Assembly (NCBI GenBank): GCA_033398695.1
Contig: CM065819.1
Location: 3,893,501 to 3,957,500, forward strand
Direction of reading: 5' to 3'
Origin: Orobanche coerulescens
Lineage: Eukaryota > Streptophyta > Magnoliopsida > Lamiales > Orobanchaceae
DNA length: 64,000 nt
The translations under genes and the position numbers were made by a program. Below, piece by piece: positions 1 through 64,000 of this stretch; position 1 is the stretch's first letter; every line of letters begins with the position of its first letter. The notes under the pieces are model-generated. The model ran no database searches. It saw only the letters and a list, made by a program, of their open reading frames with translations, and was not told where the DNA came from.

Positions 1-242
1 TTAGTGCAATCTTTCATTTCCTTGAATATTAGAACTATTATTGCATTTTCTTTGCAATTGTCAAACCAAACTCTTAAATTGTGTGTTTCAATCTTATAAA
101 TCTCTATAACAAATAGTTAAATAGTGTATAATTCAATATATAACCTAACTTCCTCGTGGGATCGATAAACCGGACTCAAAAAGTCCACTTACTACTTGAT
201 ACGATATCGTGCACTTGCGATAGTTACACAAAAGACGTGTCA
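1..242 (+). mobile_element. 3' part of a Tat/Athila-type LTR (R/U5), truncated by the window edge
   Basis: The stretch around 150-242 reads as a TCGTGGGATCGAT block followed by CACTTGCGATAG and ends in GTGTCA. The same layout occurs, in sense orientation, near the 3' end of the LTRs of the Tat/Athila-type element at 14394-23735 (a GAGGGA block, then GTGCACTTGCGGCATAG). Right after position 242 the sequence becomes copia-1 LTR, so this looks like an LTR inserted into that LTR. Whether it is a solo LTR or the end of a full element cannot be seen because the left side is outside the window. Confidence 0.5.
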
Positions 243-553
243 CTAGTACCGATAGAAAGCTAGAGTGGTTGATTCCTTGTCCAATAGAAAAGGAAAATGG
301 TTTAACTTGGACTGACAAAAAGACAAGTACGAGAATGGTTTACTCAGACCGATAGAAGACGAGCTTGTAACGGTAATCCCTCGACCGATAGAAGAGAGGT
401 GCATAGGTTTTTTTCTTAAGCCTATAGGAAAAGATAACGAGAGAGGACGTAAGCACGTTTGGCCGAACCTCTATAAATCCTTGTGTCATTTTATTTCCGC
501 ACTTTATATTTACGCTTCCGCACAACGGCGCTAATACCGATAATTTACCAACA
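243..553 (+). repeat. copia-1 5' LTR remnant (U5 side)
   Basis: It matches 3431-3741 over its whole length, with a few substitutions and small indels, starting at CTAGTACCGATAG and ending at TACCAACA. Everything upstream of this block in the 3' LTR (U3, palindrome array, TATA) is missing here, so this copy has lost its promoter. Confidence 0.85.
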
Positions 554-555
554 AT

Positions 556-567
556 TGGTATCGGAGC
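556..567 (+). promoter_or_regulatory. copia-1 primer binding site (tRNA-iMet)
   Basis: TGGTATCGGAGC begins 2 nt after the LTR end and matches the usual plant copia site TGGTATCAGAGC, complementary to the initiator tRNA-Met 3' end, with one difference. Confidence 0.85.
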
Positions 568-2152
568 GGTACCTCCAATAAGAGGCTTAACATCCGAGGA
601 GAAGATCCAAATAGCATTCCAACTTGCTCCAATCGAAGGCCTTGCTCTTAACCGACCACCATTTTTTGATGGCTCAAACTTCATGACGTGGAAGAAAAAT
701 ATGTCAATATTTATCCGAGCGTATGACATCGAGCTTTGGAAAGTGATTTGTCTTGGTCCAAAAATTCCTCTCAAATCCGACGGTACGCTTAAATCTTTCG
801 AAGAATATGACGATTCCGATTGGAAAAATGACCATTACAATTGTAAGGCAACTCAACTCCTATATTGTGCCTTAAATCCGGAAGAACATAACCGGATATC
901 TTCATGTAATAGTGCCAAAGAGATTTGGAAAATGCTTGAAGTCACACATGAGGGAACGTCTCAAGTTAAAGAGACGAAAATAAACATGCTCCTTCACGCA
1001 TACGAACTATTCCAAATGAAGGATGATGAATCCATCATGATCATGCTCGACCGATTTTCGGTCATCACAAATGGATTAGCATGTTTTAGAAAACCACTTT
1101 CGAGTAGTGAGAAAGTAAATAAGATTCTCCGATCACTACCCCGAGAATGAGACGGTAGGGAGACGGCAATAATGTAATCTAAAGATCTAAATAATCTTGA
1201 TTTTAGTGCCCTCGTTGGTTCACTTATCAACTACGAGATTGTTCTAAAATCTCGGAATGCAAAACTGAATCCGAAAGAAAGTTCGATAGCCATGAAGGCT
1301 AAGATGTCAAGATCTAAGGAAGAAATCCCGGTGGACGAAAGCAACGAAAAATCGGCATATTATGCCAAAAATATTAATAAGTTCCAACACTTATTAAACC
1401 GGATAAAGAAAGACATCAAATCAGGCGAATATAAGAAATTCGACAACAACTGTCGAATATGTGATAAACTAGGCCATTTCGCAAAGAATTGCCAAGCAGC
1501 AAATCCAAAGAAAGTTCTCGTTGCAACATGGAGTGACGAATATATTGATGATGATTTCATTGATCAAAATAACCTTGCATTTATGGCCCGGAGTTCATTC
1601 GACGATAGCGATGTTGAAAGTCAAGTAAGTAATTCTTTCGATGAACTTTTTGAAGCATTTGAGTTATTACATACGGACTATCAAAATGCTTTAATTGAAA
1701 TTAAATCCCTTAAATCTAAATATAAATCATTGGAAAATGTAAATTCCAAAATTCTTGAAAAGGGAAAATTTATTGAAATTAATCATTCTAAATGCGTTGA
1801 AAACGAAAATATTTTAAAGGATGATTTAGTCAAAATTCAAACCGAGCTCAAAAACTTAACGAAGAAATTTTCGTGTGGAAACGAAAAATTTGAACAAATG
1901 CTCTCGGTTCAGAAATTTACGTTGAACAAACAGGGGTTAGGATTCAAATAAAATTCTAAACACGAATCCTTAAATTTTAATATACCCCGATGCGAAAAAT
2001 GTTTCAAAATTGGGCATCATATTTTAAATTGCAAAAGCCCAAGACGGACGATAAAAACAAAGAAAATTTGGATTCCCAAAGAACGTCTATTCCGAATATC
2101 GTCTATGTCTCTAAACAAAAACCAACTATCGGTTGGATCCCCAAAAAATTAA
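563..2152 (+). pseudogene. copia-1 gag with coiled coil and two CCHC zinc knuckles
   Basis: This would be the capsid/nucleocapsid polyprotein that packages element RNA. The open frame is readable from about 563 (no ATG visible in frame) and runs through the UBN2-type gag domain (PPFFDGSNFMTWKK at about 650-694, down to LRSLPRE before the first stop). A TGA at 1148-1150 replaces an expected Trp codon. The same frame continues through an ATG at 1292. The first knuckle CRICDKLGHFAKNC is at 1451-1492. A heptad-like, Leu/Lys/Glu-rich coiled coil spans about 1640-1900. A second perfect CX2CX4HX4C knuckle is at 1991-2032, followed by KIWIPK and GWIPK motifs typical of the segment before protease in SIRE-like elements. 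No protease follows. Stops and frame changes mean it is inactive here. Confidence 0.8.
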
Positions 2153-2597
2153 TTTTTAACAATTGATATTTTACTCAAGGGGAGTATTTTTTACGGATAT
2201 AACTCCGTCCTTTTCATGCATATTTTATCATATATTCATCAATTGGTATCATGCATATTTATATTCAATTGGTATAATTTTTTTTCCTTTTGCTGAATAA
2301 AAAAAGGGGGAGAAGGAGTATAATTGGGTAAAAAACGTCATGAAAGATATGACGAGAAAAATAAAAAATAAAAAGGAGGAAAAATAATAAAAATTGAAGA
2401 AGTCGAAAAGGAGAAAAAGAAAGCATACAAAAGGGGGGAGGGAACGAAGGAGTTGAAAATGACATAAAAAGAAAATGGGCGAAACTAACGAAACGATCAA
2501 AGCCGAAAACTTTGAAACGTACAAATATATATATATTTTTATTTTGGAAGTTTTATCCAATTCAAGGGTTGTTTGTAATCATCAAAAAGGGGGAGAT
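2153..2597 (+). other. copia-1 untranslated 3' internal region with two polypurine tracts
   Basis: This is an AT-rich, non-coding stretch. Purine runs AAAAAAAGGGGGAGAAGG near 2296 and AAAAAGGGGGAGA near 2584 resemble the repeated polypurine tracts of SIRE-type elements. The second lies directly before the 3' LTR and is the likely plus-strand primer. Confidence 0.6.
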
Positions 2598-2732
2598 TGG
2601 TGGATATTTATTCCACATATTCATTAATAGAGTTTTGAGGATTAAGTTGCTAAACAAAACAAAACAACAAAGAGGCGAAGCAAAATGACGAAGAAATCAA
2701 AGACGCAAAAAGTTGCAATTGAGGTCGCATTA

Positions 2733-3152
2733 TCGCACGCTAGACATCATAGTTAGCGCACGCCGACGAACCTACCAATAGACATAAGGACATACCTGAT
2801 AGTATAGCGCACGCTAGAGATCAAGACTAGCGCACGCAAGAAGATGAAGATAGTGCACGCTACTGATAAGGAACAACGCACGCTAAAGAGTTACAATTCC
2901 AGCATATGAACGTTGGGAGATTCAGTGGAAAGTCTGAGTCAAAGTCATAAAGTTGGAACGGTCAATTTGACAAATCATGCAACGGATACATGGTTAGCGC
3001 ACGCTACAAGGAGATATTAACGCACGCTAATATGTGTACTTAACGTACGCAATGAAAAATCTAACACACGCTAAGAATGAGATACAGTAGCCACTGGACT
3101 GAAGCTATAAGCGATAGCGCACGCCAAGGCATAAATCTAGCGCACGCTAGCA
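2733..3152 (+). repeat. Array of TAGCGCACGCTA palindromes in copia-1 U3
   Basis: About a dozen exact or near copies of (T)AGCGCACGCTA lie within 420 bp (for example near 2738, 2757, 2804, 2830, 2852, 2873, 2996, 3019, 3063, 3116 and 3138). They are irregularly spaced with unrelated sequence between them. The core is self-complementary apart from the centre and contains CpG. The array stops about 40 nt before the TATA box. Confidence 0.85.
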
Positions 3153-3191
3153 AGTCAAACAGTCAGCAACGGCTAGTTAGATGAAGAAGGC

Positions 3192-3198
3192 TATAAAT
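3192..3198 (+). promoter_or_regulatory. TATA box of copia-1 3' LTR
   Basis: TATAAAT in the context GGCTATAAATACC directly follows the palindrome array. Confidence 0.65.
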
Positions 3199-3741
3199 AC
3201 CAAACCACTTGATATTAATCAAAACAACAACATTGAGCAATTCATATATAGTTGTTATATCATTGTAAACATTATAGTTGTTGTTCGTGAGCTTAAATTG
3301 AGAGTGATTGAGTGTGATACACTAAATTATACAAGAGTGAGAAAAAGAAAAGATACGATTGGATTCGGTGTTATTAGGATCAAGGATCCGGCATTGTTAG
3401 AATCGCAATCGCTATCTTAAGTGAGGTTTATCTAGTACCGATAGAAAGCTAGAGTGGTTGATTCCTTGTATAATAGAAAAGGAAAATGGTTTAACTTGGA
3501 CCGACAAAAAGACAAGTACGAGAATTATTTACTCGGACCGATAGAAGACGAGCTTCTAACAGTAATCCCTCGACCGATAGAAGAGAGATGCAGAGGTTTT
3601 TATCTTAAGCCTATAGAAAAAGAAACGAGAGAGGACGTAGGCACGTTTGGCCGAACCTCTATAAATCCTTATGTCATTTTATTTCCACACTTTATATTTA
3701 CGCTTCTGCACAACGACGCTAATACCGATAATTTACCAACA

Positions 3742-4847
3742 CTCGCATAGTTATGTCTAAGACTAATATGCCCAGAGTTTCTATTATACACTTCACTGTA
3801 TGCTCTTGCTATGGTTGATTGACTTTCACAATGTATCAGCATGGTTGATATATTGTCTTTAGCTAATGGAACTTCTAAAAGAAGATCCCTTAACCATTCA
3901 GCCTCTTGACCTGCGGAATCCAGAGCCACGAACTCCGATTCCATGGTCGAATGAGTAATACACGCTTGTTTCTTTGATTTCCAAGAAACTGCTCCTCCGT
4001 CAAGTGTAAATATCCATCCTGTCATAGATTTGTTATCTCCACGACTTGATATCCAACTTGCGTCAGTATATCCTTCTAGTATGGTAGGAAACTAACCGTA
4101 TTGAAGTCCAAGATTCTTTGTTTTTAAAAGAAATCCAAAAATTCTTCAATGGCCTTCCAATGCTCGGCACTTGGATTGCTAGTAAATCTGCTCATTTTAC
4201 TAACGGCGAATGCTATGTATGGTCGAGTACATTGCATCAGGTACATAAGACAACCAATAGCACTAGCATATTCCAATTGAGCCACAGCTCTTCCATCATT
4301 CTTTTCAAGTTTTACCCTTGGATCAAAAGGGGTGTTCACCTCTTTGAACTTTAAATGTTTGAACTTGTCAAGCACTTTTTGAACATAGTGTGATTGACTA
4401 AGTTCCTAACCCCCACTGGTGAACCTTGATACCTAAAATAGTATCAACTTGTCCAAGATCTTTTATTTTGAAAGTGGAAGATAGAAACCTCTTCGTTTCT
4501 AATATTCCTTCCATCTCGTTGCTAATGATCAACATATCATCAACATAGAGACATAGAAAGATCACAAGGTTACCACACACTTTTGTGTACAAACACTTGT
4601 CACAAATGTTAGGAATAAATCTATTCGAAAGTATGACCGAGTCAAACTTTTGATGCCATTGTTTGGGTGGTTGTTTCAATCCATATAAGGATTTGACAAG
4701 TTTGCAAACCTTTTGTTCATTACCCGGAAGCACAAAGCCTTCCGGCTGCTCCATGTAAATCTCCTCATCGAGATCTCCATTTAGAAATGTCGTTTTGACA
4801 TCCATTTAATGAACATTTAGGTTATACAAAGAAGCCAAGGCGAACTA
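3742..4847 (-). pseudogene. copia-2 pol, RT C-terminal part and RNase H (left fragment)
   Basis: This is the 3' part of a minus-strand copia polymerase. At about 4847-4398 it reads FALASLYNLNVH, a stop, then MDVKTTFLNG, YMEQPEGF, SLYGLKQ and the catalytic LYVDDM of reverse transcriptase. From 4375 down come the connection (PYIAFAVSKMSRF) and RNase H ([26 protein letters not shown], ending RHNYA at 3742). Internal frame changes separate these blocks. The right edge is cut by the 22 kb chromovirus and the left edge by copia-1. The reading continues at 27167 on the other side of the chromovirus. Confidence 0.9.
4843..4847. repeat. Left TSD of the 22 kb chromovirus (AACTA)
   Basis: It pairs with AACAA at 27162-27166, one mismatch. 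Removing the insertion plus one copy restores the copia-2 RT reading (RLLFALASLYNL), which supports this boundary. Confidence 0.8.
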
Positions 4848-5003
4848 TGTAATATCCGAATAAATTGTTGAGCATCTCCATCTGTATTTGAACCCTGTGT
4901 TATTCAAATTTGTGATATCGATAATCGAAGTATGATCTTTTTCCGTATTCGTATCCACATGCATGATAATATCAACTTCTAATTCTTCACATGCAACTAC
5001 GCC

Positions 5004-5383
5004 ATAATGTACGCTAGCTAGTAAGCATAATGTACGTTATGTACCACGGATAGCGTATGCTATGAATGAAGCATAGTGTACGTAAGACAGTCAATAATTG
5101 ATCAAGAAGGCTAGCACATGGGCCAGTTGGTGGAGGGTCCCGATAAGATTCCTGCGGCATGAACCTGGACAGTTTTGGGCAATGGGGATTAACGTACGCT
5201 AAGTGATGTATATAGCGTACGCTAAGTATGGTTGATTACGTACGTAACATTGTTGATGTAGCATACGTAAGGGAGAATAGGAGCGAGGCAGTAAGCTATC
5301 ATTGGATGAAAGCATACGCTAAGTATATCAGATAGCGTACGCTAAGTTGATAACATACGTTAAGCACTAGGCTAACGTACGTA
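5004..5383 (+). repeat. Array of AGCGTACGCTA / AACGTACGTTA palindromes in Tekay-22 U3
   Basis: About a dozen palindromic or near-palindromic words built on GTAC or GCATAC cores (ATAGCGTACGCTAAG, TTACGTACGTAAC, TAACGTACGTAAAG and variants) are scattered over 380 bp and end about 15 nt before the TATA box. The same array recurs in the 3' LTR at about 24769-25150. Confidence 0.85.
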
Positions 5384-5396
5384 AAGCTCAGGACAG

Positions 5397-5403
5397 TATA
5401 AAT
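5397..5403 (+). promoter_or_regulatory. TATA box of Tekay-22 5' LTR
   Basis: TATAAAT in CAGTATAAATGGGAC directly follows the palindrome array. The matching box in the 3' LTR is at 25163. Confidence 0.65.
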
Positions 5404-5527
5404 GGGACAGCACCCCATTTTATTTTACCTCATTTCCTTTCACTTCTACTTCATTTCCTCCAAGTCCACAGAGTTCCCCTTGATACTTAATGTAACACCC
5501 CCAATCCACTCAGGGATATTACACGCC

Positions 5528-5552
5528 GTAGACCCTCTCCTCGAGGATCTAC
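5528..5552 (-). other. Conserved LTR-end hairpin, solo LTR-1
   Basis: In sense, a 10-bp stem (GTAGATCCTC paired with GAGGGTCTAC, one T-G pair, 5-nt loop) is followed by GGCGTGTAATATCCC, close to the LTR 3' end. Homologous hairpins with different stem sequences occur in the other chromovirus LTRs of this window. Confidence 0.65.
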
Positions 5553-6360
5553 CAGGCTGATAACTAAAATCAAACATCTAAACATCGCCTTTAAGGCTAA
5601 AATGACTCAGTAGACCGACTTGGTCTTTCAATAATAACATACAACTCAATTCCAAATACATACCCACACAGGGGTCAAAATACAATAAACTCCCGTACAA
5701 CGGGGAAAAGATACTGCAGCGGAAAAGAAAATACAACTAGAGCAATACGACATCAACGGATCCTCGTGTGATTAGTATCGTTCATCTTTCATCATCCTTT
5801 GTGCCGACCCTGTGCTATGCTCCAAAACCTGAATGCAAAAATAGACATCCACCCCCCGAATACTCGGGGGTTAGCAAAACTCCATTGTTTTGCTAGTGCA
5901 AGTACAAGTGCAAAAAATACGAGCCATACAATACAAGTTCCAAGAACAATAATAATCAGGATTCCTCAAAGTTCCAAACGTAACGAAAAGCACTTCCCGA
6001 GGCATGAGTTTGGTAAAACATTCCAAAACCGAAAGACTATAAGTTAAAGGGAAACAATTTATAAAACAGTTTAAAATGCCATCGAGAGTTTTAATAGAAA
6101 ACAATTTAGGATTATCGAATCCTTATCTTTCCAAAAATCAACAGGGTCACAGCCCAAAGGTTTTATTTTCGCAAATAGAAAACCGACAATACCAGGCCAA
6201 AACCCAAGTCACATGTCCTCGACGGACATAAAATCAAATACCAACTCGTGAAGTTTTTACTCGTGATTCCTGGACTCACCCATTGTAATTCCCGTCGTGG
6301 CCCCGTCGAACCAACCCACGGTGAGTAAAATACATTCACTAAATAACATATCACACCAAA

Positions 6361-6634
6361 CATCGCCTTGGGAACAGAGTAATATCATTGATCCCGCCCG
6401 AGGCCTCGAAGGACCCTCCCGAGCTGGCTAGCTAAACAAATCACAACACATGCATCGCCTTGGGAACAGATTAATATCATTGATCCCGCCCGAGGCCTCG
6501 AAGGACCCTCCCGAGCTGGCTAGCTAAACAAATCACAACACATGCATCGCCTTGGGAACAGAGTAATATCATTGATCCCGCCCGAGGCCTCGAAGGACCC
6601 TCCCGAGCTGGCTAGCTAAACAAATCACACACAT
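6361..6634 (-). repeat. Three tandem copies of a 92-bp unit in solo LTR-1
   Basis: Units begin at 6361, 6453 and 6545 (CATCGCCTTGGGAACAGA) and are almost identical. The third is slightly divergent at its end. They lie between the GAGGCAAGTA box and the LTR 3' end and contain short inverted segments such as GGGAAC/GATCCC and CCTCGAAGG. Confidence 0.9.
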
Positions 6635-7590
6635 AGCACAATGCAACAAAGATATCCAAACAATTCATTCAGAGGTATCAAACACTTAGCAAAACACCTC
6701 GTCAAACCACAATGCACCGAAATGAAACAATATACGTCCACACGCAAATACCAAGTGCATCATCAACACCAAACATATCCATAGGATTCACATAGCCACA
6801 TACAACCCACACAATTTACAAAACACACGCGTTTGAAAGTGAGCCTTTAACGAGGCTAGCCGAATCTTTTGAAAACACATTTCAAACAAACAAACAAATA
6901 CACCAAGACGATCACCAATTATCATATCCACAAAACAAGAATAGTATGGGCAAGGTACTTGCCTCGAAACCACAATCGCAACAAGACTACGGATGAAATA
7001 CGGTCGAATGGCCCCGAACTCCCGAACATTATCAAGAACGCGATAGCACCGCAATTACTACGTGAATAACACCACACGAATCGTCAAACACCAACGAGAT
7101 TCAACATCGGAATCCTCGAACACCTATAAACCTCCGGAGGGAACAATAACACATGGTTACGACGAGAATCAAGGCCAAAACAATGGAAATCCCAACAAAC
7201 TATCGAAGGGAAACTCATTGGGACATTTAATCGAACACTCAATGTTCGATAACTCCCAAGAACACTCGAATCACTAATCGAGTTGAACAAACTCGAAATA
7301 TGGATATAAAACCCATAGAACACGATTAATAACATCATACTACACCAACCGATGTATCAAAACCGGACTAGAATCGAAATCAAGAACAAATTCTCCGAAA
7401 AGTCAACTTGAAGGAAAATCAAGAAATATACCTTGATTCGACGAAATACACGGATTGGATGATGATATGATCAACAAGAATCTTCCAAAACATCTTGGAA
7501 TTGATTAGAATCGGCCAAGAAATCGATTCACAGTCGCACCCGTCCGATAGCCTCAAGAAAAGTGTTGAAATGAACAAAATGGGTCGCCAG

Positions 7591-7600
7591 CCTTATATAG
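7591..7600 (-). promoter_or_regulatory. TATA box of solo LTR-1
   Basis: CTATATAAGG on the minus strand, about 15 nt downstream of the ACGGCCGT array. Confidence 0.6.
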
Positions 7601-7614
7601 CGGCCATCACGGAC

Positions 7615-7895
7615 ACTTACGGCCAGAATCGGAGTGCCTTACGGCCGTAACTCGGCCCATACGGCCGTACTCGCAAGCCTTTGGCCGTAACAGCATTCGC
7701 CAAAAAATCGCCAAAGACTGCTTGACACTTACGGTCAGAATCGGCACACATTACGGCCGTAATCGCCTTCGTCTGAAGATGCCCAACGCCAGACGGCCGC
7801 ACCCGATCACGCCTACGGCCGAATCGCATTCGTCCGGAAGCTTCCAGGTGCCATACGGCCGTAACTCTCGGCCCTTACGGCCGTAACTCGGCCAG
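7615..7895 (-). repeat. Array of TTACGGCCGTAA palindromes in solo LTR-1 U3
   Basis: About ten copies of (T)TACGGCCGTA(A) or one-off variants lie in 280 bp, directly upstream of the TATA box in sense orientation. GC content is far above the flanks. Confidence 0.85.
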
Positions 7896-9216
7896 GCCAG
7901 GCCCTGCTCCGCCCGTGACTCGGCCGTGGCCACTCCGACGGCCCGGACGACCCCGAAACCCGAACCTGAGTATAAATCGAAGGTACGGTTACGAAGTACT
8001 CACAAAGACGAATCTAAGAGCTAAGAGAACACACAATTCCGACCACCCGAAGGTTTCGAATTCGACAACGGAAGTAATTACCCAAAACTTTGGGAAATTA
8101 CGAAAATGGCCCAAAACGTCCGAAAATCACGATACGTGATCGAATAACCAAACCGAAGTTCATAACACGTCTAACAAAGTTAAACGGACTTACGGGAAGC
8201 TCGAAATAGCAGTTTCGAACGAGATTCGCAAGAATCGAACTCAAGTGCCGAAAAATCGCTAAAAAGCTCGGAACTCAACAAAACGATACCGAAACAAACT
8301 CGGATGACAAAAAGTGAAGAATTAATCATTCTCGGAATGACGAAACGGTCATGAGCGAGTCGTCAAAACGGACTTCCGCCGAAATAAAAGAAAATTACCG
8401 AAATTCAAAATTGCGGATATTACACTTAAACACTTGTATATCATCTCTACTTGATCATTTAGGATTGGAAGCACCCTGGATTGGTACTCAAGCTTCCGAT
8501 GTTGGATTTTCGTCAAGTGTTCATCATTGTCTTCTACATTAAGGTATGTTGATACTTTCCAAACTCTAATACTTGTCCTTAAGAAATGATATGAGCATGC
8601 TTCTGAGATTATTGGATTAGTGAATGACACATTAAGTTGAGCATCATGGTGTTAAGAGCTAAGATGAACTTATTCGAGACCTTTCTTGAGAAAGCGAATT
8701 ATTAATCAAGCATCTTGAGTTGAACCTGTGATATAGTTTCTGAGATTAGTTGCACATATTGGATGATGATTCTGTGTTACATGCTTACCAATGTGTTGTT
8801 AATACGATCACTTAGAACGGGGATATTCAAGGAGATGAATTCTTAGGATTTCACCAAGAATGATCCATGTGTAGTATAAGAATTCCTCAAGCACAATTCA
8901 TGATTCGTAGTAATTTCTGAAGATGATGATATTTGTGTTGATGTTTTAGAAATGATCAAGACTCGTAATTAATATCACCTTTGTTAGATGAAGCATAGGA
9001 GAAGGAATATGAAAGGTTTTTGGTTAGCTGTTTGTTCTCAATGAAAGTTTGAATGAAGTGATCGTAGCAACCATAGATTATCCGAACTACATATGGGGAT
9101 ACATAATCGAGATTTGAGTATGGCATTGTGATGATATGTGTATTCTTGAATTCGAAGATGTCTAACACCATAGGATCATTCAGATTCGCATGAGTAATGT
9201 ATGTGTGAGTATAACG

Positions 9217-9375
9217 TACGTTAAGCACTATGCATTACGTACGTTATATCATCAGGTGAGACAGTCGTTTGATCAGAGAACTGCCAAATTCATGTTTAGG
9301 GTACGTTAGGCTTCGGAGCATACGTACGCTAACATACAGACTTAACGTACGTTACGTTAGGTATGTAACGTACGT
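9217..9375 (+). repeat. Second ACGTACGT palindrome cluster in Tekay-22 LTR
   Basis: AACGTACGTTAAG, TTACGTACGTTA, TACGTACGCTAAC and AACGTACGTGA recur within 160 bp, about 870 nt downstream of the TATA box (nested insert subtracted). The 3' LTR copy is at about 26041-26205. Confidence 0.75.
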
Positions 9376-9663
9376 GATGAAGAGTACATTTAGGATTCGT
9401 AATGTTGAACTCTCGGTTGTAGTTTAGAATGTTAGATATTAGTATGTTAGTTACTCGACGTAAGATGAACTCTATATTATTTCTTTTGTTTAAGGTCCGA
9501 GTTTTACTATGTGATTGATCGAATGGGCGACCTTTGAGTGTATTGATACCCGTCGAAGTAATATCATTGTCGTCAAATCGAGGCAAGTACTTTAATTATA
9601 ATTGTGTGTATTAATGTCGGTTATATAATTGTTGTATTATGCATACTTGTTGTGATTAATTGT

Positions 9664-9802
9664 CCACCATGCGTTGGTCTGATGGGATCATCATGAGAAT
9701 CTATAGCTGTGTGCGCTGGATCATTGGATAGGTATTTCCACCATGCGTTGGTACGACGGGATCATCATGGGAAGCTATAGTTGTGTGCACTGGATCGTTG
9801 GA
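9664..9802 (+). repeat. Two tandem copies of a 74-bp unit in Tekay-22 U5
   Basis: Units start at 9664 and 9738 (CCACCATGCGTTGGT) with GGGATCATCATG inside. The 3' LTR has the pair at about 26492 and 26568. A related unit is repeated in solo LTR-2 near 18371-18680 on the other strand. Confidence 0.8.
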
Positions 9803-10269
9803 ATACCATGAGTATGTTGAGATTGTCATGATGTGCTATGTGTTGTAATTATTTCTCGTTGGAGAAAATTGTCATGGTTATGATTGATAATATTGACGTT
9901 ATTATTTAAGGATTGATGAATAAATCCTCGTTATATAATTATCGTACTTGTACTAGCATCATTGTGCTAAGCCCTTCGGGGGTGAATATTTGTGTTATGT
10001 TCAGGATCCAGGAAAGCGGGAAAACAACTACTAGAGGTGCATGACGGCCAGGGTGCGGAGTGATGTTATGGCCGGATTACTTTGTCGTATGTTTGTGTTG
10101 TTTCAATAAAGTACTCGAGTATGTTGTCTTTTGTTATGATGGGTTTGGGTATGTATTAATATTCACCATTGAACGTTTGTATTTTCAGTATTGATTTAGA
10201 ATCATTGTATTTTATTTTTGTACACATCATTTGTTGGTGTTGTTATTGTCATTTTGTTTCTCCAGCCTT

Positions 10270-10294
10270 GTAAATTCTTACGTAAAGGGTTTAC
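10270..10294 (+). other. Conserved LTR-end hairpin, Tekay-22 5' LTR
   Basis: GTAAATTCTT pairs with AAGGGTTTAC (two T-G pairs) around a 5-nt loop and is followed by GGTGCTGTAATATTCC. The LTR ends 38 nt later. Confidence 0.65.
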
Positions 10295-10337
10295 GGTGCT
10301 GTAATATTCCAGAATATATCGGGGGTGTTACAAAATC

Positions 10338-10349
10338 TGGTATCATAGC
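10338..10349 (+). promoter_or_regulatory. Tekay-22 primer binding site
   Basis: TGGTATCATAGC starts 6 nt after the LTR and matches the tRNA-iMet site TGGTATCAGAGC except one base. Confidence 0.8.
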
Positions 10350-10565
10350 TAAGATTATGGATATCTTGGCTATTGGGTTAAATAGGGTCGTATATGCCTT
10401 TTGAGATAACCGGCCGTGCATAACATCACCGTACTGCCTACGTCTTCGTGCGAGCGGTGGTTGTAAGTTCCTAAACTCTATCTCGTCCTTTACATGTTAT
10501 ACCTCTCTAGACTTGAATGTTAGAACAATATTGTTCCCTGTATATTGAGTGTTTATGTTTACAGT

Positions 10566-11675
10566 ATGTTGAGAGGAGGTCGTGGACGTGGTCACAGTCG
10601 TGGACGCGGGCGTATGAATGATGATAGATAAGCTTCACCTTCAAATCAGGCTAGCCACATCTCACGCGAGCCACAAGAATCTACTAACAACGAACCAGAA
10701 CCTGCTGTTCCCGACATCCTTCGTCAGGTGGTCAACCAGATGACTCAGTTTGCTCAGGTTGTGGACCGAATGTAAGTGGCAGTAGGATTGCAACCGGGAG
10801 AAAGACAGCAAGGCATCCCAAACTTGGGAAATCGAGGAGACAGATGGCTCCGAGAGGTGGTGAAAATGCATCCGCCAAAGTTTGACGGTTTCTCGGAGAC
10901 GCCAACGTGGGATCACTGGCTTAGAGAGTTGGAGAAAGTATTCGCAGGCATTAACTGCCCAAACGACCAAAGAGTTCCCATAGCCTGTACTTTCTGACAG
11001 GGGAAGCGTCTGAGTGGTGGGAAGCCATCAGATCTATAGATCATGATGCCGACTAGGGAGAGTTTAAATTGATGATGGAAGCACAGTACTGCCCTCGTCC
11101 AGTGAGGGTAGCTAAAGTTTAAGAATTCTTCTCCGTGCAGCCTGCAGACGTGCCAGTATCTCAGGCGATTAAAATGTTCAATCAGCAGCTGGCGTTTGTT
11201 CGACACCTTGTCAGAATTGATGTAGAAATGATGATCCATTTCGATATGAGAATGAAACCGGAGATACATAGGTACATGTCAGGTTTTGAATGCACCACTC
11301 TCTGTCAGTATCAGGACAAAGCGTTGGCGTATGAAATAAAGGAAGCGGCCATGGAAAAGTTCTCAGAGTCCAAGAAACAGAAAATCTCTGGTAGTTATAC
11401 GGAGCATAAGAGAAGTGGGCCCCGCAATGCCAGTCATCCTTTCATTCATTCAAGAAACCTCCGCATCCATCCAAGAGCGGGAAGAACTTCATAGCGGTAT
11501 CAACACCGACAGATGTAGTCAAGAACTGTTTTAATTGTGGTCGCCTAGGACACCTCTGGTGTGATTGTTTCTGTTCTCCAGTAACATGTTATGATTGCGG
11601 ATAGGAAAGGCATCGTGCGATGTTCTGCAAGGATTCCACGAAGTTAAATGGAGCTCGTACTTCATAGCCGGATCA
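10566..11675 (+). pseudogene. Tekay-22 gag
   Basis: The ATG at 10566 opens MLRGGRGRGHSRGRGR, an Arg/Gly-rich start also seen in gypsy-2 (MLRGRTDRQRGRGRG) and gypsy-3. The capsid core reads PPKFDGFSETPTWDHWLRELEK and, in another frame, FFSVQPADVPVSQAIKMF and MKPEIHRYMSG. A CCHC knuckle CFNCGRLGHLWCDC lies at 11527-11568, followed by a second, broken one (CYDCG, stop, ERHRAMFC). Stops at about 10629, 10772 and 11118 and at least one frameshift inactivate it. It would form the element's virus-like particle in the cytoplasm. Confidence 0.85.
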
Positions 11676-11808
11676 GAGAGAAGCAAGTGTTCAGCAGACG
11701 CAGCAGAGTGTCCAGCTACCCCAGAGTTATAGTCGAGGATGAGGCAGAGGATAGTTCGACCGAAAGGGGATATCGAGTGCTGGATCCATTCCTCCACGTC
11801 TTTATGAG

Positions 11809-14388
11809 ATGAGGAGAGCAAACAATCAGGATGCTGCTGTCGCATCAGGTACTGTTCAGATCCTTTCACAACCAATTAGCGTTTTATTCGACACAGGGGC
11901 TACATATTCGTTTATATCATTGTCTTGTGTTAACCATTTGAACATTTTTATTTTTCATAATTATGAGCCTTATGTTGTGGGTTTACCGAGTGGAGAGAGA
12001 ATTGTGGAGAACTTAGAAACTAGAGATTTTCCTGTATCAATTAGAGGCAGAGAATGGCCCTCGGATCTGATTATGATAGAGATGCAAGGAGACGATCTGA
12101 TTCTTGGAGATGACTGGCTTAATCGATATGGAGCTATTGTGAACTATTGGAAGAGGAATATCTCGATCATAGCTGAAGATGGTTCCGAATTATTATTCGA
12201 GGGATGGAGACCAGGAAGCTCAAGAAAGATGATCAAAGCAATGAAAGCTGTCAAACTGCTTAAACAGGGCTGTACCGGATGCTGGTATTACACAATGAAG
12301 AAGGAAGACGGAAAAGTAGAGCTCTCATCCATTCCTGTTGTGAACGAATTCTCGGATGTGTTCCCTGAAGAATTACCTGGACTACCTCCACGACGAGATG
12401 TAGAATTCACCATCGAGATGGAACTAGGAGCTACACCAATTTCTAAGGCGCCATATCGTATGGCACCTACTGAGGTACGAATTGAAGAAGCAACTGGAAA
12501 AGTTACTGGACAAAGTCTATATTCAGCCAAGCGTTTTGCCCTGGGGTGCACCAGTTCTTTTTGTACAGAAGAAATATGGATCCCTTCGATTGTGTATTGA
12601 TTATCGAGAGCTGAACAAGATGACGATCAAGAACAAGTATTCATTGCCACAGATTGATGATTTGTTTGATTAGTTGCAAGGATAAATAGTATTTTCTAAG
12701 ATCGATCTGAGATAGGGATATCATCAGTTGGGGATTAAGGAATCCGATGTTCCGAAGTCAGCATTCAGAACTCACTACGGACACTATGACTTTGTAGTGA
12801 TGCCGTTTGGTCTCACTAATGCACCTGTCGTGTTCATGCAGTTGATGAATCGAGTGTTCATAGAGTATTTGGACAAATTCATAGCTGTGTTTATTGATGA
12901 TATTCTGGTTTATTCCAAGAGCCCGGGAGAGCATGCACAGCACTTACGGATTGTTTTGGACCTCTTGAGAAACGAGCAGTTATATGCCAAACCTTCTAAG
13001 TGTGAATTCTGGATAAAGTAAGTGATGTTCCTAGGCCATGTGGTATCAGCGGAAGGAGTCCGAGTAGATCCCCAGAAAGTCAAGGCAATCTTGGATTGGA
13101 AGTCTCCTGAGAACGTGAAGGAAGTCAGGAGTTTCTTAGGACTTACTGGGTATTGTCGTCGGTTCGTGGAAGGGTTTTCCAGGATTGCCCGCCCACTTAC
13201 TCTATTACTACAGAAGATCCAAAAGTTTGAGTAGAACGAGATGTGCCAGACCAGTTTTGATGAATTGAAGAAGAGATTGATGACGGCACCGATTTTAGCA
13301 CTACCACAGCGAACTCGAGGATTCATAGTTTACAGTGACGCTTCAAACCAAGGTCTCGGGTGTGTACTGATGCAGAATGATAAGGTGATCGCCTACGCAT
13401 CACGACAGTTGAAACCTTCTGAAGTAAATTATCCAACGCACGATTTGGAGTTGGTAGCCATGGTTTTCACCTTGAAAATTTGGAGACATTATTTGTACGG
13501 GACTCGTTGTCAGATCTTCACGGATCATAAGAGTCTCAAATACATTTTAAGTTAGAAAGAGTTAAACATACGGCAGAGGAGATTGCTGGAATTGATTAAG
13601 GACTATGATTTGGAGATTCTTTATCACCCAGGCAAGGCAAATGTAGTGGCTGATGCACTGAGCTGCAATCCTGTTTCTATTCGAATGATGGAGACTCTCA
13701 CCTACCAGTCCAGCATTTTACAAGAATTAATTCATGAAGGAATTGAAGTATTCTTGCAAAGAGTCCAAGGACAACTGTGTGTGATGTAATTAACTTCATC
13801 GTTAACCGAAGAAATCAAATCTAAGCAATTAGATGACCCTATGATGATTCGGTTACGTGATAAAGTGAGCAAGGGAAAGGCCCCAGGATTCGTAATTCAT
13901 GATGATGGAGTTTTGAGATTCCAGAGCCGACTTTGTATTCTCTATGTCGATGTTTTGAAGCAGACAATCATGAAGGAATCTCACAGCACGCCCTATTCTA
14001 TCCACCCGGGCACCAGTAAGATGTATAAGGATCTGAAACAGAATTTCTGGTGGGGCAACATGAAGAAAGATGTAGCGGATTATGTCTCGAAATTTTTTAT
14101 TTGTCAGCAGGTTAAGATTGAGCATCAACGACCTGCCGGAATGCTGAAGCTGCTCCCGATTCCTGAATGGAAGTGGGAATATTTGTCGATGGACTTTATC
14201 ACTAGTATGTCGAGGACCAGGTCAGGGATGAACATAATTTGGGTTATAGTTGGCCATCTAACTAAATTGGCTCATTTTTAGGGCATTAAGGACACTTGGG
14301 GACCAGAGAAGTTGGCACTAGTGTTTATTGCAGAGATAGTCTGATTGCATGGAACACCGAAGACCATTATTTCAGATCGAGATGGTCG
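11809..14388 (+). pseudogene. Tekay-22 pol: protease, RT, RNase H, integrase N-terminal part
   Basis: The protease reads VLFDTGATYSFIS (DTGA catalytic motif, about 11884). A frameshift near 12470 moves into the RT frame: [36 protein letters not shown] and the catalytic [11 protein letters not shown] at about 12891. RNase H has [18 protein letters not shown] and [10 protein letters not shown]. The integrase has the HPGTSKMYKDLK and CQQVKIEHQRPAG zinc-binding region, WEYLSMDFI and TIISDRDGRFV, where the Tat/Athila-type element interrupts it. About nine in-frame stops are visible. Several are TAG at positions where CAG or TGG is expected, the change expected from loss of methylated cytosine. Confidence 0.92.
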
Positions 14389-14393
14389 CTTCG
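14389..14393. repeat. Left TSD of the Tat/Athila-type element (CTTCG)
   Basis: It is identical to 23736-23740. Excising the insert and one copy joins GRFV to [12 protein letters not shown] in the integrase frame. Confidence 0.9.
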
Positions 14394-15254
14394 TGTTGTG
14401 AGGAAATCCCTCACACTATGCCGCAAGTGCACGGTGTCAACAAGTAATAAAGTGATAAGTAAGATATCATTCCCTCGAGGACTGATTTCACTAAGTACCA
14501 AAATCTAGTCAACTCGTAATTTTATTTGAAGAATAATTATATAGAATTTATTTCTAAACTAATTGCAGAAAAATAAATAGAAAATAATAATAGTAATAAT
14601 AAAAATAATAATAATAATGGCGTAGGATTATGATTATCACCTCAAACAATCAGGAATGATTTTTTTTTATTTAATTCAATTCACTTTTATTCAATTGATT
14701 GTAAGCCAGGAATTCCTAAATTATTCTAATGCTTCTCCCAAAGTCGATAGAAAATACTAATAATTATTAACTCGATATATTCCTATTCGAATTAGATAAT
14801 TAATAGCTAAAACAGTTCATGAATCCCCACTATAAATAGGCTTCACAATTCCCATGAGTATATCCCTATCTCACGACAATCATGATTTTTCTCACAAGAA
14901 CTATGCCTAAATTTCATCTCCCGAATCCATAAAGACGTTCAAATCAATTCAACTGTTGGCCAGACAATTAAAAGGTGTTAAGAACAATGAGAAACATCCA
15001 ACTCAATACAAATAACGAGTGAATTGAAATAAAAATAAATAAATCAAACCGTCATGTAATCGGCCACAATCACAATCCTACTCAAACAGATCTAGAAAAT
15101 AAGATGCAGAAAAATTAAGGAAAATAGTAAGGTATTCATGGTCTTGTCGTCACCCACAAATCTCCTATTCTTCTGTTCTTCGATTCCTCCTACGATGTCT
15201 CGATCCTCTCCTACGATGTCTTAATCCCTCCTCCTTTTTTTGACCTTCAATGTT

Positions 15255-15262
15255 TATTTATA
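15255..15262 (-). promoter_or_regulatory. TATA box of the Tat/Athila-type 3' LTR
   Basis: TATAAATA on the minus strand. The same box is at 23287-23294 in the other LTR. Confidence 0.55.
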
Positions 15263-15354
15263 GCTATCCTTAGCCTCCAAAACACGTCCGGTAATTAGGT
15301 TGAGAACAGGCTCCTAAAAACGGCCCAGAAACACGGCAAATTCATCAAAACCGC

Positions 15355-15543
15355 CCCGTGGGCCGCGGCTCAGTAAGTGTGTGCCGCGGCCCCTAACCTT
15401 CAGCGCCTATACCTGGGCACTACATTTTCTTCCTGGGCCGCGGCTCAGCATCCTTGTGCCGCGGCCCCCGGTACAGTTCGTTTGGCGCTCTCTGTGTGCC
15501 GTGCGTGTGCCGCAGCTCAGCATATGGGTGCCGCGGCCCCAGG
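15355..15543 (-). repeat. Array of GGGCCGCGGC palindromes in the Tat/Athila-type LTR
   Basis: Three paired units (a GGGCCGCGGCTCA arm and a GTGCCGCGGCCCC arm about 10 nt apart) lie at about 15360, 15435 and 15508. They recur at about 23393-23575 in the other LTR with small losses. Each pair could form a longer imperfect inverted repeat. Confidence 0.85.
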
Positions 15544-15705
15544 CCAAAAATTGTCATTTTGGCCCATTTTTCGCCGTTTGAGCTTCCGGACTCTAATTTT
15601 CTACAAAACATATAAAGATAGTGCATTAAAAGTTCATTTATGCAGATTTAGGCTCAAAATGGATATAAAATAATGATAAATAAGCGCATAAAAATACGCC
15701 TAACA

Positions 15706-17420
15706 AATACCCCCAAACTTGAGCCTTTGCTTGTCCTCAAGCAAAAAGAATCAATCTCAAATAAAAAAACGTATCGTGAATGATCGTGCAAATCCATAGT
15801 GCTCAACTTAATCAATACTACCCTGAAAATCTCAAAGAATAATACGAGTATCGTAATAGTGAGTCACATCAAGGACACTGATTCCACAAAGTGACCATTA
15901 TTAGTGCTAATCAATCGTTTATGAAAAAAAATCAAGCTCAAAGATTAACAAGCGTGAATTTAACCGACCGCCAATACGAAGGGTTAGAGTAAACAAGCCA
16001 ACTCGCCCAGTCCCACAGTCTAATGGCATAAATTCAAGAATTTCATCGTCAAAAATAACCCTCGGACAACATTCCCTTATGTATGATCAATAATATGATT
16101 CGAGTTAACCACTAGGTTTCGGATCTCGGGATGTTTCATCGGGATGACCCTAGGATGGATTTCCATTCTCATGTATTGGGGAACCATTTGACGTAAAAGA
16201 CACTCATGGGGCACATGGATGCTTCTAGTTACTAAGTCCCCCTCTACAGCGGAGAAAAAAACTCGAATAGCTATTCCCGCACGTCCGAGTCAAGGTTGCT
16301 GTTTTACGCGAAAGTAAACAACGGGTCGCGTGAATACCCCCAGTTACTAGGCTTCCCATCATCGGCAAATGCGATATTTCTAAATCGTTAGTCTATTCCG
16401 GGTTGTCGTTTTACGCGAGAGTAAACAACGGGTCACGTGAATACCCCCGGTTACTAGACTTCCCATCATAGAACATGTATAAATTCTCGACTTTCTGGGA
16501 AAAACTGTCCGACTCTAAACTCACTTTAAGTGCCCACAAGACTCATGTTACTGGACGACTAGCTACGGGAAAAGTATAACCAAACGTATAGACAGCGATT
16601 TGAAAACACGTATGTCTCCTTTCTTATACGCTAAAAGTTCTACAAAAAACGAAAAAAATTCGGACCTAAATGAATACTCAACGGAAACAGATATCACTGA
16701 CTGCAACTCGACCAAAAGTCAACCGTTTCTTCAAAAAGAAATCAGTATCAAATCTCCCATGGGTCTCTCAGAGCCGATCCTGATATCTGTGCTGAAGCGC
16801 GAACTCCGAAAGTCTCAGTAGCCAATTCGCAAAACTGAATTCGGTGTCCCTCGAGTCCGCACTTGAAACGCATTACTGACGAGAAGGACAATTTACACGT
16901 GCATGCCCCGGCACATCACGGTTGAAACACCTTGGCTCGGCATACCAAAAATACAAATGCTAGATACAATGGGGCATAACGTCGCAAAACAATATAGCGG
17001 AGATGCCAACTCAGCACAACAAAGAATCATAACACATATCATATACAACGATTTCCATCGTAAAGTAATACACACAAAAACACTACAACAACGACGGTAT
17101 CGTTCGGCGACCTCAACGGCCCGAACGATAACCAGCATCAGTGTTACACACAAAAGCACGAAAAATTCGCGAAAGCATGCAAGAAAAATAAAGCAATGAT
17201 GAAATCGCAATTTATAACCAAGAAAAATTAAAAAAATATCGCATGCTTCAATTTATTCCACTACACATAAAATCATCAACAATAAAACTCATGTGAAAAT
17301 AAAAGAGATAAGGAAAAGTGAATCTTATTCCAAATGTCTTCTTGAACGCCAGCACATGTCTGAGTGGAATCGTCTGTCAATCCATACTTCAAATAGTGCC
17401 CAACAATACCAGGGACCCCC
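15706..17420 (-). other. Tat/Athila-type internal domain, non-coding part
   Basis: No gag or pol motif is visible on either strand. The PPT end is at 15706-15730. A 107-bp tandem duplication starts at 16294 and 16401 and contains the words TTTTACGCGAGAGTAAAC and TGAATACCCCC. A purine/A-rich stretch lies around 17220-17310. Confidence 0.6.
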
Positions 17421-17425
17421 AAACT
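17421..17425. repeat. Left TSD of solo LTR-2 (AAACT)
   Basis: Identical to 21316-21320. Confidence 0.9.
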
Positions 17426-17464
17426 TGTAACACCCCCAGATTTAACCGGAAATATTACAGCGCC

Positions 17465-17487
17465 GTGGGCCCCGAGATGGAACCCAC
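17465..17487 (-). other. Conserved LTR-end hairpin, solo LTR-2
   Basis: In sense, GTGGGTTCC pairs with GGGGCCCAC (two T-G pairs, 5-nt loop) and is followed by GGCGCTGTAATATTTCC. Confidence 0.65.
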
Positions 17488-18370
17488 AAGGCTGAAGGAA
17501 ATTTTCGCAAACATTTACAAATGCCCAAGAGGCTAACGACAGTACTATCTTTAAAATATTTGAAGACTATATAAAATATGTTTATCAAAACCGTCGTGAA
17601 ATCTTGTTTTGAAAAGGGCAAGGCTAAACGACCGAAACTCAATAGTTTAGAAAATGATTTCCAAAGTAACTCAAATTACCAAAAACAAAAGGTCATTTCA
17701 AAATACTCACGCAGCGGAATACAGCAACTGATCAGGAAACTCAATACAAACATGTCCTAGCCAGTATCCTCCGGGAAGCTCATCTCTCCACGACCGCTAC
17801 AAGCTCGATATTCCAAGAACCTAAAAAGAAAGCCCACGACGGGGTCAGCCATAATATCCAACAATGATAATCGTCACGTCACATTAATAATTACATACCA
17901 ATGAGAATACAAAATAACAATACGACCAATGTAGTCTTATCGTAGTAACTTCACTTACTCAAACAATTCTCATCAGAATAACCATTATCACATTTCACAT
18001 CCCGTACTCGATTAACCAATAAAATCGAACATAATATCTGTATTGTACCTCAAACAATACTCAATATTCTCAAACTATCATCACCAACTCACGATACGAA
18101 AATATACCAGTTCTGACCAATACAATCCATCGAATAACATCATCAAATCCCAAGACGATAACCGATTGTCCATCAAAGACAAAGACCAAAGGAAATACGG
18201 AACATACCTCGAGATATGATGTGCCACGATAATCATATCAGTCTAATCCGAGATCAGATCAATGCAATACGGACAAGGTCCTAACACAAGACCTACAAAT
18301 ACATACTCATATGACAACGTCAATATGCTCAAAAACAATAACAACTATGTATACTCAATGGAAATCCCAT

Positions 18371-18690
18371 GATCCAAATGCCTCAAGATAGATCCCAAGA
18401 TGATCCTACCAGATCAACACGAGGTGGATAACCAACAATATACATATGCACAACAATAACATATATAAAACCAACGATGCGAATCCACATGATTCCATCA
18501 ACACGACACTGGGTAATCCAATGATCCAGCGCCCTCAGCATAGATCCCAAGATGATCCCGTCGGACCAACACGAGGTGGAAAAACCCGTCCAATGATCCA
18601 GCGCCCTCAGCATAGATCCCAAGATGATCCCGTCGGACCAAAACGAGGTGGACATCCGATCCAGCGCCCTCAGCATAGATCACACGATCC
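18371..18690 (-). repeat. Tandem GATGATCCC...CGAGGTGGA units in solo LTR-2
   Basis: About four copies of a roughly 60-70 bp unit (AGCATAGATCCCAAGATG and AACACGAGGTGGA blocks) lie at about 18371, 18525, 18595 and 18657. They are the counterpart of the 74-bp repeats in the Tekay-22 LTR. Confidence 0.75.
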
Positions 18691-19512
18691 CATAGGATCA
18701 ACACAACACAAGCAACACAATTATGCATACACATATGCAAATCAAAATGTTCATAAACATGAACAACATATGAATCAAACATGAACGACACTATGATGAA
18801 ACAACTAGGACGATTTCATGTTCAGCAACATGAATGACAACCTGCATGATCAACATCATTAACACTAAACCGAATCAAACTAAGATACTTGTCCCGAGTC
18901 CTTCAGGAGCAATCTCGATGTCAAATCATCACCGGCAATCATCCTCAATGCTCGGCGATCCAAACGTACAATGAACTATAAATACGCATATCCTCGTCTT
19001 TACCATAATGTAACCTCGATACCCGAACATACCAATAACTGAGATAAAGCATATACATTATGATTTACCTCCCAAAATCGGAAGAACGATATACAATCCA
19101 AATACCCAGAGTTCACAATAATAATCATCGCTATATGCATTATAAACGAAATGAAACTGAAACCATTCATTAAATATTATGACTGAGCAAGTAATAACTT
19201 GCCTCGATACCGATACCACAAAGCTGCTACCGAACACATTGCCTTTCTCTACGAGCTCCTCAGCCCCGATCAAAAACAACACAACGGACATACTCGAACA
19301 CGACCGCAACATCCGGTTATAATCGCCGATCAATAATCTCAACCTATCGAAGTAATCAAATAACACATATCCGATAACAATCAACAACCGACAAAACTAA
19401 CCAATTGAACTCAACGGTTCAACACAACCTCGAATAAACGCAGTCAGAACAAACCAAATCAAACCATCATGAATTCATAATCAAAACACAAAAATACTGC
19501 ACTGTCTGCCTA

Positions 19513-19605
19513 CTTAGCGCACGTTAAACGCATAACGTAGCGTGCGCTAAGTTGCTCCCGTTAGCGTGCGCTAGCCAGTAAGCTTAGCGTGCGCTAATGC
19601 TGTAC
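19513..19605 (-). repeat. Second TAGCGCACGCTA cluster in solo LTR-2
   Basis: Four copies lie in 93 bp, about 880 nt downstream of the TATA box in sense. This is the same relative position as the second cluster of Tekay-22. Confidence 0.75.
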
Positions 19606-20480
19606 AGTGGCATGCATTCCAAGCATCGTCTAACACTTCCATCATATCAATGATCAACTCATCTCGATATTAAGGATTTCATAACATATTCGATTCCAAC
19701 TTTTATCTTTAAACACGAATCAACAAGATTCCTTCTTGTTCATATTTGGTAAATTCATAGAACAATTTACCGGTTATTATCATGAATAATCATATTCCAA
19801 AATCATCCGTAACCTTTCCAATTTCCAGTTCTTATTCATGTGAATCATGACATATATAATTCAATAGTTCTTCAAGAACACGAATTATCCGAATTCACGT
19901 TCATGATCCATAAAATGACATAATCCGATGTGTTCTAACATCTAAAAATCCTTATTCATCATGATCTTCGACATACAATTCATATAACATCAAGAATCAC
20001 AACAGCACCACCATAATCGTTACCATACGAAGTAACCAACAAAACATCAAAAATCCGAGTTGAAGAAGGGAATTACATCAACATATCTCTTGAATTCCAT
20101 CCAAAACCATACGAAACATATCAATACTCATATATTGATAACAACACTAACTTAGTTCGGTAATCCAACTCGTTATCATGCTCATCAACTCGAATATATG
20201 ATAATCATCAACTCAAGAACATCAATAATCAATCCAAACGAAATCCAAAGATAAAGAGTGATTACCTTCTATAGACGAACCATGAAGGAGAACAATCAAC
20301 TTCATTCCATGAATCATCAATAATTTCAAGAACAAGACTTTAATCCATGTTCCTTAGCTTAATCTTTGTTAAAGATCATCATCTCTCAGTGTTTGGGACC
20401 TCAAACTTCTCTCTAAAAACTCTCTCTCTCGGTTGCAAGGAAGGAATGGACGAAATGCTTCATAACACCCTTCTGTCCCT

Positions 20481-20490
20481 TTTTATAAAG
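20481..20490 (-). promoter_or_regulatory. TATA box of solo LTR-2
   Basis: CTTTATAAAA on the minus strand, less than 10 nt after the palindrome array. Confidence 0.55.
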
Positions 20491-20496
20491 TATATT

Positions 20497-21010
20497 ACTA
20501 GCGTGCGCTAAACCTTATGTTTAGCGTGCGCAACAGCCTTAGCGTGTGCTAACTGACTTTGTTAGCGTGCGCTATCGCAGTCCAGAGGCTATTGTATGGC
20601 TTCGTACATGTGCTTACGTACGTAATGCCCATGCATTAGTGTACGTAACTTACACTGTCTAGCGTACGCAAGTCCTTACATTTAGCGTGCACTAATACCA
20701 GTTGATTTGCTACAGTCTACACCTACCACGAAGATGCTCGTGACCCCACATGCCGAAAGCAACCAATAAAGCCAAGATTCCCTGTTGACCGATATACAGT
20801 TAGCATGCGCTAATCAACATGCATTAGCGTGCGCTAACACTACATTACAACATCCGTTGACTTATCAGAACGTGCGCCGCAAGTGGCCTGGTCCACGCGT
20901 AGATTCCTCCCGATCGGACTGCATTAGCGTGCGTTATCTTATATCCGTAGCGTGCGCTAAACCTGCACGATAGCGTGCGCTACTCATGATTATTAGCGTG
21001 CGCTAATAAT
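20497..21010 (-). repeat. Array of TTAGCGCACGCTAA palindromes in solo LTR-2 U3
   Basis: About 14 copies or close variants lie in 510 bp (near 20498, 20521, 20539, 20561, 20660, 20682, 20802, 20824, 20924, 20946, 20969 and 20994, plus ACGTACGT forms near 20613). In sense they read TAGCGCACGCTA, the same word as in the unrelated copia-1 LTR. Confidence 0.85.
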
Positions 21011-21315
21011 GTTACACTTAGCCATTTTCAGCTATTCTTGTCTAACATCTCGATATACCAAAAACGAACATAAGACCCACTGAACACAAACACTGAATCC
21101 AATAATATTCTCTTTCGATATACTCTATATCGAAAGTACGATAACCTGATACACCATAGCCTCAAATGCAACTGTCGACCAGATACGACAATTATACCGA
21201 TACTGACATCTCAGTCCTTTATTTATTTTATCCATACTATACAGATTCCACGCTGCACAATATAACTCGGATAAAATAATATCAAACAACAGTAGTAGAA
21301 ATTCCGGATATTACA

Positions 21316-21589
21316 AAACTTAGTCTCTAGTCATGAAATAACTATATACATTAAGTCAAGAAAGACTAGAATATGAAGGAAAATAACTCATTGGGGTTAT
21401 ATAAAAAATATTAGAGAAATAAGGGCCAACAAGAATACACGAATCCAAACGAAATAACAAAACAAAGAAAAAAAATTATTAACGTAAATTCAAATAATAA
21501 AACTAACTAGAAATCAAGTAAAAATGATGGGTTGCCTCCCATCAAGCGCTCTATTTTACGTCTTGAGCACGACGTGGCAAATAAAAAAA
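21316..21589 (-). other. Tat/Athila-type internal domain resumes, non-coding
   Basis: An A-rich stretch after the second AAACT copy. I see no motif. It includes GGGTTGCCTCCCATCAAGCG near 21528, a phrase common in Tat-type non-autonomous elements as I remember them. Confidence 0.4.
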
Positions 21590-22327
21590 TTAATGTGGCT
21601 TCTTTCTAGGGAGATTGCCAAATACCCCCTTCTTGCAATATATAAGCCTCTTATTCCACAAGGAAGGTTTTGGTTCATGCCTGGTTGCCAAAAATAATGA
21701 GTAAGAATAATTATGCGGACAACCAAAAAATAATGAAAGAATATAATAATTATAAGGTATGAAAAAATAAGCAGAGTTCGAATGGGTAAATAATAAAGAC
21801 ATATCATGAACAACCTCATTAGAACTCAAAGAATCAGCCTCAACAAAATCAAAAGTAATGGGGACAATCTCTCCCAATATGGATTTAGGAAAAATTATGC
21901 GTGGCACCGTTAATAAAATTTTAGGCACGAAAGTGTTCACCTTATTATTCGAAGTTTGATGACAAATTAATGAAATCTCTTTGGAAACATCATCAATGGT
22001 AACTTCTTCTACAAGCTCATCACACTTTATGTAAGTATCAGGTGCTGGGGGATCGACCCTAAAACTCAGCATGTCTTTCTTCTCAACCTCCCCCTCAACT
22101 TCACTACTAAATCGATGAGCTGAAAAATAACCATAGTGAATCTCAAGACCACGACTTGCACATTCTCGCTCAAGAGGGGTACTATCAGGATTTTTGAGAG
22201 CGTCTACACAAAGTTCAAACATGGTCTTTTGTTTTGGGGGAGGGGGCTGACTGACCCTATTAGGCAAATTATTAAGATCATCGAAATTTATGAAATGCCA
22301 AGGGTCACGATAATCAAAGGAAAACAT
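21590..22327 (-). CDS. Uncharacterised ORF of the Tat/Athila-type element
   Basis: An uninterrupted frame runs from an ATG at 22435, overlapping the PBS, to a stop at 21590 (281 aa). Its first 36 residues are Phe-rich and come from a T-rich leader, so I prefer the second Met at 22327 (MFSFDYRDPWHFINFDDLNN), giving 245 aa. The middle is acidic and Pro-containing (RVDPPAPDTYIKCDELVEEV) and the last 75 residues are aromatic-rich. I recognise no gag, protease or other domain. It is the only open frame in this element. It could be a real accessory protein, a relic of gag, or chance. Absence of stops over 245 codons next to nearly identical LTRs makes recent selection possible. Confidence 0.4.
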   Translation of the reverse strand: MFSFDYRDPWHFINFDDLNNLPNRVSQPPPPKQKTMFELCVDALKNPDSTPLERECASRGLEIHYGYFSAHRFSSEVEGEVEKKDMLSFRVDPPAPDTYIKCDELVEEVTIDDVSKEISLICHQTSNNKVNTFVPKILLTVPRIIFPKSILGEIVPITFDFVEADSLSSNEVVHDMSLLFTHSNSAYFFIPYNYYILSLFFGCPHNYSYSLFLATRHEPKPSLWNKRLIYCKKGVFGNLPRKKPH

Positions 22328-22424
22328 AGTGAAAAAAATAAGAAAGAAAAAAATATAGAAACTAAAGAAAAAAAACTTAAAATTAAAATTAGAGTCGCTT
22401 GGTAATGATATTAGCGAAAAATCA

Positions 22425-22442
22425 GTCCCCGACAACGGCGCT
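22425..22442 (-). promoter_or_regulatory. tRNA-Asp-type primer binding site of the Tat/Athila-type element
   Basis: AGCGCCGTTGTCGGGGAC on the minus strand matches the known Athila/Tat site TGGCGCCGTTGCCGGGGA with few changes and lies 7 nt from the LTR. Confidence 0.75.
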
Positions 22443-22449
22443 AAAAACT

Positions 22450-23735
22450 TGTTGTGAGGAAATCCCTCACACTATGCCGCAAGTACACGGTGTCAACAAG
22501 TAATAAAGTGATAAGTAAGATATCGCTCCCTCGAGGACTGATTTCACTAAGTACCAAAATATAGTCAACTCGTAATTTTATTTGAAGAATAATTATATAG
22601 AATTTATTTCTAAACTAATTGCAGAAAAATAAATAGAAAATAATAATAATAAGGGCGTAGGATTATGATTATCACCTCAAACAATCAGGAATGATTTTTT
22701 TTATTTAATTCAATTCACTTTTATTCAATTGATTGTAAGCCAGGAATTCCTAGATTATTCCAAAGCTTCTCCCAAAGTCGATAGAAAATATTAATAATTA
22801 TTAACTCGATATATTCCTATTCGGATTAGATAATTAATAGCTAAAACAGTTCATGAATCCCCACTATAAAGGCTTCACAATTCCCATGAGTATATCCCTA
22901 TCTCACGACAATCATGATTTTTCTCACAAGAACTATGCCTAAATTTCATCTCCCGAATCCCTAAAGACGTTCAAATCAATTCAACTGTTGGCCAGACAAT
23001 TAAAAGGCGTTAAGAACAATGAGAAACATCCAACTCAATACAAATAATAAGTGAATTGAAATAAAAATAAATAAATCAAACCGTCATGTAATCGGCTACA
23101 ATCACAATCCTACTCAAACAGATCTAGAAAATAAGATGCGGAAAAATTAAGGAAAACCATAAGGGATTCGTGGTCTTGTCGTCGCCCACAAATCTCCTAT
23201 TCTTGTGTTCTTCGATTCCTCCTACGATGTCTCGATCCTCTCCTACGATGTCTTAATCCCTCCTCCTTTTTTTGACCTTCAATGTTTATTTATAGCTATC
23301 CTTAGCCTCCAAAACACGTCCGGGAATTAGGTTGAGAACAGGCTCCTAAAAACGGCCCAGAAACACGGCAAATTCATCAAAACCGCCCCGTGGGCCGCGG
23401 CTCAGTAAGTGTGTGCTGCGGCCCCTAACCTTCAGCGCCTATACCTGGGCGCTACATTTTCTTCCTGGGCCTCGGCTCAGCATCCTTGTGCCGCGGCCCC
23501 CGGTACAGTTCGCTCGGCGCTCTCTGTGTGTCGTGCGTGTGCCGCGGCTCAGCATATGGGTGCCGCCCCCAGGAAAAAAATTGTCGTTTTGGCCCGTTTT
23601 TCGCCGTTTGAGCTTACAGACTCCAATTTTCTACAAAACATATAAAGATAGTGCATTAAAAGCTCATTTATGCAGATTTAGGCTCAAAATGGATATAAAA
23701 TAATGATAAATAAGCGCATAAAAATACGCCTAACA
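22450..23735 (-). repeat. 5' LTR of the Tat/Athila-type element
   Basis: 1286 bp, nearly identical to 14394-15705. It carries the same CCGCGG array and a TATA box at 23287-23294. The TSD CTTCG follows at 23736-23740. Confidence 0.9.
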
Positions 23736-23740
23736 CTTCG

Positions 23741-24579
23741 TGTCATATTTTTGGAAAGCGGTTCATAAAGCCTTGGGAACCGAGCTAAACTTTAGCACAA
23801 CTTATCATCCCCAGAAAGACGGACAGTCTGAGAGGACTATTCAAACAGTGGAAGACATGCTGAGAGCTTGTGCCTTAGATTAGTCGACTGAGTGGGAAGT
23901 TCATCTACCATTAATTGATATCGCTTAGAACAATAGTTGGCATGCTTCCATTAAGATGGCACCTTTTGAGGCATTATACAGAAGGAGATGTAGATCGCCC
24001 CTGTGTTGGGACGATTCATCAAACTTGATCGGGACGGAACTGGAGTTGATCGTACAGACGCGAGAGAAGATAGCTTTGATTCGTGGAAGACTGTTGACCG
24101 CCCAGAGTCGGCAGAAATTTTATGCAGATATATGCCGTCGCCGGTTAGAATTTAGTATTGGAGATCACGTACTTTTAAAGGTTTCTCCTACTCGGGGAAT
24201 TTTTCGTTTTGGAAAGAAGGGAAAGTTGAGTCCGAGATATATCGGACCGTTCGAGATTCTTAAAAGAGTTGGAGAGTTGGCGTACAAGTTGGCCTTACCG
24301 CCATCACTGACTCACGTTCATAATGTTTTACATGTATCTCAGTTACGGAAGTACATATCAGATTCCAGTCATGTAATCGATTTTAGTGAGATTGAAGTCG
24401 CACAGGACGGCACGTATGATGAGAAACCGATCCGAATACTCCAAAGTCGAGTCAAGCAGTTGAGCAATAAATCAATAATCTTGGTTAAGGTTCAATGGTC
24501 GCGCCACAGAATTGAAGAAGCCACTTGGGAGACGGAAGATAGTATGAAGTCTAGATACCCAGAATTATTTTTGTCTTGA
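23741..24579 (+). pseudogene. Tekay-22 integrase C-terminal part and chromodomain
   Basis: It continues the integrase after the insertion: [31 protein letters not shown] carries the catalytic-core end, then a stop at 23881 and another at 23926 where Trp and Tyr are usual. From 23956 the frame is open to 24579: MAPFEALYRRRCRSPLCWDD, GPFEILKRVGELAYKLALPP and the C-terminal chromodomain segment (IRILQSRVKQL, VKVQWSRH, EEATWE). In chromoviruses this domain directs integration to modified histones. The last codons overlap a conserved hairpin. Confidence 0.9.
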
Positions 24580-24596
24580 GTTTCGGGACGAAACTC
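24578..24596 (+). other. Inverted repeat overlapping the pol stop, before the PPT
   Basis: GAGTTTCG-GGA-CGAAACTC forms a perfect 8-bp stem with a 3-nt loop. Counterparts in gypsy-3 (51904-51921) and near LTR-C (55657-55676) have AAGTTTCG/CGAAACTT-type stems. The purine tract AGAAAGAGAG follows before the 3' LTR. Confidence 0.65.
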
Positions 24597-24614
24597 TTTT
24601 TTAGAAAGAGAGTA

Positions 24615-27161
24615 TGAATATCCGGATAATTGTTGAGTATCTTCATCTGTATTTGAACCCTGTGTTATTTGAATTTGTGATATCGATAATAGAAGTATGA
24701 TCTTTTTTGTATTCGTATCCACATGCATGATAATATCAACTTGTAATTCTTCATATGCAACTACGCCATAACGTACGCTAGCTAGTAAGCGTAATGTACG
24801 TTATGTACCACGGATAGCATACGCTACGAATGAAGCATAGTGTACGTAAGACAGTCAATAATTTATCAAAGCAGATAGTGCATGGGCCAGTTGGTGGAGG
24901 GCCTGGATAAGATTCCCGCAGCATGAACCTGGACAGTTTTGGGTCAACGGGGATTAACGTAAGCTAAGTGACGTATATAGCGTACGCTAAGTATGGTTGA
25001 TTGCGTACGTAACGTTGTTGATGTAGTGTACGTAAGGGAGAACAGGAGCGAGGCAGTAAGCTATCATTGGACGATAGCGTACGCTAAGTATATCAGATAG
25101 CATACGCTAAGTGGATAACGTACGTTAAGCACTAAGGCTAACGTACGTAAAGCTCAGGACAGTATAAATGGGACAGCACCCCATTTTATTTTACCTCGTT
25201 TCCTTTCAGTTCTACTTCTTTTCCTTCAAATCCAAAGAGTTCCCCTTGGTACATAAACACTTGTATATCATCTCTACTTGATCATTGAGGATTTGAAGCA
25301 CCTTGGATTGGTACTCAAGCTTTCGGTGTTGGATTTTCGTCAAGTGTTCATCATTGTCTTCTACATTAAGGTATGTTGATACTTTCAAAACTCTAATCCT
25401 CGTCCTTAAGAAATGATATGAGCATGCTTATGAGATCATTGGATTAGTGAATGACACATTAAGTTGAGCACCATGTTCTTAAGAGCTAAGATGAACTTAT
25501 TCGAGACCTTTCTTGAGAAAGTGAATTATAACCAAGCATCTTGAGTTGAACCTATGATATAGTTTCTGAGATTAGTTACACGTATTGGATGATGATTCTG
25601 TTTTACTTGCTTACCAATGTGTTGTTAATACGATAACTTAGAACGGGGATATTCAAATAGAGATGAATTCTTAGGATTTTCACCAAGAATGAACCAGGTG
25701 TAGTATAAGTATTCTTCAAGCACAATTCATGATTCGTAGTAACTTCTGAAGATGATAATATTTGTGTTGATATTTAAGATATGATCAAGACTCGTAATTA
25801 ATATCACCTTTGTTAGATGAAGCGTAGGATAAGGATTATTGAAGAGTTTTTGGTTAGCTATTTGTTCTCAATGAAAGTTTGAATGAAGTGATTGGAGCAA
25901 CCATAGATTATCCTAACTACATATCGGAATACGTAATCGAGATTTGAGTATGGCATTGTGATGATATGTGTATCCTTGAATTCGAAGATGTCTAACACCA
26001 TAGGATCATTCAGATTCGCATGAGTAATTTATGTGTGAGTATAACGTATGTTAAGCACTATGCATTACGTACGTTATATCATCAGGTCAGACAGTCGTCT
26101 GATCAGAGAACTGCCAAATTCATGTTTAGCGTACGTTAGGCTTCAGAGCTTACGTACGCTAACGTACAGACTTAACGTACATTACGTTGGGTATGTAACG
26201 TACGTTATTAAGAGTACAGTCAGGATTCGTAATGTTGAACTTTCGGCCGTAGTTTAGAATGTTAGATGTTAGTACGTTAGTTACTCGACGTAAGATGAAC
26301 TCTATATTATTTCTTTTGTTTAAGGTCCGAGTTTTACTACGTGATTGATCGAAGGGCGACCTTCGAGCGTATTGATACCCAGCGAAGTATTATCATTGTC
26401 GTTAAATCGAGGCAAGTACTTTAATTATAATTGTGCGTATTAATGTCGGTTATATTATTGTTGTATTATGCATACTTGTTGTGATTAATTGTCCACCATG
26501 CGTTGATCCGACGGGATCATCATGGGAATTTATAGCTGTGTGCTTTGGATTATTGGACAGGTATTTCCACCATGCATTGGTCCGATGGGATCATCATGGG
26601 AATCTATAGCTATGTGTGGTGGATCGTTGGAATACCATGAGTATGTTGAGATTTTCATGATGTGCTATGTGTTGTTATTATTTCTCGTTGGAGAAACTTG
26701 TCATGGTTATGATTGATAATATTGACATTATTATTTAAGGATTGATGAATAAATCCTCGTTATAAAATTATCGTATTTGTACTAGCATCGTTGTACTAAC
26801 CCCTTCGGGGGTGAACATTTATGTTATGTTCGGGATCCAGGAGAGCGGGAAAACAACCACTAGAGCTGCATGACGACGAGGGTGCAGAGTGATGTTATGG
26901 CCGGATTACTTTGTCGTATGTTTGTGTTGTTTCAATAAAGTACTCGAGTACGTTGTTTTTTGTTATTATGGGTTTGGGTATGTACTAATATTCACCGTTG
27001 GACGTTTGTATTTTCAGTATTGATTCAGAATCGTTGTATTTTATTTTTGTGTCCATCGTTTGTTGGTGTTGTTATTGTCATTTCGTTTCTTCAGCCTTGT
27101 AAATTCTTACGTAAAGGTTTTACGGTGCTGTAATATTCCTGAATATATCGGGGGTGTTACA
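24615..27161 (+). repeat. Tekay-22 3' LTR
   Basis: 2547 bp without nested insertions, ending GGGGGTGTTACA. It shows the undisturbed order: palindrome array (about 24769-25150), TATA (25163-25169), second cluster (26041-26205), GAGGCAAGTA (26409-26418), 76-bp tandem pair (about 26492-26630) and terminal hairpin (about 27102-27126). Confidence 0.9.
25163..25169 (+). promoter_or_regulatory. TATA box of Tekay-22 3' LTR
   Basis: TATAAAT directly after the palindrome array, as in the 5' LTR. Confidence 0.6.
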
Positions 27162-29867
27162 AACAATAGTCTAATTGTTGTTGTTCTTGCTACCAGTGCA
27201 TATGTGCCAAAATAATCGATTCTTCCCATTGTCGAAATTCTTTGGCTACCAATCTAGCCTTGTAAGCGTTAAGAGTACCATCTCTATATTTCTTTCGAAA
27301 CACCCACTTACATCCAATGAGTCTCGACCCTTTGGGTAGATCGACAATCTCCTAAGTGTGATTTGCCATAATAGAATCCATTTCATCTTGGATAGCATCT
27401 TTCCAAAAACTGGAGTCCCGAGAAGCCAGTGCTTCATTATAAGTCTTAGGACCATCTTCAACAAGAAGAATAATTGGAATCGTTCGGGCAAAATTCTCTC
27501 TATTTCCTTCTACTAGTTAGAAGGAAATAAATTGAGAATCTATTTCATCTGGTCCCAAATCCTTAGTCTCACGGACTCTCTTGCTAATCTGAGGTTATGG
27601 TTGTTCTACAACAACCCTAGAAGAACTCTCCTCTCGAGGTTCTTCATTTGTGGAATTTTGAGATTCCTTTTCCTTAGAATTAGAGTTCTCAAAGAATTCC
27701 ACATCTCGGGATTCTACTATGACATTAGATTCTAAATTTAGATGTATGTATGCCTTGCTATTCGTAGCATAGCCAATAAAAGCACTTCGTATCCCTCGAG
27801 AACCCAACTTGGTCCTTTTAGGATCCACATTTTTGTAGTAGGCTAGGCACCCACACAGTTTGAAATACCCAATATTCGGCTTTTGCCCTTTCCATACCTC
27901 GTACGGAGAAATTTGGGTTAATGATATACGATTTAAAATATGATATGCAGAAAGTAAAGCTTCAACCCAGAAACTAAAAGGTAATTCAGAATGCAGTAAC
28001 ATGGCATTTATCATCTCTTTAAGTGTTCTATTTTTACGTTCAGCTAAACCGTTTTGTTGTTGTGTACGTGGTGCGGAATATTCATGAACAATACCATTTT
28101 CTTCACAAAAGGCATTAAAATCACTAGAAAAATATTCACCACCTCTATCACTTCTAAGAACTTTAATTTTAGTTCCTAATTGATTTCCAGCTTCAGTCTT
28201 ATACATCGTAAAAGCATTAAAAGCATCATATTTATGTTTTAATAAATACACATATGTAAATCTAGAGGAATCATTAATAAAGGCAATAAAATACTTATTT
28301 CCCCATGGGTTAACATCCCATTGAATTCACATAAGTCAAAATGTATAAGATCTAACAATTTAGAATTTCTCTCTACACTATAAAAGGGTTTCTTTATCAT
28401 TTTAGATTTCACACATATTTTACATTTATCTAATTTATCATATTTGCACGAAATTAAACCACATTTAATTAATCTTTTCATAGTGCTAAATTCTATATGT
28501 GATAATATACTATGCCATAAAGAAACGGAATCAAGCATATAAGCAGAAGGAGAAATTTTATTAATAACATTGTCAATAATACATAATTTGACCATCCATT
28601 CACTAGAGTAGCCCTTTCCAACAAATACACCATTACGTGTCAAGATAAGCTTGCCCGAATCATACACAGATTTGATCCCCGGTTTGCCTAGGAGATCACC
28701 ACTAACAAGGTTCCAACTCATTTCTGGAACATGGAGAACATTGGTCAAAGTGACCTTCTTCCCGGATGTGAAGTTGAGTTCCACGTTTCCGATGTCGAAG
28801 ACCTTTGATCATTGCTCGTTTCCCATTTGAACTTCTTGTCCTCCGTCAACTTCAGAATAGGTGTTAAAAGCAGCCCTATCGCATGATACGTGGACGGTAG
28901 CACAAGTGTCGTACCACCACCCTTGAACCTTGCCCTTTACCGCCATAATTTCGCTCACCGTAGCGATTACGTTCCCATCGGTCATATTGGTGTCGACTTC
29001 TTTTTCCGCCGTCTTATGGTGTCGACAATCTCGAGCATAGTGACCGGGTTTGCCACACACATAGCATCCCCTGTTGGACCCCTTAGATACGGACTTGTTG
29101 CCCGACTTGACTTTGCTGGAATGCTTGAATTTCTTTGAATCCTTTTTGGGACCCGAAGAACTTCCTTTTTCATTCCACTTCCTCTTGCCTTTCGCGCTCA
29201 CCGCGTTGGCCTTGAAAGTACCGGCATCCGTCATCTTCTCTCTCATCCTCGATTACTCCTCGATTCGAAGATGTTTTTGGATTTGTTCCAAAGAGAAGTC
29301 CTCGGTATTGTGAAGGAGTTTCTTCCGGTAGCTTTTCCAGGAATTTGGCAACTTCGCAATAATCGCACCAACTTGGAAAGTCTCCGGAATATAAATCTTC
29401 ACGGCCCTCAATTTGTTGACAATAACTTACAATTCATGTACTTGAGCAAGTATGGGGTTATCGTCAAACATCTTAAAATCAAAATAACTAGAGACGGGAA
29501 ACTTTTTGGTACCTTCTTCTTCGGCCTTGAATTTGTACTCGAGTGCCTTCCAAATCTCCATCACTGATGGATTGTCAGTGTAGAGATCGTAGAGATGGTC
29601 GGAGAGAGTGTTCAAAATGTGGCCATGGCACAGCAACTCGTCCTCTTGACTCTTCTTTCGTTCTGCCTTGAGTTCTTAAGAATCTTTGTCCGTTGGCTCC
29701 GGGATAGGCTTGAATGTCGGGTCCAACACATAGAAGACCTTCATGGCAGTGAGGAAGAAACACATCTTATCCTGCCAGCGAGTGTAGTTGGTTCCATCGA
29801 AGCAGTCCAACTTGATGAAGTCTTGGTTCATCACCTTCAAACTCGAAACAGTAGCCTCGGTCGCCAT
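27162..29867 (-). pseudogene. copia-2 gag-protease-integrase-RT (right fragment)
   Basis: Read on the minus strand from the ATG at 29867. The gag start is MATEATVSSLKVMNQDFIKLDCFDGTNYTRW. The UBN2 region continues in other frames (HILNTLSDHLYDLYTDNP, FDDNPILAQVHELQ). A CCHC knuckle CYVCGKPGHYARDC lies at about 29068. The protease has WYDTCATVHV, with DTCA instead of DSGA, as I recall for some plant copia lineages. GAG-pre-integrase has SLWHSILSHI. The integrase core has SDRGGEYFS and YSAPRTQQQNGLAERKNRTL. RT begins LPKGSRLIGCKWVFRKKYRDGTLNAYKARLVAKEF. The frame is cut at 27161 and resumes at 4847. Stops and frameshifts are present, mostly in gag. Confidence 0.92.
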
Positions 29868-29887
29868 TGCAATAAATACTATAAAAT

Positions 29888-30690
29888 TGTTAGAAAATTC
29901 TTCAAAATTAAACACGTCGAGGCTTGAATCACGCATGGAAACGCTTTCCTTATAGTATTTCTTGCATCCTGAAATGTGTCTTAAGGTTACAAACAAGAAT
30001 ACGCAGGATACGACAAGCCTAAATTCCATACTGCACTGAGACAGAGTGAAATCCGAAAAGTAGACAAGAACGATTTTCTGGATATAGAGTTTAAGGAAAT
30101 GAGAATATTTGATTCAAAAATATATATTGATTTCTGAAATCGAACTTAGTTTTATAATGAAATCATACTTATTCGCGAAAAGGAGCACCATTTCGTTCAA
30201 ACGATATGACCATTGGCCAAACAACTGTTCCTTTGGAAATGACAACTTTTCATTCAAACGGCAAAATTAACCACCAATTGAAGAGGCGCAACCGTTGGCG
30301 AGAATCGCTATTAAAGTGCCAAATTGTGCCTACGAAGCACCACTAAAGCCTCTAATCCCGTGCCCGTGCCCGAGCCCGAGCCCGAGCCGGACGCAGGACG
30401 CTGCTGTCGCTGGTGGTGGCGATGTGAGAGTGAAAAATGGCATAGATTTGCCACCTCACCTCCACCTCACATCTACATGACATAGTCTCTCCACTACCAC
30501 ATGTTTATTAATAATTATTAAATGCTTACACTTATAAGGTGCTCAATTCCATTGTGTTTGTTCCATGTGGGATTCTTTTCCACTCCCAAAACACACTCTC
30601 TCAACATATTATTTTGTCTTTTAATGAATAATTAAATAAAAGCTTCAAAATAATTAAATTCCTTATTTAATTTTTTTAGATTTTCCAACA
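29888..30690 (-). repeat. copia-2 5' LTR
   Basis: In sense it starts TGTTGGAAAATC at 30690 and ends TTTTCTAACA at 29888, about 20 nt before the gag ATG. The position where a PBS should be (29876-29887) is degenerate, reading ATTTTATAGTAT. GATAC at 30691-30695 is the expected right TSD. Its partner would be outside the window. Confidence 0.6.
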
Positions 30691-30695
30691 GATAC

Positions 30696-30913
30696 CAATC
30701 TCGAAAGAATTATAAAGTTTTGAACGAGAGGAAACGAGTATGGAATTACGTCTTGTAAAGCAGACATTTTTGGATTTTCTTTTGGATCAACTCCCCATAC
30801 CTCTTGTTTATAGAGAATTATTTTTCCCTCAACATTTATGTGAAATGTCTCGTCTCAGTTCTTTTTTCCTCTTTATTTTCTTGGTAGTTTTTTTATATGA
30901 ATATATTATATAA
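30696..30913. other. Unassigned spacer between copia-2 and copia-3
   Basis: About 220 bp of moderately AT-rich sequence. It presumably represents the older target DNA. I recognise nothing in it. Confidence 0.4.
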
Positions 30914-30918
30914 ATGAT

Positions 30919-31802
30919 TGTAGGAATCATTTCCGAAATATAGGTATTTTCGGAGCCGAGTGGACGCCGAGCCGCGGCACATCAACTTGAAAAATACCTC
31001 ACCACTTCATGTACTCCGGGCCGCGGCTCATCCCTGCCGGGCCGCGGCCCCCGTTTATTTTGCTGGAACATCGCTGCTGAGATGGTACTTTGGGCCGCGG
31101 CCCCCCCACGACATACCTGGGCATTTTTTGTGTGTGTGTCACAGCACACGAGGTCAACTCAGCTGGGGGTGTCTTTTTAGCAGGTTTTCCTGCGGGATTT
31201 CTTCACTTCATCACCTACAACTTTGAGAGAACACATAGAGATAGAGAAACAAGAGAGAAAAGAAGGAGAGAAAAATACTTGTGTGATTTCCCGAAGATAT
31301 ATCGATCGGATCGTCGTGATTGTTGACAAGAGCTTGGTAGATATTGGGCAAACTTTTTCACCGGAATAGATCGAGGGTTTGAGTCCATAGGTTTGGGTAT
31401 TTTTGTTAGCTTTTTGTGTAAGCTATTTTGGTGTTTCCTTTTCTCGATCTTGTTGTTATTATTGTATTCCAAATACTTGAAGAACATTTATTACCGAGTA
31501 TTTGACGATTGAGTTGTATACCTCTATTTTGTACTAGGGACGATTGTTCATTGTGTATTGGTGATAGTGGATTTAAGCGGCTTCGGTCCCGTGGTTTTTA
31601 CTCTCGTCTTGAGGGATTTTCCACGCTAAAATTGTGTCTCGTTATTATTGCTTTTGGTATATCATTTGTATTATATTTTCGAGTTGTAATTGTGTGCTCT
31701 ACTCGTCGGTAACCACGAAGTTACAATTGAAGATTGGGAAATTGTCAAACGAGGTTCCGAATTTTTCGTTGTGACGTTATATTTGTCAATGTTTTCCCAA
31801 CA
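30919..31802 (+). repeat. copia-3 5' LTR
   Basis: 884 bp. It carries CCGCGG palindromes at 30969-31108 and a T-rich R/U5. No canonical TATA box is visible at the expected place. Confidence 0.75.
30965..31108 (+). repeat. CCGCGG palindrome cluster in copia-3 LTR
   Basis: GAGCCGCGGCAC, GGGCCGCGGCTCA, GGGCCGCGGCCCCC and again GGGCCGCGGCCCCCC. The words are the same as in the gypsy Tat/Athila-type LTR at 15355-15543. Confidence 0.8.
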
Positions 31803-31805
31803 AAG

Positions 31806-31817
31806 TGGTATCGGAGC
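31806..31817 (+). promoter_or_regulatory. copia-3 primer binding site (tRNA-iMet)
   Basis: TGGTATCGGAGC, 3 nt after the LTR end. Confidence 0.85.
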
Positions 31818-31862
31818 CACGGGATTTGTTGTTTCGTTGTTGCTTATTATCTCAATTGTAAG

Positions 31863-32841
31863 ATGGAAGCCAACACGAGTAGAATGGTTAATTTGAATGG
31901 TTCGAACTACCACGTATGGAAGGGGAAGATGGAAGACCTTCTATATGTGAAGGATTATTATTTACCGGTTTTTAGCAAAGATAAACCGGAAGGCAAGCCC
32001 GACGTGGAGTGGACTATTTTGCATCGCCAAGTTTGCGGATATATTCGACAATGGGTTGTTGACAATGTTTTGAACCATAATAGTGGAGAGAAGGACGCTA
32101 GAGATTGTGGCACAAACTCAAGCAATTGTACGCTCGGAAGACGGGGAATAATAAGTTACTCCTCATTAAACAAATGATGAATTTAAAGTATCGGGACGGG
32201 ACTCCTCTGTAGGATCATTTGAATGCATTCCAAGGCATCATTAATCAACTTGCGGGAATGGACATTAAATTCGAAGAGGAGGTGCAAGCTTTGTGGTTAT
32301 TGGGCACATTGCCGGATTCTTGGGAGACGTTTCGAACTTCATTGTCTAACTCTGCCCCGATGGTGTCATTTCGATGGAACTAGCTAAAGGGAACATGTTG
32401 AACGAGAAGGTCCGAAGAAAGGCACAGGGATCTTCGTCACAGTCGGATGTTCTAGTTACCGAAATACGGGGGAGAGGTCAAAGTAGAGGCCCGAGTAATA
32501 GAGGGCTACAGAGGAGTAATTCCCGGGGGAAGTATGCCAATGTTGAATGTTACTATTGTGGTCAGAAAGGGCATACAAAGAAATTTTGCCGACAATTGAA
32601 GAAGGAAAATCGCCAAGGCCGAGAGAATTCACAAAAGAAGGAGAGCGGTAGTAATGATAAAGCCGAAGTAAATACTACTACCGAAGAATTCTTTGTTTGA
32701 TGTGATTATGATATGGTGAACCTTACTAGAGATGATTCGAGTTGGGTGGTCGATAGTGGAGCTACGTGTCATGTTACATCATGTAGAGATTTTTATTCCT
32801 CTTATACTCTGGGTGACTATGGTATAGTCAAGATGGGTAAC
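31863..32841 (+). pseudogene. copia-3 gag and start of protease
   Basis: The ATG at 31863 opens MEANTSRMVNLNGSNYHVWK. The gag core continues with VCGYIRQWVVDNVLNH and, after frame changes near 32100-32210, with LNAFQGIINQLAGMDIKFEEE and LPDSWETFRTSLSNSAP. The CCHC knuckle CYYCGQKGHTKKFC is at 32548-32589. A TGA at 32698 precedes the protease start SSWVVDSGATCHVTS (DSGA at 32752-32763). The frame ends abruptly after VKMGN where the internal deletion begins. No integrase, RT or RNase H is left. Confidence 0.88.
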
Positions 32842-32876
32842 GTTGTGACGTTATATTTGTCGGTATTTTCCCAACA
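32842..32876 (+). repeat. copia-3 3' LTR stub
   Basis: The last 35 bp of the LTR (GTTGTGACGTTATATTTGTC, then TTTTCCCAACA), matching 31768-31802 with two differences. Confidence 0.85.
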
Positions 32877-33039
32877 ATGATTTCATAAAAGTACAAAAGG
32901 AAATCGATCATTTAAATAGATAAATATTACTCCTTCCGTCCCAATTAAAGATTGACAGAGTATGTATATTTGGTATAAGTAATAATGATAAATATATAGT
33001 AGAGATTAAAAAATAAAATATATTAATAATAAATGTGTG

Positions 33040-33653
33040 ATTATATAAATCTACTTTCTCAGTGAGGAAACTATATCAGAGGATGAGAGGAGAAGGAGAA
33101 AGAGTTATGTGGCACAAGGTAATATCCTCCAATATTGCTCCACCTAAATGCTTATTTATTAATTGGCTAACAATCTTGGGGAGACTTGCAACTGTGGAGA
33201 ATTTGTTGAGATTTGGTATAACTTTTGATTCTGTGTGATGTATGTGTCAAAAGAATAGTGAATCCATTGAGCACCTACTTTTTTACTGTGATTACTCTCT
33301 TATGTGTGGATGGAGTTAATCAAATGGGGAAGTATTTCAAGGCCTAGAGTTGATTGGGAAGCTGGGGAGGAGTTTTTGAATACACAATGTAGACCAAAGA
33401 AAGGGAAACGGAAACTGTATAGGTTGATGGTGACAGTTGCAATATACCAGATGTGAATTGAAAGAAATTTGAGAAGGTTTCAAGGGAAAATTAAGAGGCC
33501 AAAGCTGTTCCTAGAAGTAGTCAATATATTGTTGCTATTAGTTGTAGAAATGATAGCAGATTAGCCAGTATGTTGGCTAATTAGTATTGTTTTTGTTGTT
33601 TGTGCTTGTATAGTTCAATGCTTACTTGGTAATAAAAATTTTATTTTACCAAA
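33040..33653 (+). mobile_element. 5'-truncated LINE fragment in the MITE
   Basis: Twelve-bp target repeats AATAAATGTGTG flank it at 33028-33039 and 33654-33665. The 3' end reads GGTAATAAAAATTTTATTTT and then ACCAAAAA, as is common for plant LINE tails. Only the end of ORF2 is present, consistent with target-primed reverse transcription and 5' truncation. Confidence 0.8.
33107..33570 (+). pseudogene. LINE ORF2 C-terminal zf-RVT region
   Basis: The readable frame from 33107 gives APPKCLFINWLTILGRLATV, then ENLLRFGITF, then a stop and CMCQKNSESIEHLLFYCDYS. This is the cysteine/histidine zinc-binding domain that follows RT in plant LINE ORF2 (CxxC...HLLFxC). A TGA and a frame change break it. 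Only the domain and a short tail remain. Confidence 0.8.
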
Positions 33654-33783
33654 AATAAATGTGTGGTGAAGATTAAAATAAAGATAGTTGTTTTATTTGA
33701 TTATAAAAGGTGACATATGTAAATTTACTAAAAGAACTATTCTTTGATAGAAATGTAAATTTTTGGGCGGGATGGATGGAGTA

Positions 33784-35106
33784 TTAAATGAATCGATTCA
33801 AAAATAATAATAAAAGTATTTAAACAAAAAAGATGGAGAAATACAAGTATTTTTAATAATACTAATTCTGCTCCATTAAATTTTGCTAACATTGGATTCT
33901 TGCAAGATATGAAGTCTCATCCTCTATTTTCTTCTATTGCATGGTTGATCCACATCATTAAAATTTGTGGTATCAGGATCAGAATTTAAGAATACTTGAA
34001 TAAAATGATTATCATTAACATGTGCAATGACTATGTAGTTTAGTAATTAAAATAGAATTAGTGCGGACCTAAACGACAAGTGGATAAAACGACCCCATTG
34101 TATGAATTAAATATGCATGCAGTATAATATTATTCCGAGTTATTCTGACAAGCCCACAATATAAGAATCCATTCAACTCAAATGAGCTGCTGGAGACTCC
34201 ACCCAATTAAGTTTACACTATATATTATCTACTGCACGTCATTCTAAAGAGACCTTATCATACTTATAATGGTCAGGAATGTCAATAGTATGGCTAACAT
34301 GATTCCAAAAAGTTTTGGGTAATTATTGTATGAAACAATTATTTTACAGTTGCAAAGGTTGGATCAACCGTATGCAATTCACAGTCGATATGTTGAACTG
34401 CCTCTATAGAAAGGTAGCCTCTTGAATAACTGTACATATCATCATATAATATAAAATCTCATAGGAATTATAGGATCAACAACATGTTGGTTTTACGGAT
34501 CAACTCGATAATCGATGCTGTATTCTCCAAATATTTCTTGAGTTTTGCATGAGCGGGTTCGAACAGTAAATATTATAAGGAAGCAAATAAAAATATATCT
34601 GCAAAACCTAATATTTATAAAATATAATATCTTTGTCTTGCACAACATCCAAAGTGCATATACTTGTTGCAAAGAATCAAAAGTCGATGTAGTATAAAAT
34701 TTTGGCCATGAGTTACCAAATTTTTTCCAATCAGCACGAAGAATACTACTACAATTTTATGACATTTAGATTTATATACCATATACAAAACATATGATAG
34801 AAAAACGTCAGCAACAGAAGATAACAATACCAAATCTCTGTCAGAAACAGAAGGCAGTAGTGCATTTTTTCAAGAATCAAATTTGCAAGACAATTAAACT
34901 CCCAGTATAATTAAATATATTTTAAAGTAAATAATATATTTATATATTTCGTTTAATAAATAAAATATATTTTAAAAATAAATAATATATAGTACATAAT
35001 AGTAATTTGAAAAAACTAAAATATATATTAATATAATTACAATTAAAATGAAAAGAATGATATTTTATTAATTAGATTTAGTTTGTCAAATAAGGGGATT
35101 AGTAGT
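33784..35106. other. Intergenic stretch, nothing recognised
   Basis: 1.3 kb of AT-rich sequence with no ORF I can support and no terminal or target repeats I could pair. It becomes very AT-rich at 34910-35050. Confidence 0.5.
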
Positions 35107-35109
35107 TTA

Positions 35110-36981
35110 GGGGGGTGGCAATGGAGCACGGTATGAAACGGCATGATGCCATGCCGCTCGAAAACACCGCCGCCACCCTTGCGGCATGGCTGCGACATGA
35201 AGGACATCGGCATACTTTGCCGTTGAGGCATGAATTTGATGAAGGAATAATATAGCCGTTGAACGGTTAAATTTGTGACCGTTGCCTATTTTAAACAAAA
35301 AAAATATATTTCCCTTTATAAATCACCTACAATTCACATTTTATTTACCATATTTTCACACAAACAATTCACATTCTTTTTACCATGTCTTCATCCTCCT
35401 CTTCGTCATCTGAGGTCGAGTTAGTTTTTCCCACCGACTCTTTCGAACTATTGTTATCCGGTAGTACCCTAGAAACCTATTTAGCCGCGTACGATTCCAT
35501 TGAAGACACGGCAAGCACTACCGAAATCCGGGAGTCTGCCACCCATTTTCGTGAAAAAACTTTACAAACTCTAATAAATGACTATTTCGTCGAACAACCA
35601 AAGTTTCCCGCCCATGTTTTTCGTGACCCGTTTTCGAATGACTATTTTTAAAAATTGTTGGCGATATTGAAGCGAATTTCGAATATGGTTTCAAGAGGGT
35701 GTAGACGCGAGGGGAAAGAAAAGTTTCATGGCGTTACAAAAATGCACATCGGTTTTTCGGCAACTCACAATGGGTGAACCTCCGGATATATTTGATGACT
35801 ATTTAAACATGGCACGAAGAATGTCAGGTTAACCTTGTTATTTTTATTTATTTAATTCGTTTTTTATAAAGTTTTCGTTATTTTTTTTAGGGTTTACTAT
35901 TTAATATTTTGTAAGTGAATGCCTTGATCATTTTTGCGATGCGATAATTATATTATATAGTCGAGAGTTCTTACGTAGGCCGACAACCCACGACGTTGCA
36001 CGTTTATTCGAGGCACATGAAGAAAAACATCACATTCCTGGAATGCTTGGTAGCATTGATTGTACATATTTCGTTTGGCGAAATTGTCCTAGACATTTGA
36101 GATGCCAATATAAGAGAGGTGATCACCAATACCCGACTATTATGCTTGAAGCCGCCGCTTCAAATAATTTGTGGATTTGGCATTCGTTTTTTGATCCTAC
36201 CGGTTCAAACAACGATATCAATGTTTTGAATTAGTCTCCATTGTATCTTACGGAGCGAAATGGAATGGCGCCAAACAGTTTATTTTTTGTAAATGGACGG
36301 CTTTACAAACGTGGATATTATCTTACCGATGGAATCTATCCTAAGTATTCAACGTTTGTTATAGCATATCCGTATCCCACTGACTCGAAGGAAAAGAGAT
36401 TCAAGAAGCTACAAGAGTCTGCAAGAAAGGATGTCGAATGAGCTTATGGTCGTCTTAAGGGAAAATGAATTATTCTCAGTCGTCCTCTCCGGGCTATGAC
36501 CGTCGAAAAGATTCGAAAACTCATTTATACGTGTATTATATTGAACAATATGATTTTAAAAGACGACAAGAGGGCAATATCACCGGTACATATAATGGAT
36601 CAGCCGGTCGTACCAGTTTATGAGCCGAATGTACTACCGGAGTTACTCGACGAAGATATCCATCACCGTCTCGGATATGATCTTACGGAGCACTTAGCGG
36701 CTTAAGACTTACCATACCTCGATGACTAGTGATTTTCTTGTTTTTTTAAGTATTATGTAATTTTCTTTTAATTATTAATGAAATATTATGTTTTTTTATT
36801 AAATTGTTTAATATAATTATGAATATAAAAAATAAAAAATAAAATTAGCTGAGGTATGGAATCATGGTTGCCACTAAAAAAGTATGGTGAGGCATGAGAG
36901 AGGCATGGAATGAGGTGGCAGGATATTATTGGTGGGTGGTGAGGCATGGAGGAGGCATGGGATCATGACTGCCGCCCCTCC
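35110..36981 (+). mobile_element. PIF/Harbinger-type DNA transposon
   Basis: The left end GGGGGGTGGCAATGG follows TTA. The right end read inward is GGAGGGGCGGCAGTCATG, an imperfect match, and the expected right TTA/TAA is not clear (ATGA). It encloses a degraded transposase with the DDE triad. The boundaries, especially the right one, are approximate. Confidence 0.65.
35385..36705 (+). pseudogene. Harbinger-type transposase (Plant_tran / DDE_Tnp_4 family)
   Basis: The DDE transposase would cut and rejoin the element. The start MSSSSSSSSEVELVFP opens at 35385. The first ORF stops at 35649, and the continuation MALQKCTSVFRQL...PPDIFDDYLNM is in another frame. A possible intron lies at about 35828-35891 (GT...TTTTTAG). 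The catalytic region has MLGSIDC with the first Asp at 36058, [24 protein letters not shown], then [10 protein letters not shown] with the second Asp at 36214. DGIYPKYSTFV and RKDVE follow, with the Glu at 36436. The last ORF is IRKLIYTCIILNNMI...DLTEHLAA. Three stops fall where Gln, Arg and Trp codons are usual in the family, so it is dead but recognisable. Confidence 0.88.
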
Positions 36982-38063
36982 ATGATTTTTGTAGCACTTG
37001 TTTATAAATTACATTTATTTTTCGATTTACTACTATTTTTTTATTTTTTTCGCCTTATGTCAAATATTTATAAAAGAAAATCCCGTTATTAGTTTTCAGT
37101 TATTACATATAAATCTAAGATAATAATTAATAGATGAATAAAAATATAAATACAAATTCTAATGGGAAAATAGAAAAACGTAATGAGAAACATATATGAC
37201 TCATGAAAAAATAAGTGTATAAAATTTATAACTCTTAGATATTTATAGTCAAAGAATTAAGATTTATATCTTGATAATGTGTGGCCTATCGAAAACGAAA
37301 ATTTATGGAGTTATGGATAAAGATGATGTTACGGTACATATGAATTTTGCGAAGTGTGCAGATTACCACATCACGACGGTGCAAGTGAAGTGTTCGTTCA
37401 AGGCCTTTGGCATTGGGCCACCAAAATTTCTAAATATTAGGCCACGTAGGGCCACCTAAATTTTCCATAGGACTTATGTATTTATATATTCTTCCCGCTC
37501 AAAATTTGTCCCCATATCTTTATCGGAGTATCTGTTAAAAATTTCACTTACAAACAGAAGTTCTATCTTTCAATGTTTAAGAAGGAGGACTCTTTCTCAC
37601 CTAAAATCAATTTATACTATTTTTTCTTAAAATTCGTGTCATTTCAATTGGGTCAAACTTTTGACCGATAGAAAAAGTAATATTTATAAATTGATTGCAA
37701 ATTTATAGTTTGTTTACATGAAATATTACAGTTGAACACAAGTCATTTGGCTACCCAATGCCCAACACCTAATGAAGTAAAATATAGTTGGATATTTGCA
37801 AAATATTTTAGTTACCTAAATATTATATTTGGATGCCAATAAAAGTCATTATTCTTGTAATTATTTTAATTTTGTGAGATTTTTATAATTATTTTATAAA
37901 ATATAGGAGTGTTAAAATATGTAATTTGCCATTTCCTAAATATTAGGCCACTTAAACTCATATATGCGTTAAGCCAAAAAAATTCGATAATTATTTTGCA
38001 GATATCAAGTTCTATGTATTTTGCAGAAGTTAATTTCAAGTTTTCAATTGTTATTTTGCAGAT
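36982..38063. other. Intergenic stretch, nothing recognised
   Basis: 1.1 kb, AT-rich, no supported ORF or repeat pair. Confidence 0.5.
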
Positions 38064-38066
38064 ATA

Positions 38067-38809
38067 GGGGTATTTGAGAATCAGCGAATAGCTGCTAGCT
38101 GCTAGCTGATTGCATTAGCTGATTCGACCAGCTGATTGTATTTGTTGATTCGACCAGCTGATTACATTAGTGGTTTGTATGAAAGTGTTTGGTAAAATTA
38201 ACTGATAGCAGATAACGATTTGTTTAACCAAGATAGTAAAATGACACATAAGGGTATACATATATAGCATTACTAATCGCGATAAAATACTAAATAGTAA
38301 CGTCAATTTTTTATTTATTATTGTTACTTATTAAAAATTAATCTATTAATTATAATATTTAACATCAATAAAATTATTAATTTTTATATTCATGGTGTTT
38401 AGATTAATTAGTGTAAACACTATCAAATTATTTATTCCTTTTACATACTTACTACTTTTGTTTTAATTATTTTAAATTGCCGGTAACCATAAAAAATAGT
38501 AATTTAGAAAGTAATATTTTTCACATAATATTAGTGCACAGTTAGATATAATATAATATTGATTAGAATAAAAAATAAAAAAGATATCATAATACTAGTG
38601 GGTAAGAATGTAATTTGGATGGAGTAATCCAATCCGCTCTTTCCAAAACACTGCTAAGAATAGCATTTTTAAAATTAGCTTTTTGAGGTCAATAAAATCT
38701 TTCAATCCGCTCTTTACCAAGTACATAAATTAGCTGTTTCATATGGTCAAACATCTAATGGACGCCAATCCGTCAATTTTCCTTCGATTCGCTCTTCACC
38801 AAACACCCC
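38067..38809. mobile_element. Putative MITE-like element with GGGGTRTTTG termini
   Basis: The left end GGGGTATTTGAGAATCAGCG and the right end read inward GGGGTGTTTGGTGAAGAGCG match at 14 of 20 bases, and at the next three as well (17 of 23). ATA flanks both sides (38064-38066, 38810-38812). AGCTGATT-rich repeats lie just inside the left end. The termini resemble Tourist/PIF-like elements, but a hAT relationship cannot be excluded. Confidence 0.45.
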
Positions 38810-38812
38810 ATA

Positions 38813-39351
38813 AACATCCTACTCTCTTCGCTAGAAGACAAATTGACATCACATAAGAGAAATTATTGTAATTGTTTATTTAATTGAACAAATCAATTAT
38901 ATAATTTAATAAGTTTGGAAATAATAACTATTATTTTTAATATCCTATTCCAATAAATCCATTATATAAATCTATATTATAAATAAAAATATATCAAACG
39001 ATATACCATGTTAATGTCACTATTGATCCTTTATATAATTAAATCATTATCAACTATTTATCAAATACTTAGAAACAAACGGTAAATATAAGTAGCTAGT
39101 TAAACCAGCTTAAACAACCAATCATTAGCTAACAACTAATACAAACACATAACGACTAACAATTGATCATTAATTGCCAAACACAACATATATCAAACAA
39201 TTAATATAATTAAATCTGGATAAATAAATGTTTGGTAAATGGTAAACCTTGTCAAATAAATAATATTCTTTGGTCCCGACTCATTAAAGAGGAAAAATAA
39301 ATAACCTCATTAAATGCATCAATGTCTAAAGAGTTCACCTTTCAGAAGTCC
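38813..39351. other. Intergenic stretch, nothing recognised
   Basis: AT-rich, with a few further AGCTGATT-like words around 39085-39130. No gene. Confidence 0.45.
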
Positions 39352-40384
39352 ATATATATATATATATATATATAGGGGTGGGTTATGGAGTGAAATGGTT
39401 TAGGTGTAAGAAATAAGAATGTATCCTAACCTTACATCTATAAAGAATTAAGGTTTCAGATTTAACTAGATTTGATGCTGACATCATCATTGATTCACCC
39501 GATTTTAACAACAAGGGTATTTGTGAAATGAAATTTTTTCTCACTCCTTTCCATTCATCTTATCCATCTTTTAAGGGATTCTGAATTTATTTTCAAAATT
39601 AATTTTCTCTCCCCTGATTTCAATTTATCCCTAATTTCGTCCGCTCATTTTCTCTCCCCCATTTCTTCTCATTACTGCTCCCCCATTCCAGAATTCTGCC
39701 GTCGTCGCCGCTGTATATTAGCACGATTATTCTGAGAAGTTAGCACAATCTTTGTAATTAGTAAGCACATTTAATATTATTTTTGCAGCATAAGTGTGTT
39801 TATTATCAGCACATTTAGCTGATTGTTTCTGCACATTTATAATAATTTTTCAGCACATTTAGCTGATGGTTTCTGCACATTTAGAAAAAAATAAGCAGTA
39901 ATATTTGTGCTAAGTAGTGTAATGTGATTTCTTAGTAAGCACAATAAATATAATTTTATTTTACTTTTTGCAATCTGTAAATTTCTTGAGATCTTAAGTT
40001 ATTATTATTATTATATTTTTTTACAGATAATGATAAGGGTAAAGCAAATGGAGATAAGGGTATAAATGATGGAGGAAGGATGAAGGATGAAGGAAAGAGA
40101 TAAAAGGGTGGAGGAAAGAGAAAACAAAATCACCACGTTGGGAAGAGATGGGAAAGTGGGATATGAAATCCCATGATTATAGGAAATATCAAACATACAA
40201 TCTGTATAATTACAAATATATCCCCACAAAAATATTCCGCGTAGCACACTTAGGCTAAATTCTTAGCACAACGTGACCAAATCGCAACAATTGATCACCA
40301 AAGATCAAAGGCCCAAAATCATTCTTATTTCTTACGGAAAAAAGCTTTCCTACCTGAACCTATCCATATATATATATATATATA
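39352..40384. mobile_element. MULE-like element inserted in a TA microsatellite (MuTAnT-like)
   Basis: A (TA)n run at 39352-39374 and another at 40366-40384 bracket a 991-bp segment. Its ends are inverted copies: 16 bp GTAAGAAATAAGAATG is perfect on both sides, with weaker similarity out to GGGGTGGGTT / GGATAGGTTC. This matches Mutator-like elements known to target TA microsatellites. No transposase is present. The interior has CT-rich leader-like sequence (39590-39710) and repeated CAGCACATTTAGCTGA words (39800-39890). Confidence 0.65.
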
Positions 40385-40608
40385 GCCCGTAAGCTCGAAC
40401 AGCTACATGTAGTTCACACACCTAACTAAGTAGTCAAACCTTTTCAATTTAAGTGTGAGCTTTTAATTTTATCCAATTATTAAGAAATGCAAATTTAGAA
40501 TTTGATTTTCCAATTTTATCATTGACATATTATTTGTTCCTTTTCACTCAGAGTATTAGGTTTCACTCTAATTTCTAAAATATATTTATTATTTAGATAT
40601 TCTTCAAC
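40385..40608. other. Short spacer, nothing recognised
   Basis: About 220 bp of AT-rich sequence between the MULE-like element and the gypsy-2 LTR. Confidence 0.4.
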
Positions 40609-40651
40609 TTTTATGCTCAAATTACGCGTATTTCAATAAATTTTCTACTGC

Positions 40652-40825
40652 TATTTTCGACCATTATACACATAGGCCATCATTTTCGACCAGCTTCGTC
40701 ATGGGACGACATTTTTGATCTATTTTGCTAGAGGATGTTATTTTCGGCTCGTTTCATCTGGAGACATTATTTTCGATCCATTTCACCCTGATATGTCATT
40801 TTCACCCCGTTTCACCCTAATATCC
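40652..40825 (+). repeat. Six diverged tandem copies of a 29-bp unit
   Basis: Units start at 40652 and every 29 bp thereafter (TATTTTCGACC, CATTTTCGACC, CATTTTTGATC, TATTTTCGGCT, TATTTTCGATC, CATTTTCACCC). Spacing is exact while bases diverge. Confidence 0.85.
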
Positions 40826-41264
40826 ATGTATTTTGGTATTCGTGTGTGTGTTATTTCGGACGCATTTAGTTGAGAAATTATTAGTAATTTCCATTTTGTA
40901 TTATGGTTATTTGGAACCGTGTGTTTTGACGATTGGAATTAGAATGTTTATGCTTGGTAATTGTCGAGTTTGTGATTTCTGGAGTATGTTGTTATGGAGG
41001 AATGTCGAAGTGGTGCACGAGAGTTATGGCCGTAAGATATGAATGTATTACCAAAAGGGTGTTAATAGAATAAGAGTAGATATTTCCGAATAGTGATATG
41101 CACAAGGGCTGACTTCGATCGATCACCATAAATTCCAGAAAAATCCAAAAATTCTAAAATTTTATAGCATTGTATAGAATTGAGTAGATTTTCAATGGTT
41201 CAAACGGTGAGTCAATCGGAGTAAAGACGAAGGAGTTATGGTCGAAATAGTAGACCCTGGTGCA

Positions 41265-41380
41265 GTAACACGGCCGTGTCATTTGACGCGGGCCGTGTCG
41301 AGCTATTGCGGTTAAGCAAAAACCTTCTGGATGGGTGACACGACCCATGACATGGCCATGTCATTTGACACGACCGGAAA
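41265..41380 (+). repeat. CACGGCCGTG palindrome cluster in gypsy-2 U3
   Basis: AACACGGCCGTGTCA, GCGGGCCGTGTCG, GACACGACCCATGAC, ATGGCCATGTCA and GACACGACCGG lie within 115 bp, about 35 nt before the TATA box. Confidence 0.75.
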
Positions 41381-41413
41381 GTGCAGAAATGCTGAAAAAC
41401 CCACTTCGGGAGC

Positions 41414-41421
41414 TATATATA
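41414..41421 (+). promoter_or_regulatory. TATA box of gypsy-2 LTR
   Basis: TATATATA in GAGCTATATATAGCTTTGG. Confidence 0.6.
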
Positions 41422-42635
41422 GCTTTGGTCGATTTTTTGGGCATTCTAGCACCTTCCCTTGATCCTCCACCTAGAATCCTTCATCTTAAACTCCAAAATC
41501 AAGCCATAAACATGTTCCAAACACTATAGAATCAAGATATCAAGTCCATTTTTGAATGATTATCCATCTCTTGGTTGAATTAATGTATGTGGTTGAAGTT
41601 CTTCAAGTCATTTTATAGAATTTTGGGGTTTGTTGGGAATTCTTGATTCAAGTTCGTTTTGGCTTTGGATTATATTAGATTATGATGTTGTAATCATGTT
41701 ATTTTTTTTCCCTTAGAGTTTATGGATTAAATTCTGAGTTTTTAATCCGTTCTTAGGTTCGACCTTTGTCGCCTCCGTAGTGTTCGACTAAATGTCTCTA
41801 AGGGTAGAACTTAGGGTGAATCCTTCCATTTCTGTGGGGTTGTGTTTTGATTCGGTATCTCAATGTGTTAGTGTCGAATTGTTGAAGGAAGTTCGGATCG
41901 TACGTCCATCCGTTCGTTGTTTCCCATGTCGTTCGAATTGAGGCAAGTACTTTGATTGTGTTTAATGTACTTCTTGTGAATATGTAAAAATGGGATTTGA
42001 GCCAATTGTTGATTGAGTGTGTGTGAGCCGAGTAAAACCAGTGAGGGTCCCCTGGGGTCCGGTAGGTTGCGTTTCCCTACAGATCACTCGGTTGGGTTAT
42101 ACAACCAGAGAGAGCCTGACGAGGTCTCTTGGGGTGCGTATCTTGCGAGATGCGGGGCCAGTATAGCTCGGGAGGTTGTTTTGTGATGATGATTGTGATG
42201 TGGTATTACGGAATATCTGCGACGACACTGTGATTTATGTTGATTATTGACTTGTTGTACATATTCTAGAATCATTGTACTTGCACTGGCTTCTTGCTGA
42301 CCGGTGGATATACTTTTGTGTATTCAGGTACATGTCCAATTGAAGAGCCAACACAGGGCGAACACGAGCTTGGCAGGCAGCATTGATATCGTGCACCCTT
42401 TTTGAGTTATTGGTTATATTGTCATGGTCATGGTCGTGTTTTACATTTTGTACTCGCGGGGGTACTTTCGTGTGATGTTGTTGTACCAAATATGAACTGT
42501 TGTATCAGTTGTGGTCCTACGGGACGAGATGTTTTTGGTATTGTGTTGTATGTCATTTTGAAGTTGGTTTGTTTAATAAAAGAATAAAGTTGTGGATTGT
42601 AAAACTAAATGAGTTCTTACGTTAGTCCAAGCCTG

Positions 42636-42659
42636 GTAGATTCTCCAAAAAGAATCTAC
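42636..42659 (+). other. Conserved LTR-end hairpin, gypsy-2
   Basis: GTAGATTCT pairs perfectly with AGAATCTAC (6-nt loop) and is followed by GACGCTGTAATATTTC. Confidence 0.7.
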
Positions 42660-42702
42660 GACGCTGTAATATTTCTGTAAATCACGGGGGTGTTACAGAA
42701 TA

Positions 42703-42714
42703 TGGTATCAGAGC
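42703..42714 (+). promoter_or_regulatory. gypsy-2 primer binding site (tRNA-iMet)
   Basis: A perfect TGGTATCAGAGC, 5 nt after the LTR. Confidence 0.9.
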
Positions 42715-42930
42715 TTAGGATTATGGATACCTAGGTTGTCGGTGTTTTGGGTCTGTTAAATTGAGTCAGTTGTTGTCTACGATATCATTGGCATTCTACC
42801 ACCCCGTGTTTCCTGTGCTGGAAGACTCTTTAGATGCTGGTTGTTTCTTTGCTTCGGAAGTACTTCTCCTTTTCATTGTGCAATTTATTATTGTAACCAT
42901 TTCCTTGTTGAATCATTCTTATTCTTTAGT

Positions 42931-43960
42931 ATGCTGAGAGGTAGAACTGACCGCCAACGCGGCCGAGGCCGTGGCAGCGTAGTAGCATCTGAGTCCAAGA
43001 GATCCGTTTCAGAATCGGAATCTCATTCTGCGACTAGGTCAGAACCGATCCCTTCGGGAGGTTCAGATGGAGGCTCGGAGGCCGAAGTGCCTAACGTTCT
43101 TCAATAAGTCGTAACGCAAGTGCACCAACTGGTACAAGTGGTGTAGAATATTAATACTGGCAGGACGGTTGAGGATCGATGGCTTTAAGAAGTTATGAAG
43201 ATGAACCCTCCCAGATTCGGTGGTTCCGGTGATGCGAACAACTGGGATCATTGGTTAGTTGAGCTGGAGAAGATCTTTGACGGTATTGGTTGTCCTGAAG
43301 CCAAGAGAGTCTCGATTTCTCAATATCTGATAGTTGACGACGCTTCGGACTGGTGGCGAGCTGTTAAGCCCAAGGACGGTGATGTCATTGGAGAATAATT
43401 TAATGAACTGATGGAAGCTCAGTATTGTCCAGCGCCGGTACAGTTAGCAAGAGTCAGTGAGTTCTTCAGAGCTCAACCCGAAGATGTTCCTATTTCTGAG
43501 GCAATCAAGACATACAACAAGCAGTTAGTGTATGTCCAAGATCGGGTTAAGGATGAGATAGACAAGATACTTCATTTCGATGCTAGAATGAAACCGAAGG
43601 TCCGAAAGTATATGGCGGGCCTTTGGTGTACTACTTTGAGAGAATATCAGGATAGAGCACTTGCTTATGAGATGGTGTCAGTTCCGGTTCCTGCAGTTTC
43701 GAGCTCGAAGAAACCGAAATTTTCTGGTAGTTTCTGAGGCAGCGGATCGCGTAGGACTTAACCTTCTGTGCAATCTTCTGTTGGTTCCCCTCAGCCTAGT
43801 GGAGGAGCGCCGAAAGTTTGTTTTAATTGTGGAAATCCAGGACATATCAGTTCTCGTTGCACTTCTCGCCCCATTGATTGTTTTAAGTGTGGGAAGTAGG
43901 GTCACCGCGCATTATATTGTGAGTCAGTAGGCGAAATCTTCTCTAAACAGTCTCATACTC
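42931..43960 (+). pseudogene. gypsy-2 gag with two CCHC knuckles
   Basis: The ATG at 42931 opens MLRGRTDRQRGRGRG. One frame carries the whole gag with a few stops (near 43106, 43147, 43186, 43396 and 43735). The capsid core reads PPRFGGSGDANNWDHWLVEL, then EFFRAQPEDVPISEAI and RMKPKVRKYMAGLWCTTLREY. Knuckle one is CFNCGNPGHISSRC at 43819-43860. Knuckle two, CFKCGK-stop-GHRALYC, follows at about 43880-43921 with a TAG in it. It is better preserved than the Tekay-22 gag. Confidence 0.88.
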
Positions 43961-45578
43961 TGACCGGCACAGTGATGGGTCATCCAACTCCGAGTGTCGG
44001 ATGCGGCAGTGGCAGAGGTAAGACCGAGCGTAAGGATGCACCTAGTATTGGATCAGCTCCACCTTTATTGTATGAGATGAGGCGGACTGATGACGTAGAG
44101 ACTGCAACTACGTCAGGTATTGTTTATATTTCGATGCACCTGGTAGATGTATTGTTTAATTCTGGAGATACTCATTCTTTTATATCATTGTCTTGTGTGA
44201 ATCATTTGGGTCTTGACGGTCTCTCTGCATGCGAACCTTTTATTGTTGGGCTGCCAAGTGGGGAAAGGGTAGTTGGGGATCGAGAGATTGCCAATTGTCC
44301 TGTAACCATTGGCAGTAAAGATTGGTCATATGATTTGATTGTGATCGATATGATGGGAGAGGATTTAATCCTCGGTGATGATTGGTTAAATTGGCATGGA
44401 GCGATAGTAGATTATCGTCGGAAAATAATTTCGATAGTCGCGCTGGATGGTACTGAACACATTTTGAAGGGTAGAAACCTCGTACTTCTCGGAAGATTAT
44501 TCGAGCCATGAAGGCGATGAAATTATTGCGACAAGGTTGTACCAGTTATTGGTGTTACGCGTTGAAGTCGGAAGTTGGCGAGGTACAGTTGTCCTCTGTT
44601 CCACTTGTGAATGAATATCCAGACGTATTTTCAGATGATTTACTTGGGTTACCGCCGCATCGTGACGTGGAGTTTACTATCGAACTAGAGTCTAGTGCGG
44701 CACCTGTATCTAAGGCACCGTATTGGATGGCCCCATCAGAAATGTTAGAATCGAAGAAGCAACTGAGTGAGTTATTGGACAAAGGTTATATTCGGCCTAG
44801 TGCATCTCCATGGGGTGCACCGGTATTGTTCGTACGGAAGAAAGATGGATCTTTGCGGTTATGTATTGACTATCGTGAGTTGAATAAACTCACTATCAAG
44901 AACAAGTATCCGTTGCCAAGAATTGATGATCTATTTGATCAATTACAAGGGGCTACGGTTTTCTCGAAGATTGATTTGAGATCGGAATATTATCAATTGC
45001 AGATTCGGGATTCAGATATTCCAAAAACGGCATTCGGAACGAGATACAGGCATTACGAATTTGTAGTCATGCCTTTTGGTTTGACGAATGTTCCGGCGGT
45101 ATTTATGCAACTTATGACCAAAACATTTATAGAATACCTCGATAAATTTGTGGTTGTATTTGTTGACGATATTTTGATTTATTCCAAGAACGAGTTGGAG
45201 CATGCCGACAACTTGAGAACTGTGTTGGGTATTTGAGAACTGATAAGCTTTATGCTAAATTCTCCACGTGTGAATTCTGGCTGAAAGAAGTTGCTTTTCT
45301 TGGGCATATTGTATCGGCCGAAGGTATTCGGGTAGACCCTCAAAAGGTTGAAGCAGTCTTAGCTTGGGAGCCTCCACGGAATGTTAAGGAAGTTTGGAGT
45401 TTTCTGGGATCAGCGGGCTATTATCGTCGATTTGTCGAAGGATTCTCGAAAATTGCTCGACCGCTCACCCTGTTATTGCAGAAAACATAGAAATTTGAAT
45501 GGAGTGACGAGTGTCAGAGGAGTTTTGATGAATTAAAGAAGAGGCTGACTACGTCTCCGGTCCTAGCCTTACCACAAG
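43961..45578 (+). pseudogene. gypsy-2 pol: protease and reverse transcriptase, truncated
   Basis: The protease motif reads LFNSGDTHSFIS near 44152. The usual DSGA is changed to NSGD, so both the catalytic Asp and the Ala are lost. A frameshift near 44500 leads into [55 protein letters not shown] and the catalytic [11 protein letters not shown] near 45157. A second frameshift at about 45236 gives [20 protein letters not shown], then [21 protein letters not shown] at about 45487 stands where Gln or Lys would be. The frame is lost at 45578 within the RNase H lead-in, where a copia LTR starts. Confidence 0.9.
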
Positions 45579-46623
45579 TGTTGGCCACTAAGTATACTGG
45601 ATACAGCTTGGGAAGTAGTTTAAACAACAAGCTGTACTGATTTTAAATCTGAATGCGTAGCGGAAGTCTTAGATACAATAAGTTGTTGTGGATACAGCAA
45701 CTCGGTGTGCAGTGTATACTTAATTAATCACAATAATTAAAATAGTAAAAACTGAAGGTAAATAACACAGTATTTAAAGTGGTTCGAGGTAAACCCCTCT
45801 ATGTCCACTGGTCCTCCACACAGGAGTAAAATGTTTATTATAATTACTACGTACACAACTACGTAATTATAACAGTATACAATCAATATATCGTTCACAC
45901 AGATTGATATTAAGATCTTAGCTTCAACCGTTCACACATATTGGTTTGAGCTAAAGCTTGACTGGTTTCTTCACACAGAGTTCTGAAGCTTCGTCTTCCT
46001 CAGTCCACACAGGGCTGATCTGGGTTTGTTCAAAGTATAGAATAGAGTATGAACAACAACTTTGACTTTATGAGCTTCTAGCTGATGAAGTGTTGTTCAA
46101 GATGATGAGCACTGTATATCTCTTTGATCTGAGTTGCAGTAAGCTTTGGAGACATGTTTTGCTCTGATGATAACTTTGATAGCTTGATAATTTCAGTCAA
46201 TTGAGTGAATTCGGTAAGGTAACTGATCTTCAATGCCTTGATGAGATATATATAGTGTTTGAAATATATATCCGTTGAGATGTATCCGTTCAGCAAGATT
46301 CCGTTCCAATGGGATGAAAAGCACGATCCGGATTTAGCGGGATTTGAAGATCTGTTGACTGACAGTATTTAAATACTTTATCCTTGAGTATTTAAATACT
46401 TCTTTATTCAACGGGACTTTGACTTCTGAAGATTCCTTCTTTGTCCTGTTGAGAGCTGTATGGAAGATAACTGTATTGGTGAATCGAGACAGTCTCCATA
46501 CTTGGTCTTTATAAGACTTCTTTGCTGTACTGAAGGGTTCCACTATATGCTGGATTCGAGACAGTTCTTCGATACAGGTTGATACTTCAACTCTTCGATA
46601 CAGTTTCCTTTACTGTTCCAACA
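45579..46623 (-). mobile_element. Solo copia LTR at the junction of two unrelated gypsy fragments
   Basis: 1045 bp. In sense it begins TGTTGGAACAGTAAAGG and ends CTTAGTGGCCAACA. It has a TATA-like CACTATATATATC (about 46248-46260) and a GGGTTTACCTCGAACCAC block (about 45780-45800, sense), as copia LTRs often have. Flanking 5-mers differ (ACAAG left, ATTCG right) and the flanks belong to different elements. It probably formed by recombination between two LTRs at separate places. Confidence 0.65.
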
Positions 46624-47446
46624 ATTCGATGGCAAGGGGAACTCAAAACAGCATGTGGCTCATTTTTTGAAACATGTAATGATGCTGGGACTTATGGAGA
46701 TCATTTGGCAAAGCAATTTGTCCGATCCTTGAAAGGAAATGCTTTTGACTAGTATATCAATTTGGAAACGGACTAAATTGACTGCTGGGGTCAAATGGAG
46801 CAAGAATTTCTTAGCTAATTCTACAGCACGAGGAGAATGGTTAGCATGATCGAGCTAACCAACGTCACTGGAAAGATGAAACCGTGATCGATTATATTAA
46901 TCGATGGAGAACTTGAGCCTGAATTGCAAAGATCGACTATCTGAGGCTTCTACAATTGAGATGTGTAACCAAGATATGCATTGGGGTCTTCGTTACATTC
47001 TTCAAGGAATCCAGCCAAGGACCTTCGAAGAGTTGGCAACAAGAGATCACGACATGGAGCTAAGCATAGCCACATCTGGAGCTGATGGACCACCAATCCA
47101 AGAACCTCAAAAGTTTAGAGACAAGCAACAAGTCAATAAAGGGGGCAGAACTTTTGTTAAAACCCTGAATAAAGAATCCATGCAAATAAACGCAAGAACG
47201 ATTCAAAAAAAAAAAAAAAAAAAAAGTACCAAATAAACATGGAAGATAGAAATGACAAGGGGAAAGGTGTTGTCCGACAAATAGGGCAAAGAAAAATAAC
47301 CATAAAAGAAATGCGACAGAGGTAATATCCATTACTAAACTCGGATGTCCAAGGAATTTTTGATGATTTTTTAAAATATAATTTTATCGAGATATCAGCA
47401 ATGAAGCGACCAGAGGAAGCTGGATGTACCGATGACCCAAAGTATT
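46624..47446 (+). pseudogene. Tat-type gypsy gag remnant
   Basis: FDGKGNSKQHVAHF opens the fragment, continued in other frames by GTYGDHLAKQFVRSLKGNAF, ETD-stop-IDCWGQMEQEF and SMIELTN, then VIDYINRW and [36 protein letters not shown]. It resembles the Retrotrans_gag domain of Tat/Ogre-type gypsy elements. A pure A run of about 23 bases at 47206-47228 follows. The text near the Cassandra site (KRPEEAGCTDDPKYC) continues beyond it as YHRPVGHPIIDCFIFKDKIM. Several stops and frameshifts make it inactive. Confidence 0.85.
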
Positions 47447-47451
47447 GTAGG
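47447..47451. repeat. Left TSD of Cassandra (GTAGG)
   Basis: Identical to 48864-48868. Excision restores the Tat reading frame. Confidence 0.9.
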
Positions 47452-47567
47452 TGGTGGTCCCCTCTAGAAGTGACACTTGTCTCCGGTTCCAACTCTAGCA
47501 GAATGATGAGGAATGTCCTCACTGTACCAACACGGGTCTTTTCTAGCGCGCTTTGTCCTCACTCACG

Positions 47568-47646
47568 CGCACCCTGAGAAACTTCCCAAGGGGTCACCCA
47601 TCCCATAACTACTCCAAGCCAAGCATGCTTAACTTTGGAGTTTCTA
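47568..47646 (-). repeat. 5S rRNA-like segment, first Cassandra LTR
   Basis: It matches plant 5S rRNA in the internal control region. It is not a functional 5S gene: the 5' third of 5S is replaced by other sequence. Confidence 0.85.
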
Positions 47647-47654
47647 TGATATGG

Positions 47655-48191
47655 CTACCAGAAAAGAAGATGCATCTTGTTTGTATGAGTAGTCCAAATC
47701 AATTCATATAACCACTTCCTAGTAGAGATCTCACAGGTCGAATCGCAGGTGGCGTCGCACGTCTTATGCCCATGCAGGCAGGATGCTGGGTTGTAGCCCA
47801 ACAATGCCCCCCAGCACCTGCCATCATCTGCTCCAGTACTTGGAAATCTCCACTCATTCCAATTTTGGTTCCATGCCCGTTTACTTCTACTGCACAGCAT
47901 CTCAGTTCCGGCTATATAAACACCTTTAGTGCCATCCCCGTTTACCTCAGTTACGGCTATACAGACACCTTTGGTTCCATCTCCGTTTACCTCAGTTCCG
48001 GCTATACAGACACCTTTGGTTCCATCCCCGTTTACCTCAGTTCTGGCTATACAGACACCTTTGGTTCCATCCCCGTTTACCTTAGTTCCGGCTATACATA
48101 TACCTTTGGTTCCATCCCCATTTACCTCCACCGTGCCAAGCTTCTTAATCCCACGTTTCTGGCAAATTTTTTTGCTGCAGCATACTCCCAA
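47655..48191 (-). CDS. 178-aa repeat ORF in the Cassandra internal domain
   Basis: An open frame in the element's sense direction starts MGVCCSKKICQKRG at 48191. It has five 15-residue repeats (consensus VNGDGTKGVCIAGTE) and runs into the 3' LTR before stopping at 47655. Cassandra elements are described as non-coding, so this is most likely a by-product of the 45-bp tandem repeat. I know no homolog. The other strand is also open over the repeats, which weakens the case for a real protein. Confidence 0.2.
   Translation of the reverse strand: MGVCCSKKICQKRGIKKLGTVEVNGDGTKGICIAGTKVNGDGTKGVCIARTEVNGDGTKGVCIAGTEVNGDGTKGVCIAVTEVNGDGTKGVYIAGTEMLCSRSKRAWNQNWNEWRFPSTGADDGRCWGALLGYNPASCLHGHKTCDATCDSTCEISTRKWLYELIWTTHTNKMHLLFW
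47901..48125 (-). repeat. Five 45-bp tandem repeats in the Cassandra internal domain
   Basis: Exact 45-bp period, units beginning CTCAGTTCCGGCTATA on the plus strand. Being a multiple of three, it gives 15-residue repeats in sense (VNGDGTKGVCIAGTE type). Confidence 0.9.
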
Positions 48192-48225
48192 GGGAATTCA
48201 AAACCGTGATCGGCTCGATACTAGT

Positions 48226-48511
48226 TGTTGGTCCCCTCTGGAAGTGACACTTGTCTCTGATTCCAGCTCTGGCAGAATCATGAGGATTGTCCTCACTGTA
48301 CCAACACGGGACTTTTCTAGCGCGCTTTGTCCTCACTCATGCGCACCCTGAGAAACTTCCCAGGAGGTCACCCATCCCATAACTACTCCAAGCCAAGCAT
48401 GCTTAACTTTGGAGTTTCTATGGAGCTTCTTAATTCCACGCTTCTGGCAACTTTTTTTTGCTGCAGCATACTCATAAGGGAATTCAAAACCGTGATCGGC
48501 TCGATACTAGT
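48226..48511 (-). repeat. Truncated middle Cassandra LTR plus internal-end segment
   Basis: LTR sequence from 48226 stops after the 5S-like part (GGAGTTTCTATG, about 48423) and jumps to the internal end (GAGCTTCTTAATTCCACG... GGCTCGATACTAGT). That end also occurs at 48132-48225. The 5S-like part is at 48342-48420. Confidence 0.85.
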
Positions 48512-48627
48512 TGTCGGTCCCCTCTGGAAGTGACACTTGTCTCCGATTCCAGCTCTGGTAGAATCATGAGCATTGTCCTCACTGTACCAACACGGGACTT
48601 TTCTAGCGCATTTTGTCCTCACTCATG

Positions 48628-48707
48628 CGCACCCTGAGAAACTTCCCAGGAGGTCACCCATCCCATAACTACTCCAAGCCAATCATGCTTAACTTTGGAG
48701 TTTCTAT
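48628..48707 (-). repeat. 5S rRNA-like segment, third Cassandra LTR
   Basis: Same boxes as in the first LTR. One change (AATCATGC instead of AAGCATGC on plus) falls in box A. Confidence 0.8.
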
Positions 48708-48868
48708 GAGATGGCTACCAGAAAAGAAGATGCATCTTGTTTGTATGAGTAGTCCAAATCAATTCATATAACCACTTCCTAGTAGAGATCTCAGGAGTCG
48801 AATTGCAGGGAGCAGCGCACATCTTATGCCCATGCAGGCAGGATGCTGGGTCGTAGCCCAACAGTAGG

Positions 48869-49886
48869 TACCATAGACCAGTAGGCCACCCAATTATAGA
48901 TTGCTTTATCTTCAAAGATAAAATCATGCAACTGGCCGAACAAGGCAAAATCATCTTAGAATACGAAACATTTGTGAATATTGTCACTGTCAAGGATGCA
49001 GACTACGAGTAGAGTGAAAAATAAAGACTGCTCATCTCAAGATAAACCTTATGGCAAAAGCAAAGAATGCATCTTGGTAGTAGTATTTACGGAAGAAGAT
49101 TTGCTACTTGGTTCACAACCCCACAACTGACCATTGTTCGTAACTGGATATGCCAAAGAATAGAAGATTAATCGAATGTTAGTAGATGGAGGTTCAAGAG
49201 TGAACATCTTGCCTTTGAGAATGATGAAGAAGTTGGGCATACCAGCAGATGAACTCATAAGCAGTCGTTTAATGATCTAAGGGTTCAATCAAGAAGGATA
49301 AAGAGCTCTTGGCATAATTATCCTTGATTTATTGATCGACGAAATGGCCTCAATCGTACGCTTCCACGTCATAGATGCAAGGACATCTTACAGTGTCCTC
49401 ATAGGACGTCCGTGGTTACACGAGAATGTCGTAATACCCTCAACATTGCACCAATTCTTCAAGTATTGTGAAGATGGCAATGTAAAAAGAGTGTTTGGTG
49501 ATGATAAGCCTTTCACATATACTGAATCATACTTTGTTGATGCTAAGTACTTTTTCAAGAGTAAGAAAACTAGTGAGACTGAAGAGGGCTTGTCACAAGA
49601 AATAACAAAGTACGGACTAGTCAAAGAGAGCAAAAGGAATGATCTCGAATCTCTCATTGATAAATGCAAACAACCTCCAAAAAATACTCAAGTGTTGGAA
49701 GAACTGACACTGCCTCTGACTAAGATTGATACATCTAGACCTTCTTTGAAACCGCTCAAAATATTCACTTGTCCTACTTAAGGAGGTGGTACAGAAAATG
49801 GAGAGATACCACAAACTGTGATTATGAAGTCATATAGTCCTCACGCTTTCAACCTCTTGGTTAAGGTGGGGTACGATCCACAGGGA
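48869..49886 (+). pseudogene. Tat-type gypsy protease region
   Basis: Continues the Tat element after Cassandra: YHRPVGHPIIDCFIFKDKIM, then QLAEQGKIILEYETFVNIVT. The protease-like core has MLVDGGSRVNILP near 49178 and, from 49332, an open 149-aa frame with MASIVRFHVIDARTSYSVLI, GRPWLHENVVIPSTLHQFFK and YFVDAKYFF. The second half is Glu/Lys-rich. This follows the order seen in Tat/Ogre-type elements, where the aspartic protease precedes a long linker to RT. Stops occur at about 49009 and 49278. The frame is cut at 49891 by gypsy-3 and resumes at 58174. Confidence 0.82.
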
Positions 49887-49891
49887 AGCTC
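49887..49891. repeat. Left TSD of gypsy-3 (AGCTC)
   Basis: Identical to 58169-58173. The Tat frame (VGYDPQGSS, then TSKDTSQELIKEF) rejoins when the insert is removed. Confidence 0.92.
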
Positions 49892-49930
49892 TGTAACACC
49901 CCCAAGTTATTCAGGGTATATTACAGCACC

Positions 49931-49953
49931 GTGAGCCCCGCCGTGGGACCCAC
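49931..49953 (-). other. Conserved LTR-end hairpin, gypsy-3 LTR-A
   Basis: In sense GTGGGTCCC pairs with GGGGCTCAC (two G-T type pairs, 5-nt loop), followed by GGTGCTGTAATATACC. LTR-B has the same at about 56208-56230. Confidence 0.65.
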
Positions 49954-50424
49954 AAGGCTAAACATACGCGGAACTATAAACTTGACCGATAAGGTCTACA
50001 TACAATAGAAAGAAAGACGATACAAATGGTATTCGAAACCATAAACAATGAAACCATATACATCACTGCACAAATCAATACTTCGGCAACACAGGCCGGA
50101 ACATCAAGGAAACTGAAATACAATACTCGAGTATTTAAAAATCCATTCCAGTACAACAACACTGAATGGAGGAAACCAAAAGAGATATCCGGTGACAAGA
50201 CACAGTATCACACTTGCCCATCATCTTCATGCCGACCTGCACTGCCTGTCCGCTCCTGGAACCTGAAATACATGAAACGTATTTCCCCCATAAAGGGGTT
50301 AGCCGTCGAATAGCTAGTGCAAGTATAACAATATGAAACATAATACTTCTCGACAATAAAGTAAATGTAATCCGTCAATTCATCAATTCAAGACTAGTTA
50401 TTCCGGAATGACTAAAATCTTATG

Positions 50425-50605
50425 ACGTATGTGAATGCCGTAGAAACGGTTCGTTCATATCATACGCCGTTACATGTAGGAATGCCACAAACGGTTCGTT
50501 CGTTACATGCCAATAATACATATATGAATGCCGTAAAAACGGTTCGTTCATAATATGCCATCAATATATCTATGAATGCCGTAAAAACGGTTCGTTCATA
50601 TCAGG
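50425..50605 (-). repeat. Tandem hairpin repeats in gypsy-3 U5
   Basis: Four units combine TATGAA or its variant with CCGTAAAAACGG and TTCGTTCATA. Each unit is an inverted repeat. The LTR-B copies are at about 56710-56885. Confidence 0.8.
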
Positions 50606-51220
50606 CCATCAATTCTTCTTACTTTCAAAGTCGAGAACGCACAATCATAAATGTATACTTGCCTTAATAAACGTTACCGAAGATCCCGAAGAACACGGTT
50701 CGACCGGGAAGTTTGAACCACGAGGAAGACAACGAACGGAAGGGTTTCAACTCGAGTTCTTCACAAGAATTCGACCCTAACAACATAAATTCAATAAATC
50801 ATCGATCATACGAGGAAGAATAATCGTAGAACGCCCGAAAACCCCTCTAAGACATTTTACCGGACACCTTCAAGGCGTCGGTCAAGAACTCGACCAAAAC
50901 AACGAATCGATACGATCCAACCATGGGATAACAAGGGAAATGATACAATACATCTAAATAATCATCAATCCTTCACAATCCTAAGTTAAATCGGATTAAA
51001 CGACGAAATCGAACAAAATACCCAAAATCCCCAAAATTAGATTTCTAGGAAATCGACTGATTCAGTAGATCGGAGGATGTTATAGGACGGATGATTGATG
51101 ATATGAACCTCAAAACTCCATGGATATGTTGTTAAACAACATGGCTTCAAGATTAGAACACGCCAAGTGCGGAAGAGGAGAAGAAGAAGGTGAAAAATGG
51201 CGGAAAAAGCGTCTGCGGGG

Positions 51221-51230
51221 CCTTTTATAG
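51221..51230 (-). promoter_or_regulatory. TATA box of gypsy-3 LTR-A
   Basis: CTATAAAAGG on the minus strand. The LTR-B box is at about 57496-57505. Confidence 0.65.
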
Positions 51231-51235
51231 GGGTT

Positions 51236-51535
51236 GATCTGCCGGACACGGCCGTGTCGGCACGGTCGTGTTACCGATTGGCGACAGGACTCGGCCGTGT
51301 CCCGCTTGACACGGTCGCGGCCGAGGGCCTTCCGACAGCGACCCGCCCGACGGCGGCCCAGGCATGACTCGGCCGTGTCCGGGACACGGTCGGGCGTGTC
51401 GGCGATCGTTCGAGCTTATCCGGAAGAGTAAGCACGGGCCGTGTCGGACGACACGGCCGAGTCTGGTCGGCGAAACTCCGGCATTTCGGACGAGTACGCA
51501 CGGGCCGTGTCGGACGACACGGCCGAGTTCGGCCG
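51236..51535 (-). repeat. GACACGGCCGTGTC palindrome array in gypsy-3 U3
   Basis: Eight or more words of the ACACGGCCGTGT type lie in 300 bp, some paired head to head (CACGGGCCGTGTC next to GACACGGCCGAG), directly upstream of the TATA box. They repeat at about 57520-57815 in LTR-B. Confidence 0.85.
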
Positions 51536-51903
51536 GCAGTGATCGCCAATAACGAGCGGGTGAGTTAAAACGACCATAACTCTCTCGTCCGGACTCCGAT
51601 TGACTCACCGTTTGAACCATTGGAAGGCTAACTCGATGCTCTATAATATTGCAAGATTCAGAATTTTTGGAGTTACCAAAAATTAATGGTGATCTAACAA
51701 AGTCGAACTCCCACGTGAAAAAGTCGATAAAGAACACGAATTCAATGAACGATACCGAAACGAACTCGGATGACAAAAAGTATAGAATTAATCATTTCTC
51801 AGAAGACGAAACGGTCCCAAGCAAGTCGTCAAAATAGACTTCCGCCAAAAATAGAAAATTTCGGGATAAAATTACGGGTACTACATTCTACCCTCCTTAA
51901 AAG

Positions 51904-51921
51904 AAGTTTCGTCCCAAACTT
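51904..51921 (-). other. Inverted repeat near the gypsy-3 PPT
   Basis: In sense AAGTTTGGGACGAAACTT: 7 paired bases with one mismatch. It is the counterpart of 24578-24596. Confidence 0.55.
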
Positions 51922-54268
51922 AAAACAGTAGGAGAAGAAATATTTCGCCAGAAAAGCTCAACGAGATGCACAAGAATCAAACTTACGCCCAAACGGCGAA
52001 TCATCAATATAGAACACCACAATACATTACCCGAAGGCAAACCAAACCAATGCCGAAAAGATACGAATTCACAATGCCCAAGGCTCCAACGGAAATACCG
52101 ATATATCACAATGGCTCGAAAGCCGAACAGCCCAAAGTCAGAATCATCACAATACAGATCTCAAAGGAGCAAACTGATCGTCGGACATACCCTCGGCGTA
52201 TGAACAACCAAATGGAAATCGTCGGACATATCCAATACAACATGGACTACGAACGATCAATCAATAAACCTCAAGAGGGACATCACAAGACGCCCGATCC
52301 GAAATGTGTCCATGCACATGTCCACCCCGTATACGGAATCCGTAATATACGTGTGACAATGTACCTAATTAGCCTCAAGAACTACGTCTCGTGTGCACGG
52401 TCCAATGCGGAAATATCCACGCATGACCATCGAGTGCCCGGCTAAAAATCCTACACATAACCAATCGGCACACGTACATGATTCCGGATATGCCACGATA
52501 CAACATGACAACGAAACTCAAGGGATAAAACATCCAATATGGATCATACGACTCACCAAGTGAACGATGACACACGAATAATAAAAGATCGACACGACCA
52601 ACGATATTCAAAACAACCATCCTGGGATCAGAATTTCCCTAAGGACCGATTAACACGAGCAACGATCACAACACAACAGTTCGGGAAAATCCTCAACCTT
52701 CAAAGATCACAAAATTACCGAGTTCACAAGAAAATAGTGTGCTGCCTTGAATCGGCCAACACGACAATAATAATTCAACGGATGGGAACTATCCTCGACA
52801 GTCCTAATTCAATACTTCGATTACCGTAGAATGGCCAATCGATAACAACGATACAACGGATGAGAATATTTTTGACAATGGATGGGAATTATCTTCGATA
52901 ATCCCAATTCAATACCTCGATTACCTTAGAACGGTCAATCGATAAACAATGATACGATAGAATGGATGTCCCGGTGTCTTAAACCGACCACAGAAACGGA
53001 GATGATAAAAGGATATATCAAACGTCTCTCATTGGTTAATATAATATTAATAGAGAAACACCGATGTCAATGACGACGATTACCACAATATCTCAATGGA
53101 ACATCCATCACAATCACAATCGATACGTCGATACCGCGAACCGGCAATCGACAGCGACTTAACCAACAAGTATCGCAATGCCTCGAACCGGCCTTTTACA
53201 AACAATAGTAACATTTGGCATAATTTGCCGACGGGCGTCGTGTCAACCAATCCCCTGACATCAATACAATCATAAAGAGGCCAAGTCCCAAAATGATACA
53301 CACAATCGTACGCCTACACGATAACATTAGTCTCATTGATTAGTACGAGTATAAAACTTGTCTCGATATCAATACAAAGTATCATTACCAATTCGATTGA
53401 TTTCGTCTTACGAATTCCCTCGATCTCGACCAAGTTAATCTACGAACCCTTCAACCTTAACCGCAACAACACAGTCATAATTCACGATCAAATATCATAC
53501 CTTATTGTAAAATGAAGGATTGATAATCAACCGGTTCGATGACGACCAATATCAATACCACCAAACCACGAACTCAATCGCTTTACCATATCTCGACTAA
53601 TCACAATCTGAACAATCCAACTCGGACACTTACAAATCCCGTCCACAATACGAGTCGAAAAATGATGATCATATCAGAACCAATTCGACCAATAATAAGG
53701 GTCTAAATGTTCCAAACTCAATTCTTAAATACGAATTTACAAGGTTCCCTTCTCGTAAATCCATCGTTAAAATTTACTTATAACCGTCATCAATTCGAAT
53801 CATCCGACTGTTCAAAATAATAGTTAATCATATTAAAAATTTTATCAATCAATCAAATCATTCGATTTGAATATTTGCTCCTACGTATGGGCTTCCAAAT
53901 TCAGAGATGAATAATAGTCTCATCAAACTCATAATCACATTCGTATTCCTATACGAACATTATTTCCAACACATAGTTTAGCTCTAGATATGAATATTCC
54001 ATATTCATTTTCAAAACATCAACACTTCAAAAAAAAATTTTCATCACCTCGTATAATTCAAGAGTTCTTCAAGAACATGAAATATCCGAAACCACGTTCA
54101 GAACAACATCTCCGAGGTATATATCTCCATGTTACCATTTTCTTCATCATGTCATTCATACAATCTCAAGAATCGCAACAAAACCCTTATCACCATATGA
54201 AGAAGATCTCAATGATCATATCAACATCCGAAATTTCTTATTACAATTCCAATAAATCTCGTATAACA
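51922..54268 (-). other. gypsy-3 internal region without recognisable coding
   Basis: About 2.35 kb. No gag or pol motif on either strand. A degenerate duplication (ATGGGAA...TATC...TCGATA blocks) lies at about 52775-52850 and 52877-52955. At 53354-53363 a GAGACAAGTT word, one base off the LTR donor-like box, and neighbouring text suggest a worn LTR fragment of the solo LTR-2 type. Confidence 0.5.
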
Positions 54269-54269
54269 T

Positions 54270-54281
54270 TATCACATGATA
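54270..54281 (-). promoter_or_regulatory. Degenerate primer binding site beside LTR-C
   Basis: TGGTATCATGTG in sense, 7 nt from the LTR-C end. The first 8 bases of the tRNA-iMet site are intact. Confidence 0.5.
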
Positions 54282-54325
54282 CCATAATTGTAACACCCCA
54301 GATCCTCCTGGGAATATTACACGCC

Positions 54326-54350
54326 GTAAACCCTTCTCACAAGGATTTAC
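54326..54350 (-). other. Conserved LTR-end hairpin, LTR-C
   Basis: In sense GTAAATCCTT pairs with AAGGGTTTAC (one T-G pair, loop GTGAG), followed by GGCGTGTAATATTCC. Confidence 0.7.
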
Positions 54351-55050
54351 TGTGCTAAGCACAATTTCCACGTCGTTCCAAAAATGCTAAAAAGACCGAT
54401 GACGGTAATATTTTTCAAATACTAAAAAAAATCATTTTCCAAATACCGTCAAAACGATCAAGGTTAAAATGCCAAAAACTCAGTTTAGGGAATCGGTTTT
54501 ACAAAATAAAATTTCAGTTGGCAAAATACCAAAATCCATTTCACAAATACTCACGCAGTGGATAAAAGTACAGTCCAATTTATGCATTTTCATTAAAATA
54601 AGACGAACGTCAAAATACACGATTCCCAACATACTCCCTCCCAAGTAGTAATCCAAAAAGAAAAAAATGAGCCACTATCAAAGGGATACGAGGATTACCT
54701 TGTATGGACGAACCACGAAGAAAGAATAATTGAACTCCATTCCAAGAATCATTAAATCATCATAGTCATCATATGGCCTCAAGAACACCAAGATCTCTAT
54801 GATTCCATAATCATAATCAACATATTCAAAGCATATCATTATCTTCCTTCAACATAAACCTCATAGAATATGGATAACACAAGGAATCACTTCAAGAATC
54901 AACAATAGTTCCATAACCAAGCTCTAATTCCATGATTCCAAGCTCACAATCATGTTAAAAGTGCTTAGAACACTCTTAAAAGTGAAGAGGGACGAGTTTT
55001 GGAGAGAAATATCTCAAAGGATCGTGAGAGAAATGAAAGGCAACACTTCA

Positions 55051-55060
55051 ATATATAAAT
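55051..55060 (-). promoter_or_regulatory. TATA box of LTR-C
   Basis: ATTTATATAT in sense, about 30 nt after the palindrome array. Confidence 0.5.
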
Positions 55061-55091
55061 TGCACTCTCATTACGCATTTAGGTGTCCTTT

Positions 55092-55405
55092 CTTAACGTA
55101 CGTAACAACTTTAACGTGCGTAATCCAAAATCCATAACGTCGTAACCAACTCACTGTCTCAACTGCGGTCCATTACGACGTAACCTATACCATACAACGT
55201 ACGTAATATACCGATTGACTTGCTACAAGATAATGGTTGTGTTACGTCGTAACACGCCCCGTATAACGTATGTAACACATACGTTGACTCACCACAACAT
55301 CTGCGCCGAAAGTTTCCAAAACAGGTCCCACCCGCCGACCAGACTCGGTTCGTCCGATGCCGGGTATTACGACGTAATACCTTAGCCTTAACGCACGTAA
55401 CCATG
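55092..55405 (-). repeat. ACGTACGT / ACGACGTAA palindrome array in LTR-C U3
   Basis: About nine words (AACGTACGTAAC, TTACGACGTAAC, TTACGTCGTAAC, AACGTATGTAAC, TTACGACGTAAT) lie in 310 bp. Confidence 0.75.
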
Positions 55406-55656
55406 CCAATCTTACGCATTTAATCTCACCTTATTAACGCATTTAATAATTCCATACTTAGTCAATTTCAACAATTCTGTCCAAAGTCATGACATACTAA
55501 ATACGAGCATACGGCAAAATCAATACATATACTCAATTCAATAACATTTTCAAACGTTCACAACGCCCTCGAGCATAATTAACCATCCACGATATCCAAT
55601 ATATAAACGAAAAAATATATCCGAAAATCGGGTATTACACTCTACCCCTTAAAAAT

Positions 55657-55676
55657 AAGTTTCGTCCTCGAAACTT
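55657..55676 (-). other. Inverted repeat and polypurine end before LTR-C
   Basis: In sense AAGTTTCG-AGGA-CGAAACTT has a perfect 8-bp stem, followed by TTAAGGGGTAGAG and the LTR start. Confidence 0.65.
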
Positions 55677-55847
55677 GCAATCACTGCACAAACATTTCAA
55701 CGGAAAATCCAAAATCACCAAGATAACCCGAATTATCGAATAATCCGAACAACATACTTACAGTCGTGGAAGTCAAGATCTCGTGATACTAGCATGCGAC
55801 TCCTAAACAAAGTCTCAACACAATACCGTTACACACCAATATCGCAA

Positions 55848-55925
55848 TTAGCAATTTAACAAAATCTCAAGGAAGAGTTCACGTCCGTGACCACGGCCAC
55901 GATTCTTCCTACTTTCAGCCAACAT
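55848..55925 (-). pseudogene. gypsy-3 gag N-terminal stub
   Basis: From an ATG at 55925: MLAESRKNRGRGHGREL, then a stop after about 25 codons. The Arg/Gly-rich start and its distance from the PBS (about 230 nt, against 217 nt in Tekay-22) identify it as the gag start. The rest of gag is deleted. Confidence 0.6.
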
Positions 55926-55926
55926 T

Positions 55927-56942
55927 CTGAAGGGCACATACGTGCGTAAGTATAATCCAAATCGCACATTCCCGAAGTGACCAATTCCCAAGAATACCAA
56001 GCTATAAACGAAACGATTAAGAAAAATACAAGAAGAGTGAGAGGACTTATAAGTACCGGTCGCACTGTGATGATGGCAGAGTAGTGATATCAGGCAAATG
56101 CCGACTAATCGATCTCCAAAAGACCGACAGCCTAGGTATCCATAAACCTAAGCTCTGATACCATATTCTGTAACACCCCCAAGTTATTCAGGGTATATTA
56201 CAGCGCCGTGAGCCCCGCCGTGGGACCCACAAGGCTAAACATACGCGGAACTATAAACTTGACCGATAAGGTCTACATACAATAGAAAGAAAGACGATAC
56301 AAATGGTATTCGAAACCATAAACAATGAAACCATATACATCACTGCACAAATCAATACTTCGGCAACACAGGCCGGAACATCAAGGAAATTGAAATACAA
56401 TACTCGAGTATTTAAAAATCCATTCCAGTACAACAACACCGAATGGAGGAAACCAAAAGAGATAACCGAGACAAGACACAGTATCACACTTGCCCATCAT
56501 CTTCATGCCGACCGGCACTGCCGTCCGCTCTCTCCCGGAACTCCGAAATACATGAAACGTATTTCACCCATAAAGGGGTTAGCCGTCGAATAGATATTGC
56601 AAGTATAACAATATGAAACATAATACTTCTCGACAATAAAGTAAATGTTATCCGTCAATTCATCAATTCAAGACTAGTTATTCCGTAATGACTAAAATCT
56701 TATGACGTATGTGAATGCCGTAGAAACGGTTCGTTCATATCATACGCCGTTACATGTAGGAATGCCGCCAAACGGTTCGTTCGTTACATGCCAATAATAC
56801 ATATATGAATGCCGTAAAACGGTTCGTTCATAATATGCCATCAATATATCTATGAATGCCGTAAAAACGGTTCGTTCATATCAGGCCATCAATTCTTCTT
56901 ACTTTCAAAGTCGAGAACGCACAATCATAAATGTATACTTGC
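55927..56942 (-). other. Predicted GC-AG leader intron of gypsy-3
   Basis: In sense, the donor ATTAAG/GCAAGTATAC in LTR-B and the acceptor TGCCCTTCAG/A one nucleotide before the gag ATG. Length 1016 nt, including the PBS. Confidence 0.45.
56152..56163 (-). promoter_or_regulatory. gypsy-3 primer binding site (tRNA-iMet)
   Basis: A perfect TGGTATCAGAGC in sense, 5 nt from LTR-B. Confidence 0.9.
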
Positions 56943-58168
56943 CTTAATAAACGTTATCAAGATCCCAAGAACACGGTTCGACCGGGAAGTTTGAACCACG
57001 AGGAAGACAACGAACGGAAGGGTTTCAACTCGAGTTCTTCACAAGAATTCGACCCTAACAACATAAATTCAATAAATCATCGATCATACGAGGAAGAATA
57101 ATCGTAGAACGCCCAAAACCCTCTAAGACATTTTACCGGACACCTTCAAGGCGTCGGTCAAGAACTCGACCAAAACAACGAATCGATACGATCCAACCAT
57201 GGGATAACAAGGGAAATGATACAATACATCTAAATAATCATCAATCCTTCACAATCCTAAGTTAAATCGGATTAAACGATTTAAATCGAACAAAATACCC
57301 AAAATCCCCAAAATTAGATTTCTAGGAAATCAATTGGTCGGTAGATCGGAGGATGTTATAGGACGGATGATTGATGATATGAACCTCAAAACTCCATGGA
57401 TATGTTGTTAAACAACATGGCTTCAAGATTAGAACACGCCAAGTCGGAAGAGGAGAAGAAGAAGGTGAAAAATGGCCAAGAAACGTCTGCAGGGGCCTTT
57501 TATAGGGCCGATCGTCGCCGGACACGGCCCGTGCGGTCGGCACGGTCGTGTTGCACAGCTTGGCCGACAGGACTCGACCGTGTCCCGCTTGACATGGTCG
57601 CGGCGCCGAGGGCCTTCCGACAGCCTACCCGCCCGACAATGATCGGGCATGACTCGACCGTGTCCCGGGACACGGCCGGGCGTGGTGTCAGCTGCTCCAG
57701 CTTATCCTAAGAGTACGGCACGGCCGTGTCGGACGACACGGCCGAGTCTGGTCGGCGAAACTCCGGCATTTCCGGACGAGACGGCACGGGCCGTCGGACG
57801 ACACGGCCGAGTTCGCCGGCGTGATCGCCAATAACGAGCGGGTGAGTTAAAACGACCATAACTCTCTCGTCCGACTCGATTGACTCACCGCTTGAACCAT
57901 TGGAAGGCTAACTCGATGCTCTATAATATTGCAAGATTCAGAATTTTGGAGTTACCAAAAATTAATGGTGATCTAACAAAGTCGAACTCCCACGTGAAAA
58001 AATCGATAAAGAACACTAATTCATGTAACGATACCGAAACGAACTCGGATGACAAAAAGTATAGAATTAATCATTTCTCAGGAAGACGAAACGGTCCCAA
58101 GCAAGTCGTCAAAATAGACTTCCGCCAAAAATAGAAAATTTCCGGGGATAAAAATTACGGGTACTACA
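56169..58168 (-). repeat. gypsy-3 5' LTR (LTR-B)
   Basis: 2000 bp, homologous to LTR-A over its full length. Donor-like box AAGGCAAGTA at 56936-56945. Several small deletions fall in the palindrome array. Confidence 0.9.
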
Positions 58169-58173
58169 AGCTC

Positions 58174-58690
58174 AACGTCGAAGGACACATCCCAGGAACT
58201 TATTAAGGAATTCAGACATAATATTACTCAAAAAATATTAAGGAAAAGCACTTGTGTCGCTAAGGGTACAAACAATGGCCTGAGATATACCCCTCAGAGT
58301 CCAATTCGCATCGCAATTAGAAGAGCAAATACAAATTATATTACTGGAGATGAATCTTGGAGAACTGAAGATGTATTTGATGTGAATGGCAGGAAAATGA
58401 GACGAATTTCAGTCTTTCAAAGATTAGGGCCACATAAAAAAATAACCACCAAAAACTAGGAGTTACCAAGCTTCCAAACTTTCCCAAACTTCGAAGCTTG
58501 ATCCCATCTCGTATGAAGCGGAAAACTACCTTGATTAAACCACACGGAAGAGTGTCAAAGGTTAAGATACAAACAATTATCTACACTCGGGATGAGAAAT
58601 ATGATGATAGGGAAAATGTGGCTTTGTCAAACTTCATCGATACTCAAAGTACTCGACAATGCCGATTTAGTGGGAACTATCGGTGCCGTA
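58174..58690 (+). pseudogene. Tat-type gypsy linker before RT, end of fragment
   Basis: Continues from 49886: TSKDTSQELIKEFRHNITQK, TPQSPIRIAIRRANTNYITG, GRKMRRISVFQRLGPHKK, then in another frame SLIPSRMKRKTTLI and IQTIIYTRDEKYDDRENVAL. The Arg-rich IRIAIRRANTNYI and ISVFQRLGP blocks resemble the linker between protease and RT in Tat-type polyproteins, as I remember it. No RT follows. The fragment fades out near 58636-58690. Confidence 0.7.
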
Positions 58691-59020
58691 AGCTTTCGTG
58701 AGGTTACCATGACGCGCGCGTGCATCCAGAATAGTGCCGGAAGCTTCCATGCGGAGTCGTCGAGCATGACGCGCGAGTCTCAGCCGAAAGTCACCGAGCG
58801 TGATGCCCAGAATGGCGATAGGCTCGCTGGCGTATGGCTGCGAGTCCTACAGCGTTGTTGATTGAGGACCACATTGTGGGGATATAAATAGACCCCTTTC
58901 TGACCTCATTTTTCGTACCACTTCGAAAACTTTCCAGAAGAAGTTCTTTTCTGCAAAACTCCTCTTCTAGAGTTCTGATAGAAATCCGTTCTCTAGGCGA
59001 TAATCGGTCGTTTTCAAGTA
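58691..59020 (+). other. LTR-like fragment with TATA box
   Basis: GC-rich words TGACGCGCGCGTGC, TGACGCGCGAGTC and GAGCGTGATGCC precede TATAAATA at 58883-58890 (GGATATAAATAGACCCC) and a leader-like CT-rich stretch. It is probably the U3/R of a Tat-type LTR. The boundaries are not defined. Confidence 0.4.
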
Positions 59021-59277
59021 GAGGTGGACATGGGTTGGGCTGGGCCGGGCTCGGACCGGGATGGAGCGGGCCGGGCTGAGAGTCTGAGACTAGGGAGCCC
59101 AGGACCAACCCATGTTTGTGACAGGATGGGTCGGGCTGGGCGGTCGCGGCCCGTTGCCCGCCGACCCTCGGGCTGTCCTGGGCCGGGCCGGTCCCGGGCC
59201 AGAGATTTGAAAAAACTATTTTGAATTTAAAAATATGTTAACATTAAATTAAAAATCAATTTGAAAAAATCTGTTTT
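59021..59277 (+). mobile_element. hAT-like terminal fragment (GGGCTGGGCCGGG-rich)
   Basis: TAGAGGTGGACATGGGTTGG opens a run of GGGCCGGG-type words and then a TTTAAATT-rich stretch, the typical start of many plant hAT elements. The other end is not found. It is probably truncated where the Ale-like LTR begins. Confidence 0.45.
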
Positions 59278-59514
59278 TGTTCCGGGAATTATTATTCCCG
59301 TTATGTGTCTAACCTAATACTGATTGTAGATACATAGATTGAAGGTTCTAGATCCTTCTAGAGGTAGTAGGATCCTATTAGATGTCTTACCTTATCTATG
59401 AATCATATGTATGGAAAGACTCTCATTGTAATGCCTATATAAAGGCCCCTCTATCAGTGTTATGAATACAATTGATTGACTCTATTTACAGTCTTTTTAC
59501 TTTCTCCTGAAACA
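59278..59514 (+). repeat. Ale-like copia LTR
   Basis: 237 bp from TGTTCCGGGAATT to TCCTGAAACA, with a CGGGAATTATTATTCCCG inverted repeat at its start and TATATAAAGG at about 59429. The primer site CGTTATCAGCACG follows at once, as in Ale-type copia elements. No second LTR is seen to 64000. Confidence 0.65.
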
Positions 59515-60112
59515 CGTTATCAGCACGTAGACTTCCAACTGAGCAAGAAAAAAAATCTCATCCCGATTCTTTTCTGAAAATCCCAAAAAAAAAATTGGAA
59601 ACCGGATTTTTTTTTCTGCAGAAACCCTAATTACGGATAGCCGTTGCCTTCCCCGGCCAGATTACCACCGCTCAACCACACCAGAAATCAATTTCCTCCT
59701 CTTTGACCGAGATCGGCACATCTCATCCAACCCGTTCAAATCTGGTCGAGCCTGTTCCGCCTTGGAGACCCCAACTGTCGCCCAGCAGACCCGCCGTCGT
59801 CTTCCTCGCGAGCAACCCACCGCTCGCCCCCCACCAGACCGGCTCGCCGCCCGTCCGTGACTTCCCTCCCCATCACAGCAAACCCGCAGCCATAGCCAGC
59901 CGCTTGCCATCACCGGATCGCGATTCCCAGATTCCGGCCAACTCATCTCCCAAACCCGTTAAAACAGATTGAATTAGAAAAACCCTAAGAAACCGCCGGC
60001 ACAAAATCCGTGCATCCAGGTTTCCACACACCGTCGTTGTCCAGCCGCGGCTCCGCCGTCCACACTCGGGTTTTCCAGAGGTATTGTTGGTCTACACAAA
60101 ACAAAAGTTCCA
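59515..60112 (+). other. Leader downstream of the Ale-like LTR
   Basis: After the primer site comes an A/T-homopolymer stretch and then a GC-rich, CCG-repeat leader. An expected Ale gag start (GxNYLxW-like) is absent. The C/G-rich 59703-59972 frame (Pro/Ser-rich, 89 aa) looks like leader composition rather than a protein. Confidence 0.5.
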
Positions 60113-60430
60113 ATGGATGTGGCCTTAGCTTCGGCTTCTGTTAAGTCAATAGAAACTCATAATGATGATGACGATGATGATTGTAAGATTTCTGAACACC
60201 TTAGTATTGATGATCTGGAGATGGGTGCTTTGGAGATTGGCAATTCGAATAGTGAGCTGGAAAACTCAATCCAAGGTTGTGGCCAAATATTGCCCTCCAA
60301 CATTGAGAATCGGAATCGTGTAGCAAGGGTGCTGCTGCCTTCTGCGGACGTCCCTCTACTTTCCTCTCGTAGAAAACTTCCCAAACACAAATATTTGTAT
60401 ATTCAACGGTGGAGATCCGATTCTGAGTAA
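60113..60430 (+). CDS. Uncharacterised acidic ORF downstream of the Ale-like LTR
   Basis: 105 aa, MDVALASASVKSIETHNDDD to KHKYLYIQRWRSDSE. The N-terminal half is acidic with a DDDDDD run (Asp repeat from GATGATGACG). The C-terminal 40 residues are basic (SSRRKLPKHKYLYIQRW). There is no known domain that I recognise. The context CCAATGG around the ATG is acceptable. It sits where gag should be, after a 600-nt leader. It may be a fragment of a host gene carried by the element, or the host gene itself interrupted. An intron-like GT or AG boundary near 60430 is not obvious. Confidence 0.35.
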   Translation: MDVALASASVKSIETHNDDDDDDCKISEHLSIDDLEMGALEIGNSNSELENSIQGCGQILPSNIENRNRVARVLLPSADVPLLSSRRKLPKHKYLYIQRWRSDSE

Positions 60431-60674
60431 TATTGATTACTGAATCTACTGCCGAACAGAAGCATATTTTTACGAGGAAATTTGGAGATCTGACCTCATC
60501 CAATACCGAGCTGCTGCATCGCCGCGCTCGAATCCTTTTTCGGCTGAATTACCGACTCCAGTAGCCCTATACGGGCGTTTTTCAACTCTCTATCTTTTCC
60601 TAATTAATGATTCATTTGTTCATTAATTTGTACACTTATGAATCTTACCATATTTATGTTTTACGTGCATATAG

Positions 60675-60851
60675 GAAAATACGTTGCTCATGATGATGTG
60701 CAAAATATGGAGAAAAGCCATATTTATCCCGTTCAAGGATCAAAGTAAACATAAAACGGAGTACCCACGGAAATATGTTGCTCATATGGAGAGAAGCCAA
60801 ATTTTCTATCCCGTTCAAGGATCAAAGTAAATATGGAACCAAGTACCCATT
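60675..60851 (+). repeat. Two-copy tandem repeat (about 90 bp)
   Basis: GGAAAATACGTTGCTCAT...CCCGTTCAAGGATCAAAGTA...GAGTACCCA and again GGAAATATGTTGCTCAT...CCCGTTCAAGGATCAAAGTA...AAGTACCCA. Confidence 0.8.
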
Positions 60852-63800
60852 TTTCAATTCCTCTCTTTTGGGAAAATTTTTTTTGGGAATTGGGGAATTG
60901 AGTTCTTTATCTCCCATGCTACTTTGCGGTGGATGAGACTATGAGAGGTGGTATCACTCTCGTATGTCGAAGTAAACTGTGTGACGGTCTTGGGGGAGTC
61001 ACGGATAATTGTTGAAAGTCGATATTTGTGGTTATTGCATACACCATGTTTTGGGTGCGATTTGACGTCGCCGTTTTGTCGATTTTAAACCAACAATTGA
61101 ATAAAATGAATATTGTCAGTAACGGTAAAGTTATGACTTGTTCATGATTAGTCACGGAATTGTGATGTACAAATGGGACAAACATCGATTGCGACGGATA
61201 TGTCACGATGAATTGAGCGACCACCACGTTGGTCTTAACCCAATCCCATACTTGGAAAACTCCATCTTTCATCCTATTAAAATAAAATATTGCATGTGGA
61301 TGTATTCATGCACCGTCTCCTTGCAATATAATATATGAAAGAGTGTAAGAGTAATTCTCATGAATTTCAACATGTAAAGCAATGGCATATTGCGGTAAAT
61401 ACATGAATTCGTTGACCTCGATTATAGTTCGTATGACTATAGGTCCGAATACTTTTCCGAGTATTTGTAAAGGCATGTGCCTTATACATTGACTATGTTT
61501 AGTCGATCTTATTGGATGGTCAAGACAAGTTGGTTATGGTATATTCATTATGTCTCATGGTTCAAAATGCTTAATTATGATGCACCGTGTTGTATCTATA
61601 TAACATGGCTATTATGACGTATACTTGCAAATTGAGAATTAAAATTCTTGGTTGATTTGATGCACTTTGGTGGATTTTGTCTACACTTTGATCATGACTA
61701 GGCGCATCCTCCTTGGTATTTGTTTATGCTTTGAAAGTTCAAACGGAATCAGTGGTTCTTAAACAGCCTTAGCTGTACCGACATTCCTACTTTCTCAGCA
61801 AGTCTACCAAGTTGGAGTTACCGAAAGGATCATCAGTGGAGATAAGAAATCGAACACCCTGCTGCGTTTAAACGCACCTATGGCTGTCATTGCCACGTTT
61901 TTGCATCAACACTTATACCATTGGATATGGTCTCAACCTTGTTTTCTCACTAAACTTGGGAAATACTAAAGTAGCTAATTAAAACATGCACTGTGATCCG
62001 AGTTTAATGATCCGTGTGGTGCACAATATATAGATAGAAAGATACGGAAGTCTAGTTTCCAGAACATCTGACCGTTCATCTATAGACTTCCTAACAAGGG
62101 AGTTATCGCTGTTTTAGTTATGAAAGGTTAAGCTGCGCGGAATTTTATTTCCAGCGATTGTGCTAACTTTTGTCCCAACCAACTTGGTTCCCATCTTAAA
62201 TTTGCAAGTGGTCTTATGACACATATTTTTCAACCTCTTTTTGGCCGAATTTGCCATAGATGCAGTTTTTGGTATGCGTTGTACGCTAAACTATCATCTT
62301 TCAAATGTTGAAAAACAGTTTCCTTGGGGAAGCCCAAAATACGCACCCTTATAAGAAGGTCGAGCGTGTGCATGGTAGTGTTACACCATGCTTGTGTCTT
62401 AATTTTGCCCCTTAGGCATATAACCTTGCCATGTTATGCACTCAATATGATAGATCATTTTGATCGTATCTGGTATAAAATCTCTATGTTGTTAGAGTGT
62501 TCGCTATGCTCATATTTGTAAAATTTTGCAAGCAAAATTGAGTGCGTATTAAGCTATTTTCAAGGAACACGATATTTTTGGATTTCGGTTTATAAATCCA
62601 TTGTGACTATGATGAATAGGTCATCACAATCAATGAGTAGTATAATGCTCAAGTTGTTGAATGCCGAATGGCGTTTTCTAGTCACATATGTTCCGTAACA
62701 ATTGAACCATGTTTTGACTCGATGATACATATGCCAAAGTGTATCACTCATAGCATCTCATTATGATTTGTGAGAAATAAAATCTTATGCATCACTTGTA
62801 TTGAATATGTGAAAGGAAAAATATTCACGAGTCAATATGGTCCGGCTTGCATCGGTTTGTGTAACCAGAAGATATATTGGGACATTGATATATTTAGGCT
62901 TTAATAGTCCGGAGTTTGGACAATTTGATGATCCATATACCACGGTATTGTCATGGACATCATTTTCTTTGAACAAAGAAACTAGTTGGATCAAAGACAC
63001 CAAAGTACGTTGGTGGAGTCATGAGCAGGGCTCATGACCGATGATGATATTTATGTCATCCGCGTCTTGTTATGTGTGACGCCAAAGACCCCCCCCCCCC
63101 AATGATCCTTCTTCACCATATTCATTGATTTAAACCTATTCTTTGGCACGAATAGGAGATGACACCCTCCTATGCTAAAGAGAATAATGTAGCGACTCGC
63201 ATAAGCATGGTGCTGAGTCCTCCCTTTTCACCGAGTCCTTATACATACATGATCATAAGTATTAGCCTAGGTGGTTATGATGCTATGATGGTGTTCACAA
63301 ATGGTCGTACTCAAGTGATAACATTTATATGTTATGTTGTTCCTTTGACAATGATTGATAAGTTGATGAAACCTGAGTTATGGTTGTCCAACTTGCGGAC
63401 CAGTCATTGTAAAGGTCGGTTCACCCACTTTTAGACCAAGTCTTAAAGTGAAATTTTAACAAGTACTTCCTAACATCCAAGGCTACCTTCTCACAAATTT
63501 TGATGCCATTTGGAGACTTGGAAGGAGGTGAACCACTTAAATGAAGTTTTCACATACCACCAGCCGTCCTATCAACTAGTTCGATGTCATTTCAACCGAT
63601 TTCTGACCACAAGGTTGATGGTTTTGGAATCCTAAACACCCGTTTATACATGCTCATGAAATTTTGAGGTGTTTTGGGCTGGTGAAGGGAGTGAAATCTT
63701 CAAGAAAGCACTAGAGGTTCGATAAAACCAACGGCCTATCATCGGTTCAATCGTTTCTTTATGTTCGATCCCGGTGGTGCATGGTGGCGGTTTTGTTGGA

Positions 63801-64000
63801 TTCTCAAGACCAGTAGCTACGGTTATGTAGCATCGGTCAACATGTCTTATTCACTTATACCTATCATCATTCAAATAGTTACGAGTGTAACAGTATGCAT
63901 TTTGTTAGCTGGATTGCGTTAACAATGAAAAACCTTTATCGTCCACATGTTCATGTGCCAAAGTGCGTCACCACAACGCATTATGACGGGTTATAAATGA
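60852..64000. other. 3.1 kb without recognised genes
   Basis: No transposase, gag or pol motif and no LTR ends could be identified on either strand. Visible details are an inverted repeat GGAAGTCTA...TAGACTTCC (about 62046-62090) and a run of 12 C at 63089-63100. It could be the interior of the element that starts with the Ale-like LTR, or unique DNA. Confidence 0.45.

Follow-up and report, generated by a model that had tools for sequence, protein, structure and literature searches.

The LTR retrotransposons in a 64,000-nucleotide stretch of Orobanche coerulescens DNA (hereafter the window) share a short box that reads like a GC-type splice donor, and the question is whether this box opens an intron and, if so, at which acceptor the intron ends. 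An earlier note had proposed a GC-AG leader intron that begins in the LTR, runs to the gag ATG and excises the primer binding site (PBS). On our reading of the sequence the predicted GC donor in the LTR stands, and the run to gag with excision of the PBS gives way to an acceptor inside the LTR, which scores best. The reading we prefer, with moderate confidence, is that the main event is a predicted spliceosomal intron lying wholly inside the LTR of these chromovirus-like (Tekay/Del-like) elements. The probabilities that we attach to this reading, to the use of both acceptors and to the gag-proximal acceptor alone overlap. Coordinates are collected in Table 1.

Table 1. Splice-like signals and landmarks of the LTRs and elements in the window
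Feature	Positions	Strand	Basis
Donor box GAG|GCAAGTA, LTR C	41940..41949	+	box scan, donor score
Predicted intra-LTR intron C, 385 nt	41943..42327	+	acceptor score
Branch-like CTGAC, hairpin 2 (8 pairs), acceptor CAG|G, LTR C	42296..42327	+	
TATA-like box, LTR C	41413..41425	+	
LTR C 3' end GGGGTGTTACA	42687..42697	+	
PBS TGGTATCAGAGC, element C, exact; outside predicted intron	42703..42714	+	
Gag-proximal acceptor CTTTAG|T and gag ATG, element C; rank 6/53	42924..42933	+	
Donor box, LTR A5	9580..9589	+	box scan, donor score
Predicted intra-LTR intron A5, 422 nt	9583..10004	+	acceptor score
Branch-like CTAAG, two hairpins, acceptor CAG|G, LTR A5	9966..10004	+	
PBS, one mismatch, element A	10338..10349	+	
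Gag-proximal acceptor TTTACAG|T and gag ATG, element A; rank 6/39	10558..10568	+	
Donor box, LTR A3	26409..26418	+	box scan
A3 acceptor region, hairpins retained, GG for AG	26795..26833	+	
Donor box, solo LTR B	6956..6965	-	box scan, donor score
Predicted intra-LTR intron B, 1134 nt	5829..6962	-	acceptor score
Branch-like CTAAC, two hairpins, acceptor CAG|G, LTR B	5829..5875	-	
Donor box, LTR D	19196..19205	-	box scan, donor score
Predicted intra-LTR intron D, 1382 nt	17821..19202	-	acceptor score
Branch-like CTGAC, acceptor TAG|G, LTR D; without hairpin 2	17821..17849	-	
Donor box, LTR E3 (3' LTR)	50656..50665	-	box scan, donor score
Predicted intra-LTR intron E3, 400 nt	50263..50662	-	acceptor score
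Branch-like CTAAC, two hairpins (hairpin 2 of 9 pairs), acceptor CAG|G, LTR E3	50263..50303	-	
Donor box, LTR E5 (5' LTR)	56936..56945	-	box scan
E5 acceptor region, hairpins retained, GG for AG	56543..56583	-	
PBS, element E, exact	56152..56163	-	
Gag-proximal acceptor CTTCAG|A and gag ATG, element E; rank 4/34	55923..55932	-	

The elements and the donor box

The PBS, TGGTATCAGAGC, which we take to be of the initiator tRNA-Met complement type, is exact in elements C and E and has one mismatch in A. Pfam searches gave clear matches to RVP_2, RVT_1 and a Tf2-1-like SH3 domain, and a sub-threshold match to Chromo (E 0.00089). Among the best 120 of 8000 relatives of the reverse transcriptase, the named ones are nearly all plants, headed by Smallanthus and Tanacetum (both Asteraceae); two bacterial names among the same 120 were taken for contamination. 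The sequence GGGGTGTTACA terminates eight LTRs in the window and conforms to the type A U5 att (GGG at -10 to -8), which belongs to Del elements (excerpt of PMC4029996, a paper that uses neither the stem of splicing nor that of intron). The LTR ends, together with the naming in the earlier note, make Tekay the likely label for these elements.

The box, RAGGCAAGTW, occurs seven times in the window against a mean of 0.36 in shuffled sequence, and none of 100 shuffles reached seven. An exact copy is present at each of the seven positions that the earlier note had listed. Self-comparison of the window identified the boxes at 9580 and 26409 as lying in the two LTRs of element A (copies A5 and A3) and those at 50656 and 56936 as lying in the two LTRs of element E (E3 and E5), and the assignment of the boxes to five LTR families, here treated as independent and called A to E, was borne out. 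The sequence around the box had been described as otherwise diverged, and the flanks do diverge between families, which rules out recent common descent as the whole cause of the shared box. The box is present in seven of the eight LTRs that end in GGGGTGTTACA; the eighth (54289-55640, minus strand) has neither the box nor the acceptor described below.

A k-mer intersection over one LTR per family (five LTRs, with the starts of C and D approximate) returned AGGCAAGT and six 8-mers of the LTR 3' end, one of them being TGTAATAT, about 35 nt from the LTR end, and the rest falling within GGGGGTGTTACA. AGGCAAGT is thus the sole 8-mer common to all five LTRs outside the LTR 3' end. The null for this comparison, a first-order Markov model sampled 300 times, gave a mean of 0.55 shared 8-mers and a maximum of 4. 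Forms of AGGCAAGT with one mismatch were at chance level in the window (38 vs 35.6), so only the exact box is special.

Across the 3.65-Gb assembly the box was counted 287,261 times (143,558 + 143,703) and the reversed pattern 33,235 times (16,647 + 16,588), an 8.6-fold ratio and an excess of 254,026, in counts that cover the whole genome, not LTRs alone, and that include related, non-independent copies. For 63 of the first 100 listed box places a partner with identical letters was found on the same strand 4-8 kb away (random positions: mean 5.2, largest 21 per 100), as expected of the two LTRs of one element. Chance as the cause of the box is ruled out by the count in the window, the shared 8-mer and the genome-wide excess.

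The box matches AG|GCAAGT, the donor of GC-AG spliceosomal introns. Candidate sites were scored with assumed frequency tables for plant splice sites and branch points. With GT and GC scored alike, the box ranked first among all scanned GT/GC dinucleotides in 5/5 families (123 candidates in A5, 216 in B, 100 in C, 294 in D and 84 in E3). The scan stopped at the intra-LTR acceptor and began near the estimated transcription start (B, C, D and E3) or 600 nt before the box (A5); the best GT donor farther upstream in A5 scored 6.0 vs 7.1 for the box. When the rarity of GC donors was charged (~6 bits; 1.2% vs 98.7%), at least one GT candidate outranked the box in each of the five families, and the donor rank is therefore support, not proof. 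The predicted role of the box is most likely that of a GC-type 5' splice site. GC-AG introns account on average for 1.2% of plant splice sites, and their usage is below that of GT-AG introns (excerpt of PMC6310983).

Acceptors for the box

Between a point ~65 nt past the box and either the LTR end or the gag start, every AG received a combined branch-point and acceptor score; the intra-LTR acceptor had first been spotted by eye and was ranked afterwards. In 5/5 families the intact copy has its best-scoring AG (1/39 in A5, 1/67 in B, 1/53 in C, 1/67 in D and 1/29 in E3) within the LTR, at a site that the earlier note had not listed. This AG lies 330 nt from the LTR end in A5, 338 in B, 371 in C, 396 in D and 373 in E3, a span of 66 nt (P 0.000265 for random AGs). 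A pyrimidine stretch and a branch-point-like motif (GCTAAG in A5, GCTAAC in B and E3, GCTGAC in C and D) accompany this AG in the intact copies of the five families, with the branch A 24-42 nt upstream, a normal spacing; the A5 motif, CTAAG, departs from the CTRAC form. Against 500 dinucleotide shuffles, the best acceptor score had P values of 0.136 (A5), 0.014 (B), 0.002 (C), 0.132 (D) and 0.002 (E3), so that taken singly families A and D do not beat the shuffles (P ~0.13). The second copies A3 and E5, 2/7 of the box-bearing copies, have GG where the AG is expected.

The predicted introns lie wholly within the LTR, and the PBS remains in the exon. TRF arrays with units of 47 to 92 nt are found inside the predicted introns of A, B, D and E, and none is found there in C. 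Small arrays of 22 to 23-nt units lie elsewhere in LTRs A and B, at 5187-5244 and 7725-7765, and a repeat at 51371-51537 likewise falls in an LTR but not in a predicted intron. Joined exon ends of the five families were searched against the window, and the only matches within 6/24 letters were the intron-exon ends of families A, B and C, which means that the window holds no spliced LTR copy. The box-less LTR at 54289-55640 was considered as an intron-less copy and rejected, as it has no exact junction; it was read instead as a deletion form.

As the earlier note had observed, a single nucleotide separates an AG from the gag ATG in elements A, C and E, and splicing to it would remove introns of 982, 987 and 1016 nt. 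Its proposal that these AGs are the matching acceptors fared less well, as they rank only 6/39 (A5), 6/53 (C) and 4/34 (E5) and the intra-LTR AG is first in the intact copies. Judged by these ranks the gag-proximal AG is probably not the main partner of the box; it could serve as an alternative acceptor. Upstream ATGs before gag number 71 (A5), 30 (C) and 37 (E5) in the unspliced leader, 55, 22 and 23 after the intra-LTR splice (the E5 value at the mutated site), and 42, 11 and 9 after the gag-proximal splice. None of the models yields a clean leader, the intra-LTR splice included.

Use of both acceptors from one GC donor is a possibility that we rate well below an even chance: the intra-LTR AG would give an RNA that bears the PBS, and the gag-proximal AG a messenger without it. 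Both classes of AG sit at fixed places, which agrees with such dual use. In A, B and D there are GT donors of the form AAG|GTANNN 136-190 nt downstream of the estimated start, another plant LTR described below has a strong GT donor, and such upstream donors may join in; they are weak or absent in C and E, which counts against this model. AAG|GTANNN donors near the promoter were also seen in the LTR at 54289-55640 and in that other plant LTR, as possible first-exon donors.

We consider it unlikely that the GC donor is joined to the gag-proximal AG alone, with a messenger free of U5 and PBS as the product. The exact 1-nt spacing in A, C and E and the lowest numbers of upstream ATGs among the three models speak for that arrangement. 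Against it, A at -3 is a common start context before an ATG, the ranks given above are low, no hairpin of the kind described below ends at these AGs, and the comparison covers three elements. Foamy viruses offer a parallel for its donor, with an LTR splice donor upstream of the poly(A) signal (excerpt of PMC3694450).

Transcript layout and hairpins at the acceptor

A TATA-like box was found upstream of the donor in 5/5 families, 527 to 1283 nt away. AATAAA follows the acceptor in A and C, and A and B have one within the predicted intron; neither E LTR has an AATAAA-like signal. The position of the TATA-like box before the donor and the placement of AATAAA suggest that the intron probably lies in R. 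Our preferred reading, the intra-LTR intron, would accordingly place it in the transcribed part of the LTR after the TATA box. It would start at the GC donor AG|GCAAGT, use a branch point resembling CTRAC and end at a YAG|G acceptor located 330-396 nt from the LTR end, an acceptor that in 4/5 families adjoins a small hairpin. The AATAAA within the predicted introns of A and B counts against this reading.

The same layout allows the box to act without splicing, by binding U1 snRNP and blocking early polyadenylation in the 5' LTR, with the hairpins as part of the switch. We regard this as very doubtful. In A, B and C a U1-like box does precede an AATAAA, and the mechanism is known in foamy viruses, whose LTR donor suppresses 5' polyadenylation (excerpt of PMC3694450). 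The E LTRs have no AATAAA-like signal, and this reading would leave unexplained why five families have a branch-like motif and YAG|G at a constant position.

The piece between the branch motif and the AG is predicted to fold into two adjacent hairpins in A, B and E and into the second only in C; the corresponding piece of D folds poorly. Relative to single-base shuffles, 0 to 3.7% were as low in fold energy for B, E3, A3, E5 and C, and the piece was no better than its shuffles in A5 (18%) and D (26%). In A, B, C and E (6, 6, 8 and 9 pairs, respectively) the pyrimidine-rich stretch supplies the 3' strand of hairpin 2, and the last base of that strand directly precedes the AG. The chance that such a hairpin ends at a random LTR base is 0.048 to 0.063 in these four families (product 7.8e-6, computed post hoc). 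Hairpin 2 is absent at the D acceptor and none ends at the three gag-proximal AGs. Pairs 4, 5 and 6 of hairpin 2 show changes on both sides between families. When strands were permuted among A, B, C and E, 2/24 permutations reached the full 24/24 pairs and moving the strand of E reduced the count to 17 or 18, so that the covariation rests mainly on E versus the rest.

Hairpins 1 and 2 could have another RNA function, and the conserved parts could belong to a DNA or RNA element unrelated to splicing (a promoter site, or a packaging or dimer signal), a very unlikely reading in which donor, branch and acceptor patterns would all mimic splice sites by coincidence in five families.

With the intra-LTR intron as the preferred reading, splicing would yield a shorter leader that still carries the U5 end and the PBS, and the weak donor together with the hairpin-covered acceptor would leave part of the RNA unspliced. 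Shortening of the leader, intron-enhanced expression and separation of messenger from template are possible purposes. The predicted intron is kept in all seven box-bearing LTR copies of the window, so reverse transcription should use the unspliced RNA as its template. It is an argument against an intron in this place that it should vanish whenever spliced RNA is reverse transcribed.

A further step, which we put forward tentatively and think rather improbable, is that an intron in R, present at both ends of every genomic RNA, marks the fate of that RNA: transcripts that retain it would be packaged and the new LTRs would regain the intron, and spliced transcripts would be translated. The gate would be the GC donor and the hairpin-covered acceptor, and in the 3' LTR a terminal exon would run from the acceptor to the poly(A) site. 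Were this so, a lineage of very high copy number would be using intron retention as a mark of its genome.

Related LTRs, known systems and other structures

A pattern scan for the LTR end plus PBS in contigs of bacterial and archaeal genomes returned six contigs (L001-L006), apparently plant DNA contaminating bacterial assemblies, which represent one family in two variants. In L006, 3.3 kb precede the junction of LTR and PBS, and no ORF of at least 80 aa is present. Its acceptor, CCCCCCAG|GTACATC (CAG|G), ends at 2971, 332 nt before the LTR end (3303), and ranks third overall; with scoring as for the window LTRs, the predicted last intron is 383 nt long and has the GT donor CAG|GTATGA. The exact GC box is absent from L006, its branch-to-AG piece gave no fold, and the sister contigs L002-L005 have no such acceptor in the 450 nt examined. 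This single variant of a single family suggests that the arrangement inside the LTR may predate the GC donor. Between the first-ranked acceptor of L006 and its second-ranked donor, CAG|GTATGA, are 27 nt (2562-2588) that could be a tiny exon in the LTR. A small upstream exon in the window families was rejected: D has an AG 21 nt before the box, with no clear counterpart in the others. Viral contigs gave 0 matches in two pattern scans, and in a protein scan 35 of their stretches matched, none encoding a relative.

Partial splicing of plant retrotransposon RNA is already known. In barley the Ty1/copia element BARE1 splices part of its RNA and keeps the RNAs for replication and translation separate; it resembles the predicted intron as a plant LTR retrotransposon with partial splicing, but its 104-nt GT-AG intron lies at the start of the protease domain, outside the LTR, and its RNA pools also differ in promoter, cap and poly(A) (excerpt of PMC3735527). 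The short GAG RNA of EVD in Arabidopsis likewise arises by partial splicing, whereas the intron there takes out the protease domain and serves Gag output (excerpt of PMC12786077). Spliced RNA is also produced by the plant Ty3/gypsy elements Ogre and CRR, with the difference that the Ogre intron lies between two ORFs and in CRR rt is spliced out, neither of them in the LTR (excerpts of PMC6317226 and PMC3735527). Foamy viruses come close in having an LTR 5' splice site upstream of the poly(A) signal that is gated by RNA structure, but the abstract describes no LTR-internal acceptor, and the structure predicted here sits at the acceptor (PMC3694450). Plant GC-AG introns share the donor class but are those annotated in host genes (excerpt of PMC6310983). 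Maize CRM1 yields a back-spliced RNA from its protease-coding region (excerpt of PMC7010299), and Tekay elements are missing from the expressed set of a sunflower study (excerpt of PMC7730604).

An intron inside the LTR itself would be unusual. No report of one in a plant LTR was recognised in the open-licence literature, as judged from titles, the first lines of abstracts or the papers themselves; the rice Retrosat2 paper has the word stem of splicing only in its reference list (PMC3485330), and splicing terms are absent from PMC3059260 and PMC11728184. Such an intron is odd because both LTRs would lose it if the spliced form were reverse transcribed. That it persists in diverged families of what seems to be a very abundant lineage would mean either that spliced transcripts are shielded from reverse transcription or that the LTR has need of the intron. 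Where an LTR of this kind stands alone, it would place a promoter, a 5' exon, an intron and an acceptor beside genes.

LTR B is a solo LTR (5491-8424, minus strand) flanked by a 5-bp duplication, CTTAA, and inserted in the first LTR of element A. LTR D (17426-21315, minus strand, ~3.9 kb) is an apparent solo LTR with AGTTT on both flanks. Part of the stretch that follows the LTR at 54289-55640 (to 51886, minus strand) resembles the middle that this LTR lacks relative to LTR D, and near 53356 the stretch contains GAGACAAGT, the box with GC changed to AC, as if 51886-55640 (minus strand) were a permuted LTR. Large direct repeats of ~286 and 45 nt occupy 47448-48863.
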